The position numbers and the translations under genes are program-made. Shown here piece by piece: positions 1-45,444 of a DNA stretch of 45,444 nucleotides. Where the stretch lies: positions 1 through 45,444 of the forward strand of contig JANQET010000118.1 in assembly GCA_028278265.1 (NCBI GenBank), given 5' to 3'. Every line of letters starts with the position of its first letter. The stretch's first letter is position 1. The notes below the pieces were generated by a model, which did not search any database, was not told the origin of the DNA, and saw only the letters and a list, made by a program, of their open reading frames with translations. This stretch comes from Myxococcota bacterium (GTDB lineage Bacteria; Myxococcota_A; Polyangia; JAAYKL01).

Positions 1-155
1 TTAGGAAGATCACTGTGTAGACACAACAGCGCAGTCCGTTTCTCAACCATCCGATGAATTATATTGAAGAAATGTGTCTTTTGGGCATGGGAACTTCAGT
101 CTAAACGGCTCATTCGACCGATTACAAAAGAGAGTGAAGCAAAAAATTATCGAAA

Positions 156-2105
156 TTAAGCTCGTGCTTCCGGTTGAACCGTGTCGCTGCGGATGGGCAG
201 CTCGAGGGTGAAGGTGGTCCCGGCCATCTCCCCATCGCTCGACACGTTCAGGTCGCCCCCCATTTCGGCGATGTAGGTTTGGCAGGTGTGCAGGCCGAAT
301 CCGTGCCCGCCCTGTTTGGTGGTGAACCCGTAGGAGAACATCTTGGACAAGTTTTCAGCGGAAATGCCGCATCCTGTGTCGCTGACCTGAACAAACACGT
401 GGTCGTCGGTCGTGCCGGTGCGGAAGATCAGTTTTCGATGCTCCGGCGGCGTCTCGGCCATCGCCTCTTTGGCGTTTTTGATCAGATTGACCAGAATATG
501 GATCAACTTGGTCTTTTGCAGCTTGATCCTCGGTGTGGACGAGAAATCTTTGACCACGTTCAATCCGTGACTGGCGATGGAGCTCGCCTGCATCGTGATG
601 GCGTCTTCGATCAGTTGGGGAATGGACACCTCTTCAGCCGAGGTCGATCCACCGTACTTCTGCTGCGCGGCGACGATGACCTCGATTGCGGACACCATCT
701 CTCTGATTTTGTTGACCCGATCGCGGGATTGCGCAATCGCTCTATCCAGGAGCTCTTCGAATTGTAAATAGTAGGACAACAGTTTTTTGCCCTTTGGATC
801 GCGGAGAATGAACTCCTCGATGTGATCGAAGTGCTCCCTAAGAACGGCATTGGCCTTGTTCAGTCGGGTCAACCGCTTGCTGGACAGCTCCCTGTCGAGC
901 ATTTCCGACGAGATCTTCAGGGTGTTGAGCAGGTTCATCACATTGTGCAGCGTGCCCGTGGTGATCTCCGCCAATTCGCTCTGATGGGCCTGCTGAACGA
1001 TCTCCGCCTTGGCCTCTCTGAGTTCGTTCAGCCGTTTTTGGACTTCCCGCTCGAGTTGATCCCGGGAGTTCAGCAGCATTTCTTCGATGCGCTTGTGCTT
1101 GGTGATCTCGCTGAGCAGAACGATGTGACCGATCGTCATGCCGTGGTTGGTGGTCTCTGTGCGATTGATCGAAAAGTACCGCCGATGCCCATCGGTCTCG
1201 ATACAGATCTCTTGGGGCGACGCCTGGGCGATGGCGGTCCGGCGTTGGAGCAGTGCCTCGACAGTCCTGCCCTCGGCCTGCAGTGTGGAGATGCCGAGCA
1301 TCTCAGTGGCCGCCGGATTCATGCGTTTGATGCGCCCCTCGGTGTCGGTGAGGATGATGCCGTCGTGGACGTCGTCGAATACCTCCTCGGCGACCTTGGT
1401 CGGCGAGATGGTGAGGAATTGATGTCGCTTCATCGCGATATAGACACACAGAGCGAAGAAGACGACCGATGCGGTGCCGATGCGGGGAAAGTCGCTGTAG
1501 CCGAGCAAATCGGTGACCACCGCGTTCAGGCCCAGCGCCGCAGAGAGGGCACAGGCGCCGCCGATGGTCAGCGTCAGATAGGTCTGTTTTTCGTTCTTCA
1601 CTCGCGTTCTCATGGTGGCGATGATGAGCAGCGCAATGGCGTGGGCTCCGGGCAGACCGGGAACGCCGAGGATGAGTAACGAATAGAGGGGGCCGCAGAC
1701 GATTCCATAACCCCATTCGAAGGGGTGAACGCTTCGCACCCCGAGGTCGGTAAAGGCGTAGCAAACAAAGCCGGCCAGGCTGGTGCCCAGATAGAGCACG
1801 ACCGTCTTTCCTGGGGAGCGATTGAACAAATCGCAGACGAATAGATAGAAGAGGATGGCGATGGGTACCCAAAAGGCTGCGGAGAATCGAAAGATGAACG
1901 CTCGATGGGCGTCTTCGAGGGGGTAGTACATGGCGATGAACTCGGCCGCTGTCCAACCGAGAGTGCAGAAGATGGTGAACAGGAACAGCGTGCCCCCCCT
2001 GCTGCGGCGCCATTGGCCGAGCACCATCGAGAGGATGAAGGTGTAGGCCATCACAGAGGCGAGCAAGGCGAGGGCGTAGAGATTCATAATCGATCTATAC
2101 GGCAC
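156..2105 (-). CDS. membrane sensor histidine kinase with PAS domain
   Basis: Orthodox sensor kinase of 649 residues. Residues 8-226 hold about seven hydrophobic helices, like the 7TM N-terminal region of some histidine kinases. A PAS-like segment follows at about 240-340 (VHDGIILTDTEGRIKRMN), then a coiled coil at 335-375. The phospho-acceptor region has the GTLHNVMNLLNTL form, with His387 in the G-x-LHN-x-x-N type of H box often seen in deltaproteobacterial kinases. The ATPase domain has an N box (LVNLIKNAKEAM) and G boxes (DTGCGIS, GHGFGLH). No receiver domain or adjacent regulator gene is seen, so its partner is unknown. The GTG at 2105 lacks a clear ribosome binding site and an in-frame ATG at 2087 is equally possible. 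It lies 22 bases (from a GTG start) downstream of the Asp-rich lipoprotein on the same strand, probably in one operon. What it senses cannot be told. Confidence 0.9.
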   Translation of the reverse strand: MPYRSIMNLYALALLASVMAYTFILSMVLGQWRRSRGGTLFLFTIFCTLGWTAAEFIAMYYPLEDAHRAFIFRFSAAFWVPIAILFYLFVCDLFNRSPGKTVVLYLGTSLAGFVCYAFTDLGVRSVHPFEWGYGIVCGPLYSLLILGVPGLPGAHAIALLIIATMRTRVKNEKQTYLTLTIGGACALSAALGLNAVVTDLLGYSDFPRIGTASVVFFALCVYIAMKRHQFLTISPTKVAEEVFDDVHDGIILTDTEGRIKRMNPAATEMLGISTLQAEGRTVEALLQRRTAIAQASPQEICIETDGHRRYFSINRTETTNHGMTIGHIVLLSEITKHKRIEEMLLNSRDQLEREVQKRLNELREAKAEIVQQAHQSELAEITTGTLHNVMNLLNTLKISSEMLDRELSSKRLTRLNKANAVLREHFDHIEEFILRDPKGKKLLSYYLQFEELLDRAIAQSRDRVNKIREMVSAIEVIVAAQQKYGGSTSAEEVSIPQLIEDAITMQASSIASHGLNVVKDFSSTPRIKLQKTKLIHILVNLIKNAKEAMAETPPEHRKLIFRTGTTDDHVFVQVSDTGCGISAENLSKMFSYGFTTKQGGHGFGLHTCQTYIAEMGGDLNVSSDGEMAGTTFTLELPIRSDTVQPEARA

Positions 2106-2127
2106 AATTCGATAATTTTAAAAGAAC

Positions 2128-3003
2128 CTAGTTGGAAATTGGAGGGGATGAGTCGGTTTGAAGCGTGAGGAGAATCGAGCCGGCATCGGCAGGTCCGCTG
2201 CCGATATGGATCGGGATCTCCGAGTCTCCCACATAATCCACTTCCGGTTCCGGCCATTGGTCACCCCCGCCGGCGACAAAGAGAATCACCACCACATAGT
2301 ACTCGCCGGGCTTGAGCAGCTCGGACGGCGGATCGTTGCCAGAACGTTTCATCGCCGTCGTGGTGAGCGGATACGGGGTGGTCACCTCAATCTCCGGATG
2401 GTCGATCATCGGCCAGCCGATTCCCTTGATTGTCCCCTGAGCAATCGGCAGCTCGGTGGTGAAGAGGACTTTCAGTTGTCTCGGTTCGGCGTCAAATGAT
2501 TCGTCTACCGAAATGAGCGCGGAAACGAGGTGACTGTCATCTGTATCCCCATCGCTGTCCCCGTCCGTGTCACTATCGGTATCGATGTCCGTGTCGGTAT
2601 CGGCATCCGCATCCATATCCGTATCCGTATCCATATCCCCATCGGTGTCGGCATCGGTATCGGTATCGCTGTCCCCGTCCGTATCAGTGTCCATATCAGT
2701 ATCGCTGTCCCCGTCGGCGTCTGTGTCCGCGTCCCCATCCGCGTCACTGTCTGCGTCCCCATCCCCATCCGCATCACTGTCCGCGTCGCTATCCCCATCG
2801 GCATCTGCATCGACGTCTGTGTCGGCATCGGTATCGCTGTCCGCGTCCGTATCGGCATCCCCGTCTCCGCCGGAGTCCGGCGTGGAGCTGTCGTCATCAC
2901 CCTCAAACGGATCGGGGGTGTTGCCGGAACAGCTGAGCCCCAAGGCACCGATTAAGCATACGAAAAGAATGAATGGTTGAGTCGGAGAGTTTGATAGTCC
3001 CAT
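2128..3003 (-). CDS. lipoprotein with long Asp/Ser/Thr-rich linker, unknown C-terminal domain
   Basis: Secreted lipoprotein of 291 residues. AGAGGAG eight bases before the ATG at 3003 decides the start; the longer frame from 3027 would have this site inside the coding region. Residues 1-24 are a signal peptide ending in a GLSC lipobox (Cys25). An extremely acidic tract of D-S, D-A, D-T and D-G dipeptides fills roughly residues 40-160. The C-terminal 130 residues (from [13 protein letters not shown]) look beta-rich and I do not recognise them. The tract is probably an extended, possibly calcium-binding spacer holding the domain away from the membrane. It is likely co-transcribed with the histidine kinase downstream, which suggests a surface role tied to signalling, but this is inference. 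Confidence 0.82.
2531..2868. repeat. degenerate 6-bp-phased tandem repeat encoding the Asp-rich linker
   Basis: About 340 bases of short imperfect repeats (on +, units such as GTATCC, GTGTCC, GCATCC) encode the Asp-x dipeptides of the lipoprotein on the minus strand. The repetitiveness opens long artefactual frames on both strands. Such tracts can change length by slippage or recombination. Confidence 0.8.
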
Positions 3004-3384
3004 TTTAATTACTCCTCTTTTTCCCATTTTAGCTTAGGTTACGGAGAAGTGGTTGAATTATTTTTGTAATTTTATCATAATGGTATAATCGAAGACCCGT
3101 TGTCCGATGATAGTGCTGCTTGAGCGAAGCGGTCGGCCGGCACCTTCGAGAAGCTTCAAACGGTTGCTGTCACTCGTTGACGGCGGCCAGGGGAGGGAAA
3201 AAGCACATACAGTTCGCCCCGAAAACTGACGATCCTGCATCATTTGGTGTATGCTTAACGTTCAAGCACGATTGATTTTTGTCATTTTTAAAACACACTA
3301 TTATGAGTGGCAAAAGTGGGCAGATGTGGTGACAAAAGGCACTTTTATTGAAGGCTGTATGTGTCGTACTTGTAGGGTCATGTA
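3004..3384. other. intergenic region between divergent lipoprotein and kinase genes
   Basis: About 380 bases between two divergent genes, A+T-rich near both ends. It must carry promoters for both directions, but I see no hexamer pair close enough to consensus to call. A 61-codon minus-strand frame at 3058-3243 has no ribosome binding site or coding character and is not called. Confidence 0.4.
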
Positions 3385-5091
3385 GTGAACGCTAAACGAA
3401 AAACAAAGGGCTCCATTCCCCCTCCTCCCCTCGGTCGAAAAAAGGTCGGTCGCTACAATATCATCTATCCCATTGCTCAAGGGGGCATGGCCAGTGTCTA
3501 CGCCGGGCTGCTCCCGGGCATGGCCGGGTTCGAAAAGCTGGTGGCGATCAAGATCATTCACCCCCATTTGGCCAGCGACTCCAAATTCGTCGATATGTTT
3601 CTCGACGAGGCGCGCCTGGCGGCCCAGATCCACCACCCCAATGTGGGGGAAATCTACGAGGTCGGGGAGGACGACAACCTGCTGTTCATGGTCGGTGAGC
3701 TGATCAATGGGCAGAGTCTGAGCAAGTTTTTCCGCCGGGCCAAGGCATTGGGCACCGGGATATCCCAGCCGGTGGCCGCGGACATCGTGGCCAAGGTGTG
3801 TCTGGGGTTGCACGCCGCTCACGAGCTCAAGGGTCAGGACGGCAAGAATTTGAACCTGGTCCACCGGGATGTCACCCCGCGAAACATCCTCAACTCCTAT
3901 GACGGGTTTATCAAACTGATCGACTTCGGCGTGGCCTGGGCCCAGACCCGCTCCAGCCACACTGCCGAGGGGATCGTGAAGGGCAAAATCGGCTTCATGT
4001 CCCCTGAACAGCTGCACGGCAAGCGGCTCGATCGGCGCAGTGACATCTTTGCCTTGGGGGTGGTGCTCTACCTCGCGGTTACCGGAATTCTGCCCTTTTC
4101 CGGCCGCTCCGACCTGGTGCGCATCAACAAGATGCTCCAAGGAGACTTTCCCAAGCCTCGGCAGGTGAACGCCAACGTCAGTCCGCGGCTCGAGCAGATC
4201 ATTCTTACCGCGATGTCCACCAATCGTGAGGGTCGGTTTAATACGGCCGCTGAGATGGGGCAGGCACTCGACGACTATACCCGTCGCAGCGACGAGGAGG
4301 TGGGCAGCGCGGCGATCTCGAGAATCATGCACCGCTTGTTCATCGAGGAGTTCAACGCCCACCAGGAGAAATTGCGGCACTGGCGCAAGCAGAGCGACCA
4401 GGGCCAGTCGGCGTTCCCTTCTCTTTCGATGGAGTCGGACTCCAGCGCCTCCCAACCGGGTTTGAGCCAGTCGACCCGGGGCACGTCGGTCGCCATGATG
4501 AAGCGGTTTCTGTTTCGCTCCAAGTGGCGCGTAGTGATTGGCGCGATGCTCACCTTGGCCTTGGTGACGTCCACGGTGGTTATTTTTGCTTTTGGTGAGC
4601 CGGAGACAGTGGCGATAACCGAAGAACTGACCGGATCCGAGGACGATGTTGTCGTGGTCGATGCAGCCCCCTCGGCAGTTGAGACCGTTGCCGTCGAAGC
4701 GGCGGACGAATCGGAGGAGGAGCGCGCCGCCGAGGAGCTACCAACCGACACCCCATCAGCAGTTGAAGATGAACAACCGGTGCGCGAAGAATCTCAGTCA
4801 TACCTGGTGACCTTTGATCTCGTCCCGGCCTCCACGTCGGTGATCTTTGATTCCCACTTCCTCGGACCCGGAGTGCGTGAATTTCGCGTGCCGGACGATG
4901 AACGCCCCCACACCGTCACTCTCTCTGCCCAAGGCTATGAATCCCAGACCAAGACCATCACGGTCACCGGGGATACGGTGCTGACGGTCGAGCTCGATCG
5001 GGTGAAAGCCAAGGCGTTAAAGCCCCGTCCGCGCAAAAAGAAGCGCAAGCGCAAGAGCAACCTGTCGCTTAAGAGCAGCCCGTACGATTGA
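3385..5091 (+). CDS. transmembrane Ser/Thr protein kinase with C-terminal PEGA domain
   Basis: Hanks-type kinase of 568 residues. The kinase domain (about 22-300) has a glycine-rich loop (IAQGGMASVYAG), VAIK with Lys56, Glu75, the catalytic loop HRDVTPRN (Asp162), DFG (Asp180), MSPEQ and RSDIFALGVVLY. One membrane segment lies at about 382-404. An acidic stretch follows, then a PEGA-type domain at about 472-545 and a very basic tail. The expected topology is a cytoplasmic kinase with the PEGA domain outside the inner membrane, a common arrangement in Myxococcota. The start is a GTG at 3385 with only weak upstream purines. The gene converges on the TPR/PEGA-like gene with 11 bases between stops; such pairs are frequent in this group and suggest a shared signalling or envelope role. 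Substrates are unknown. Confidence 0.93.
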   Translation: MNAKRKTKGSIPPPPLGRKKVGRYNIIYPIAQGGMASVYAGLLPGMAGFEKLVAIKIIHPHLASDSKFVDMFLDEARLAAQIHHPNVGEIYEVGEDDNLLFMVGELINGQSLSKFFRRAKALGTGISQPVAADIVAKVCLGLHAAHELKGQDGKNLNLVHRDVTPRNILNSYDGFIKLIDFGVAWAQTRSSHTAEGIVKGKIGFMSPEQLHGKRLDRRSDIFALGVVLYLAVTGILPFSGRSDLVRINKMLQGDFPKPRQVNANVSPRLEQIILTAMSTNREGRFNTAAEMGQALDDYTRRSDEEVGSAAISRIMHRLFIEEFNAHQEKLRHWRKQSDQGQSAFPSLSMESDSSASQPGLSQSTRGTSVAMMKRFLFRSKWRVVIGAMLTLALVTSTVVIFAFGEPETVAITEELTGSEDDVVVVDAAPSAVETVAVEAADESEEERAAEELPTDTPSAVEDEQPVREESQSYLVTFDLVPASTSVIFDSHFLGPGVREFRVPDDERPHTVTLSAQGYESQTKTITVTGDTVLTVELDRVKAKALKPRPRKKKRKRKSNLSLKSSPYD

Positions 5092-5102
5092 TCGGTGAAT
5101 CC

Positions 5103-6053
5103 TTAGAAACGACCGCCCACCATCACGCCCGCTCCCGGACCGATCATAATCGCGACATCTTCTTTATCTTTTGATCTCTTTTTGAAAAATAGGTCATAGA
5201 CGAGAAACCCGGTCGCTGTGAGGGCCGAGGCGATGGTGACCCCGGCCATGATATTGGTGATCAAGCGATCGCGCTTGCCCAGATCGGCCAGCGACTGGTC
5301 GGTTTGTCCGGAGGCCTCGAACTCCTGATTGTGATTGAGGGTGCGGATACCGAACACCAGGGTAACCACACCGCTTGCCCCGGTCATACCGGTGGCCACC
5401 CAGAACGGAATTCCCAATTTGGGCCCCGGCTCGTCCGTCTCCGTGTGAAGAGCCGGTTCAGGTTCTATCGGAATGGGCGCGGGCTCCTCTATCTCGTCCT
5501 CCCGTGCTTCGAAAATCAGCCGGACCCTGGAGGATTCGCCGGCAGTGACCGACACCTCGATCGCTGTTTTGGGCATATCCTCTGCCGTCGCTTCCACGCG
5601 ATAGGAGCCCGGGGGAACGAGGACACTGGGCGAGCTACCCGCGTACGGCATGCCGTTGACCTGAATCTGGCAGGGTTCCACCGAGCAGGTGATCAGCAAC
5701 TCGCCGATCTTCCCCTCGAGCTCGGCCAACCGATTTCGCATCTTGCGGTTGGCCGCGTTTCGCTCGGCGTCGAGGAGGTACTTGCGATAGGTCGCCACCG
5801 CTTTGACCAACTGGCCCGCTTTGTCATACGACAGCGCGATGTTGGCCAGCACGGTGGGGTGGGGCGAAATCTCATAGGCCAGCTCGAACGCTTTGGCCGC
5901 GTTGGCAAAGTCCCCATTGCTGAAGAGTAGCTCGCCCCGTTGAAAATACTGGGCGGCTTTGGTTTTCTGTTGTTCATTGGGTTCATCGTCCGCTGCGAGG
6001 ACGCGGGCTGGCCCAAGGCAACACAGAGCGAGGATGAAGATCGCGATTCTCAC
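5103..6053 (-). CDS. secreted TPR protein with PEGA-like segment and C-terminal membrane helices
   Basis: Protein of 316 residues. AAGGAG upstream of a GTG at 6053 fixes the start. A signal peptide (1-20, ending VLAA) is followed by two or three TPR-like units (AAQYFQRGELLFSNGDFANAA, then PTVLANIALSYDKAG and VKAVATYRKYL). A coiled segment leads to a PEGA-like beta domain at about 115-180 with two cysteines (ITCSVEPCQ). After a Pro/Glu-rich linker come two hydrophobic helices (about 215-235 and 264-288). This layout recurs in Myxococcota next to Ser/Thr kinases, as here. Its function is unknown; a scaffold or sensor for envelope signalling is plausible. Confidence 0.88.
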   Translation of the reverse strand: MRIAIFILALCCLGPARVLAADDEPNEQQKTKAAQYFQRGELLFSNGDFANAAKAFELAYEISPHPTVLANIALSYDKAGQLVKAVATYRKYLLDAERNAANRKMRNRLAELEGKIGELLITCSVEPCQIQVNGMPYAGSSPSVLVPPGSYRVEATAEDMPKTAIEVSVTAGESSRVRLIFEAREDEIEEPAPIPIEPEPALHTETDEPGPKLGIPFWVATGMTGASGVVTLVFGIRTLNHNQEFEASGQTDQSLADLGKRDRLITNIMAGVTIASALTATGFLVYDLFFKKRSKDKEDVAIMIGPGAGVMVGGRF

Positions 6054-6144
6054 GGGGGGTCGCTCCTTTTTCGGTTACAAGCGTTTTTGCCTCTTATGAC
6101 TATTATTTACCGTATTTTGGGTACAAGGAAAGTTTTTTGTCCCC

Positions 6145-7341
6145 GTGGCTTGGCCGAGACCCCTTCCTCGAACAGGGTGTCGACCGTCTGACCGGGGTAT
6201 CCCGCTGATTCGGAGAGTGGGCGGACCGGCCGCTAAAAATCGATATTCGAATGCTTCGAATGGTGGCATACTCGAACCCGTCTTGTTCACTTTTGTCGAA
6301 CCAACCCGGCCCCGCGGGGGTGCTGTTGTCGTGGCCGTTGGACTGGCGCTGTTGTTGCCGGTCGATAAACACCCGGCGCGAGCGGATCGACCCGTTCGCA
6401 TCTCCAACGGCGAGATCGCCGAAGAATGCGGTTTTGCCCCTGCCGTCGCGCAAATGACGGAATGTACCGGAACCCTGGTGCACCCTCGGGTGGTCGTCTA
6501 CGCGCGGCATTGTGGCGCGGATCAGACCGTCGAGTTCACCCATCAGGCGGGCCTGGGGAGAAAAGCCTCCATCGACTACTGCCGGGTTCACCCGGATGAT
6601 TCCACGTTGGAGACCGATTGGGCCTACTGTGTGCTGAACGAGCCGATTGACGACATTCCGATCATTCCCGCTGGATTTGGCTGTGAAATCGAAGCCCATG
6701 TCCAACTGGAGCAGAAGGTGACCCTCTGCGGGTTCGGCGCCATCGACGAACAGGACACCCAGGATGGGCGCAAGCGGTTCGGCGAGAGTGTGATCGTGGC
6801 GATCTACGGTGCGCGGAGTATCGATACCGGGCCGTACAACGGAGTGAGCGCCTGTCCCGGAGATTCGGGGGGACCGTTGCTCGTGCAGTTGCCCGATGGG
6901 AGCTGGCGCACCTTCGGCATCGCCTCTCATGGCAATGGGGTCTGTGGGGAAGGGGGCGCCAACGGCTACGCCAAAATGGCCGGTGCGGTGACGTGGATCG
7001 AAGAGGACTCCGGGATTGATATCACCCCCTGTTTCGACAGGGAGGGCCATTGGCTGCCCACCGCTTCGTGCGGTGGATTTTGGGCCGGCGATGCCACGCC
7101 GAGCGGTGACTGGGAAAACGGGTGTGCCGGTGTTGCGGTCTCCGGCTATAGTGATACGTGTGGTGCGCCGTGGAGCGAGCCGGACACCGATACCGGCGCA
7201 GATGGAGATGCGGACGGGGATGGCGATACCGACAGTGAATCGAACGGCGATACGAATGAACCCGAACCGGCGGCCAACTGCGAGTGCCGAACCAGCGAAC
7301 AGGGCCGCAGCAGTTGGCATTGGCTGAGGTCGCTGTTGTAG
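6145..7341 (+). CDS. secreted trypsin-like (S1) serine protease with acidic tail
   Basis: Chymotrypsin-fold protease with a complete triad, numbered from the GTG at 6145: His122 (YARHCG), Asp158 (ETDWAY) and Ser241 (CPGDSGGPL). A hydrophobic segment at about 59-72 followed by ARA is probably the signal peptide, so the real start may lie further in (for example a TTG near 6282); no ribosome binding site settles it. After the protease domain come a Cys-containing module and a short D-T-D-G-D linker (about 345-375). The end reads NCECRTSEQ followed by a short hydrophobic stretch. The CxCR motif recalls a MYXO-CTERM sorting tail, but the hydrophobic segment is too short and lacks the terminal Arg cluster. 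The stop is 16 bases before the YheT-like gene. Confidence 0.88.
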   Translation: MAWPRPLPRTGCRPSDRGIPLIRRVGGPAAKNRYSNASNGGILEPVLFTFVEPTRPRGGAVVVAVGLALLLPVDKHPARADRPVRISNGEIAEECGFAPAVAQMTECTGTLVHPRVVVYARHCGADQTVEFTHQAGLGRKASIDYCRVHPDDSTLETDWAYCVLNEPIDDIPIIPAGFGCEIEAHVQLEQKVTLCGFGAIDEQDTQDGRKRFGESVIVAIYGARSIDTGPYNGVSACPGDSGGPLLVQLPDGSWRTFGIASHGNGVCGEGGANGYAKMAGAVTWIEEDSGIDITPCFDREGHWLPTASCGGFWAGDATPSGDWENGCAGVAVSGYSDTCGAPWSEPDTDTGADGDADGDGDTDSESNGDTNEPEPAANCECRTSEQGRSSWHWLRSLL

Positions 7342-7357
7342 CGAATTCGCCTCGTCG

Positions 7358-8401
7358 ATGGAGTGGAACCAGGAGCCAGCCATTTTAGCCCAACCGCACG
7401 AGCTAGAGCCGTTTCGCCCTCCCCGTTGGGCCCAGGGGAAGCATCGGCAGACCGTGCTGGCCCATCTGTTCAACCGGGCTCGTGAGCTGACAGATACCCG
7501 ATTTCACCAGATTGCCCTTGATGACAGTGATCGGTTGATGCTCCAGGAGAATCGGCCGACCGCTGGGGCCCCTTCAACCGGCACGGTGCTGTTGCTCCAC
7601 GGGTTGGGCGGCGACGCGACCAGCGTCTACATGCTCAGTGCCGCCCGCCGGTTCGTCGAGATCGGCTGGCCTGTATTTCGGCTGAACCTGCGCGGCGCCG
7701 GATCGGGGGCTGGGTTGGCGCAACGGATGTATCACAGTGGTTTGTCCAGCGATATCGATGCGACGCTGCGCTGGATCGGCGCCAATGAACCTGCACGGCG
7801 GGTCGTTGCGGTCGGTTTTTCGATGAGCGGAAATACCCTGCTCAAGTACCTGGGGGAGAGGGGACAGGCCGCCGCCGACTGTCTGGGCGGTGCCATTGCG
7901 GTCAACCCGCCGATCGATCTCGCCCGAACGGTTCAACAGCTCGAGTCGGGGAGCAACACGCTTTATCACCACCGATTCACCCACTTGCTCAAGCAGCAGG
8001 TACGGGTGAATCGGCGAGCCACCGGGCGGCCCGACGGATCCCGATTGCGCTGTCGCACCATTCGAGAATTCGATACCCGGTTCACGGCGCCCTCATGGGG
8101 GTTTGCCGACGCGAACGAGTACTACCGGCGAGCCAGTGCGCTCCCCCGGCTGACCTCGATCGCTCGTCCCACCGCAGTGCTCATGTGCGATGACGATCCG
8201 TTTGTGCCGGTCGAACCGATCGAGTCGGCCAGCTGGCCCGATGAGGTGCGTCTTTTGATAACTCGCGGAGGAGGCCACATGGGGTTTCTCAGTCAGCAGA
8301 CCACACCGCTCGGGGATCGACGCTGGCTCGACTACGCTCTGATCACATTGGCGCAAGCGGTTCTTTTCCCCTCCCCACCGAACAGCAGCGTCGGCAAATG
8401 A
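7358..8401 (+). CDS. alpha/beta hydrolase, YheT family
   Basis: Hydrolase of 347 residues of the YheT/UPF0017 type (family substrates are poorly defined; probably esters). Features in order: the N-terminal family motif FRPPRWAQGKHRQT, the oxyanion region LLLHGLGGDATS (about 78-89), the nucleophile elbow GFSMSGN with Ser155, the acid in MCDDDPFVP (about 278-280) and the catalytic His307 in GGHMGF. In most relatives the elbow is GxSxGGN; here Ser replaces the first Gly. It overlaps the next gene by four bases (ATGA), so translation of the two is probably coupled. It appears cytoplasmic, since no signal peptide is seen. Confidence 0.92.
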   Translation: MEWNQEPAILAQPHELEPFRPPRWAQGKHRQTVLAHLFNRARELTDTRFHQIALDDSDRLMLQENRPTAGAPSTGTVLLLHGLGGDATSVYMLSAARRFVEIGWPVFRLNLRGAGSGAGLAQRMYHSGLSSDIDATLRWIGANEPARRVVAVGFSMSGNTLLKYLGERGQAAADCLGGAIAVNPPIDLARTVQQLESGSNTLYHHRFTHLLKQQVRVNRRATGRPDGSRLRCRTIREFDTRFTAPSWGFADANEYYRRASALPRLTSIARPTAVLMCDDDPFVPVEPIESASWPDEVRLLITRGGGHMGFLSQQTTPLGDRRWLDYALITLAQAVLFPSPPNSSVGK

Positions 8402-10221
8402 CCAGACCCTGGCTCATCGCAAGCCTCTTGATCGGGGGACTGGCCGTGATCGCGGGGGTCTCCCAGCTCGCCAGTTTCGACCTGTTTTGGCATCTCAAAA
8501 TCGGACAGATCGCTGTTGAGCAGCACACATCGTTGCCCCGAGATATTTTTTCCATCCATTTCGAGGGACAACCGTGGCTCTACAAGGATTTGGGGGCTGA
8601 TCTGTTGCTCTATCTCGGCTATCACACCTTCGGACCGGCGTGGTTGGCCCTGCTCAAGACCATGGCCGCAGCGGCGATCGGTGTCGCCCTTGTCGTCCTC
8701 GGCCGCTCGGTGAAGGCCAGCCCCACCGTTGTGCTGCTCGGCGTGGCGCTGGCCCTGGGTGTGGTGGCCAGCCGGCTGGTGGCTCGACCGCTGTTGTTCT
8801 CACTGATTGGATTCCCGCTGATGCTCACCGCGCTGCATCGAGTTCGGGAACGGGGATCGAGCACCGAGGTGAAAACCCTGATCCGTGTGTGGCTCGTGCC
8901 GGTGTTGCTCCAGTGGGCGTGGGTTTGCCTGCACCGGGCGGCAATGCTCGGCTACGTGCTGATGGCGACTGTGTGCCTCGAACAGGTCGTCGGATATCTG
9001 GTCCGTCGGCGCCCCTCGATGCGGTTGTGGTTTCCCCTTCAAACAAGCAAACAGGGGATCGCGGTCGGCTGCTCGGCATTGGTGTCTGCCGTGGCCCTGG
9101 GGTTTGTCAATCCCAGCGGGGGACACTTTTTTGCGACGAGTATCAATGTGGCGGCGAGCGAGATGCTGCGCCGGTACGTCTCTGAATGGGCTGTGTTGAC
9201 CCCGGCGGAAATCCTGCTCGAATTTCCGCTGGTGGCCCTTCTATTCGGTCTAGCGGTGATCGCGCTGGTGGGGCAGGTGCTGCCGGCCGCGCGACGAGCG
9301 GCGGGTCGGTCGACCGTGGGATTCGCACAAGCCGGGCTGTTGGTGCTGTTCGCCGTTCTGTCTCTCACCGACGGGGTGAGGTGGTTCGTCTACCTCTCGA
9401 TTCAGGCGGCGGTGATTCTCGTGCAGACCAGTCCCATTTGGACGGTTGCTCTGCCGGCTGGGGTGTTGCGCCGTCGGCCGCGAGGGCTGCTGCTGCTCAT
9501 CGCCGTGGTGGGGGCGCTGCTCATCTTCACCTTCAAGCACCGCCCGTGGGGGTGGGCGGAGCAGCCCGATCGCTTTCCCGCGGGCGCTGTCGCCTTTGCC
9601 CGACAGCACGGATTGGGGCGAGCGGTGATCAACGGGTTTCATCTCGGCGGGTATCTGATCTGGTCCCTCGGACCGCAAACCAAGGTCTTGATCGACGGCC
9701 GCACCGACACGGTCTATCCCCCTTCGTTTACCGAGGCAGTGATCCGCTCTCAAACCGATCCGGCGTTTTTTGCCCGGCGCTTTTCAGGGGCGGCAGATTG
9801 GGTGGTGGCCTCCAATATTCCCGGCGAGTTGTCCCATGCCTTCTTGAGCGAGGATCCCGAGTGGATGCTCGTCTACTGGAGCGAGCCGGCGGTCATCTAT
9901 GTCAAACGCCGGGCCTATCCCTCCCTGGTTGCCGAGCGGTTTCAATGGATCGATCCGGCACGCATCGATTTCAGCGTGGCCCAAGTCGTGCAGCACTATT
10001 CGACCGATCCAGCAATCCTAAAGCACCTGCGTCACGAACTCTCGAGAATGTACCGGGCCTCCCCCAAGAGCCTGAGGGCCAACACCGCACTGGCGGTTTA
10101 CTGTCACCTGCGCGGTCCGAAATTCTGGCCCGAGCGGGATCAACTGTTGTCATTTCTGCAACTGCACTACGGGCATCATCCAGCGGTGGCCGAGCTGACG
10201 CGGCGATTTACCGGGTCCTGA
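8398..10221 (+). CDS. polytopic membrane protein, GT39-like topology, function unknown
   Basis: Protein of 607 residues with about ten hydrophobic helices between residues 1 and 385, then a 220-residue soluble C-terminal part. The first loop (DLFWHLKIGQIAVEQ, PRDIFSIHFEGQPWLYKDLG) is the pattern seen in a large uncharacterised group of multi-pass proteins resembling GT39-type (ArnT/PMT) glycosyltransferases. The segment after the last helix, VINGFHLGGYLIWSLGP followed by KVLIDGRTDTVYP, is typical of the same group. A lipid-linked sugar transfer role is conceivable, but no function is established. The start ATG overlaps the YheT-like stop by four bases, and a sulfatase-like lipoprotein follows 90 bases later on the same strand. 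Confidence 0.85.
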   Translation: MTRPWLIASLLIGGLAVIAGVSQLASFDLFWHLKIGQIAVEQHTSLPRDIFSIHFEGQPWLYKDLGADLLLYLGYHTFGPAWLALLKTMAAAAIGVALVVLGRSVKASPTVVLLGVALALGVVASRLVARPLLFSLIGFPLMLTALHRVRERGSSTEVKTLIRVWLVPVLLQWAWVCLHRAAMLGYVLMATVCLEQVVGYLVRRRPSMRLWFPLQTSKQGIAVGCSALVSAVALGFVNPSGGHFFATSINVAASEMLRRYVSEWAVLTPAEILLEFPLVALLFGLAVIALVGQVLPAARRAAGRSTVGFAQAGLLVLFAVLSLTDGVRWFVYLSIQAAVILVQTSPIWTVALPAGVLRRRPRGLLLLIAVVGALLIFTFKHRPWGWAEQPDRFPAGAVAFARQHGLGRAVINGFHLGGYLIWSLGPQTKVLIDGRTDTVYPPSFTEAVIRSQTDPAFFARRFSGAADWVVASNIPGELSHAFLSEDPEWMLVYWSEPAVIYVKRRAYPSLVAERFQWIDPARIDFSVAQVVQHYSTDPAILKHLRHELSRMYRASPKSLRANTALAVYCHLRGPKFWPERDQLLSFLQLHYGHHPAVAELTRRFTGS

Positions 10222-10311
10222 GGCCCATCGTACGGAAATTGACCGGGAGAGGGGGGTATTGTAACCCGAAAGATGTTTGGTTATACGAAAAATGTTTTGA
10301 GGAGTTTTGGT

Positions 10312-11835
10312 ATGAGACCTGTCCCGATTTATCTGGTGATGATCTGTCTTTATTGGGTGATCTCTGGCTGTGGTGGGGAGGCCGCGGATCACGTCCCAGC
10401 GGAGCAGCCCCCTGCCGCTCAAGCAGCAAGTGCTTCGGCCGGGGACAAGGCCGTCGGGGAACCTGAGCCCGCTACCCCAACCAGCACGGCGAAACAGGAG
10501 AGCCGCCCGCCGGTGCCATCAGCCGAGCGTGTGGTCCTCATCGTCGTGGACAACCTTCGCGCTGATCGGCTCGGCGCTTACGGCTACCGGGATCACCCGG
10601 TTACGCCGGCGATGGATCGACTCGCCGAGCAGGGCATCCTGTTCGAGAATTTTCACGCCGCTTCCCCGTGGACCGCCCCCTCGTTCGGCACCATGCTGAC
10701 CGGCGTCGCCCCCACGGTCCATCGAGTCGGCTGGCGCTTGCACAAATCAGCCAAGACCGGCCGGGAATCGATGGGGGTGCGGATTACCCAGCTCAACCCG
10801 CAGATCCCCACCCTGTGCGAGTTGATCGTCGATGTCACTTGCGGGGCCATCGTCACCAACTCTTTTTTACACCCCGCCTTTGGGTTTGATCGGGGCTTTA
10901 CCACCTACGACCACAAAAACGCCAGCCTCTCCCGCTGCCGACCGGCCGATGAGGTCACCCGCACCGCCGAGACCTGGCTCAAGGAGCACGCTGACCAGCC
11001 CTTTTTTTTAATGGTGCACTACTTCGATCCCCACATGTCGTACAACCCGCCGGTCAAGTACGTGCGCCAATTCGCCGCCGGTCCGCGAGGACGGATCAAG
11101 GTGCCCTTTGCCAATCACTCCGATGCGCGCACGGGCAAGCTCAATCCCACCGAACGGGAAAAGGCGTTCATTCGCGGGCTGTACAACGGTGAGGTGCGCT
11201 TTGTCGACGATCAAATCGATGTGCTCGTGAACAAGATGAATCAGATGGGCCTACTCGAAAACAGCTGGCTCGTGGTGACAGCAGATCACGGGGAAGAGCA
11301 GTTTGACCACGGCAGTTTCGACCATGGGCACCGGTACGAAGAGGAGGTGACCCGACTGCCGCTGATCATTCGCCCCCCCGGCGGTAAATGGCGCGCCGGC
11401 ACGCGAATTCCCTATTCGACCCGGCATGCCGATCTCGTTCCCACGATTCTCGAGTGGTTGGACAAACCGAAACCTGCCCACCTTTCGGGCCGCAGCCTGA
11501 TGCCGCTGATCACCGGTGAGGAGACCGCCCACCGGGTCGCCTACATGGAGTACAACCTCTATTGGAAACAGCGCTCGAGCCTGTTCGACGGTCGGTACAA
11601 GCTGATCCGCGATGTGGAGGGGGAAAAGGGGTTCATGTACGACTTGAAAGAAGACCCGGCAGAGAAGAAACGGCTCAAGGCGGGGCATCCCCGTTACGGG
11701 GAAATGGACCGGCAGCTGGCGGCCCTGCGAAAACAACTCAGCGAAATCGCCAAATCCACTGCAGCGACCACCCCCGGCGTAGCCCTTCCGGATGAGGTGG
11801 TCAAATCCCTCCGCTCATTGGGGTATATCGAATAG
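10312..11835 (+). CDS. sulfatase-superfamily lipoprotein with Thr at the nucleophile position
   Basis: Alkaline-phosphatase/sulfatase fold lipoprotein of 507 residues. GAGGAG seven bases before the ATG at 10312 sets the start; the longer frame from 10273 is not needed. The lipobox is ISGC (Cys20). The domain opens with VVLIVVDNLRADRLGAYGY (metal ligand Asp80). At the nucleophile site, where true sulfatases have C/S-x-P-x-R for formylglycine, this protein has SPWTAPSFGTMLTG, so Thr121 is the likely nucleophile, as in phosphoethanolamine or phosphoglycerol transferases. Downstream metal ligands are in TADHGEEQFDHG and HGHRYEEE. The protein ends LRSLGYIE, typical of this deltaproteobacterial subgroup. 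It probably faces the periplasm and acts on a phospho- rather than sulfo-ester; the substrate is unknown. Confidence 0.9.
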   Translation: MRPVPIYLVMICLYWVISGCGGEAADHVPAEQPPAAQAASASAGDKAVGEPEPATPTSTAKQESRPPVPSAERVVLIVVDNLRADRLGAYGYRDHPVTPAMDRLAEQGILFENFHAASPWTAPSFGTMLTGVAPTVHRVGWRLHKSAKTGRESMGVRITQLNPQIPTLCELIVDVTCGAIVTNSFLHPAFGFDRGFTTYDHKNASLSRCRPADEVTRTAETWLKEHADQPFFLMVHYFDPHMSYNPPVKYVRQFAAGPRGRIKVPFANHSDARTGKLNPTEREKAFIRGLYNGEVRFVDDQIDVLVNKMNQMGLLENSWLVVTADHGEEQFDHGSFDHGHRYEEEVTRLPLIIRPPGGKWRAGTRIPYSTRHADLVPTILEWLDKPKPAHLSGRSLMPLITGEETAHRVAYMEYNLYWKQRSSLFDGRYKLIRDVEGEKGFMYDLKEDPAEKKRLKAGHPRYGEMDRQLAALRKQLSEIAKSTAATTPGVALPDEVVKSLRSLGYIE

Positions 11836-11837
11836 CC

Positions 11838-13259
11838 TCACTCCGACTCGTTGGCGCTTTTGATTGGGGCCGGAGACGAGTTGGACTCCCCCGCCCGCTC
11901 GGTCAAGGGTAAGGGGAGCTCGATGGTGAAGGTGGTGCCCCGACCCAATTCGCTGGTGCAGCGAATCTGTCCTTTTAGCGATTGGGTGACCAGGTTGTAG
12001 ACGATGTTGAGGCCCAGGCCGGAGCCCCCCTGGCTGCGGCGGGTGGTGAAAAAGGGCTCGAAAATCTTGTGCAGTAGATCCGCTGGCATGCCCTTCCCGT
12101 CGTCGGAGTATTCAATCGAGAGTTGGTGTTCGCTGCTGGTGATGGAGATGTCGATCTGCCCCGACCCGTCCTCTTCAAAGCCGTGGACCAGTGAATTGAC
12201 GACGAGATTGGTGAAGATTTGGGAAAACACGCCGGGGTAGCTGTTGAGCACCAGATCCGGCGGGCAGGTCAAGACCACCGCATGCTTGGTCTTGTTCATC
12301 GTCGGGCTGAGGCTGAGCAACAGCTCGTCGAGATACTCTTTCAGATTGAAAATCCTCGGCTTCTTGCTGGACTGATCCACGGCGACCTGTTTGAAACTCC
12401 GGATCAGATTGGCGGCGCGACTCAGGTTGGCCAGGATGAGGGTGGAGCTCTTCAATGCGGTATCGAACAGGCCTTCCAGATCTCCGTCGGTGAGCTCCCC
12501 GGCCTGGTGTTGTTCCGCGTACTGCTTGGCCTTTCGCTCGAGATGGGATGCGGCGGTGACCCCGATGCCGATAGGTGTGTTGATCTCGTGGGCCACGCCG
12601 GCGACCAGACTGCCCAGCGCGGCCATTTTCTCCGATTGGACCAGCTTGGTCTGGGCCTCGGTGAGGTGAACGATCGACTGCTCCAAGGCGTTGTTGGTCT
12701 CCTGCAGCGCCTTGGTCCGTTGGAGCACCCTGAGCTCCAGCTCCTCCTGCTTGAGGGCGGCCTGCTTACCCAACTGCCACTTCTGCACCATCGCGCTGGT
12801 GATTTGCTGTACCTCGATGTTTTCAAACGGCTTTTTCAGAATGAGCAGCTTGTCGCTCGGGCCGAGAATGTCGGTGATCTCAGACCAGGAGTAGTCTGAA
12901 TAGGCCGTGCAGATGACGATTTGAAGGTCCGGGTCCACCTCCCACAGATGGGAAATAGTCTCCATGCCGTTCCACCCCGGGGGCATGCGCATGTCCACAA
13001 AGGCGAGGGCGTAGGGGGTGTTATTATTAACCGCTGATTTGACCATTTCGAATCCCTCGGCGCCCTGAAATGCGGAATCGAGCAGAAAGTGGGGCGCCGT
13101 CGGGCGGGCCGGAATGTCGGAGAACAACGTGGACTCAATGGATTGGAGGGTGAGTCGGGCCTGTTTTTTTTCCAGAATGGCCCTGAAATCGCGATGGATG
13201 TACTCGTTGTCGTCAATGACCAGGACGCGGTTGTTAGAGAAATCATCGGAATTTGACAT
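11838..13259 (-). CDS. receiver-histidine kinase fusion (soluble)
   Basis: Protein of 473 residues with no membrane segment. An N-terminal receiver (about 11-150) has acidic residues Asp16/Asp17, phospho-acceptor Asp89 (FVDMRMPP) and Lys143-Pro144. A coiled coil (about 160-205) leads to a HisKA box with His224 (GSLVAGVAHEINTP) and an ATPase domain (NSLVHGF, DDGKGMP, FFTTRRSQGGSGLGL). The receiver-first order places it as a phosphorelay component whose kinase activity is gated by another kinase. A GCGGAG site six bases before the ATG at 13259 supports the start. It is convergent with the sulfatase-like gene with two bases between stops, and divergent from the DUF3604 gene. No output regulator lies beside it. 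Confidence 0.94.
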   Translation of the reverse strand: MSNSDDFSNNRVLVIDDNEYIHRDFRAILEKKQARLTLQSIESTLFSDIPARPTAPHFLLDSAFQGAEGFEMVKSAVNNNTPYALAFVDMRMPPGWNGMETISHLWEVDPDLQIVICTAYSDYSWSEITDILGPSDKLLILKKPFENIEVQQITSAMVQKWQLGKQAALKQEELELRVLQRTKALQETNNALEQSIVHLTEAQTKLVQSEKMAALGSLVAGVAHEINTPIGIGVTAASHLERKAKQYAEQHQAGELTDGDLEGLFDTALKSSTLILANLSRAANLIRSFKQVAVDQSSKKPRIFNLKEYLDELLLSLSPTMNKTKHAVVLTCPPDLVLNSYPGVFSQIFTNLVVNSLVHGFEEDGSGQIDISITSSEHQLSIEYSDDGKGMPADLLHKIFEPFFTTRRSQGGSGLGLNIVYNLVTQSLKGQIRCTSELGRGTTFTIELPLPLTERAGESNSSPAPIKSANESE

Positions 13260-13447
13260 AAATGGCTCCGCTTTGAACTACTCGGCAGTGGCGACTCTGG
13301 CGATCCATTGGCGATGGTAACCGGGTTTTGGGGTCTATGGGAATAATGTAGCAGTGTTTTTGAACGTTGGGCAAAGAGATAATTCCGTACTGTGTGTTAT
13401 GTGGTATAAGCAGGCGAGTCCTCAATATCGTAGTCCGGCGATAGACA

Positions 13448-15685
13448 ATGCGTAGCGGAAGGGTGATGGCCGACAACACGTCTCAGCACTGGGTGATTGA
13501 AACGACGGGATACGGACACCGCCCGCGGATCTGTGTCGACAGGGGCGGTCGGTGGTGGATCTCGTGGATTTCGAGCCAGCCGGACCGGGAAAAGGTGTGC
13601 CTTGCCTGGAGGGTACCGGGCAGGGACTGGTCAACGGCGATCGAGCTCGAGGACACGGTGGGCAGAATCCTGGAGTTGGAGCTGGCGCCGTGGCAGGACG
13701 GGGTTCTCATCGCCTGGGTCGACGACGGAGAACCGGCCGGTGGCTTGAAGATGCGCGGGATGACGGTGAACGCGTCGTCACCTGTGGTTCATTTCGTCGG
13801 ACGGAACAGGGCGCCGGCCCACCTCAGTCTGTGCACCCGGAACCACCGGTTCGCGGTGTGCTGGTCGACCGGAGAGTCGGTAAAGCGCTCCCTCAGTGCG
13901 TGCTTGGGGATCGATCTGTTGGCTGAACAGTCGAAGGTGTCGGTTTGCCGGCGGGGGGGATGGCACATCCATCCCGCGGTGACCCTGCTCGACAACGGTG
14001 CCCTGATCGCGTGGCAGGCTGTCGTGCGGGGGCATTCGGCCATTTGCGCCCGGCGAATCGACGGCAGCGGCGAATTGTCCGAGATTTGGCAGATCAGCCC
14101 GGAGGGGAAGGGGATTCACGCCAAACCGGCGTTGTGCCGGTCAGCAGAGGGGGGGGCTTGGATCGCCTGGCATTCGGATGTCGATCCCCAGCAGGGCCCC
14201 CAACTCGTGCGCTGGATTGAGCTGGCCCATTGCGATCGGGCGGGGACCATTCGCTATCCGGAGATGCCCCTCCCCGATGTGGAGCGGGACGGAACCGGTG
14301 AGGATCAGGGATTCGAGTTTCCCCGCTTGGCCCAGCTTCCGGATGAACGGTTGGTCATTATCGGCCGGGGCTCCCAGAGCTTTCAACGGCAGGATCTGGG
14401 CAGCGAGGGGTTCTCCGCCAGGCAGCAAATCGACGAAGAGCGGTGGGCGTGCCGGGGCTCCCGACTGTCGGTCTGGGCGGTCGATGACGGCGTGCTCTTT
14501 GCCGCACGTGAGCGAAACGGCATCGTCGTTCGCCGGTTACCTGCCGGTCAACGCGATCGATCCGACAGACCCCGTTTGGGACCGCCTGGGGAACCGACCA
14601 GATGGCACTCGGTCTTCCCGGTAGTGCCGCCCCGGACGCACGAGATCAACGGTCAGCGGGTTCTCTTTGGCGACCTTCACCTCCATACGGCCGAATCGGA
14701 CGGTACCGGAACCATCGAGGAGGCCTATCACCGCGCCCGCCATCGATACGAAGATGATTTCATCGCCGTGGCGGACCACGAGAGTTTCCTGGGCAAACAA
14801 ACCCCTCCCGGTGCCTGGTCCACCACGCGCCGCATTGCCGACGAATTCAACGAACCCGGCTGGTTCGTCACCCTGTTGGCCTTTGAGTGGACCGGCAGTA
14901 TGTATCCCGGCCCGGGCCACAAGGTGGTGTATCTGCCCCCGGATGGGGGACCGCTGCTCTCCCGTGAGGATCAGCGGTACGGCAGCTCTGCGCAACTGAT
15001 CGCCGAATGCGCGCGGCTGGGTGCCCTGGTCTTTCCACATCACGTGGGCTGGACCGGCGCGGACATGGTGCACCATGACCCCGCGGTGCAGACCTGCTGG
15101 GAGATCGTCTCCTGTCACGGGGCCTATGAACGACAGGACAACCTACCCATCCGCACCCGGGGGGATGACAAACCGGAGCAGTTCATCGCCGACGCCCTGG
15201 ATCGCGGATTGAGGTTCGGCTTTGTCGGGGGATCGGATGGACACGGCCTCAATTGGCATCACGGCGTTTGCCGGGTCCAGGATTCCCACCGGAGCGGGCT
15301 GACCGGGATTTTCGCCCCCGCAGCAACCCGGCAGCAGCTGCTCGATGCCCTTCATCGCCGGCGGTGTTTCGCCACTTCGGGGGCAAAGATCGCCCTCTGG
15401 TTCGAGGTCGAGGGATGTCCCATGGGGGAGGAGATCGCGACCGCCGGCCCGGTGCCGTTTCGCGTGCTGGTCAAAGGGACCGCGCCGATCGCCGAACTGA
15501 GTCTAGTGACAAACGGCAACAAGGAGATCCCCCTCAAAGCGAACGGTGACTGGGCAGAGATCAACGGAACGCTCCCCCCCCCTCCGGCCTGCGGGTGGGC
15601 GTACTACTTCGTCCGGGTAGTTCAAACCGATGAACAGGTCGCCTGGTCCTCACCGATCTGGCTGGACGCACCTGATCCCGCTTAG
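13448..15685 (+). CDS. DUF3604/PHP-like metallohydrolase with N-terminal propeller-like region
   Basis: Protein of 745 residues. The C-terminal half (from about 405) is a DUF3604-type domain: FGDLHLHTAESDGTG, ADHES, FEWTG, FPHHVGW and GGSDGH supply the His/Asp metal ligands of a PHP-like hydrolase fold. The N-terminal 390 residues show spaced repeats with IAW or ISW strands (GGRWWISWISSQ, LLDNGALIAWQA, EGGAWIAWHS), which suggests a beta-propeller of BNR-like type. No signal peptide is apparent. The start could be the ATG at 13448 or the in-frame ATG at 13466; GGAAGGG lies just before the latter but unusually close. The reaction is unknown; DUF3604 proteins are uncharacterised. It is transcribed alone. 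Confidence 0.85.
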   Translation: MRSGRVMADNTSQHWVIETTGYGHRPRICVDRGGRWWISWISSQPDREKVCLAWRVPGRDWSTAIELEDTVGRILELELAPWQDGVLIAWVDDGEPAGGLKMRGMTVNASSPVVHFVGRNRAPAHLSLCTRNHRFAVCWSTGESVKRSLSACLGIDLLAEQSKVSVCRRGGWHIHPAVTLLDNGALIAWQAVVRGHSAICARRIDGSGELSEIWQISPEGKGIHAKPALCRSAEGGAWIAWHSDVDPQQGPQLVRWIELAHCDRAGTIRYPEMPLPDVERDGTGEDQGFEFPRLAQLPDERLVIIGRGSQSFQRQDLGSEGFSARQQIDEERWACRGSRLSVWAVDDGVLFAARERNGIVVRRLPAGQRDRSDRPRLGPPGEPTRWHSVFPVVPPRTHEINGQRVLFGDLHLHTAESDGTGTIEEAYHRARHRYEDDFIAVADHESFLGKQTPPGAWSTTRRIADEFNEPGWFVTLLAFEWTGSMYPGPGHKVVYLPPDGGPLLSREDQRYGSSAQLIAECARLGALVFPHHVGWTGADMVHHDPAVQTCWEIVSCHGAYERQDNLPIRTRGDDKPEQFIADALDRGLRFGFVGGSDGHGLNWHHGVCRVQDSHRSGLTGIFAPAATRQQLLDALHRRRCFATSGAKIALWFEVEGCPMGEEIATAGPVPFRVLVKGTAPIAELSLVTNGNKEIPLKANGDWAEINGTLPPPPACGWAYYFVRVVQTDEQVAWSSPIWLDAPDPA

Positions 15686-15774
15686 ATCCCTGGCTTAGCC
15701 CGCAACATCCCCGAACAATCGGCGGCAAGCGCCGAACCCCGAACTGTCCGTAACTGACATCCCGCCGGAGTGAC

Positions 15775-15787
15775 AGTGTTCGACACT
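15775..15787. promoter_or_regulatory. candidate upstream activator site for the M64 operon
   Basis: Dyad AGTGT-TCG-ACACT centred about 97 bases upstream of the expected start of the sigma-54 promoter at 15851. This is where enhancer-binding proteins usually bind. It is short and unproven. Confidence 0.35.
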
Positions 15788-15850
15788 ATCAACACTATGC
15801 CTACCGGAATTGGCGTCAGATGTGATCCGTATTGGGAGAGGGGTCATCGA

Positions 15851-15867
15851 TTGGCACGGCACTTGCT
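15851..15867 (+). promoter_or_regulatory. sigma-54 (RpoN) promoter
   Basis: The sequence TTGGCACGGCACTTGCT matches the sigma-54 consensus YTGGCACGrNNNTTGCW at every position, with GG and GC ten bases apart. It points toward the M64 peptidase operon (start codon 16087), giving a leader of about 208 bases. It lies in a 400-base non-coding region. Confidence 0.75.
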
Positions 15868-16086
15868 CAGAACCCAGCCAATTCTCAGCTACGGATCAGT
15901 GCGAGGTGGACGTTCTGGCACGCCATTGCACAAGCCTGGTAAAGGAGGTGCTCCAATGATTTGAGTTAATGGTCGGTTGTCCAATAATCGACCAGACAAA
16001 AATAGTAAGTAATTCTATTTGAGGTTTAGTTATCTGAATTGAAACAACATTCAGACGATCAATTGCTTTTACAAGAGGAGGAACGG

Positions 16087-17466
16087 ATGAAGCGGCTGTT
16101 AATCGCACAGCTAGCCTTGTGCTGCTTTGCCCTGCCGGCGATCGCTGCGGCCCAGGCGACGGCAACGGCGATTGCCAAGAACGGTCCCAATGCGGACAAA
16201 ATCGTGTTGGCGATCATCGGTGATGGATATGCCAGTGGCGATATGGCGACCTATCGCGATGACGTTGATCGATTGGTCATGGACGATCTGTTTTATGAAG
16301 ATCCCACATTGGTGGCCAACCGGTCGGCCTTCAATATCTATCGAGTCGATGTGGAATCCAATGATTCGGGCGTATCGGAGTGGTTCTACAAATTGAAACC
16401 CGGCGGTGATTCGTCCAATGCGGCAGATTGGGAATTGGATCCCAATCAAACCCAGATCACCAACGACACGGCTTTGGGTTATGTGGCCAACGGGGTGTGG
16501 GCCAAATGTTGGCACGAATATGTCATCAGTTCGGCAGATACCTCGGCGCGCATCCAAAACGTGCTCAACGAGGCGGGATTGGCCCCGGACAAAGTGATTG
16601 TCGTGCTCAACACTTCTCGATTGGTCGGTTGCGCCGGTGGATCGAGATTGGTGGTCAACAGCGGTACCCATTCCGGCGTTGTCGCCCATGAGCTGGGACA
16701 CATGGTTCCCGGACTGAGCGATGAGTATTGGGTCTCCGGCAAGACCTGGTCCGGTGGGTATCACAACCACAAGAATTGCTCGACAGTGCTGAATCAGTCC
16801 AGCGTGTATTGGTCTGACTTGCTTGCACCAGGCGTCGATCTGCCGACGATATATGACGCCACGACGATGGATCCGGATGATTATGTGGGCATGTTCGAGG
16901 GCTGTCGGTACGCCGAGTTCGGCATCTATCGCCCGGTGCACAACTGCCGGATGAGAGGCTCGGGTGAATTCTGCCCGGTGTGTGAACGGGAGTGGAGCAC
17001 CTCTACCGCCCCCTACCGCGACAGTTACGCCGACTATATGGCGGTGGCCAACTACCCCGGTGCCCTGTGCAAAGGGGCGTACGCCCAGTTGGCTTACAAC
17101 ACCTATGCCCACGTGCAAAACCCGTGGACCGTCTCCCGCTGGGCGGTTTGTCCGGCCAAACGGGTGCACCTGAACGGACTGTTCAGCACCTATTTCTTCG
17201 GGTTTGCCTGGGTCAAGGATCGCCATCCCGATCAAGACGTTTGTTGCCGCGTGCGCACCCGGAACCCGGGCGGTGCGATCAGAGACGGGGTTGAATCGTG
17301 TAGTGAAGCCAGCAGCGCTGGCTACCAGATGCTGCGGCTCGATTTTCCCAAGGTGAACGATCCCTACACCTGGAGCCATGTGGAAGTGCTCTGCAAGCTT
17401 CCGCCGGTGCACAACAATATACGTTCGGAGATTCTGACCTATCGCGTGGGCCAGGACCGATTTTAA
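16087..17466 (+). CDS. secreted M64-type zinc metallopeptidase with C-terminal six-Cys domain
   Basis: Secreted peptidase of 459 residues. AGAGGAGGAA just before the ATG at 16087 sets the start; a longer frame from 16039 is discarded. Signal peptide 1-23 (ending AIAAAQA). The catalytic domain has the M64 (IgA-peptidase-like) pattern: an early NGPNADKIVLAIIGDGYA stretch and the zinc site VVAHELGHMVPGLSDEY (about 198-214) with HExxH-type histidines, glutamate and a downstream acidic ligand. From about residue 328 to the end lies a separate domain with cysteines in the order C, C, CC, C, C. This domain is clearly homologous to the whole mature product of the next gene (shared DRHP, VCCR, RNPGGA, DPYTWSH). 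First gene of a three-gene operon behind a sigma-54 promoter. Confidence 0.92.
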   Translation: MKRLLIAQLALCCFALPAIAAAQATATAIAKNGPNADKIVLAIIGDGYASGDMATYRDDVDRLVMDDLFYEDPTLVANRSAFNIYRVDVESNDSGVSEWFYKLKPGGDSSNAADWELDPNQTQITNDTALGYVANGVWAKCWHEYVISSADTSARIQNVLNEAGLAPDKVIVVLNTSRLVGCAGGSRLVVNSGTHSGVVAHELGHMVPGLSDEYWVSGKTWSGGYHNHKNCSTVLNQSSVYWSDLLAPGVDLPTIYDATTMDPDDYVGMFEGCRYAEFGIYRPVHNCRMRGSGEFCPVCEREWSTSTAPYRDSYADYMAVANYPGALCKGAYAQLAYNTYAHVQNPWTVSRWAVCPAKRVHLNGLFSTYFFGFAWVKDRHPDQDVCCRVRTRNPGGAIRDGVESCSEASSAGYQMLRLDFPKVNDPYTWSHVEVLCKLPPVHNNIRSEILTYRVGQDRF

Positions 17467-17491
17467 CAGTTGAAATAGAGGAGAAAAAAAG

Positions 17492-17977
17492 ATGCTAAAG
17501 AGAATTTATCAAATCACCCTGATGCTCGGAATAGTGGTGACGGCCAACTTGGCGGTTGCCCAAATCGACAATGCGCCGGGATCGATGTGCGTGGCCACGA
17601 CCGGTGCGGCGACGGTGAACACCGCAGGGAATGCCTACAACAACACCAACAACTGGATGACGATGATCTGCCCGGCGGATCGCCAAACGACCGACGGGAC
17701 GTTCAGCAAGAAGTTCCGGGGCAGCGTCTGGGTCGTCGATCGTCATCCGACATTGAATGTCTGTTGTCGCGCCAAGTCGCGCAATCCCGGTGGGGCGACC
17801 AAGCAGAGCGCCGCTGTCTGTTCGAATGGGGCACAGACCGGCTACCAAATCATCAATCTGCCCGAGATCAGCGATCCCTACACCTGGAGCCATTTCTACT
17901 TTCAATGCACCGTACCGGCCAAGCACAACGGGGCCGCATCCAGTGTGCTGACCTTTCGAGCGATCCAAAACCCATAG
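17492..17977 (+). CDS. small secreted six-Cys protein, homologous to the M64 peptidase tail
   Basis: Protein of 161 residues. GAGGAG eight bases before the ATG supports the start, 25 bases after the peptidase stop. Signal peptide 1-23 (ending LAVAQ). The mature part has six cysteines (CVATT, ICPAD, VCCRAK, VCSNG, FQCTV) in the same order and spacing as the C-terminal domain of the M64 peptidase. It shares WVxDRHPxxxVCC, SRNPGGA or TRNPGGA, GYQ and SDPYTWSH or NDPYTWSH. I do not recognise the domain from a named family. Three disulfides are likely. It could be a binding module sharing the ligand or surface anchor of the peptidase domain, or an inhibitor or chaperone of it; the sequence does not decide. 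Confidence 0.88.
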   Translation: MLKRIYQITLMLGIVVTANLAVAQIDNAPGSMCVATTGAATVNTAGNAYNNTNNWMTMICPADRQTTDGTFSKKFRGSVWVVDRHPTLNVCCRAKSRNPGGATKQSAAVCSNGAQTGYQIINLPEISDPYTWSHFYFQCTVPAKHNGAASSVLTFRAIQNP

Positions 17978-18004
17978 CCCCAGTGATTGGTGAGGAGGTA
18001 TGCC

Positions 18005-18601
18005 ATGCAAAAGTATATAATCGCCCTGCTCGTTCCAATGTTGCTCGCCTGTACCGACGAAAGCGACATGGCCAGCGGCGTGATCGGCGAAGCGGATCAG
18101 GCACTGGAGATGACACAGCAGGCGGAATCGTTTGACAAAACGCGCGAGACGATGGACGTCAATGTTCGACTCGCCGTTCGGCTGACCAGTGATGGCCGGG
18201 TCGAGGTGCTCAACGCACTGGAAACCCGCGGTCGCGGCCGGCTAGAGAAACCGGTCGGTGAGTTTGTCTACACTGCGACGGTCAACGGCAAGCCAATCGC
18301 AGCGGGGGCATTTGAAAATCCGTTCATTCGACGCAGTGCGCACCATCCGGAAACCGGATACGATTTGGAGATCGCCCCCCTCGACGAGGCGGTAGTCGTG
18401 TTGGACCTGCCCGGCATCGATTTGGCCCATCCCGGGTTCGAGCTCGATATCGAACGGCTGACCAACGATCCCCGACTCAAGACGATCAATCCGGAAAACG
18501 CCATCCAGCTCAAGCAGCGGGGCCAGTCCAAGTTCTTCGGCAGTCTTCCCCAGCGCCAGGTAGTGGAGGCGTTGCGCCTGGGACGACCCGGATTGCTGTA
18601 A
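18005..18601 (+). CDS. lipoprotein of unknown function
   Basis: Lipoprotein of 198 residues, third gene of the M64 operon, 27 bases after the previous stop. AGGAGG seven bases before the ATG at 18005 sets the start; a TTG at 17987 would be upstream of that site. The lipobox is LLAC (Cys16). The mature part has no recognised domain; it is mixed beta with an acidic N-terminus and a middle section (LAVRLTSDGRVEVLNALETRG, then VGEFVYTATVNGKPIAAGAF) resembling an immunoglobulin-like or protease-inhibitor fold. Its context suggests a role with the secreted peptidase and the six-Cys protein. Confidence 0.8.
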   Translation: MQKYIIALLVPMLLACTDESDMASGVIGEADQALEMTQQAESFDKTRETMDVNVRLAVRLTSDGRVEVLNALETRGRGRLEKPVGEFVYTATVNGKPIAAGAFENPFIRRSAHHPETGYDLEIAPLDEAVVVLDLPGIDLAHPGFELDIERLTNDPRLKTINPENAIQLKQRGQSKFFGSLPQRQVVEALRLGRPGLL

Positions 18602-18629
18602 CCTCACCCGCTGACCTCACCCCCCCTGC

Positions 18630-18650
18630 GCCGGTGTTGGGTGCACCGGC
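18630..18650 (+). terminator. possible weak hairpin terminator after the M64 operon
   Basis: GCCGGTG and CACCGGC form a 7-bp stem around a 7-base loop, 29 bases after the last stop. No T run follows directly, so it is a weak intrinsic terminator at best. Confidence 0.4.
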
Positions 18651-18687
18651 ACAAACCAGTCATTTAATTATATTTGTATCTCCTTAT

Positions 18688-18714
18688 ATAACCGAATATA
18701 ACCGAATATGACCG
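18688..18714. repeat. 2.7 copies of a 10-bp direct repeat
   Basis: Two exact copies of ATAACCGAAT followed by a partial copy (ATGACCG), one helical turn apart. A spacing of ten bases fits cooperative binding of a regulator upstream of the por-nuo-kor cluster, but the protein is unknown. Confidence 0.5.
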
Positions 18715-18928
18715 CGGTCTTCGGTGCGCCCCCACTGCCCGCAGCGTTCGCCATTGCGAAATTACTTCGGAATAGAAACTAAGTCGTGAATTTGGGGCAA
18801 TCCGGCAGGTTATCCCTGTATTCCGGCACGAAACGTCAACAATAATTTCCATGATGATGAACTTAGTCCGTCTTTACTTAAATATTTTAACAAAAATGGA
18901 AGTTGGCGACGATTTTGGCTTTTTTTAC

Positions 18929-18956
18929 TTGATACCCTGGGCGGTCAGTGTAAATT
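18929..18956 (+). promoter_or_regulatory. candidate sigma-70 promoter of the redox cluster
   Basis: TTGATA (18929) and TAAATT (18951) are separated by 16 bases, with five and four of six matches to consensus. It would give a leader of about 125 bases to the first gene at 19089. No better candidate was seen in the region. Confidence 0.4.
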
Positions 18957-19088
18957 CGTCACTTCAGTTTTGTTATTTATTAGATTTTATTGGTTTTTTA
19001 AAAAGATAGAACTGCTTACAAGACACGAAATCAAACGGGTTTATCGCGTTTTCGAGAGATAACCCTTAACTGTTGATCAGGAGGAGAG

Positions 19089-19637
19089 ATGGTCGAGATT
19101 CGATTTCACGGCCGCGGTGGCCAAGGGGCTGTTACCTCGGCGGAACTTCTCGCGCAAGCTGCGATCGCTCAGGACAGATATGCCCAAGCATTTCCGAGCT
19201 TTGGGCCCGAGCGACGGGGCGCCCCGGTGGTTGCCTTTGCGCGGATAGATAACAAACCGATACGAGTTCGGACAGTCGTCAGTAAACCGGATAACGTCAT
19301 TGTGCTCGATCCGTCCATATTGCGGATTGTGAACACGTCATTGGGCCTGGCCGAGTCCGGGGTGCAGGTCGTCAACAGCAGCAAGAATGCCGCGACCCTC
19401 AGAAAAGAGTTTGATCTCAAGGGCAAGTTGGTCACGGTCAATGCCAATCGCATTGCCGCCGAGGAGATCGGCCGGGTGATCACCAACACGACCATGCTCG
19501 GCGCGTTGGTCAAGGCCACGGGATTGGTCGATGTTGATTTGCTCGTCGAACAGATTCAAAACCGCTTCGGACGCATCGCCGGGGGCAACATCAAGGCTTT
19601 TAAGCGCGCGTTCGACGAATGCGTCATCGACGAGTAG
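19089..19637 (+). CDS. porG: 2-oxoacid:ferredoxin oxidoreductase, gamma subunit (pyruvate type)
   Basis: Gamma subunit (182 residues) of a four-subunit CoA-acylating 2-oxoacid:ferredoxin oxidoreductase. The family opening EIRFHGRGGQGAVTSAELLAQAA is complete, and PSFGPERRGAPVVAFARID matches the pyruvate/isovalerate branch. AGGAGGAG directly upstream of the ATG is a strong ribosome binding site. First gene of a cluster of twelve on the + strand, followed after 12 bases by the ferredoxin subunit. Pyruvate is the likeliest substrate, with branched-chain 2-oxoacids as the alternative. Confidence 0.93.
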   Translation: MVEIRFHGRGGQGAVTSAELLAQAAIAQDRYAQAFPSFGPERRGAPVVAFARIDNKPIRVRTVVSKPDNVIVLDPSILRIVNTSLGLAESGVQVVNSSKNAATLRKEFDLKGKLVTVNANRIAAEEIGRVITNTTMLGALVKATGLVDVDLLVEQIQNRFGRIAGGNIKAFKRAFDECVIDE

Positions 19638-19649
19638 AAGGAGGCTAAA

Positions 19650-19943
19650 GTGACCAAGCAATCTGAAACCCCCAGATGGCAGGAGTTGGCGCTTGGGACC
19701 GCGGTCACCGACCCGGGTTCGGCCAGGTACAATCGCACCGGGGACTGGCGCTCCAGTCGCCCGATTTGGGACTTTGATAAATGTGTTAAATGCGGCGTTT
19801 GTTCGATATTTTGTCCAGAAGGCTGCATCACCATGCAGGCCGACGGCTTGCCCCTGGCAGACATGGAGTACTGCAAGGGCTGCTCCATCTGCATGGTCGA
19901 GTGCTGGACCGGCTGCATTGAGATGGAAGAGGAGAAAGAGTAA
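19650..19943 (+). CDS. porD: 2-oxoacid:ferredoxin oxidoreductase, delta (2[4Fe-4S]) subunit
   Basis: Small 97-residue iron-sulfur subunit carrying electrons from the alpha/beta core to ferredoxin or the next acceptor. Two CxxCxxCxxxC motifs are visible: CVKCGVCSIFCPEGC and CKGCSICMVECWTGC. The second has Trp instead of the usual Pro after the last-but-one Cys. GAAGGAGG five bases before the GTG at 19650 fixes the start. The stop TAA overlaps the next start by one base (TAATG). Confidence 0.93.
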   Translation: MTKQSETPRWQELALGTAVTDPGSARYNRTGDWRSSRPIWDFDKCVKCGVCSIFCPEGCITMQADGLPLADMEYCKGCSICMVECWTGCIEMEEEKE

Positions 19944-21136
19944 TGGGTGAACGCAAAGGAGTTGAAGTCTCCATCGCCATTGCCGAAGCAGCTGCTGCCT
20001 GTGATGTGGATTGCATTGCCGCCTATCCGATCACACCCCAGACCCACGTGGTCGAGCACCTGTCCGAGATTGTGGCCGAAGGGGAGCTGGATGCCGAGTT
20101 TATTCCGGTGGAATCCGAGCACGCGGCGATGAGCGCCTGTTGCGGCACGGCAGCGGCCGGCGCACGAACCTTTACCGCCACGGCGAGCCAGGGCTTGGCC
20201 CTGATGCACGAGGTGCTGTTCATCGCTTCGTCGCTGCGCCTGCCTATTGTAATGGTGGTGGCCAACCGAGCCCTGTCCGCCCCGATCAACATCTGGAACG
20301 ACCATTCGGACGTGATGACCGAGCGGGATGTGGGCTGGGTGCAAATATTCGCCGAGAACGGCCAGGAAGCGGCCGACCTGGTGGTCCAGGCCCATAAAAT
20401 CGGTGAGGACAAGCGGGTCCTGTTGCCGGTGATGGTGCACTTTGACGGCTTTATCCTCAGCCATGTGATCGAGCCGATTGAGATGCTGGACCGGGACGAA
20501 GTCAAGAAGTTCCTCCCCGATTACGAGCCCCAGCAGCGGCTCGACGTGGACAACCCGATCACCATGGGGCCGGTGGGCATGCCCACGGTCTACACCGAAT
20601 CGAAGATGGCGGCCGAAGCGGCGATTCGTCGCTCTTACGGCCCGATTCTCGAGACCTTCGACGAGTTCGGCAAGCAGTTCGGCCGGCAGTACAAACCGGT
20701 CGAGACCTACAAAACCGAGGACGCCGAGGTGATGTTGATCACCATGGGTGGTATCTCGGAGACCGCGATGAGCTGGGTCGACGAGCGGCGCGCGGCCGGC
20801 GAGAAGGTCGGCTTGGTGCGGTTCCGTCTGTGGCGGCCGCTTCCGATAGAAGAGTTCAAGAAGGCGATCAAGGGCGCCAAGGCGCTGGCAGTGATCGACC
20901 GGCATTTTTCACCGGGCGGTCCGGGGGGTCCGGTGGCTCAGGAGATCAAGTACAACTTGTACGAGGACGAGCCGCGCATCCCCATCGTCGAATGTGTCGC
21001 CGGCCTGGGCGGGCGCGACGTGGACTTCAACGATTTCGACAAAGCACTGGGCAAGGCCAAGGCCGTGCTCAACGGCGAACAGGTTCCCCCATTTGAATTG
21101 ATTCAGGTCAGAGGAGGGCATCATGGAGAAATATAA
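19943..21136 (+). CDS. porA: 2-oxoacid:ferredoxin oxidoreductase, alpha subunit
   Basis: Alpha subunit of 397 residues, containing the pyrimidine-binding domain for thiamine diphosphate (IAAYPITPQTHVVEHLSEI, then EFIPVESEHAAMSACCGTAAAGARTFTATAS split over about 35-80) and a C-terminal transketolase-C-like domain (from about 255). The catalytic Glu lies in the VESEHAA motif. Length is normal for separate PorA subunits. It overlaps porD by one base and porB by fourteen, so all four subunits are probably made in equal amounts. Confidence 0.94.
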   Translation: MGERKGVEVSIAIAEAAAACDVDCIAAYPITPQTHVVEHLSEIVAEGELDAEFIPVESEHAAMSACCGTAAAGARTFTATASQGLALMHEVLFIASSLRLPIVMVVANRALSAPINIWNDHSDVMTERDVGWVQIFAENGQEAADLVVQAHKIGEDKRVLLPVMVHFDGFILSHVIEPIEMLDRDEVKKFLPDYEPQQRLDVDNPITMGPVGMPTVYTESKMAAEAAIRRSYGPILETFDEFGKQFGRQYKPVETYKTEDAEVMLITMGGISETAMSWVDERRAAGEKVGLVRFRLWRPLPIEEFKKAIKGAKALAVIDRHFSPGGPGGPVAQEIKYNLYEDEPRIPIVECVAGLGGRDVDFNDFDKALGKAKAVLNGEQVPPFELIQVRGGHHGEI

Positions 21137-22073
21137 CGTTTACGCAGCCCGTCTCCTGCCCAAGGTAGACTATCTCGGCTCTGGACACCGCGCCTGCCAG
21201 GGGTGCGGCGAGGTCCTGGCCATGCGTTTGGTTCATAAAGCACTCGGCAAAAATACCATCGTCGCCTCGGCCACGGGATGCATGGAGATCATCTCTTCCC
21301 CCTATCCCGAATCGGCCTGGAAGGTGCCGTGGATTCACGTCGCTTTTGAAAACTCGGCGGCGGTCGCCTCTGGTATCGAAGCTGGTTACAAAGCGCTGAT
21401 GCGCAAGGGCAAGTATCCCAAGCGCAAGATCAACTTCGTCGGGTACGGCGGGGACGGCGCGACCGCGGATATCGGCCTGCAGTGGCTCTCCGGCGCGATG
21501 GAGCGCGGTCACGACATGGTCTACGTCTGCTACGACAACGAGGCGTACATGAACACGGGTATCCAGCGGTCCAGCGCGACCCCCTTGGGCGCCTCGACCA
21601 CCACCAGCCCGGCGGGCAAGGCGAGCACCGGACAACAGACCTGGAAGAAGAACATGCCCGAGATCATCGCCGCGCACAACGTACCCTATGTGGCGACGGT
21701 CAACCCGAGCTATCCGTTCGATATGTTTCAAAAAGTGCAAAAAGCCGCCGCAACTCCTGGGCCGGCGTACGTTCACGTGTACTCGTCGTGTCCCACGGGG
21801 TGGCGCATGCGCCCCGAGCTGGCGGTTCAAATCGGGCGTCTGGCCACTGAGACGGGAATTTTCCCGCTTTACGAGGTCGAAAACGGCGTATACCGCATGA
21901 CCCACGAAGAGGGCGATCTTCGGCCGGTCCGCGATTATCTCAAACCCCAGGGTCGGTTCCGACATTTGACGGATGACCTGATCGATAGTATTCAAGCACG
22001 CATTCGCCAAGACTATCGAAAGCTACAACTCAAGGTCCGCATGTCGCAGGAGGAGCGCGATGGAGATGAATAG
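21123..22073 (+). CDS. porB: 2-oxoacid:ferredoxin oxidoreductase, beta subunit
   Basis: Beta subunit of 316 residues with the thiamine-diphosphate binding motif GYGGDGATADIGLQ followed by DNEAYMNTGIQRSS (the GDG...N signature, about 102-145). Cysteines in HRACQGCGE, in SATGCMEI and near SSCPTGW fit the cluster of PorB proteins. AGAGGAGG lies before the ATG at 21123. The 3' end overlaps the nuoE-like gene by fourteen bases, tying the oxidoreductase to the NAD module. Confidence 0.94.
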   Translation: MEKYNVYAARLLPKVDYLGSGHRACQGCGEVLAMRLVHKALGKNTIVASATGCMEIISSPYPESAWKVPWIHVAFENSAAVASGIEAGYKALMRKGKYPKRKINFVGYGGDGATADIGLQWLSGAMERGHDMVYVCYDNEAYMNTGIQRSSATPLGASTTTSPAGKASTGQQTWKKNMPEIIAAHNVPYVATVNPSYPFDMFQKVQKAAATPGPAYVHVYSSCPTGWRMRPELAVQIGRLATETGIFPLYEVENGVYRMTHEEGDLRPVRDYLKPQGRFRHLTDDLIDSIQARIRQDYRKLQLKVRMSQEERDGDE

Positions 22074-22548
22074 AATAGACGCGATCATCGATCGGTACGA
22101 CAAGGCGCCGTCGGCGCTGTTGGCCATCATGCAGGATGTCCAGGACCAGGAGCGGTACTTGCCGCGGGAGGCGATGGACCGCATCGCTTCGCAGCTGAGC
22201 GTGCCGATTGCCCGGGTGTATCAGATGGCGACCTTTTTCGAGTCGTTTCACCTGGAGCCGCGGGGCAAACACATCTGTACGGTCTGCATGGGCACGGCCT
22301 GCCACGTGCGGGGGGCGACCCGCTTGGTGGAGGAGCTGGAGCGGGATCTCGATATCGCCTCAGGCGAGACGACCAAGGATCTGCAGTTCACCATCGAAGA
22401 GGTCAACTGTGTCGGCGCCTGCGCGCTGGGTCCGCTGGTGATCATCGACGGGGAGTATCACGGCACGATGACCTCGGGACGCTTGGGCAAGCTGGTCAAG
22501 AAGATGCAGAAAGCCTCGGCCAAAGGAGATGCCGGAGGAGATAAATGA
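22060..22548 (+). CDS. nuoE: NuoE/HydC-like [2Fe-2S] subunit of an NAD-linked module
   Basis: Subunit of 162 residues of the NuoE, HoxE, HndA, HydC type. An N-terminal helical domain (LLAIMQDVQDQERYLPREAM) precedes a thioredoxin-like fold whose ligands are CTVCMGTAC (first pair, about 72-77 region) and VNCVGACALGP (second pair). AGGAGGAG precedes the ATG at 22060. Its stop overlaps the nuoF-like start (ATGA). Together they form an FMN/NAD(H)-handling module. With no NuoBCD or membrane subunit in the window, this is not complex I; it resembles the diaphorase part of bifurcating hydrogenases or a hydrogenase-free NADH:ferredoxin enzyme. Confidence 0.9.
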   Translation: MEMNRIDAIIDRYDKAPSALLAIMQDVQDQERYLPREAMDRIASQLSVPIARVYQMATFFESFHLEPRGKHICTVCMGTACHVRGATRLVEELERDLDIASGETTKDLQFTIEEVNCVGACALGPLVIIDGEYHGTMTSGRLGKLVKKMQKASAKGDAGGDK

Positions 22549-24398
22549 TGTCGAAAATCGCAAGCGCTAAAGAGCTCGAGTCGTATCGGGGAGAACAGAA
22601 GAAGCATCGACCGGAGAATCAGCGGTTTCTGGCCATTTGCGCGGGGACCGGGTGCAAGGCGTACGGTTCGGACAAGGTGGTGGCCGCGTTTGCCGAAGAG
22701 CTCGAAAAAGCGGGCCTGTCCGATGAGGTGAAGATCCGGGCCACGGGGTGTCACGGTTTTTGTGAGCGGGGCACGTTGGTGGTGTTTCAGCCCGAGGGAA
22801 TTCTGTACCAGCGGGTGCAGCCCGACGCGGTGGCCGACATTGTCGAACGCACCATCAAGAACGGGGAGATCATCGAGGACCACCTGTACGACGATCCGTC
22901 GACCGGCGAGAAGTACAAGTACGAAAAGGACATTCCATTCTATAAATATCAGAACCGGATGATCCTGGGCATGAACGGTCACATCGACCCCTGTTCGATC
23001 GACGACTACATTGCCTTGGACGGGTATTCGGCGCTGGTCAAGGCGTTCGAGGTGGGACCGGAAAAAGTGCTCGAAGAGGTCAAGGCGTCGACATTGCGCG
23101 GCCGCGGTGGCGGCGGCTTCCCGGCGGGGCGCAAATGGGAGACCTGCCGCAACGCCGAATCCGACAAACGCTACGTGATCTGCAACGCGGACGAGGGCGA
23201 CCCGGGCGCGTTCATGGATCGCTCGATCCTGGAGGGCAACCCCCATTCGGTGATCGAAGGGATGATCATCGGCGCGTTCACCATCGGTTCGGACGAAGGG
23301 TACGTCTACGTGCGCCACGAGTATCCCCTGGCGGTGGAGCGGCTGGGCATCGCCCTGCAGCAGGCCCGGGAAAAGGGCTTTCTGGGTGAGAACATCCTGG
23401 GTACAGGGCTCAACTTCGACATCAAGATCAACCGGGGCGGCGGGGCCTTCGTCTGTGGCGAGTCCACCGCGCTGATGGCGTCGATCGAAGGGAAGGTGGG
23501 CGAACCGCGGGCCAAGCACATTCACACGGTGATCTCGGGCTTGAACGACAAGCCGTCCAACCTGAACAACGTGGAGACCTGGGCCAATGTGCCGCTGATC
23601 GTGCAGAAGGGCTCCAAGTGGTACACCTCGATTGGGACCAAGGGGTCGCCGGGGACCAAGATTTTCTCGTTGGTCGGCAAGGTGAACAACACCGGCCTGG
23701 TCGAGGCGCCGATGGGCATGACGTTGCGTCAGATCATTTTTGACGTGGGCGGCGGCATCCCCGGCGGCAAAGAGTTCAAAGCCGTGCAGACCGGCGGCCC
23801 GTCCGGCGGCTGCCTGCCCAAGGAAAAGCTCGACCTGCCGGTGGACTTCGACACCCTATGGGAAGAGGGCTCGATGATGGGCTCTGGCGGCATGATCGTG
23901 ATGGACGAGCGGAACTGCATGGTGGACGTGGCCAAGTACTTCCTGGGCTTCTTGAAGTTCGAGAGCTGCGGTAAGTGCACGACCTGCCGCGAGGGTGTGA
24001 AGCGCCTGCACGAGCTGGTGACCGACGTGACCGAGGGCAAGGGCACGATGGAGACGCTGGAGCTCATCCAACAACTCTGCGATACGGTGGAAGTCGGGTC
24101 GCTCTGCGCCCTGGGCCAGACCGCGGTCAACCCGGTGCGCTCGACGCTCAAACTGTTCCGCGAGGAATACGAAGCGCATGTGAAAGATCGCAAATGTCCG
24201 GCCGCCGTGTGCAAAGAGCTGATCACCTACACGATCGACGAAGAAGTGTGCACCGGCTGTTTGGTCTGCGGCAAGCGTTGTCCGCAGGATGCCATATTGG
24301 GAACCAAGAAAAAACCACACACCATCGTACAGGAAAAATGCATCAAGTGCGGCATCTGCGAGGATGTCTGCAAGTACGGTTCGGTGCGCGTGGCTTAG
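22545..24398 (+). CDS. nuoF: NuoF/HydB-like NAD- and FMN-binding iron-sulfur subunit
   Basis: Subunit of 617 residues, close in size and layout to HydB of bifurcating hydrogenases and longer than complex I NuoF. The N-terminal thioredoxin-like [2Fe-2S] domain has Cys32, Cys37, Cys69 and Cys73. The FMN/NAD core starts with GRGGGGFPAG (186-195) and continues with NADEGDPGAFMDR. An SLBB-like segment precedes the N3-type cluster SCGKCTTCREG (about 473-483). A C-terminal 2[4Fe-4S] ferredoxin domain (about 568-617) has CTGCLVCGKRC and CIKCGICEDVC. The protein can exchange electrons between NAD(H) and ferredoxin-like carriers. ATGA overlap with nuoE. The hydrogenase or other low-potential partner expected for HydB is not encoded nearby. 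Confidence 0.92.
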   Translation: MMSKIASAKELESYRGEQKKHRPENQRFLAICAGTGCKAYGSDKVVAAFAEELEKAGLSDEVKIRATGCHGFCERGTLVVFQPEGILYQRVQPDAVADIVERTIKNGEIIEDHLYDDPSTGEKYKYEKDIPFYKYQNRMILGMNGHIDPCSIDDYIALDGYSALVKAFEVGPEKVLEEVKASTLRGRGGGGFPAGRKWETCRNAESDKRYVICNADEGDPGAFMDRSILEGNPHSVIEGMIIGAFTIGSDEGYVYVRHEYPLAVERLGIALQQAREKGFLGENILGTGLNFDIKINRGGGAFVCGESTALMASIEGKVGEPRAKHIHTVISGLNDKPSNLNNVETWANVPLIVQKGSKWYTSIGTKGSPGTKIFSLVGKVNNTGLVEAPMGMTLRQIIFDVGGGIPGGKEFKAVQTGGPSGGCLPKEKLDLPVDFDTLWEEGSMMGSGGMIVMDERNCMVDVAKYFLGFLKFESCGKCTTCREGVKRLHELVTDVTEGKGTMETLELIQQLCDTVEVGSLCALGQTAVNPVRSTLKLFREEYEAHVKDRKCPAAVCKELITYTIDEEVCTGCLVCGKRCPQDAILGTKKKPHTIVQEKCIKCGICEDVCKYGSVRVA

Positions 24399-24429
24399 TG
24401 CTTTGTCAGGGAAACACTGTCGGGTCGGG

Positions 24430-24529
24430 ATCCCCCATTCCCCCTTTGAAAAAGGGGGTTAGGGGGATTTCGTCTCTTGAGCAGCGCTTTGGGGAGGTCA
24501 AAATCCCCCCAGCCCCCTTTTCAAGGGGG
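24430..24529. repeat. palindromic C/G-rich double-hairpin repeat inside the redox cluster
   Basis: Two hairpins in the 224-base gap between nuoF and korA. The first pairs CCCCCTTT (24440) with AAAGGGGG (24451), extended by ATCCCCC (24430) with GGGGGAT (24462). The second pairs CCCCCTT (24513) with AAGGGGG (24523). The right arm of the first (24449-24470) is also an inverted copy of the left arm of the second (24501-24522). Elements with this CCCCC-TTTT-GGGGG look are scattered in many genomes as small non-coding repeats. Here it could attenuate transcription or protect RNA ends between the two halves of the cluster. Confidence 0.75.
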
Positions 24530-24622
24530 AGCTTCTCACCTGACTTTTGATTGTCAATGGGGATTATAAAGGAGAACCGTAGAGTTATTAGAAATATGTA
24601 AGCGATCAGCCAAAAGGAGAAG

Positions 24623-25765
24623 ATGATGCCCCCAAGTGTTGACCCCAAAAAGCCTCCGCAAACTCTGATGCAGGGTAATGTGGCGGTGGCTGAAGCGGCG
24701 ATTCGCGTGGGATGCCGCTTTTTTGGCGGCTATCCGATTACGCCATCCAGTGAAGTGATGATGCGGATCGCCCAACTGCTCAGGGAAAACAACGGAACCT
24801 TCATTCAAATGGAAGACGAAATCGCCTCCATTTGCGCAGTGATCGGCGCCTCTTGGAGCGGGGCCAAGGCCATGACCGCCACTTCCGGTCCCGGCTTCAG
24901 CCTGATGCAAGAAGGTCTCGGTTACGCCTACTTTACTGAAACCCCCCTAGTACTAGTCGATGTGCAGCGCGCCGGCCCGGCGACCGGGCAGGCGACCCAC
25001 GTGGCCCAAGGGGATGTGATGCAGTTCAAGTACGGTTCCCACGGCGACTACTACCCAATAGCCCTGGCTCCCTGGTCGGTTCAAGAGCTGTATGACCTGA
25101 CCATTCGCAGCTTCAACCTGGCCGAAAAGTACCGAGTGCCCGTCTTTTTGGCCACCGACGAAGCGATTGGCCACGCCCGCGAAAATATCGAGATTTACGA
25201 GGAGTTCGAAATCGTCGATCGCGTGCGGGAAGGGGAGGGGATGCCCTTTGGTCACGATGCCCCGGACGGGGTACCGGTGATGCCCGCTTTTGGCGACGGC
25301 GCCTCATTGATGGTCACCGGTTCAACCCACAACCCCCAGGGGTTCCGCAAAGTGGACGACCCGGACGTGCACAACAACCTGGTCACGCGCCTGATGCGCA
25401 AGACGATGGATCATGTGGACGATATCGTGGAAACCGAGGAGTACTTCCTCGATGACGCGGAAATCGCCTTCTTCGCCTTTGGCATCTCGGCCCGTACGGC
25501 AGTCGCCGCAGTGCGCCGTCTTCGCGAAAAAGGGGTCAAGGCCGGCCTGCTGCGCACCCGAACCCTCTGGCCGTTTCCCGAAAAACAGATCACCGAGGTG
25601 GGCAAGCAGGTGCGCGCGTTGATCGTCCCCGAGCTGAACAAGGGCATGATGGCCTCGGTGGCGCGTGGGTATTCTCAAGCGCCGGTCCATCAGATCAACA
25701 AGACCAACGGGTATGTGCTGGAACCCGAAGAGTTGATCGAATACGTGGAGGAGGAGCTGTCATGA
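24623..25765 (+). CDS. korA: 2-oxoglutarate-type 2-oxoacid:ferredoxin oxidoreductase, alpha subunit
   Basis: Alpha subunit of 380 residues without a fused gamma domain. VGCRFFGGYPITPSSEVM and the glutamate in MEDEIASICAVIGASWSG mark the thiamine-diphosphate site; SGPGFSLMQEGLGYA and PATGQATHVAQGDVMQ are typical of KorA. AAAAGGAGAAG precedes two ATG codons at 24623 and 24626. The stop overlaps korB (ATGA). By family resemblance the substrate is 2-oxoglutarate, reversible with succinyl-CoA; other 2-oxoacids are possible. Confidence 0.93.
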   Translation: MMPPSVDPKKPPQTLMQGNVAVAEAAIRVGCRFFGGYPITPSSEVMMRIAQLLRENNGTFIQMEDEIASICAVIGASWSGAKAMTATSGPGFSLMQEGLGYAYFTETPLVLVDVQRAGPATGQATHVAQGDVMQFKYGSHGDYYPIALAPWSVQELYDLTIRSFNLAEKYRVPVFLATDEAIGHARENIEIYEEFEIVDRVREGEGMPFGHDAPDGVPVMPAFGDGASLMVTGSTHNPQGFRKVDDPDVHNNLVTRLMRKTMDHVDDIVETEEYFLDDAEIAFFAFGISARTAVAAVRRLREKGVKAGLLRTRTLWPFPEKQITEVGKQVRALIVPELNKGMMASVARGYSQAPVHQINKTNGYVLEPEELIEYVEEELS

Positions 25766-26520
25766 GTCGGGCAATGGAGAAATACCTGCGCGAGGGACTG
25801 GCCGGCACGGCGTTTTGTCCCGGGTGCGGGCACGGCATTCTGCTGGGCGCGGTGCTCAGGGCGGTCGATCGCATCGGTGTCAAAAAAGAGGATCTGCTCT
25901 TCGTCTCCGGTATCGGCTGTGCGGCCTGGATACCCAGTCCCAATATCGGCACTGATACCCTGCACACGCTTCACGGTCGCGCGGTGGCCTTTGCCACCGG
26001 GGCCAAGCTGGCCAACCCCAAGCTCAAGACGATTGTCGTTTCCGGCGACGGGGACCTGACCTCCATTGGCGGCAACCACCTGATCCACGCGGCGCGGCGC
26101 AACGTCGATCTGACCGTGATCTGCGCCGACAACCAGATCTACGGCATGACCGGTGGTCAGACCGCTTCGACCACCCCGGTCGGCGCCAAGTCATCTACTG
26201 ATCCCGGGGGCAACATCTATCGGCCGTTTGACCTGTGCAAGCTGGTCAGCGCAGCCGGAGCCCGCTACACCGCACGCTACCCGGTGACCCAACCGCGCAA
26301 GCTGATCGATGCCATCGAGAAGGCGTTGCGCCAGGACGGGTTCACCTTTGTCGACGCGGTCAGCCCCTGTCCGACCCAATTCGGTCGGCGCAATCAGATG
26401 GCCAACCTGAAGAAACTGTACAGCACGGTTGAGTCCCTGTGTGTCACACCCGCCGAAGCCGAGGCAATGGACGAAGAGACACGGCTGCATCACTTTGCGA
26501 TAGGGGAGTTCGTGGCATGA
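25762..26520 (+). CDS. korB: 2-oxoglutarate-type 2-oxoacid:ferredoxin oxidoreductase, beta subunit
   Basis: Beta subunit of 252 residues with the cluster ligands FCPGCGHG, SGIGCAAW and SPCPTQFGRRN. Thiamine-diphosphate binding is shown by VVSGDGDLTSIGGNHLIHA and DNQIYGMTGGQTASTTP (about 90-145). The HTLHGRAVAFATGAKLANP segment is characteristic of KorB. GAGGAGGAG lies upstream of the ATG. It overlaps both neighbours by four bases. Confidence 0.94.
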   Translation: MSRAMEKYLREGLAGTAFCPGCGHGILLGAVLRAVDRIGVKKEDLLFVSGIGCAAWIPSPNIGTDTLHTLHGRAVAFATGAKLANPKLKTIVVSGDGDLTSIGGNHLIHAARRNVDLTVICADNQIYGMTGGQTASTTPVGAKSSTDPGGNIYRPFDLCKLVSAAGARYTARYPVTQPRKLIDAIEKALRQDGFTFVDAVSPCPTQFGRRNQMANLKKLYSTVESLCVTPAEAEAMDEETRLHHFAIGEFVA

Positions 26521-27092
26521 CAGATCAAAAGAAAACTCAGTCCAACGGCAAGTACCAAGTGCTGATCGCCGGTGAGGCCGGGCAGGGGGTGATCATTCAA
26601 GGCATCATCCTCGCCGAATCTGCGGTGGCTTCGGGCGCTTGGGTGACTCAGTCAGCACGCTATGGTGCGGCCATGCGCGGCGGCGTGGCGACCTCCGATG
26701 TGGTGATTTCCAACCAACCGATTGATTTTCCCGAGGTGGAAAAACCGGACTACATGATTGCGATTTCCCAGCTCACCTACGACAAATTTGCGGTGGGCAA
26801 GCGGGAGGCCCGGGTGGTGGTTTACGACCCGTTCTTCGTCAAACCGGTTGAGCTCGAAGGGGTGACCCAAGTGGGCGTCGCGGCAACCGATACGGCGATC
26901 AAGGTTTTTGGTGGGGCGCAGGCCTCCAACCTGATCATGTTGGCCGGATTGGCCGAGGTGACCGGGTTGGTATCGACCAAGGATATGATTGAAGCGATCG
27001 ATCGCAACCTGTCCAAGAAGTTTCGCGAGAACAATATTCGCGCGCTCGAGATTGGCAAAGAGATGGCCCAAGAAGCCGGGAAGGGGGCGTAA
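26517..27092 (+). CDS. korC: 2-oxoacid:ferredoxin oxidoreductase, gamma subunit (KorC/KorG)
   Basis: Gamma subunit of 191 residues. The start at 26517 (ATGA overlap with the korB stop, preceded by GGGGAG) is preferred over a longer frame from 26439 that would run inside korB. YQVLIAGEAGQGVIIQGIIL and QSARYGAAMRGGVATSDVVIS are the family signatures. The stop overlaps the GltD-like gene by one base (TAATG). Confidence 0.92.
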   Translation: MTDQKKTQSNGKYQVLIAGEAGQGVIIQGIILAESAVASGAWVTQSARYGAAMRGGVATSDVVISNQPIDFPEVEKPDYMIAISQLTYDKFAVGKREARVVVYDPFFVKPVELEGVTQVGVAATDTAIKVFGGAQASNLIMLAGLAEVTGLVSTKDMIEAIDRNLSKKFRENNIRALEIGKEMAQEAGKGA

Positions 27093-28477
27093 TGGCTGGC
27101 GGACGCACTCACATACCGGAGTACAATCAGAACAAATGCTTTACCTGCGGCGGTTGCACCCACCAGTGCCCGGCAGCGGTCTTCACCGAATTGAGCGATG
27201 AGCACGGTTCCCTGCGCGGGGCCCTGTTCACCAATCGCCCGTACGAGGGGAAACCCACTGACCTGCCCCCCTGTCGACTCGCCTGTCCCTTGGGCCAGGA
27301 TGTGCCGACCTATGTCTCGGCAATTGCCAAAGAGGATATGGCCGGCGCGGCGGCGGTGATTCGCCAAACCAACGCCCTGCCTTCGGTTTGTGGCCGGGCC
27401 TGCATCGCGTCTTGCATGCGCGCCTGCTCCAGGGCAGGGATCGACGAAGGGGTCGATATTCGCGGGCTCAAGCGATTTGCGGTGAACGTGGTGGATCAAG
27501 TCGACCCCCCCAAGAGCGCTGTCAAAACGTCGGCACCCAAGGTGGCGATCATCGGTGGAGGACCGGCGGGACTGGCCGCGGCGCACCGGCTGATTCAGCT
27601 CGGACTGCAGGCCACGGTGCTCGAAGCCAACGAGGTGGCCGGCGGGATGCTCGTCGACGTGATCCCCGAGTTCGTGCTGCCCCGGGAAATGGTGGCCAAG
27701 GATGTGGCCAACCTCGAAAAGATGGGGGTGGATTTGCGCCTCGGTGTACGCGTGGGCAAGGACATGAGTTGGGAGGAGGTCGAAAAAGAGTACGACGCCG
27801 TGCTGGTGACCACCGGCGCGCCCCGATCGGCCAGGCCCGCCGTCAAGGGGGCAGAGCTGGAAGGGGCCACCGCAGCGACCGAATTCTGTTGCAACGCGGA
27901 TAAGCGTCAGGATCGCATTGAGGGACCGGTGGTCGTTCAGGGCGGTGGTCAAGCGGCGTTGCAGGCGGCGCGGACGGCGTTGCGCCTCGGTGCGTCTCCG
28001 GTGACGGTGGTCCATTCAACCCCACTCGAGTTGTGGCCCGCAGGACCCGATGCGGTCGCGCTGGCCAAGAGCGAAGGGGTCGAGCTCAAGCCCGAGTTTC
28101 GCGCCACAGCGGTGGAGGGCAATGGCGTTATCGAGTCGGTGACGGTCAACAAGGTGTTTGTCGGACCGGCCGATGGGGTAGGGCGTCCGACCGGAGGGCG
28201 CAGCGGCAAGGCCGAAAAGTTGAGTGCCGTTGTTTTTGTCGAGGCCATGGAGAACCGGCGTCCCGACAAGGCCAATCAGCCCGAGTTCGAGGAGATCGGC
28301 TGGGGCTTGCTGGGCAATCTCAAGGTCTGTGGTGAGTACAAACTGGGTCGGCCCGGATGGTACGCCGCGGGCGAAACGGCCACCGGAGCGGCGACGGTTG
28401 TGGACTCGATGGCCACCGGACGGTTGGCTGCCGAGGCGATCGAACGGGATTTGGCCGCCAAGAGGGAGGCAAAATAA
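27092..28477 (+). CDS. GltD-like FAD/NAD(P)-dependent iron-sulfur oxidoreductase
   Basis: Flavoprotein of 461 residues related to the small subunit of glutamate synthase. An extra N-terminal cluster motif CFTCGGCTHQCPA (16-28) is followed by the usual GltD N-terminal ligands (CRLACPLGQDVP and VCGRACIASCMRAC), an FAD site VAIIGGGPAGLAAAHRL (about 151-167), an NAD(P)-type site VVVQGGGQAALQAARTAL and a final WYAAGETATGAATVVDSMATG. No large glutamate synthase subunit lies nearby. It is fused by one-base overlaps between korC and the HoxU-like gene. In Azoarcus/Thauera a 2-oxoglutarate oxidoreductase with an FAD/NADP-binding subunit of this type reduces NADP+; the same role is inferred here. Confidence 0.9.
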   Translation: MAGGRTHIPEYNQNKCFTCGGCTHQCPAAVFTELSDEHGSLRGALFTNRPYEGKPTDLPPCRLACPLGQDVPTYVSAIAKEDMAGAAAVIRQTNALPSVCGRACIASCMRACSRAGIDEGVDIRGLKRFAVNVVDQVDPPKSAVKTSAPKVAIIGGGPAGLAAAHRLIQLGLQATVLEANEVAGGMLVDVIPEFVLPREMVAKDVANLEKMGVDLRLGVRVGKDMSWEEVEKEYDAVLVTTGAPRSARPAVKGAELEGATAATEFCCNADKRQDRIEGPVVVQGGGQAALQAARTALRLGASPVTVVHSTPLELWPAGPDAVALAKSEGVELKPEFRATAVEGNGVIESVTVNKVFVGPADGVGRPTGGRSGKAEKLSAVVFVEAMENRRPDKANQPEFEEIGWGLLGNLKVCGEYKLGRPGWYAAGETATGAATVVDSMATGRLAAEAIERDLAAKREAK

Positions 28478-29253
28478 TGGCGCTTTCTCTAACCATTGAC
28501 AAAAAGAAGGTAACTGCCGAAACGGGTGAGAGTTTGTTGGACGTGGCCAATCGCAACGGAGCCGAGATTCCGTCACTCTGCCACCATCCCCATCTCAAGC
28601 CCTATGGGGCGTGTCGCTTGTGCCTGGTTGAAGTCAAACGCAACGGTCGCACCAAGATCACCACCTCCTGCAATTATGAGGTGCTCGACGGTATCGAGGT
28701 GACCACGGTCACCGATCAGATCAAGACCCACCGCAAGATGGTGCTGGAGTTGCTTTTGGGAATCGCGCCCGAGGCGATGCGGATCAAGGGGCTCGCCAGA
28801 GGCCATGGGGTACAAACCCCTGCCTTCAAGGCGGACAAGCCACCGGCCAATCGCAAAAATTGCATTGTTTGTGGTCTCTGTTCGAGGGTCTGCGAAGATG
28901 TGGTCGGGGCCAGCGCAATCACGATGACCGGCAGAGGAGATGGCAAGGGGCTCAAGGTCCCATTCGATGATGTCATCGCCGATTCGTGCATTGGTTGCGG
29001 CGCCTGCGCGTCGGTTTGTCCAACAGGGGCGATTGATATGGAGAGCATCGCGGTCAACATCCTACGGAAACAACCGGCGACTGACAGAAAATGCCGCTAC
29101 AACCTGATGGGGCTGATGATCGGTGCCCTGTGTCCCAACAACTACGACTGCGCCAGGTGCGAGGTGGACCAGAAGTTCCAAGAAGCGAGTCAACCGCACC
29201 ACCCGATCTTCGCGGCAAGGGGCCTAATCGTCCCGCAGGGATGGGAGGAATAA
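28477..29253 (+). CDS. HoxU/NuoG-N-terminus-like [2Fe-2S]+2[4Fe-4S] protein
   Basis: Iron-sulfur protein of 258 residues; the start at 28477 (TAATG overlap, GGGAGG upstream) is chosen over a longer frame inside the previous gene. A plant-type [2Fe-2S] domain comes first (SLCHHPHLKP, GACRLCLVEV, TTSC). The Cys3-His cluster segment that normally follows in NuoG/HoxU is missing its ligands (LLGIAPEAMRIKGLARGHG). Two [4Fe-4S] motifs follow, CIVCGLCSRVC and CIGCGACASVC. The C-terminus carries four more cysteines (KCRYN and LCPNNYDCARCEVDQ) that could hold another centre. It probably wires the flavoprotein and NAD modules to the oxidoreductases. Confidence 0.88.
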   Translation: MALSLTIDKKKVTAETGESLLDVANRNGAEIPSLCHHPHLKPYGACRLCLVEVKRNGRTKITTSCNYEVLDGIEVTTVTDQIKTHRKMVLELLLGIAPEAMRIKGLARGHGVQTPAFKADKPPANRKNCIVCGLCSRVCEDVVGASAITMTGRGDGKGLKVPFDDVIADSCIGCGACASVCPTGAIDMESIAVNILRKQPATDRKCRYNLMGLMIGALCPNNYDCARCEVDQKFQEASQPHHPIFAARGLIVPQGWEE

Positions 29254-29574
29254 ATGGAGCGATTCGATACCTGTCAGATCATCGGCGACAAGAGAGTCAG
29301 ACCCAAGCTCCCCGCGGCGGTGGAAAGAGTGGCCACCTTTGCCGAGGCCGAGCCGACGTTGGATTTAGAGGCAGCCAAGGCCGAAGCCCAACGCTGCACC
29401 GTCTCCAGCCCCTGCCACTACTGCGAAGTCTGCCAACTGATGTGTCCCGACCTCTGCATTCTAAGGGATGAAGAGACCAACGCACTCGTCTTTGATCTCA
29501 ATTATTGCAAGGGCTGCGGCCTCTGCGCCAACTACTGCCCCCACGGGGCGATTGAGATGGTATTGGACGAGTAG
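29254..29574 (+). CDS. 2[4Fe-4S] ferredoxin-type subunit
   Basis: Protein of 106 residues, last gene of the redox cluster, starting immediately after the previous stop with GGGAGG upstream. After a 45-residue N-terminal part come CHYCEVCQLMCPD and CKGCGLCANYCPHG, plus an extra cysteine in RCTVSSPC. The N-terminal region (DLEAAKAEAQRC) resembles the linker that precedes clusters in GltD-family proteins, so this may be the split partner of the GltD-like subunit or the delta subunit of the Kor enzyme. Confidence 0.9.
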   Translation: MERFDTCQIIGDKRVRPKLPAAVERVATFAEAEPTLDLEAAKAEAQRCTVSSPCHYCEVCQLMCPDLCILRDEETNALVFDLNYCKGCGLCANYCPHGAIEMVLDE

Positions 29575-29591
29575 GGGCGAGAACGTCTGTA

Positions 29592-29624
29592 GGGGTGAAT
29601 TTTGTATTCGGCCTAAATCACCCC
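29592..29624. terminator. hairpin between convergent genes
   Basis: GGGGTGA(A)TTT pairs with AAATCACCCC (10 bp with one bulged A), loop of 12 bases, in the 51-base gap between the ferredoxin stop and the GH43 stop. No clear T run follows on either strand, so termination activity is uncertain. Confidence 0.45.
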
Positions 29625-29625
29625 G

Positions 29626-31296
29626 CTAGTAGACAGGATCGACGCCCTCGTTTGTTTGAACGACCTTCTGGATAGTGCCGTCGGCGTTGTAATCGAGGTA
29701 ATCCACGCATACCCGCCGGGTGTAGTTGCTGTTCACGCCGATGTGATAGAACATGTACCATTCACCCTTGTATTCAACGATGGAGTGATGGTTGGTCCAG
29801 AAGGGCACGGCATCCAGAATCGTGCCTTTGTGGGTGTAGGGGCCCATGGGGTGGTCGGCCATGGCGTAGTCGATAGTGCAGTGTCCCCCATGATTGGCCG
29901 AGTAGGAAAAGTAGTACTTTCCGTCGCGCTCGTGCAACCAGGGCGCCTCGAAATAGTTGGGTACGTTGTCGATGCGCTCAATGGGGCCATCGAGCTCGAC
30001 CATGTTCTCATTGAGGATGACGATCCTCGCGTCATCACCGCCGGATCCACCGCCAAAGACCAGGTACGCCTGATCATCTGCCGGATCGATGAAGACCGCC
30101 GGGTCAAACACCCGCTCCACATCCGGGCAGTCGGTCCGCTCGACCAGGGGTTCACCCAGGGCGTCGATGAACGGCCCCTGGGGCACATCACTGGTGGCCA
30201 CCCCGATATGGCCTTCGGTCTTGGGGAAGTAGAGGTAGTAGGTGCCGTCTCTGTACTGGCAGTCCGGGGCGTACAGGTAGGGATCTCCCCAGCTCACGTC
30301 GCTGGCGTGGAGGGCGATGCCGTGATCCTCCCAGTCCACCATGTTGGTGGTGGAGAAGATGTGATAATCCACCATCTCCCAGTATCCGGCGTTGTCCGGA
30401 TCGTGAGAGGGATAGAGCCACAGCTTGCCGTCACCCCAGACATGGGCCGAGGGATCGGCCGTGAAGATGTGGTTGATAATCGGGTTCCCAGATGTAACCG
30501 GCACTTGCTCCAGCTTCCACTTCTGGTTGTCCGTGTCCAGAAACTCCCACTGGTGCACGTTGCCGCCATTGTCGTGGGAGCTCTCCATCACATCTACGCA
30601 TTTGTCGCTGACCTTGGAGATGATCCGATTGTAACTGTCGCCCAAGGGCTCGATGCGCCATTTCTGATTCTCTTGATCCTGGCAGTGCCATTGGTGGATA
30701 TCGGCGCCGTTGTCCAGGGCGGGATCACCCACGGTGAGGCATTTTTTGCTGAACTTGGAGACAATCGAGACATACCCATCACCTTGTTCGATTAGGCGCC
30801 ACTTCTGGTTTTCTTGGCCCAGGTACTCCCACTGCTGGATGGAAGCACCGTCGCTTGTGGAGAATCCCGATACATCGAGGCTCTTGCCGCTGTGTTTGGC
30901 CGTTATCTTGAAGTAAACGGGCAGATCCGGATCGGTGTCCGAGTCGGCATCGGAGTCACTATCCGTGTCGGCGTCTGAATCACTGTCTGAATCGCTGTCT
31001 GAATCACTGTCTGAATCGCTGTCCGCGTCGCTGTCTGAATCGCTGTCCGCGTCGCTGTCTGAATCGGAATCTGCGTCCGCATCCGCATCGCTGTCGCTGT
31101 CCGCGTCTCCACCGTCCACAGGATCGATGCATGTGCCGGTATCATCACAGATCTGGTTATTCGGGCAGTCGTTGTCGACAGTACAGCTGTCTCCTTCATT
31201 TTGCTTGTCAACGCTGCAGGTGGCAAGCGACAAGACCAAAGTCACATGGAGCCCTATCGATGCCGCAAATGTCTGTAATTGTTTATAAATTGTCAT
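29626..31296 (-). CDS. GH43-family glycoside hydrolase lipoprotein with ricin-type lectin domain
   Basis: Surface lipoprotein of 556 residues. Signal peptide and lipobox LATC (Cys27) are followed by a four-Cys motif ([20 protein letters not shown]), an Asp/Ser/Ala tract (about 62-124), a ricin B / CBM13-like beta-trefoil (about 127-265) with three paired QxW-type repeats (QQW, HQW, HQW each followed by QKW), and a GH43 five-bladed propeller. The likely GH43 triad is Asp281 (TADPSAH), Asp398 (VFDPAVFID) and Glu450 (YFEAPW). Relatives are arabinofuranosidases, xylosidases and galactosidases, so plant-type polysaccharide is the probable substrate. A perfect sigma-70 promoter lies 95 bases upstream. 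The Shine-Dalgarno is weak. Confidence 0.92.
30930..31110. repeat. tandem-repeat tract encoding the GH43 protein linker
   Basis: About 180 bases of 6- and 12-base imperfect repeats (on +, alternating GAATC, CTGTC and CGCTG units) encode the DS-rich linker. Same kind as the tracts at 2531 and 37505. Confidence 0.75.
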
Positions 31297-31390
31297 CTTT
31301 TACGCCTGAGTTGTTTCGCGACCCCTCGGCTGGGCGAGGTGGGAGGCGAGGATGGATAATATTTAGTTTGCCCTAGAAACAAACATAAAT

Positions 31391-31420
31391 ATTATACGTG
31401 TTAAATATATATACTGTCAA
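31391..31420 (-). promoter_or_regulatory. consensus sigma-70 promoter of the GH43 gene
   Basis: Read on the minus strand: TTGACA (31420-31415), an 18-base spacer, TATAAT (31396-31391). Both hexamers match consensus perfectly. Expected start near 31384, giving a leader of about 88 bases to the ATG at 31296. Confidence 0.8.
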
Positions 31421-31450
31421 GCGAGAATTGAACGGTTGAGAGTAGGGTGC

Positions 31451-31479
31451 TTGACATTACCATGTTACCAAGTTACATA
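31451..31479 (+). promoter_or_regulatory. candidate promoter of the MerB-like gene with three octamer repeats
   Basis: TTGACA (31451-31456) is followed without a gap by three near-identical octamers, TTACCATG, TTACCAAG and TTACATAG (31457-31480). TACATA at 31474 lies 17 bases from the -35 box but matches only three of six -10 positions. An inverted copy of the middle octamer (CTTGGTAA) occurs at 31545, just before the ribosome binding site. The repeats would be covered by RNA polymerase, which suggests an activator or repressor site. Confidence 0.5.
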
Positions 31480-31563
31480 GGTGTAATGGTTGGAGCGATT
31501 AATCCCCCCTGCGAAACTGCCCCAAAACCAACAGAAGCCATTAACTTGGTAAAAGGATGAAGA

Positions 31564-32307
31564 ATGTCTAACTATGTGTTGATCGGGCGTGGTCGCGCCA
31601 TCAGCAGGATACCCCAGGCCGAATGGGAAGAGGAGCTGAAGTCGGCTCCTGGAGTCATCAGCAAGCGCTTGAACTTCATGTCGGACGAGCATCACCAGGT
31701 GCGCAATTTCGTCGTCCGGGAGCTCCCCCGGATGGATCAGCCGATCGCAGTGAGCACCATTTCGGATGCACTCGGTATTCCTCTTCAGCGTACGATGTCC
31801 ATCGTCAGTGATCTGGAGCGAAACCTGTTCTTTCTCGTCCGCCACGGCGGAAAAGAGGTGTCCTGGGCCTTCCCGGTGACGGTCGAGCAGACCGGCCATC
31901 ACCTGACGTTTAGCACGGGAGAGCGTCTGGAAGCCGCCTGAGCAGAGGACGCGATAGCGACCCCCTTCGTGCAAGGGCAATTGCGGAACGCCCCCCTCGA
32001 GGTGGAGATCAATTCGGCCTGTGCGAACAGCGACAACGCCATCAAAGTGGTTATCGACAGTGATCTGAACTATCGGATTCTGACGGGGAGCCCATCGCTG
32101 TTGGTCTTCGAGCCTGACGTCGACTGGAATCGGTTCCAGGAGCCCAACATCCTAAATGGATACTGACGCAAGTGCCTATTCTTCTGGTCAGAAGAACACG
32201 CGCGTGAGTATCGCACAAAAGGTGGTCAAGTGGATGGCACCTATTTGACCCTCGACCAGTGCTGCGCGTCGACTCGGATAGTCCAGGGAACGCTGTTCGC
32301 CTTCTAA
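31564..32307 (+). CDS. MerB-like (organomercurial lyase family) protein, predicted double selenoprotein
   Basis: One frame of 247 codons plus TAA, interrupted only by TGA at 31939 (codon 126) and 32164 (codon 201). Residues 40-110 form a MerB-like winged-helix region (DQPIAVSTISDALGIPL, then WAFPVTVEQTGHHLTFSTGERLEAA). The first TGA sits in x-A-E-D, matching C96-A-L-D99 of MerB, so the Asp99 equivalent (129) is kept. Cys153 matches MerB Cys117. The second TGA, five residues before FFWSEEHA, matches Cys159 before HVHFF. Coding sense continues to the end (GTYLTLDQ, QGTLFAF). Each TGA is followed by a SECIS-like hairpin. Read as Sec126 and Sec201, the protein keeps the whole MerB catalytic set. 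AAGGA precedes the ATG. The alternative is a doubly mutated pseudogene. The substrate (organomercurial or other C-metal/metalloid bond) is inference. Confidence 0.82.
31939..31984 (+). promoter_or_regulatory. SECIS-like element after the first in-frame TGA
   Basis: TGA at 31939-31941. CCCTT (31963) pairs with AAGGG (31973) around the loop CGTGC, extended by GCGA (31957) with TTGC (31981) across a small internal loop. The loop starts 26 bases after the TGA and has G as its second base, within the known rules for bacterial SECIS hairpins (G among the first two loop bases, 16-37 bases from TGA). Confidence 0.55.
32164..32199 (+). promoter_or_regulatory. SECIS element after the second in-frame TGA
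   Basis: TGA at 32164-32166. TTCTTCT (32179-32185) pairs perfectly with AGAAGAA (32190-32196) around GGTC, the same loop bases as the E. coli fdhF SECIS. The loop starts after 19 intervening bases (18 in fdhF). An outer GTG/CAC pairing (32172, 32197) leaves a 5'-side bulge CCTA that contains a T, recalling the bulged U that SelB reads. Confidence 0.75.
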
Positions 32308-32556
32308 AAACGGGAAAAGGAATGTAATTGGTAAATACTGGGTTTCTTCTCAATCTTCCTCATCTGGAATAAGAGACCTCGCAGCAAACACATCGATGAT
32401 TTGATACGCACCAATTTAGCTGTATTTATTGGGGAATTGTCCGTGCTTGAGCAAAGTGGCTGCTGCTCGACATGGCGACAGCGCCGTGCTAATTTGCCGT
32501 TGGTTAGTGAGTGGCATTACAACCTAGAGGTCTGTGCTTTGAGCTTAGAAACAGAA

Positions 32557-33066
32557 ATGTTGAATAATATTTTGATACGGAACGGGACACCTGCAGATAT
32601 TGACGAGATAAGGCGACTGGTGATCGACTATGGCACGACGCAATGGAACGTGTTTCCCAGAGAGGACCTAGAGAAGCATCTGGATAGTATTGCCTCTGGA
32701 AAGGCGTATGCGCAGCTCGCATTTGATGAAAATAGGATTGTGGGTATGGTGTCATTCACCATAGGTAGCTTCTATGTTGAATACGAATCAGAGGCATCAA
32801 AGCAAGAGCCCACCGGCTATATTGTGGAGGCCCTCACCCATCCGGATTTCGCCAAGTGTGGAATCGGAACCCGGTTGCTTGAGCGCGCAAAAGCTGAACT
32901 TGCGGATAAAGGAGTGCGTAGCATATACGCTAAGCGTCACGAGGAAAACAGGGCCTCCGAAGCGCTGATGCGAAAAACGGGTTTCCAAATGATAGATCTG
33001 TTTCATGATCCTCGTCGAACCACCGGATCCTGTAAAACTGCCATCGAGAGATACAGCGTAAAATAG
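32557..33066 (+). CDS. GNAT-family N-acetyltransferase
   Basis: Acetyltransferase of 169 residues taking the ATG at 32557 as start; the frame is open from 32401 but the upstream 52 codons have no domain character and no ribosome binding site is clear for either. The fold starts at ILIRNGTPADIDEIRRLV. The acetyl-CoA loop is DFAKCGIGTRLLERA (normally Q/RxxGxG/A; here KCGIG). The C-terminal EENRASEALMRKTGFQMIDLF is typical of single-domain GNAT proteins. The acceptor is unknown. Base composition is more A+T-rich than in the redox cluster. It converges on the beta-lactamase gene. Confidence 0.88.
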   Translation: MLNNILIRNGTPADIDEIRRLVIDYGTTQWNVFPREDLEKHLDSIASGKAYAQLAFDENRIVGMVSFTIGSFYVEYESEASKQEPTGYIVEALTHPDFAKCGIGTRLLERAKAELADKGVRSIYAKRHEENRASEALMRKTGFQMIDLFHDPRRTTGSCKTAIERYSVK

Positions 33067-33110
33067 TGAAACATTGAGGTTAACAAGCATTTGCGACGAA
33101 CTGCCGGCGA

Positions 33111-33989
33111 CTACAGCGCATCTGGCGGCAGCACCTCTAGTTCAACCAACGCCTTTTTGGTGAGCTCGATTCTTTTCTGGGGTAGCTGGTCGGTGTCTTT
33201 TCCGGTGATATTCAACGCAAAGAAATAAATGTTGTCATGGGCTTCGACAAACCCGACATACCAGGCCACCGGTGGGGCGTCTGGTCCGGCGCAGAACCCG
33301 GTCTTTGCGCTGATTGAGTAGCTGGTTTCTTTTTCGCGTACCATGATCGCTTTAACGACCGAGGTTGCGCGGTCGGACACTCCCAGGTTTTCGAAGTAGA
33401 GCCGCTTCAAAAATTCTACTTGTTCATCTGCGGAAATTTTCATGCTGCTCTCGAGCCAGAACCGATCGATACCACCGCTGATATCGTTGTTCCCATAAAC
33501 GAATTTTTCGAGATAGCGAGCCATTTTCTCCGAACCAATGCACTGGGCCAGCTCCTGATAGTACCAGACACACGACTGCGCAAAAGCCGACTTCAAGGAG
33601 TGATCCCGATCCCAGTGTATTCCCCAAGGTGCCAAGTGGGTATCCCAGCCGGGTTTCTTTGGATATTTTTTCGAATCCCATTCAATCACGGAATCCGCGT
33701 CGGCCACTGCTCCAGTCTCCAAGGCGATAAGCGAATTGGGAATTTTGAAAGTGGAGCAGGGCGAGAAACGCTGCGCCGCGCGAGTGGAGTTGTGGCGGAT
33801 ATAGCGGTTGTTGTTCAAATCGTAAAACACAAACGTACCTTCGGTCTCACCAAAAACAGCGGCCAGATTCGCCGATCCAGTCGGCTTGATACCGGGTGCC
33901 TTGGGTATGACGCCGGTGGCTTGGTTTTTAGGTGGAGTGGAACAGGCCAGGGGTAGCAGGAGTCCGATGAGCCAGATATGATGTTTCAT
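33111..33989 (-). CDS. bla: class D (OXA-type) serine beta-lactamase, lipoprotein
   Basis: Class D beta-lactamase of 292 residues. AGCGGAGG eight bases before the ATG at 33989 sets the start; a longer frame to 34154 is rejected. Lipobox LLPLAC (Cys16) predicts a periplasm-facing lipoprotein, where most OXA enzymes are soluble. All motifs are present: Ser79-T-F-Lys82 (nucleophile and carbamylated lysine), Ser139-C-V (SxV), Tyr165-G-N (YGN), Trp178 (carbamate-stabilising), Lys229-T-G and the WYVGF strand. The normal penicillinase activity is therefore expected; the spectrum cannot be read. It stands alone, with no mobile element or regulator beside it. Confidence 0.95.
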   Translation of the reverse strand: MKHHIWLIGLLLPLACSTPPKNQATGVIPKAPGIKPTGSANLAAVFGETEGTFVFYDLNNNRYIRHNSTRAAQRFSPCSTFKIPNSLIALETGAVADADSVIEWDSKKYPKKPGWDTHLAPWGIHWDRDHSLKSAFAQSCVWYYQELAQCIGSEKMARYLEKFVYGNNDISGGIDRFWLESSMKISADEQVEFLKRLYFENLGVSDRATSVVKAIMVREKETSYSISAKTGFCAGPDAPPVAWYVGFVEAHDNIYFFALNITGKDTDQLPQKRIELTKKALVELEVLPPDAL

Positions 33990-34178
33990 AATGTATACCT
34001 CCGCTGTTTTCTCAGTTGTTGTCCTGCACCCGACCCAACGCCGATGCCCCATCGGAGTATTCCCAACACCTGTTGAACGAAGCCAGCAACAGTGATAATA
34101 GCAAATGATGAAAAAGCTTGGGCTCTTCGATGGAACGGTTGAGGAGCTCTCCAAACAGAGAAAGAGCGTCCGTTTCCG

Positions 34179-35246
34179 TCACTCCTCCGGTTTATCCAGT
34201 GTAATCCCCATTCTCGCCAGGCGTCGATCCCGTAGCTGAAACGCCACTTGTCGCAGGTCTACTGCTGTATCGAACTCATCTACAATCTCCGCGCCGAGCA
34301 CAGTCTCCAACAAGTCCTCCAATGTGGCGATGCCTGCCAGCGCTCCGTATTCGTTCACCACCGCGGCAATGTGGGCGTGCTCCTTCATGAACCGCTTGAG
34401 TGCATCCCCTACGGTGATGGTGTCCATCAATATCAGGAGGGGGCGTTTACAGACTTTGATGGACTCGTTTTTTCCGCGCCCAGCCACCACTGCCTGCAGG
34501 AGATCGCGGATAACCACGTAGCCGGTGATATTGTCTTCCGTCCCGGTGTAGGTTGGGAATCGACTGAAGGCTGCGGCCGACTCGTCGGCCAATATCTGTT
34601 CGATGGTACTCTCTTCATCGAACATCGCCACCACCGTGCGGGGGGTGATCACGTCTCGGATGGGGATGTCATCGAATCGGAGCATGTTGGACAGGAGGGT
34701 GGATTCATCCTGTTCCAGAGCGCCGTCTCGCTGGGCGATGTTCACCATGGCGAGCACATCTCCCCGCGTGGTGGCAGGAGCGCCCTCTTTGGGAGCGACC
34801 AGATGGGTCAGACCGCGGGTGATGTAGAGAATCCATTTCATGGGCGGCAGTAGCATCGCCGCGATGACCGCGCCGGAAAACCCGGCCAACCGATCCGCGT
34901 GGCGTGCACCCACGGTTTTGGGGACGATCTCTGTGAACACCAAGATGAGAAGGGTCAGGACACCTGAAAAGACCCCGAGCCACACCTCCCCAAAAACCCG
35001 CGCCGCCTGCGCCCCGGCCAGCGCAGCACCCACAGTGTGCGCCACGGTGTTGTAAGTCAAAATGGCGCTGATGGCATCGTCGATGCGATTCTCCTTGATG
35101 TCCAGCATGCGGGCCGCAGCCCGCCCACCCAGCTCCTTGCGACGGGTGAGTCGCACCACGCTCGAAGAGAGCAACGACGCTTCCAACACTGAACAGAGGG
35201 CCGAAACGCCCAGGGCCACCAACACAGTTACGACGAGCATCAACAT
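34179..35246 (-). CDS. CNNM/CorC-family membrane protein (DUF21 plus CBS pair)
   Basis: Protein of 355 residues. A DUF21/CNNM membrane domain (about 1-165, four hydrophobic stretches, with FTEIVPKTVGARHA, the conserved acidic and proline motif) is followed by two CBS domains (about 190-320: VITPRTVVAMFDEES and KRFMKEHAHIAAVVNEYGALAGIATLEDLLETVLGAEIVDE). The C-terminal CorC_HlyC domain of longer relatives is absent. The family transports or controls Mg2+ or Na+ across the inner membrane. Start at the ATG 35246. Confidence 0.92.
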   Translation of the reverse strand: MLMLVVTVLVALGVSALCSVLEASLLSSSVVRLTRRKELGGRAAARMLDIKENRIDDAISAILTYNTVAHTVGAALAGAQAARVFGEVWLGVFSGVLTLLILVFTEIVPKTVGARHADRLAGFSGAVIAAMLLPPMKWILYITRGLTHLVAPKEGAPATTRGDVLAMVNIAQRDGALEQDESTLLSNMLRFDDIPIRDVITPRTVVAMFDEESTIEQILADESAAAFSRFPTYTGTEDNITGYVVIRDLLQAVVAGRGKNESIKVCKRPLLILMDTITVGDALKRFMKEHAHIAAVVNEYGALAGIATLEDLLETVLGAEIVDEFDTAVDLRQVAFQLRDRRLARMGITLDKPEE

Positions 35247-35500
35247 ACCTGGCCTTATAGCGGATTTTCGCAGTGAAAACCAATCCGTGAAAGAGAAGCG
35301 TCCAGGTTTGGTTCGAGGTCGAGAATTGCGGACCCAAATGACGCTGGTTGGTTTTATGGCGCATTGCAGCCTGTGTCGCTATATTTGTGGAGGCGTTTTA
35401 ATAGGGCGATCAGGAGGACTTCCCAACGATCTGGGCGTCCTTGTGGTTACATCCTCTTTCTGGTAGGCAATCGTGGCAGAACGACAGCAGCGGAGATGTC

Positions 35501-36562
35501 ATGGCCCCCAAACGGAGATTACACTGGAAACGGTCCATCGAGCTCGGCAAGTGGCGTCGTCGGCTTTTGCGACGGGGAAGAAAAAAACGGATCGCGCCCC
35601 GGGAGGGGGCGACTACAGAGAAGATGGCTCCTGGCACCGAGCCGGTGACGTGCATGAACTGTGAGCAGCCTCTCACCGGACCATTCTGTTCCCACTGTGG
35701 CCAACGCCACCGGCCGGGGCCGCTCCACTTTAAGTCCACTTTCGGTCAGTGGGCGGGGGACCTGGTCAGTGTCGATTCGAGGATGTGGCGTACAGCGGTC
35801 GCGCTGCTGTTCAAACCGGGCAAAATCACCGCCGACTATTTGCGCGGAAAGCGAGTACACTTCACCCCGCCGTTGCGGCTATACATCGGCTCCAGTTTGC
35901 TGTTCTTCGTTTTGGGCGGTCTTTTTGACAGTCGGGAGCCCGTCGAGCCAGACGTCGCGTCTACTGTGAAAGCTCAAGGATCGCCGGCCCCCTCGACCAC
36001 CGATCAGGATGAGGATCGCCCGTTCACGACCGATGAATTCGTCAAGACGTGCGACGAAATTTTAGACGATGGAAATGTATCCGGATGGATCAGCTCAGCG
36101 ACTCAAAAGGAAAAGGTCAAACAGCAATGTCGACGAATCGCCGTGGACAAAGGCCAGGCGTTTCGCAAGGCTTTGATCAGCCGCCTGCCAACTTCCCTCT
36201 TGATCCTACTGCCCTTCTTGGCGCTGTTGATGAAGCTGCTGTACCTGTTTTCCAAACGCTATTTTCTCGAGCATCTGGTGTTTTTTCTGCACCTTCACGC
36301 GTTTTACTACATTGCATTTTTCGCAGTTGAGGCGCTGCTGTTCCTGGGCGGACTCTCGTCCTACCTGGACATTCCCGTTGCCCTTTTAGTGGCCGGCCTG
36401 ATCGTCTACATGATCATCTACTTGTTCATTGCCCTGCGCACCGTATTCGGCCAGGATCGATGGCTGACCCTGGTCAAAGGCACCGTCTTGGTCCTCACCT
36501 ATCCGGTGGGCGCCACCGCCCTGATCATCGTGCTCCTTTTCTATTCGCTGATGACCTACTGA
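35501..36562 (+). CDS. DUF3667-type zinc-ribbon membrane protein
   Basis: Protein of 353 residues. GGAG six bases before the ATG at 35501 supports this start over 35441. After a very basic N-terminus comes a zinc ribbon (Cys51, Cys54, Cys63, Cys66: CMNCEQPL, FCSHCGQRH). Then GKITADYLRGKRVHFTPPLRLY, the conserved juxtamembrane segment of the family, and five hydrophobic helices, the last ending at the C-terminus (LIIVLLFYSLM). Function unknown; the family is widespread in Gram-negative bacteria. It converges on the GH26-like gene. Confidence 0.88.
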   Translation: MAPKRRLHWKRSIELGKWRRRLLRRGRKKRIAPREGATTEKMAPGTEPVTCMNCEQPLTGPFCSHCGQRHRPGPLHFKSTFGQWAGDLVSVDSRMWRTAVALLFKPGKITADYLRGKRVHFTPPLRLYIGSSLLFFVLGGLFDSREPVEPDVASTVKAQGSPAPSTTDQDEDRPFTTDEFVKTCDEILDDGNVSGWISSATQKEKVKQQCRRIAVDKGQAFRKALISRLPTSLLILLPFLALLMKLLYLFSKRYFLEHLVFFLHLHAFYYIAFFAVEALLFLGGLSSYLDIPVALLVAGLIVYMIIYLFIALRTVFGQDRWLTLVKGTVLVLTYPVGATALIIVLLFYSLMTY

Positions 36563-36608
36563 GTCAGTTGGTAATGGGATGGGATAGGCGCTTGTGGCCG
36601 ATTGCTCA

Positions 36609-37844
36609 TTAGAGGTCAGTGTAGTTGATGTAATGGCCGCTGTTCAGGAAGTGGGTTGTCCAATAGGTCTGTACCTCTTGAAGGTGTTGGATTCTGGAGT
36701 CTCCCCAGTTGTCGCCCCAGCCGTAGTCGGCCCAGTTGATATTGATATAAACAAACGCGCGCACATCGTAGTCTTGTTCGATGATCTGCCGGGCTCTGCC
36801 GAACCAATTCTCAAAGTGAGCCAGGTTCATCTGTGCCGGACTGGTTTGGGCGGCGGCTTCCGCGATGATAATCGGTTTTCCGGTTCCGGCGGCCATGTCC
36901 AAAATGCCCTTGAGGTTGGCATCGTAGGTGTTGGAAGGATCGCAATTGGTTGAACCTTCGTATTCCACACAGATATCGTGATTAAAGAGCGAGATGCCAT
37001 ACCAGTCGGTATAGGTATCGCCCGGGTAAAAATTGTGGTTGTTGGCGCCGCGAATGGTGTGAAACACAAAAGAGACATTGGAGATGCCCTGAGAGTCTCT
37101 GATATAGGCCGCCATGTAATTGAACGCATCCTTGAACGTCTGCGGTCCGGCGCTCCCGCAGGTATGATCGCTGATCTCGTAGCCGATGCGCATCAAGAAA
37201 TGCAGGTTGGGAAATCTGTTCAGGATATCGATAAACGAATCAATTAGATGGTTTTGCCCCCCTGAGGCGATCGAGCCGCAGGTGCCGGCGTCGGCTGGCA
37301 AGCGAATGCCGAGTTGGGCGTAGGCGCCGGGGTAGGTGGTGTTCATGTATGAGAGGAAAGCTTGATTATCAACATCGGATCCGCTGTTGATCGTGCCGTT
37401 GACAAAATCGCCGTAGTGGGAAGAGCCGGCCGGGGCAACGCCGGTGGCCGTCACATAATCCTTGAACTCCGGCATCCACTCCTGCCCGATAATCAGCAAT
37501 GTTGTACCGTCGGCATCGGTGTCCGAATCTGAATCTGAATCTGAATCGGCGTCAGCGTCCGAGTCGGAATCGGAGTCCGCGTCAGAGTCTGCGTCGGTGT
37601 CCGAATCGCTATCGGAATCGGTGTCACTATCGGAATCAGCGTCAGTGTCCGAATCCGAATCAGAATCGGAATCAGCATCCGAGTCGCTATCGGAGTCAGA
37701 GTCACCATCAGAATCGGAATCCGCGTCCGAATCAGAATCAGCGTCCGCGCCGGAATCGGGGGAGGAGTCTCCATTATCTGAACAGCTAAAATTCAGAATC
37801 AATACGGTGATTGAAAACGCACAAAACCAAAGACGAAAAAGCAT
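36609..37844 (-). CDS. GH26-like glycoside hydrolase lipoprotein with Asp/Ser linker
   Basis: Lipoprotein of 411 residues. AGGAGG five bases before the ATG at 37844. Signal peptide with lipobox NFSC (Cys21), then about 85 residues of D/S/A/T repeats (about 30-112), then a clan GH-A type catalytic domain. The likely acid/base is Glu223 in [10 protein letters not shown], and the nucleophile Glu329 in [11 protein letters not shown], with [10 protein letters not shown] between. The motifs resemble GH26 (beta-mannanase/lichenase-type) proteins, but other clan A families cannot be excluded. It lies divergent from the TonB-dependent receptor gene, which suggests a link between polysaccharide breakdown and uptake. 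Confidence 0.85.
37505..37755. repeat. tandem-repeat tract encoding the GH26-like protein linker
   Basis: About 250 bases of imperfect 6-base repeats (on +, GAATCG, GAGTCA, GTCCGA-like units) encode the acidic spacer. Homologous in style, not identical, to the tracts at 2531 and 30930. Confidence 0.75.
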
Positions 37845-38052
37845 CTTTACCTCCTACAGTTGTATTGTGACATGAATGGCCATAAAAGGCGCAAACTATT
37901 TGTGCAAATTTGACCTATTCGGCGAGCGGACATCTCATTCTTCTCGGCGCTCGTCGTACGTGTCACCGCTGAAGATAAAAAAACTAAAATTGCCGGAAAG
38001 TCAATAACCAAGCGGCCTCAATATGTTTCGACAGGGTGGGTGGCATGGGATC

Positions 38053-38075
38053 ATACGATCCGTATGGATTCGTAT
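38053..38075. promoter_or_regulatory. candidate upstream activator site (dyad)
   Basis: ATACGATCC and GGATTCGTAT are inverted copies with one extra base, around GTAT. The centre is about 104 bases upstream of the expected start of the sigma-54 promoter at 38141, a typical place for an enhancer-binding protein. Weaker outer arms ATCATAC/GTATGAT extend the symmetry. Confidence 0.5.
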
Positions 38076-38140
38076 GTATGATTTGGCGCTAATCCATCTC
38101 TCCAATATGGGGATCCACTTGTTTTTGCTGGATCTTGGCC

Positions 38141-38157
38141 ATGGCACGGTCATTGCT
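38141..38157 (+). promoter_or_regulatory. sigma-54 (RpoN) promoter
   Basis: ATGGCACGGTCATTGCT matches YTGGCACGrNNNTTGCW at all but the first position. It faces the TonB-dependent receptor, leaving a leader of about 50 bases. Confidence 0.72.
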
Positions 38158-38218
38158 AGTTGCCACCGCGTCTTGCGGAAACTGAAGATTTTCAACAAGG
38201 AGTTAAGAGGAATTCAAC

Positions 38219-41095
38219 ATGCGGATCCAATTACAGAAAAAAATGGTTCAAGCCTCGCTAATGCCGGTGTGCTTAACGATGATGCTCACCGCGGGGCCGT
38301 ACCCCGCTGCGGCCGACGAGAGTGACGCCCCTGATGAACAGCCTGACACGGAGACCGCTGCCGAACTGGAAGCGGATGCTGTAGAAGAAGCAGAAGAAGC
38401 GGAAGAGTTGGAAGAAGCTCCGAGCGATGAGGTCGAAGAGATCCTCATCACCGCCACTCGGCGAAAAACCAAGTTGTTGGAAACCCCGGTGGCTGTGACC
38501 GTGATCGATCCGAACTTGATGTTTGAACGCAGTATCACCAGCATGCTCAACTTCGAAAGCCTGGTCCCGAGTTTGAAGGTGCAAGATGGACGGACATTGG
38601 GCATGGGTGCAGTGCAGCTGAGCATGCGCGGCATCGGCAACACCAACTTCACCGAGCAGGGGGATCCCAATGTGGGCTTCCACGTCGATTCGATCTACCT
38701 CTCCCGACCCCAGGCCGCGATTTCGTTTTTATATGACGTGGAGCGGGTCGAGGTGCTGCGCGGACCCCAGGGAACCCTCTTTGGCCGCAACTCCACCGCG
38801 GGAACGGTCAATGTCGTAACGGTCAAACCCCAGTTCAATAAAGACAGCGGCAGCGTGGAGGGGCAGCTCGGTCGCTTCAACGAGCGGCTGGTGCGCGGTG
38901 TGGTGAACATACCGTTGATCGACGATGTGCTGGCCATGCGCGTTACCGCCTTTGCCCACGGTCGCAACAGTTACTACGATTTGCAGTTGGACGATGTGTT
39001 GTGCGACGATGACGGCTACGATTTTTGCACCCAGGACGATGCGATCTTCGACGATGAGGATCCGCCGGGATTGATCACACCCGGCAACAATGACGCGTTG
39101 GGCGGCAATCCCTACCTGGCCTACGGCGATCCCACGGACACGGAAAACGGTGCGGGCAGCATCCACGAGCGCGGCGTTCGCGTGGCGGCGCGGTTCGCCC
39201 CCTTTGGCTGGATCGAGGGGATGAAGTCCCACGGCACCTTTGAGCTCAACGGCTCATACGAGCTCTATCGCAATCAGTCTCCGGCCGCGCCCCTGACCAC
39301 CCGGGAAGATCCCTACCTGGCCTACCTGGATATGCCCCACGTGACCGATCAAACGATCGAGGGCTATCGGGCCTCGGCGCGGTACGAGATTTTTGATGTG
39401 GGCGCATTGAACTATGCCTTTGGCCTCACTCGCTACGAGCACGAGATGATGATCGATTTGGACGCGGGCATCCATCGGTATCGTCCGGAGGTGATCAGTG
39501 GTCCAGAAGATGATCAGTTCTATTGGGACAATCCGTTTATCAATACATCCCGTTCCCACGAAATTCAATTTCAGTCGGATTGGGCGCTGCCAGTGCAGGC
39601 ATTGGTCGGTTATTTCGATTTTCGCGAGGAATCGAGCCGCAATCTGTGGATCGATATTCCCCAGCCCGCCGGTGGGCTGATTCTATTCAACCAGCCCGAG
39701 CGGATCGCGGAATCCCGGGCCGTTTTTGGTGAGGTGTTTTGGGATTTCCTCGACGGGTTCCAGCTCCGCGGCGGTGCGCGCTATTCGATGGATCGAAAGA
39801 TCGATGTCGACGGCAGCCGCAGCGATGTGTTCCCCGGTGAAGTGGGCACTGTGCCGTTTGGCTGCCCGGTGGCAGCGGAGATGTACGGCATGACGCCCGC
39901 AGAAGCCCGCGAGAACAACCTGTGCGGGATCAATACGGCCCAACAACAGTTCGCCCCGCCCTATACGTCGTATGATCGGGTGTTCAACGCGGATGAGAGC
40001 TTCAGCAATCTGGACTGGCACGTGACGGCGAGCTACCAACTCGATGACACACTGATCCACGCCAAAGTGGCCACCGGCTACAAGTCCGGCGGCTTCCAGG
40101 ATACCTTCTTTCTCGCCCGTACCGGTGAAGAGATCTTTCCGGTGCTCAAGCCCGAGGAGTTGATGAGCTACGAAATCGGTCTCAAGTCTTCACTGTTCAA
40201 CGGCCGGTTGCGCTTCTCGGTGGATGCCTTCCTGATGGACTACAATCACAAACAGGAGAGCGTGCTGGTCAACTTTGGCGACATGTTCTGCCCCTACACT
40301 TTTGGCGATTTCAACCAGGACGGTCAGGTGGACATCCCCCTCGACATTATCGGCAATCCGGATATTGGCGCTTTTTACTACACCCAGGTCGACGAAGACG
40401 GCATGTTGAATCCCACTGACGAGCAAATGGACGAGTGTCGCGAACCCAATACCAATCTGCCGGGATTTCCCATCGATATGGTGGAACTGGTGCCGCTCAA
40501 CATCACCGACGCGATGATCGGTGGGCTGGAGCTGGAGTGGTTCCTCCAGCTCTCGCCGGCGGATCGGCTGTCCGGATTCGTCTCACTGCTCCCCTACAAC
40601 CAGATTGGCAATGTGGACACCTCACAGCTACCGCTGGAATTGACCGACACGTTGGCCTGTCAGGATCGGGAAGAGGGGTGCCTCGATGTGGAAAGCCTCG
40701 AGGGGAACAGGCTGCCTTTCGCGCCGATTATTAGCCTGGCGCTCAACTATGCCCATGATTTTGACCTGGGCGATTTCGGCCAGCTCACCCCGGGAGCCCA
40801 TTTCAACTTCTCCTCCGGATACTACATGTCGATTTGGAACGTGGACTGCTACACTTCAGTGAGCACAGGTGACGAGGTTTGTGACAACGGTGACAAACAG
40901 AATCCCTACGCCACCTTGGATCTCAATCTGCGCTATCTCTCCCCGATGCAGGACTGGTTCATCGAGGGCTTCGGCACCAATATCACCGGCACCCAATACG
41001 CCACGTTCAACCGTCGCGACAGCGCAGACAACGTGACCGGGTATGCCTTCAACCCTCGGCGTTCGTTCGGTCTGCGGGCTGGTTACAACTGGTAG
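38219..41095 (+). CDS. TonB-dependent outer-membrane receptor
   Basis: Receptor of 958 residues. AGAGGA lies seven bases before the ATG. A signal peptide (about 1-32) is followed by a Glu/Ala-rich acidic stretch (about 35-75), the TonB-box region EEILITATRR (78-87), a plug domain (about 88-200, with AVQLSMRGIGN and VERVEVLRGPQGTLFGRNSTAG) and a 22-strand barrel ending in the aromatic FGLRAGYNW. The plug and barrel resemble the iron/vitamin-type receptors rather than SusC. The unusual Glu-rich linker replaces any signalling domain. The sigma-54 promoter suggests demand-driven expression. The ligand is unknown; the neighbour GH26-like hydrolase hints at an oligosaccharide. Confidence 0.95.
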   Translation: MRIQLQKKMVQASLMPVCLTMMLTAGPYPAAADESDAPDEQPDTETAAELEADAVEEAEEAEELEEAPSDEVEEILITATRRKTKLLETPVAVTVIDPNLMFERSITSMLNFESLVPSLKVQDGRTLGMGAVQLSMRGIGNTNFTEQGDPNVGFHVDSIYLSRPQAAISFLYDVERVEVLRGPQGTLFGRNSTAGTVNVVTVKPQFNKDSGSVEGQLGRFNERLVRGVVNIPLIDDVLAMRVTAFAHGRNSYYDLQLDDVLCDDDGYDFCTQDDAIFDDEDPPGLITPGNNDALGGNPYLAYGDPTDTENGAGSIHERGVRVAARFAPFGWIEGMKSHGTFELNGSYELYRNQSPAAPLTTREDPYLAYLDMPHVTDQTIEGYRASARYEIFDVGALNYAFGLTRYEHEMMIDLDAGIHRYRPEVISGPEDDQFYWDNPFINTSRSHEIQFQSDWALPVQALVGYFDFREESSRNLWIDIPQPAGGLILFNQPERIAESRAVFGEVFWDFLDGFQLRGGARYSMDRKIDVDGSRSDVFPGEVGTVPFGCPVAAEMYGMTPAEARENNLCGINTAQQQFAPPYTSYDRVFNADESFSNLDWHVTASYQLDDTLIHAKVATGYKSGGFQDTFFLARTGEEIFPVLKPEELMSYEIGLKSSLFNGRLRFSVDAFLMDYNHKQESVLVNFGDMFCPYTFGDFNQDGQVDIPLDIIGNPDIGAFYYTQVDEDGMLNPTDEQMDECREPNTNLPGFPIDMVELVPLNITDAMIGGLELEWFLQLSPADRLSGFVSLLPYNQIGNVDTSQLPLELTDTLACQDREEGCLDVESLEGNRLPFAPIISLALNYAHDFDLGDFGQLTPGAHFNFSSGYYMSIWNVDCYTSVSTGDEVCDNGDKQNPYATLDLNLRYLSPMQDWFIEGFGTNITGTQYATFNRRDSADNVTGYAFNPRRSFGLRAGYNW

Positions 41096-41149
41096 ATGAT
41101 TGCTTGAACTTAATTTATAGCTTAATCCCCTTTTCATGAGCGTCGCATA

Positions 41150-41193
41150 GAGCCGGGCGCCGAGTTTTCCCACGTAGCTCGGCGTCCCGGCTC
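41150..41193 (+). terminator. rho-independent terminator after the TonB-receptor gene
   Basis: GAGCCGGGCGCCGAG (41150) pairs with CTCGGCGTCCCGGCTC (41178) in a 15-bp stem with one bulged base and a 13-base loop, followed by GACCTTTTC. The gap separates two convergent genes. Confidence 0.75.
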
Positions 41194-41327
41194 GACCTTT
41201 TCAGCCCGTAGCGTGAGGGTGGACATATTGTCGGCTGCTGTTGTAAGAATGGTGCGGAGACAAAACGTCAAGGCTGGGACATATCTGTCTGGAAAGGAAA
41301 AACACCTTCGGTGCAATGGCGATATTC

Positions 41328-42677
41328 TCAGCGATTCAGATCGCTCGCGACCTGCTCCACTTCCCGCCAGACGCGGAGCAGGTTGCCACCCCATATTTTC
41401 TTGATCGCCTCTTCGCTGTACCCCCGTCGGACGAGCTCCACTGTTACGTTGAGCGCTTCTCCGTGGTTGTCGAAGCCGGGAATGCCACCACCCCCGTCGA
41501 AATCGGTGCCGATGCCCACATGATCGATGCCAGCGATTTTCACCGCGTGATCGATGTGATTGACAAAGTCCTTGACGGTGACGTAGGCGAACTCGTTTTT
41601 GATGGTATTGCGGCGCTTCCAGTACTGCTCCATTTTACCCCTGAGGGCTTTTCGTTCGTTCTCGGGCAGCTTGTAGAACTCCTCCCAGGTGGGAATACCC
41701 AGCTCGGCTCGGGCGGCGGCCAGCGCGTCGAGAAACGCTTGGGGCTCTTTTTTGAGGAACGAGTCCAGTGCGACGATCTGGATCACGCCGCCGTTTTTTT
41801 TCAGCGCTCTTAGTTGGTCATCGGTGAGGTTGCGGTCGTGGGGATTGAGCGCAGAGCAGCCCGAGTGGGAGGCCATGATCGGCGCCTTGGAGACCTGGAG
41901 CAGGTCGTAGAATGATTTTTCAGAGATATGGGAGGCATCGCAGATCATCCCGAGACGGTTCATCTCGGCCACCACCTGCTTGCCGAAAGCCGATAACCCG
42001 TTGTGCATGGGCTCCTCTGGTCCGGAAGAATCGCAGATTTGATTGTGGCGGCTGTGGCTCAGGGTGATGTACCGGGCTCCCAGATCGTAGAATCTTTCCA
42101 GATTGGCAATCTCATCACCAACCGGGTAACCGTTCTCAACGCCGATGGCGATGGCCCGTTTGCCGGTCTTGGCGATCCGCACGACGTCGTCCGCGGTTAC
42201 GGCGTGCTCGCATTTGGCAGGGTGCATCTCGAACAGGCGATGAATCGCCTGGAATCGCTTGAGCGCAATATCGTGAACTTTTTTGTACCCCGCTTTGTCG
42301 AGCCCGCCCCGCTGCCCCACATAGACCGCCAGGAACACGCCATCCAATCCACCCCGCTTCATCTTCACCAGATCGCAGCGCAGCTCGGGGTTGTCGATAC
42401 CCGGATCCACCTTTTCAGAAGCGTAGTCCTCCCCGGTAATGTCCACGTGGGAGTCCATGGTGACGGCATCATCGTGAATTCGTTTGGCTCTGGCGAGCAG
42501 ATCAGCCTCGGTTTCGGCCTCGGCTTCATCCTTGCTCACTGTCTGGAAATCAGGGGCCTCTTCTAACGCCGAGTTTTTGAGCAAAGGTCCGGAATGCTGT
42601 TTCACCGAACAGGAGAGGACAACTGCAACAACCAGGATGGCCGCGGCCGCAACGAGAGGTTTCATTCGTAAAGACAT
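41328..42677 (-). CDS. membrane dipeptidase (M19 family) lipoprotein
   Basis: Renal-dipeptidase-type zinc enzyme of 449 residues. GAGG six bases before the ATG at 42677 sets the start; the longer frame to 42773 is rejected. Lipobox VLSC (Cys23) predicts a periplasm-facing lipoprotein. Binuclear zinc ligands are in DSHVDI (His77, Asp79), GVENGYP (bridging Glu), CDASHIS and ASHSGCSAL. The family hydrolyses L- and L,D-dipeptides. Two insertions (around GDEIANLERF and EFYKLPENERKALRGKMEQ) lengthen it relative to simple members. It converges on the receptor terminator. Confidence 0.93.
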   Translation of the reverse strand: MSLRMKPLVAAAAILVVAVVLSCSVKQHSGPLLKNSALEEAPDFQTVSKDEAEAETEADLLARAKRIHDDAVTMDSHVDITGEDYASEKVDPGIDNPELRCDLVKMKRGGLDGVFLAVYVGQRGGLDKAGYKKVHDIALKRFQAIHRLFEMHPAKCEHAVTADDVVRIAKTGKRAIAIGVENGYPVGDEIANLERFYDLGARYITLSHSRHNQICDSSGPEEPMHNGLSAFGKQVVAEMNRLGMICDASHISEKSFYDLLQVSKAPIMASHSGCSALNPHDRNLTDDQLRALKKNGGVIQIVALDSFLKKEPQAFLDALAAARAELGIPTWEEFYKLPENERKALRGKMEQYWKRRNTIKNEFAYVTVKDFVNHIDHAVKIAGIDHVGIGTDFDGGGGIPGFDNHGEALNVTVELVRRGYSEEAIKKIWGGNLLRVWREVEQVASDLNR

Positions 42678-42843
42678 CAGTACCTCGACCTTTCTTCCAG
42701 AGCCAATCACAAGCAAGCATCGTTCGGACGATGCAGTTCTATCGCATCTTAGCGATATGGCTTTGTCGACCAAGTGTCAACGATCAATATCCCAATACTC
42801 CGTTGTTGACATTCCAGTAGATTTCTACTTTTTATACGAGGCC

Positions 42844-45054
42844 ATGGCCCGTTCGAAGCGAATGAAGAGTAAGTCATCCTCCGCCGATGAAAGTCCCAAG
42901 CGATACAAGACTTGGCATCAGCGATACGAGCAGGTCAAAGAGTTCGCTTTGAGAGAAGGACACTGTGCGATAACCAAGAGTTGTGGGACCGAAGGCTTAA
43001 CGCTCGGGTACTGGGTTGCTGAGCAACGACGACGGCGGAGTAAGCTGTCAGCCGAGCAACAACAAGCCTTAGAGGAGCTTCCCGGCTGGTCGTGGAATAA
43101 GAGCTCACACGATGTCAGGTGGGAGCGCGTATACGGACTGCTCGAGCGATTCGTGGACCGCGAGGGGTTTGCCGAGCTCACGACAGATCACCGAGAGGAG
43201 GGAGTTGCGCTCGGCAGGTGGGTCGGTCATCAACGGGAGTTCTTTCACGACGGAACACTGAGCAGTTCTCGTATTGAAGCACTCGAGCAGATCCCGGGAT
43301 GGGAATGGGAGTGGCGAGACGAAAGGTGGGATCGCACCTTCGAGTTGCTGGAGCAATTTGTGGCTCGAACCGGAACCGCCCATGTACCGTTGAACCACGT
43401 CGAGCAGGGCTACTCGCTCGGTAATTGGGTTGGTGCTCAACGGGGTAGGTATCACAAAGGACGGCTCAGCGAGGACCGGGTCCGTAGGCTCGAGGCGCTG
43501 CCCGGATGGATCTGGCGGTGGAGTGACGAGGCCTGGGACAGGGCCTATGGACTGCTGAAACAGTACTCCGATCGTTGGAGCTCCGCACAAGTTCCCAGAG
43601 ATCATCAAGAAGAGGGGTACAATCTCGGGAGATGGGCGGAACAGCAACGCACCTTGTACAAATATGGTGCGCTTAGTGAAGATCAAATCGAACGGCTGGA
43701 GCGATTGCCGGGATGGTTTTGGTCGGGGCACGACGCCCATTGGAGTCAAATATGTACCCTGTTCGAGCAATATGTCGAACGTGAAGGGACGGTGTATCTA
43801 CCCAAGGATTATACGGTCGCCAATGTCAATCTGTCGACCTGGACTCAGGAGCAACGGTCGCGATATCACAAGGGCGAGCTCAGTGATTACAGAAGATCTT
43901 GCCTGGAGGAGATACCCGGGTGGGTTTGGTGGCTGAAACCGGGCCGAAAACTATCACCAGGCGACGATGAGCTGTGGGACGAGCGGTATGAGCGGCTGAG
44001 GCAATATTCGCTACGAAACGGCACAAACTATTTGCGAGTTGAAGATGTTGTCGACGGATTTCGCTTGGGACAATGGCTGAATATTCAATATCGGTTCTAT
44101 CGCGAAGGTAAGCTCAGCCCGTACCGAATCGAACGGCTCGAGCAGCTACCGGATTGGACATGGGATATCCATCAAGCCCGATGGGATCACAAGCGAGAAT
44201 TGCTCAAACGGTATATGCTTAGAGAAGAAACAACGTGTGTACCGCGCGATCATGTTGAGGATGGCTTTAACCTGGGGAAGTGGGTTAAAAATCAACGGAA
44301 CTACTACACTGCTGGTAAACTCAGTGAATACCGAATTAAGCGACTCGAGCAGCTACCTCGCTGGTATTGGAATCTCCTCGATGCCCAATGGGATGATGCC
44401 TACCATCTAATGTTGAGGTACGTCGCTCGCACCCATAAAACGGTTATACCGAGAGAGCACAATGAAGGCGGCTTCGGCCTGGGTAATTGGGCCATGCTTC
44501 AGCGCCGGTTTTACCGCAATGGCGAGCTCTCGCCGGAGCGCATCGCTCGCCTCGAGCGGCTACCCGGGTGGAGTTGGGAAAAAACACCCTACCCCAAACA
44601 CTCACCGAAGATCGCCCAATTCCAACAGCGAAGAGCCGCGACTCGGTGGGAACGGCACTTTGCACAGATGTTGGGTTTTGTGGAGCGGAACGGTACATCG
44701 CGTATGCCGATAGGACATGTTGAAGATGGCTTTGGGCTGGGCGGCTGGGTGGGTCATCAACGCAGGCTCTATCAACAGGGAAGACTGAGCAAGGACCAAA
44801 TTTCGAGGCTAGAAAGGCTGCCCGACTGGAGCTGGGCTCCCCAACAGGAAGCCTGGGAGCACGCCTATAGGCTTTTGCAGCAATATACGAAACGTACTCG
44901 AAACGCACGAGTGCCCAGAAAACATGTCGAAGACGAATTTGAATTGGGGAAATGGGTCGGCGGTCAGCGATTGAATTATCACCGGGGGAATCTGAAGCAA
45001 GACCGCATTGCTCGCCTTGAGGCGCTCAGGGGTTGGACCTGGCGGGTTCGATAG
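42844..45054 (+). CDS. ten-repeat helicase-associated (HA) domain protein
   Basis: Protein of 736 residues from the ATG at 42844 (the frame is open to 42484, but that part lies antisense to the dipeptidase gene; an ATG at 42757 is another option). After a basic Ser-rich start it is made of ten tandem units of about 65-70 residues. Each unit runs W-x-x-x-(Y/F)-x-x-L-x-x-(F/Y), then VP-x-x-H-x-E-x-G-(F/Y)-x-LG-x-W-V-x-x-Q-R, a Y-x-x-G-x-L-S step and R-x-x-LE-x-LPGW-x-W. This is the helicase-associated domain, usually found once to three times after a helicase. No helicase motor is present here. DNA binding is a plausible inference. Unit spacing is enlarged after units 5 and 8. Confidence 0.88.
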   Translation: MARSKRMKSKSSSADESPKRYKTWHQRYEQVKEFALREGHCAITKSCGTEGLTLGYWVAEQRRRRSKLSAEQQQALEELPGWSWNKSSHDVRWERVYGLLERFVDREGFAELTTDHREEGVALGRWVGHQREFFHDGTLSSSRIEALEQIPGWEWEWRDERWDRTFELLEQFVARTGTAHVPLNHVEQGYSLGNWVGAQRGRYHKGRLSEDRVRRLEALPGWIWRWSDEAWDRAYGLLKQYSDRWSSAQVPRDHQEEGYNLGRWAEQQRTLYKYGALSEDQIERLERLPGWFWSGHDAHWSQICTLFEQYVEREGTVYLPKDYTVANVNLSTWTQEQRSRYHKGELSDYRRSCLEEIPGWVWWLKPGRKLSPGDDELWDERYERLRQYSLRNGTNYLRVEDVVDGFRLGQWLNIQYRFYREGKLSPYRIERLEQLPDWTWDIHQARWDHKRELLKRYMLREETTCVPRDHVEDGFNLGKWVKNQRNYYTAGKLSEYRIKRLEQLPRWYWNLLDAQWDDAYHLMLRYVARTHKTVIPREHNEGGFGLGNWAMLQRRFYRNGELSPERIARLERLPGWSWEKTPYPKHSPKIAQFQQRRAATRWERHFAQMLGFVERNGTSRMPIGHVEDGFGLGGWVGHQRRLYQQGRLSKDQISRLERLPDWSWAPQQEAWEHAYRLLQQYTKRTRNARVPRKHVEDEFELGKWVGGQRLNYHRGNLKQDRIARLEALRGWTWRVR

Positions 45055-45406
45055 CTATTGGTAAAGTCAGGATGCAATTCCGTATGAATAGTGGTGTGCC
45101 GTTCGCAATGCTGATTCGGGTTCAAGCGGCGAAAACAGTGACGAATAACCCATTGCCGGCGAAAGAGAGCGATTTCGCCGCGGTTTGATTGTTTGTTTAC
45201 GGCTGTGCCGGTGAGATTTCGGCCTATTCTCTCCAGATACTGATTGGCACGCATTGTGTAGGTAAGTTCTGCACAAGGAGCCGCAAGACAAATTGGCGAA
45301 TCGTTTGGTAAACGGTTTTGCGGATGTTTGGGACTACCACTGAGCAGCGGTGTTCAGTATACTGGCCGACAGACGGCAGTGAACACCAAATGAAAGAGAC
45401 TGAACA
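45055..45406. other. intergenic region, nothing firm seen
   Basis: About 350 bases. TTGGCGAATCGTTTGGT near 45293 is only a poor sigma-54 match (GC of the -12 box missing). No hairpin terminator is obvious after the HA gene. Confidence 0.4.
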
Positions 45407-45444
45407 GTGAAGAAAATTATCATCATCGCAGCTATCGTACTGGC
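45407..45444 (+). CDS. start of a secreted protein gene, cut by the window end
   Basis: GTG at 45407 followed by codons reading KKIIIIAAIVLA, a typical signal-peptide opening (two lysines then a hydrophobic run). AAAGAGA upstream is a weak ribosome binding site. Only 12 codons are visible, so identity is unknown. Confidence 0.55.
   Translation, partial: MKKIIIIAAIVL

Follow-up and report, generated by a model that had tools for sequence, protein, structure and literature searches.

The organomercurial lyase MerB relies in its chemistry on Cys96, Cys159 and Asp99 (PMC4525700), and a survey of MerB demands both Cys96 and Cys159 (PMC8261052). A MerB relative with selenocysteine (Sec) is already on record: SaoL, a MerB-like protein of the SAO system, is catalogued with the motif CU and one Sec in a 2026 review (PMC13188914), in the available part of which MerB is mentioned twice, both times in the SaoL row. 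The organic mercuric lyase MerB2 is also listed as a predicted selenoprotein of MerB type in PMC7435645, and is compared here by a table entry that gives neither a sequence nor a number of Sec residues. The original prediction for the gene described below knew of no described MerB with Sec at both catalytic positions. Our incomplete literature search agrees, no description of a Sec/Sec MerB having been found in it, including the available parts of PMC2398784, PMC12013277, PMC9312934, PMC7435645 and PMC5029168.

The gene lies in a 45,444-nucleotide stretch of DNA from a Myxococcota bacterium (contig JANQET010000118.1; here, the window). Its features, all on the plus strand, are as follows.

31553..31557, plus strand: Shine-Dalgarno-like AAGGA, 6 bases 5' of the ATG, read from the sequence
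31564..32307, plus strand: frame of a predicted 247-residue double selenoprotein, terminator TAA, matching Pfam MerB (PF03243)
31939..31941, plus strand: UGA codon 126, predicted Sec, at the MerB Cys96 position by profile alignment and conservation
31948..31950, plus strand: Asp129, at the MerB Asp99 position by alignment, Asp in 82 of 82 aligned loci
31963..31977, plus strand: SECIS-type hairpin 1, CCCUU-CGUGC-AAGGG, loop start 26 nt past UGA 126
32020..32022, plus strand: Cys153, at the MerB Cys117 position by profile alignment
32164..32166, plus strand: UGA codon 201, predicted Sec, at the MerB Cys159 position by profile alignment and conservation
32179..32196, plus strand: SECIS-type hairpin 2, UUCUUCU-GGUC-AGAAGAA, loop start 19 nt past UGA 201

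Retranslation gave the same frame as first described: across the 247 codons of 31564-32307, the only internal stops are the TGA codons at 126 and 201, with no TAA or TAG. The read-through protein scored 45.7 bits against Pfam PF03243 (gathering cut-off, 27 bits; E = 7.9e-12), in line with the earlier view that MerB-like coding sense spans both TGAs, and the single pieces (before the first UGA; between the UGAs) had no Pfam match at E 0.1. Among NCBIfam models, the best match was SaoL (NF040728; 39 bits, cut-off 140), and the MerB equivalog reached 28.3 bits (cut-off 193). Both scores are under their cut-offs, and thus no NCBIfam family claims the read-through protein.

To find relatives, genome contigs were scanned and the best 80 of 95 were kept; adding two kin-genome loci (L025 and L026) and the window's own gene (L024) gives 83 loci (L024-L106). 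The plus-strand frames of 82 were aligned, leaving outside L026, a 49-residue minus-strand match with one TGA. TGA was present at both codons in 78 of the 82 aligned loci, the window's gene counted; since L024 is that gene, 77 of the 78 come from elsewhere. Three loci (L025, L040, and L085) have Cys126 with TGA201, and L025 and L085, with identical motifs, may be one gene. The remaining locus, L105, has TGA at 201 but nothing aligned to codon 126, where its DNA reads TGG, and its N-terminus is decayed. Asp129 is kept throughout. Extra inner stops were confined to L101 (one TGA and one TAA or TAG), where they were judged by eye to come from a frame shift near the 3' end. The recurrence of TGA at both codons is far beyond chance. 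The original prediction looked to homologues for Cys or Sec at these sites. At codon 126 that is what they carry (78 TGA/TGA and 3 Cys/TGA among the 82 aligned); for codon 201, Cys was seen in distant MerB alone, with no case confirmed inside the family.

The double-TGA loci stem from metagenome-assembled genomes, binning errors possibly among them, and their record titles name nine phyla or candidate phyla (Acidobacteria, Chloroflexi, Deltaproteobacteria, KSB1, Bacteroidota, Rokuibacteriota, Abyssobacteria, Binatia, and Nitrospirae). The distribution of the family is patchy. Matches were found in 3 of 96 kin genomes, the window's own counted, and any profile match, distant MerB counted in, occurred in 14 of 347 Acidobacteriota genomes; 15 of 297 Desulfobacterota genomes had a profile match, which in 11 was near full length with two TGAs. 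No relative was detected in the viral contigs searched, and the plasmids searched yielded two distant MerB (22-23% identity).

To place the two codons on known structures, we compared a family profile of 44 rows with solved chains, with residue numbering after PMC8261052. The profile matched MerB2 (5c17, E = 5.4e-8) and an alkylmercury lyase (1s6l, E = 3.2e-4). In the alignments listed, columns 126, 129, 153 and 201 fall on Cys96, Asp99, Cys117 and Cys159 of 1s6l-type chains, which agrees with the proposal that the TGAs occupy the Cys96 and Cys159 positions and Asp that of Asp99. The family is thus alignable with MerB of both the R831b type (1s6l) and the MerB2 type (5c17) across most of the protein and has the Cys117 equivalent; it shares the Asp99 equivalent, as Asp129, with the R831b type, the residue in 5c17 at this column being Ser. 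A CxxC at 153/156 is nearly invariant in the family, and the window has Ser at 156. Unlike MerB, the family has UGA in place of both catalytic Cys codons, about 20 extra residues ahead of the aligned part, and no recurrent mer neighbours (81 loci).

Since SaoL is the best NCBIfam match at 39 bits and has a UGA at the codon 201 (Cys159) position, the gene could be SaoL itself, in divergent form, and belong to the known SAO system. This score is far from the 140-bit cut-off, however, and the two SaoL genes over it (L107 and L108) have UGA at 201 but Cys at the codon 126 (Cys96) position, where our gene has UGA. The neighbourhood gives a similarly divided picture: ABC-transporter ATPase genes, which would suit an SAO system, lie no more than 8 kb away in 10 of the 81 loci but within 300 bases of the gene in only 2, and there was no selenoprotein neighbour among the 40 pairs listed, all of which were antisense shadows of the gene itself. 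We consider a divergent SaoL highly improbable.

A second MerB-like group with UGA at both catalytic positions was observed in Desulfobacterota (here, clade B), comprising ten genes (L111, L114, L119, L121, L122, L125, L126, L129, L131, and L132). Like the present family, clade B has the double UGA in all ten rows, and the GGUC hairpin sequence follows the second UGA in the nine listed. It differs in having Glu for Asp129 in all ten, FRSE versus FWSE, and another stretch after the first UGA.

We next asked whether the RNA downstream of each UGA is of the kind used for Sec insertion. The bacterial SECIS model, as set out in PMC13188914, has a loop of 3-9 nt with G within the first two positions, a stem of 4-16 bp, a spacing of 16-37 nt and an energy of at most -7.5 kcal/mol. 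Hairpins 1 and 2 lie within these ranges, with loops of 5 and 4 nt that have a G among their first two nucleotides, stems of 5 and 7 bp, spacings of 26 and 19 nt, and energies of -10.7 and -10.3 kcal/mol (40-nt folds). Rfam gave no match over either hairpin. The loop GGUC of hairpin 2 is presumably similar to the E. coli fdhF loop. On the window sequence alone, the hairpins are unremarkable: 455 and 496 of 5000 synonymous shuffles (about 9-10%) were as good as hairpins 1 and 2, respectively, as were 119 and 35 of 200 dinucleotide shuffles of 52 nt and 51 and 27 of 200 of 40 nt. It is cross-species conservation that bears the argument. The five pairs of hairpin 1 are intact in all 78 loci with TGA126 (loop CGTGC in 76, CGTCG in 2), with a compensatory change of the outer pair from C-G to T-A in 4 loci; the seven pairs of hairpin 2 are intact in 81 of 81 loci, with the loop GGTC in every one and a compensatory C-G to T-A in 1 locus. 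The strongest evidence for these predicted elements is synonymous codon choice. The majority-codon share averaged 0.97 in ten conserved hairpin codons versus 0.52 in 57 conserved codons elsewhere, among which the highest value was 0.80. In the two Cys126 genes compared at hairpin 1, the hairpin was broken in L040 and still intact in L085.

These data bear on whether the gene might instead be a merB in decay, hit by two nonsense mutations, or the product of misassembly. The window's frame, taken by itself, has two stops and nothing more, as either would produce. In the window contig, the two putative Sec codons rest on the assembly together with their recurrence in relatives elsewhere; both TGAs are found in 77 loci outside the window, other inner stops occur in L101 alone, and the hairpins are frozen across loci. 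Contradicted by TGA recurrence and by codon constraint in the hairpins, a pseudogene or assembly error was rejected and is exceedingly improbable.

The original prediction also pointed to selA, selB, selC and selD in the same genome, and all of these turned up: the window's genome has SelA, SelB, SelD and tRNA-Sec genes over cut-off, two of each. This genome is a metagenome bin (7.67 Mb, 516 contigs, 90.65% complete, 3.73% contaminated), and its two Sec gene sets could reflect either a mixture or a true duplication. The duplicate SelA, SelB, tRNA-Sec and SelD genes lie on contigs C30, C341, C441, C421, C59 and C47 of the bin, and one of the two selD genes has an in-frame TGA. Among 42 carrier genomes, reached via 42 of the 80 loci, selB was over cut-off in 38; incompleteness perhaps accounts for the other four.

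Protein-database copies of the family were examined in 120 of 179 matches (P0002-P0121), and all counts that follow refer to those 120 listed. The protein ends just before the second UGA in 68 relatives, which stop exactly at residue 200 (67 with Cys126 and one with Trp126), and before the first UGA, at residue 125, in 14; Trp stands at both UGA sites in 34. Because many database copies are truncated before a UGA or read as Trp/Trp, surveys based on Cys96 and Cys159 would likely miss these genes. Cys occupies site 126 in 69 relatives. Three lone database proteins without DNA (P0018, Ser/Cys; P0034, Gly/Leu; P0071, Cys/Cys) were not accepted as Cys/Cys relatives. In a quick 144-row tree, the state of site 126 changed at least 5 times, with 5 changes forced by starred branches and the direction not readable. 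The rows comprised 75 Sec126 by DNA and 69 Cys126, 67 of the latter being proteins without DNA; L036, L037, L101, L105, Trp/Trp proteins, and proteins starting past residue 40 or ending before residue 200 were left out.

The 34 Trp/Trp proteins among the 120 listed could suggest that TGA is reassigned to Trp (genetic code 4 or 25). In the window, however, TGA works as an ordinary stop: it ends 10 of 31 larger open reading frames picked by hand (TAG, 12; TAA, 9). Reassignment is also at odds with the 67 Cys126 relatives whose sequence stops at residue 200, just ahead of the second UGA, with the hairpins and with the sel genes. On these four grounds reassignment was rejected, and its probability is minimal. 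The Trp/Trp proteins would fit code-4 gene calling of selenoprotein genes. As a side observation, Trp at UGA sites in database proteins may offer a route to further selenoproteins.

Conservation of the TGAs, the hairpins with their frozen codons, and the Sec machinery in the genome make it a very strong prediction that UGA 126 and UGA 201 are both read as Sec. We infer from these lines that UGA is decoded as Sec in this family, and all three support the Sec/Sec active site first proposed for the window's gene.

The function of the protein is less certain than the double Sec. We favor a MerB-like selenoprotein with predicted Sec at both catalytic Cys sites that would act, without MerA, as a Sec-Sec-Asp lyase of organomercurials or related organometals, and consider this reading probable. 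It is favored because MerB without MerA is common (906 of 1,795 merB genomes lack MerA in the PMC8261052 survey) and because MerB chemistry uses Cys96, Cys159 and Asp99. From these parallels, we infer a MerB-like fold and action, with mercury as the probable substrate. By analogy with MerB, R-Hg+ or a related organometal would be taken up by the two selenolates, and Asp129 would donate a proton to the carbon so that the hydrocarbon leaves; the metal would go on to cellular thiols or selenide instead of MerA. A double selenolate site of this kind would offer a test of what selenium contributes to the cleavage of carbon-metal bonds, with natural Cys/Sec relatives for comparison.

Several observations speak against the favored reading, namely the scarcity of MerA, the absence of recurring mer or ars neighbours, the scores under the NCBIfam MerB and SaoL cut-offs, and the patchiness of the family. 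Only 2 of the 43 carriers had MerA over cut-off, the window's genome not among them. Among 864 neighbouring open reading frames in 81 loci, no mer operon context and no recurring mer or ars gene beside the family gene were detected. The clusters adjoining the gene in at least 3 loci encoded a MerR-type regulator (7) and a MarR regulator (4), with no others; a scan of 56 adjacent genes (of 83 same-strand neighbours) gave MerR in 6 and MarR in 4, among the 25 of 98 families listed. The seven MerR-type neighbours do not look like mercury sensors, because they have 0-3 Cys each and the sole shared Cys is N-terminal (ICxYR, in six of seven).

The main rival is that this MerB-type double selenoprotein is no carbon-mercury lyase but handles another substrate, or binds a soft metal or metalloid so as to sequester it. 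Such a protein would suit the 41 of 43 carriers with MerA under cut-off and the lack of recurring mer neighbours, and the Asp99 position does vary in related groups (Glu in clade B, Ser in MerB2 5c17; MerB 99Ser variants are also described in PMC8261052). Against it, Asp129 is invariant in the 82 aligned loci, as would be expected if proton donation matters. We judge sequestration or another substrate unlikely, though a serious contender, and retain the Sec-Sec-Asp lyase as the preferred reading.

Of the 43 carriers, 13 have an over-cut-off match to HgcA, the corrinoid protein of mercury methylation; one of the 13 is the window's genome (contig C407 of the bin, 1917-2906; 429.7 bits, cut-off 275). 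The protein is about as frequent across Desulfobacterota as a whole (83 of 297). Within these 297 genomes, HgcA was over cut-off in 6 of the 11 carriers of the family and in 77 of the remaining 286 genomes (Fisher P = 0.08); with the centre genome removed, the carrier count was 5 of 10 (P = 0.15). For clade B carriers it was 6 of 10 (P = 0.03). Pooling the carriers of either clade gave 12 of 20 (P = 0.003), and 11 of 19 once the centre genome was removed (P = 0.006). All of these values are uncorrected for kinship. In these counts G128 and G193, with HgcA matches under cut-off, were scored as lacking HgcA, and the clade B carriers did not include single-TGA matches in G146, G327 and G334 or second matches in G124, G183, G218, G275 and G277. 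The link to hgcA is weak, and the enrichment within Desulfobacterota is suggestive only. The survey reports no hgcAB in MerB-only genomes (PMC8261052).

We raise tentatively, and hold somewhat doubtful, the wider idea that these genes form a widespread, unannotated class of organomercurial lyases with a Sec-Sec-Asp site, able to break down methylmercury in the absence of MerA, also in cells with hgcA such as that represented by the window's genome. If so, a single cell could both produce and destroy methylmercury. If the protein is a lyase, the demethylation potential of anoxic soils and sediments would be undercounted.

Other features of the window were noted in passing. A penicillin-binding transpeptidase-domain protein (33111-34154, minus strand; Pfam, 105 bits) has what we take to be the look of a class D beta-lactamase. 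Three minus-strand proteins (2128-3027, 29626-31296, and 36609-37844) have long Asp/Ser-rich repeats near the N-terminus, and that at 29626-31296 also has ricin-type lectin and GH43 domains by Pfam. On the plus strand, 19089-29574 appears by eye to encode two 2-oxoacid:ferredoxin oxidoreductases together with NADH-dehydrogenase-like flavoproteins.
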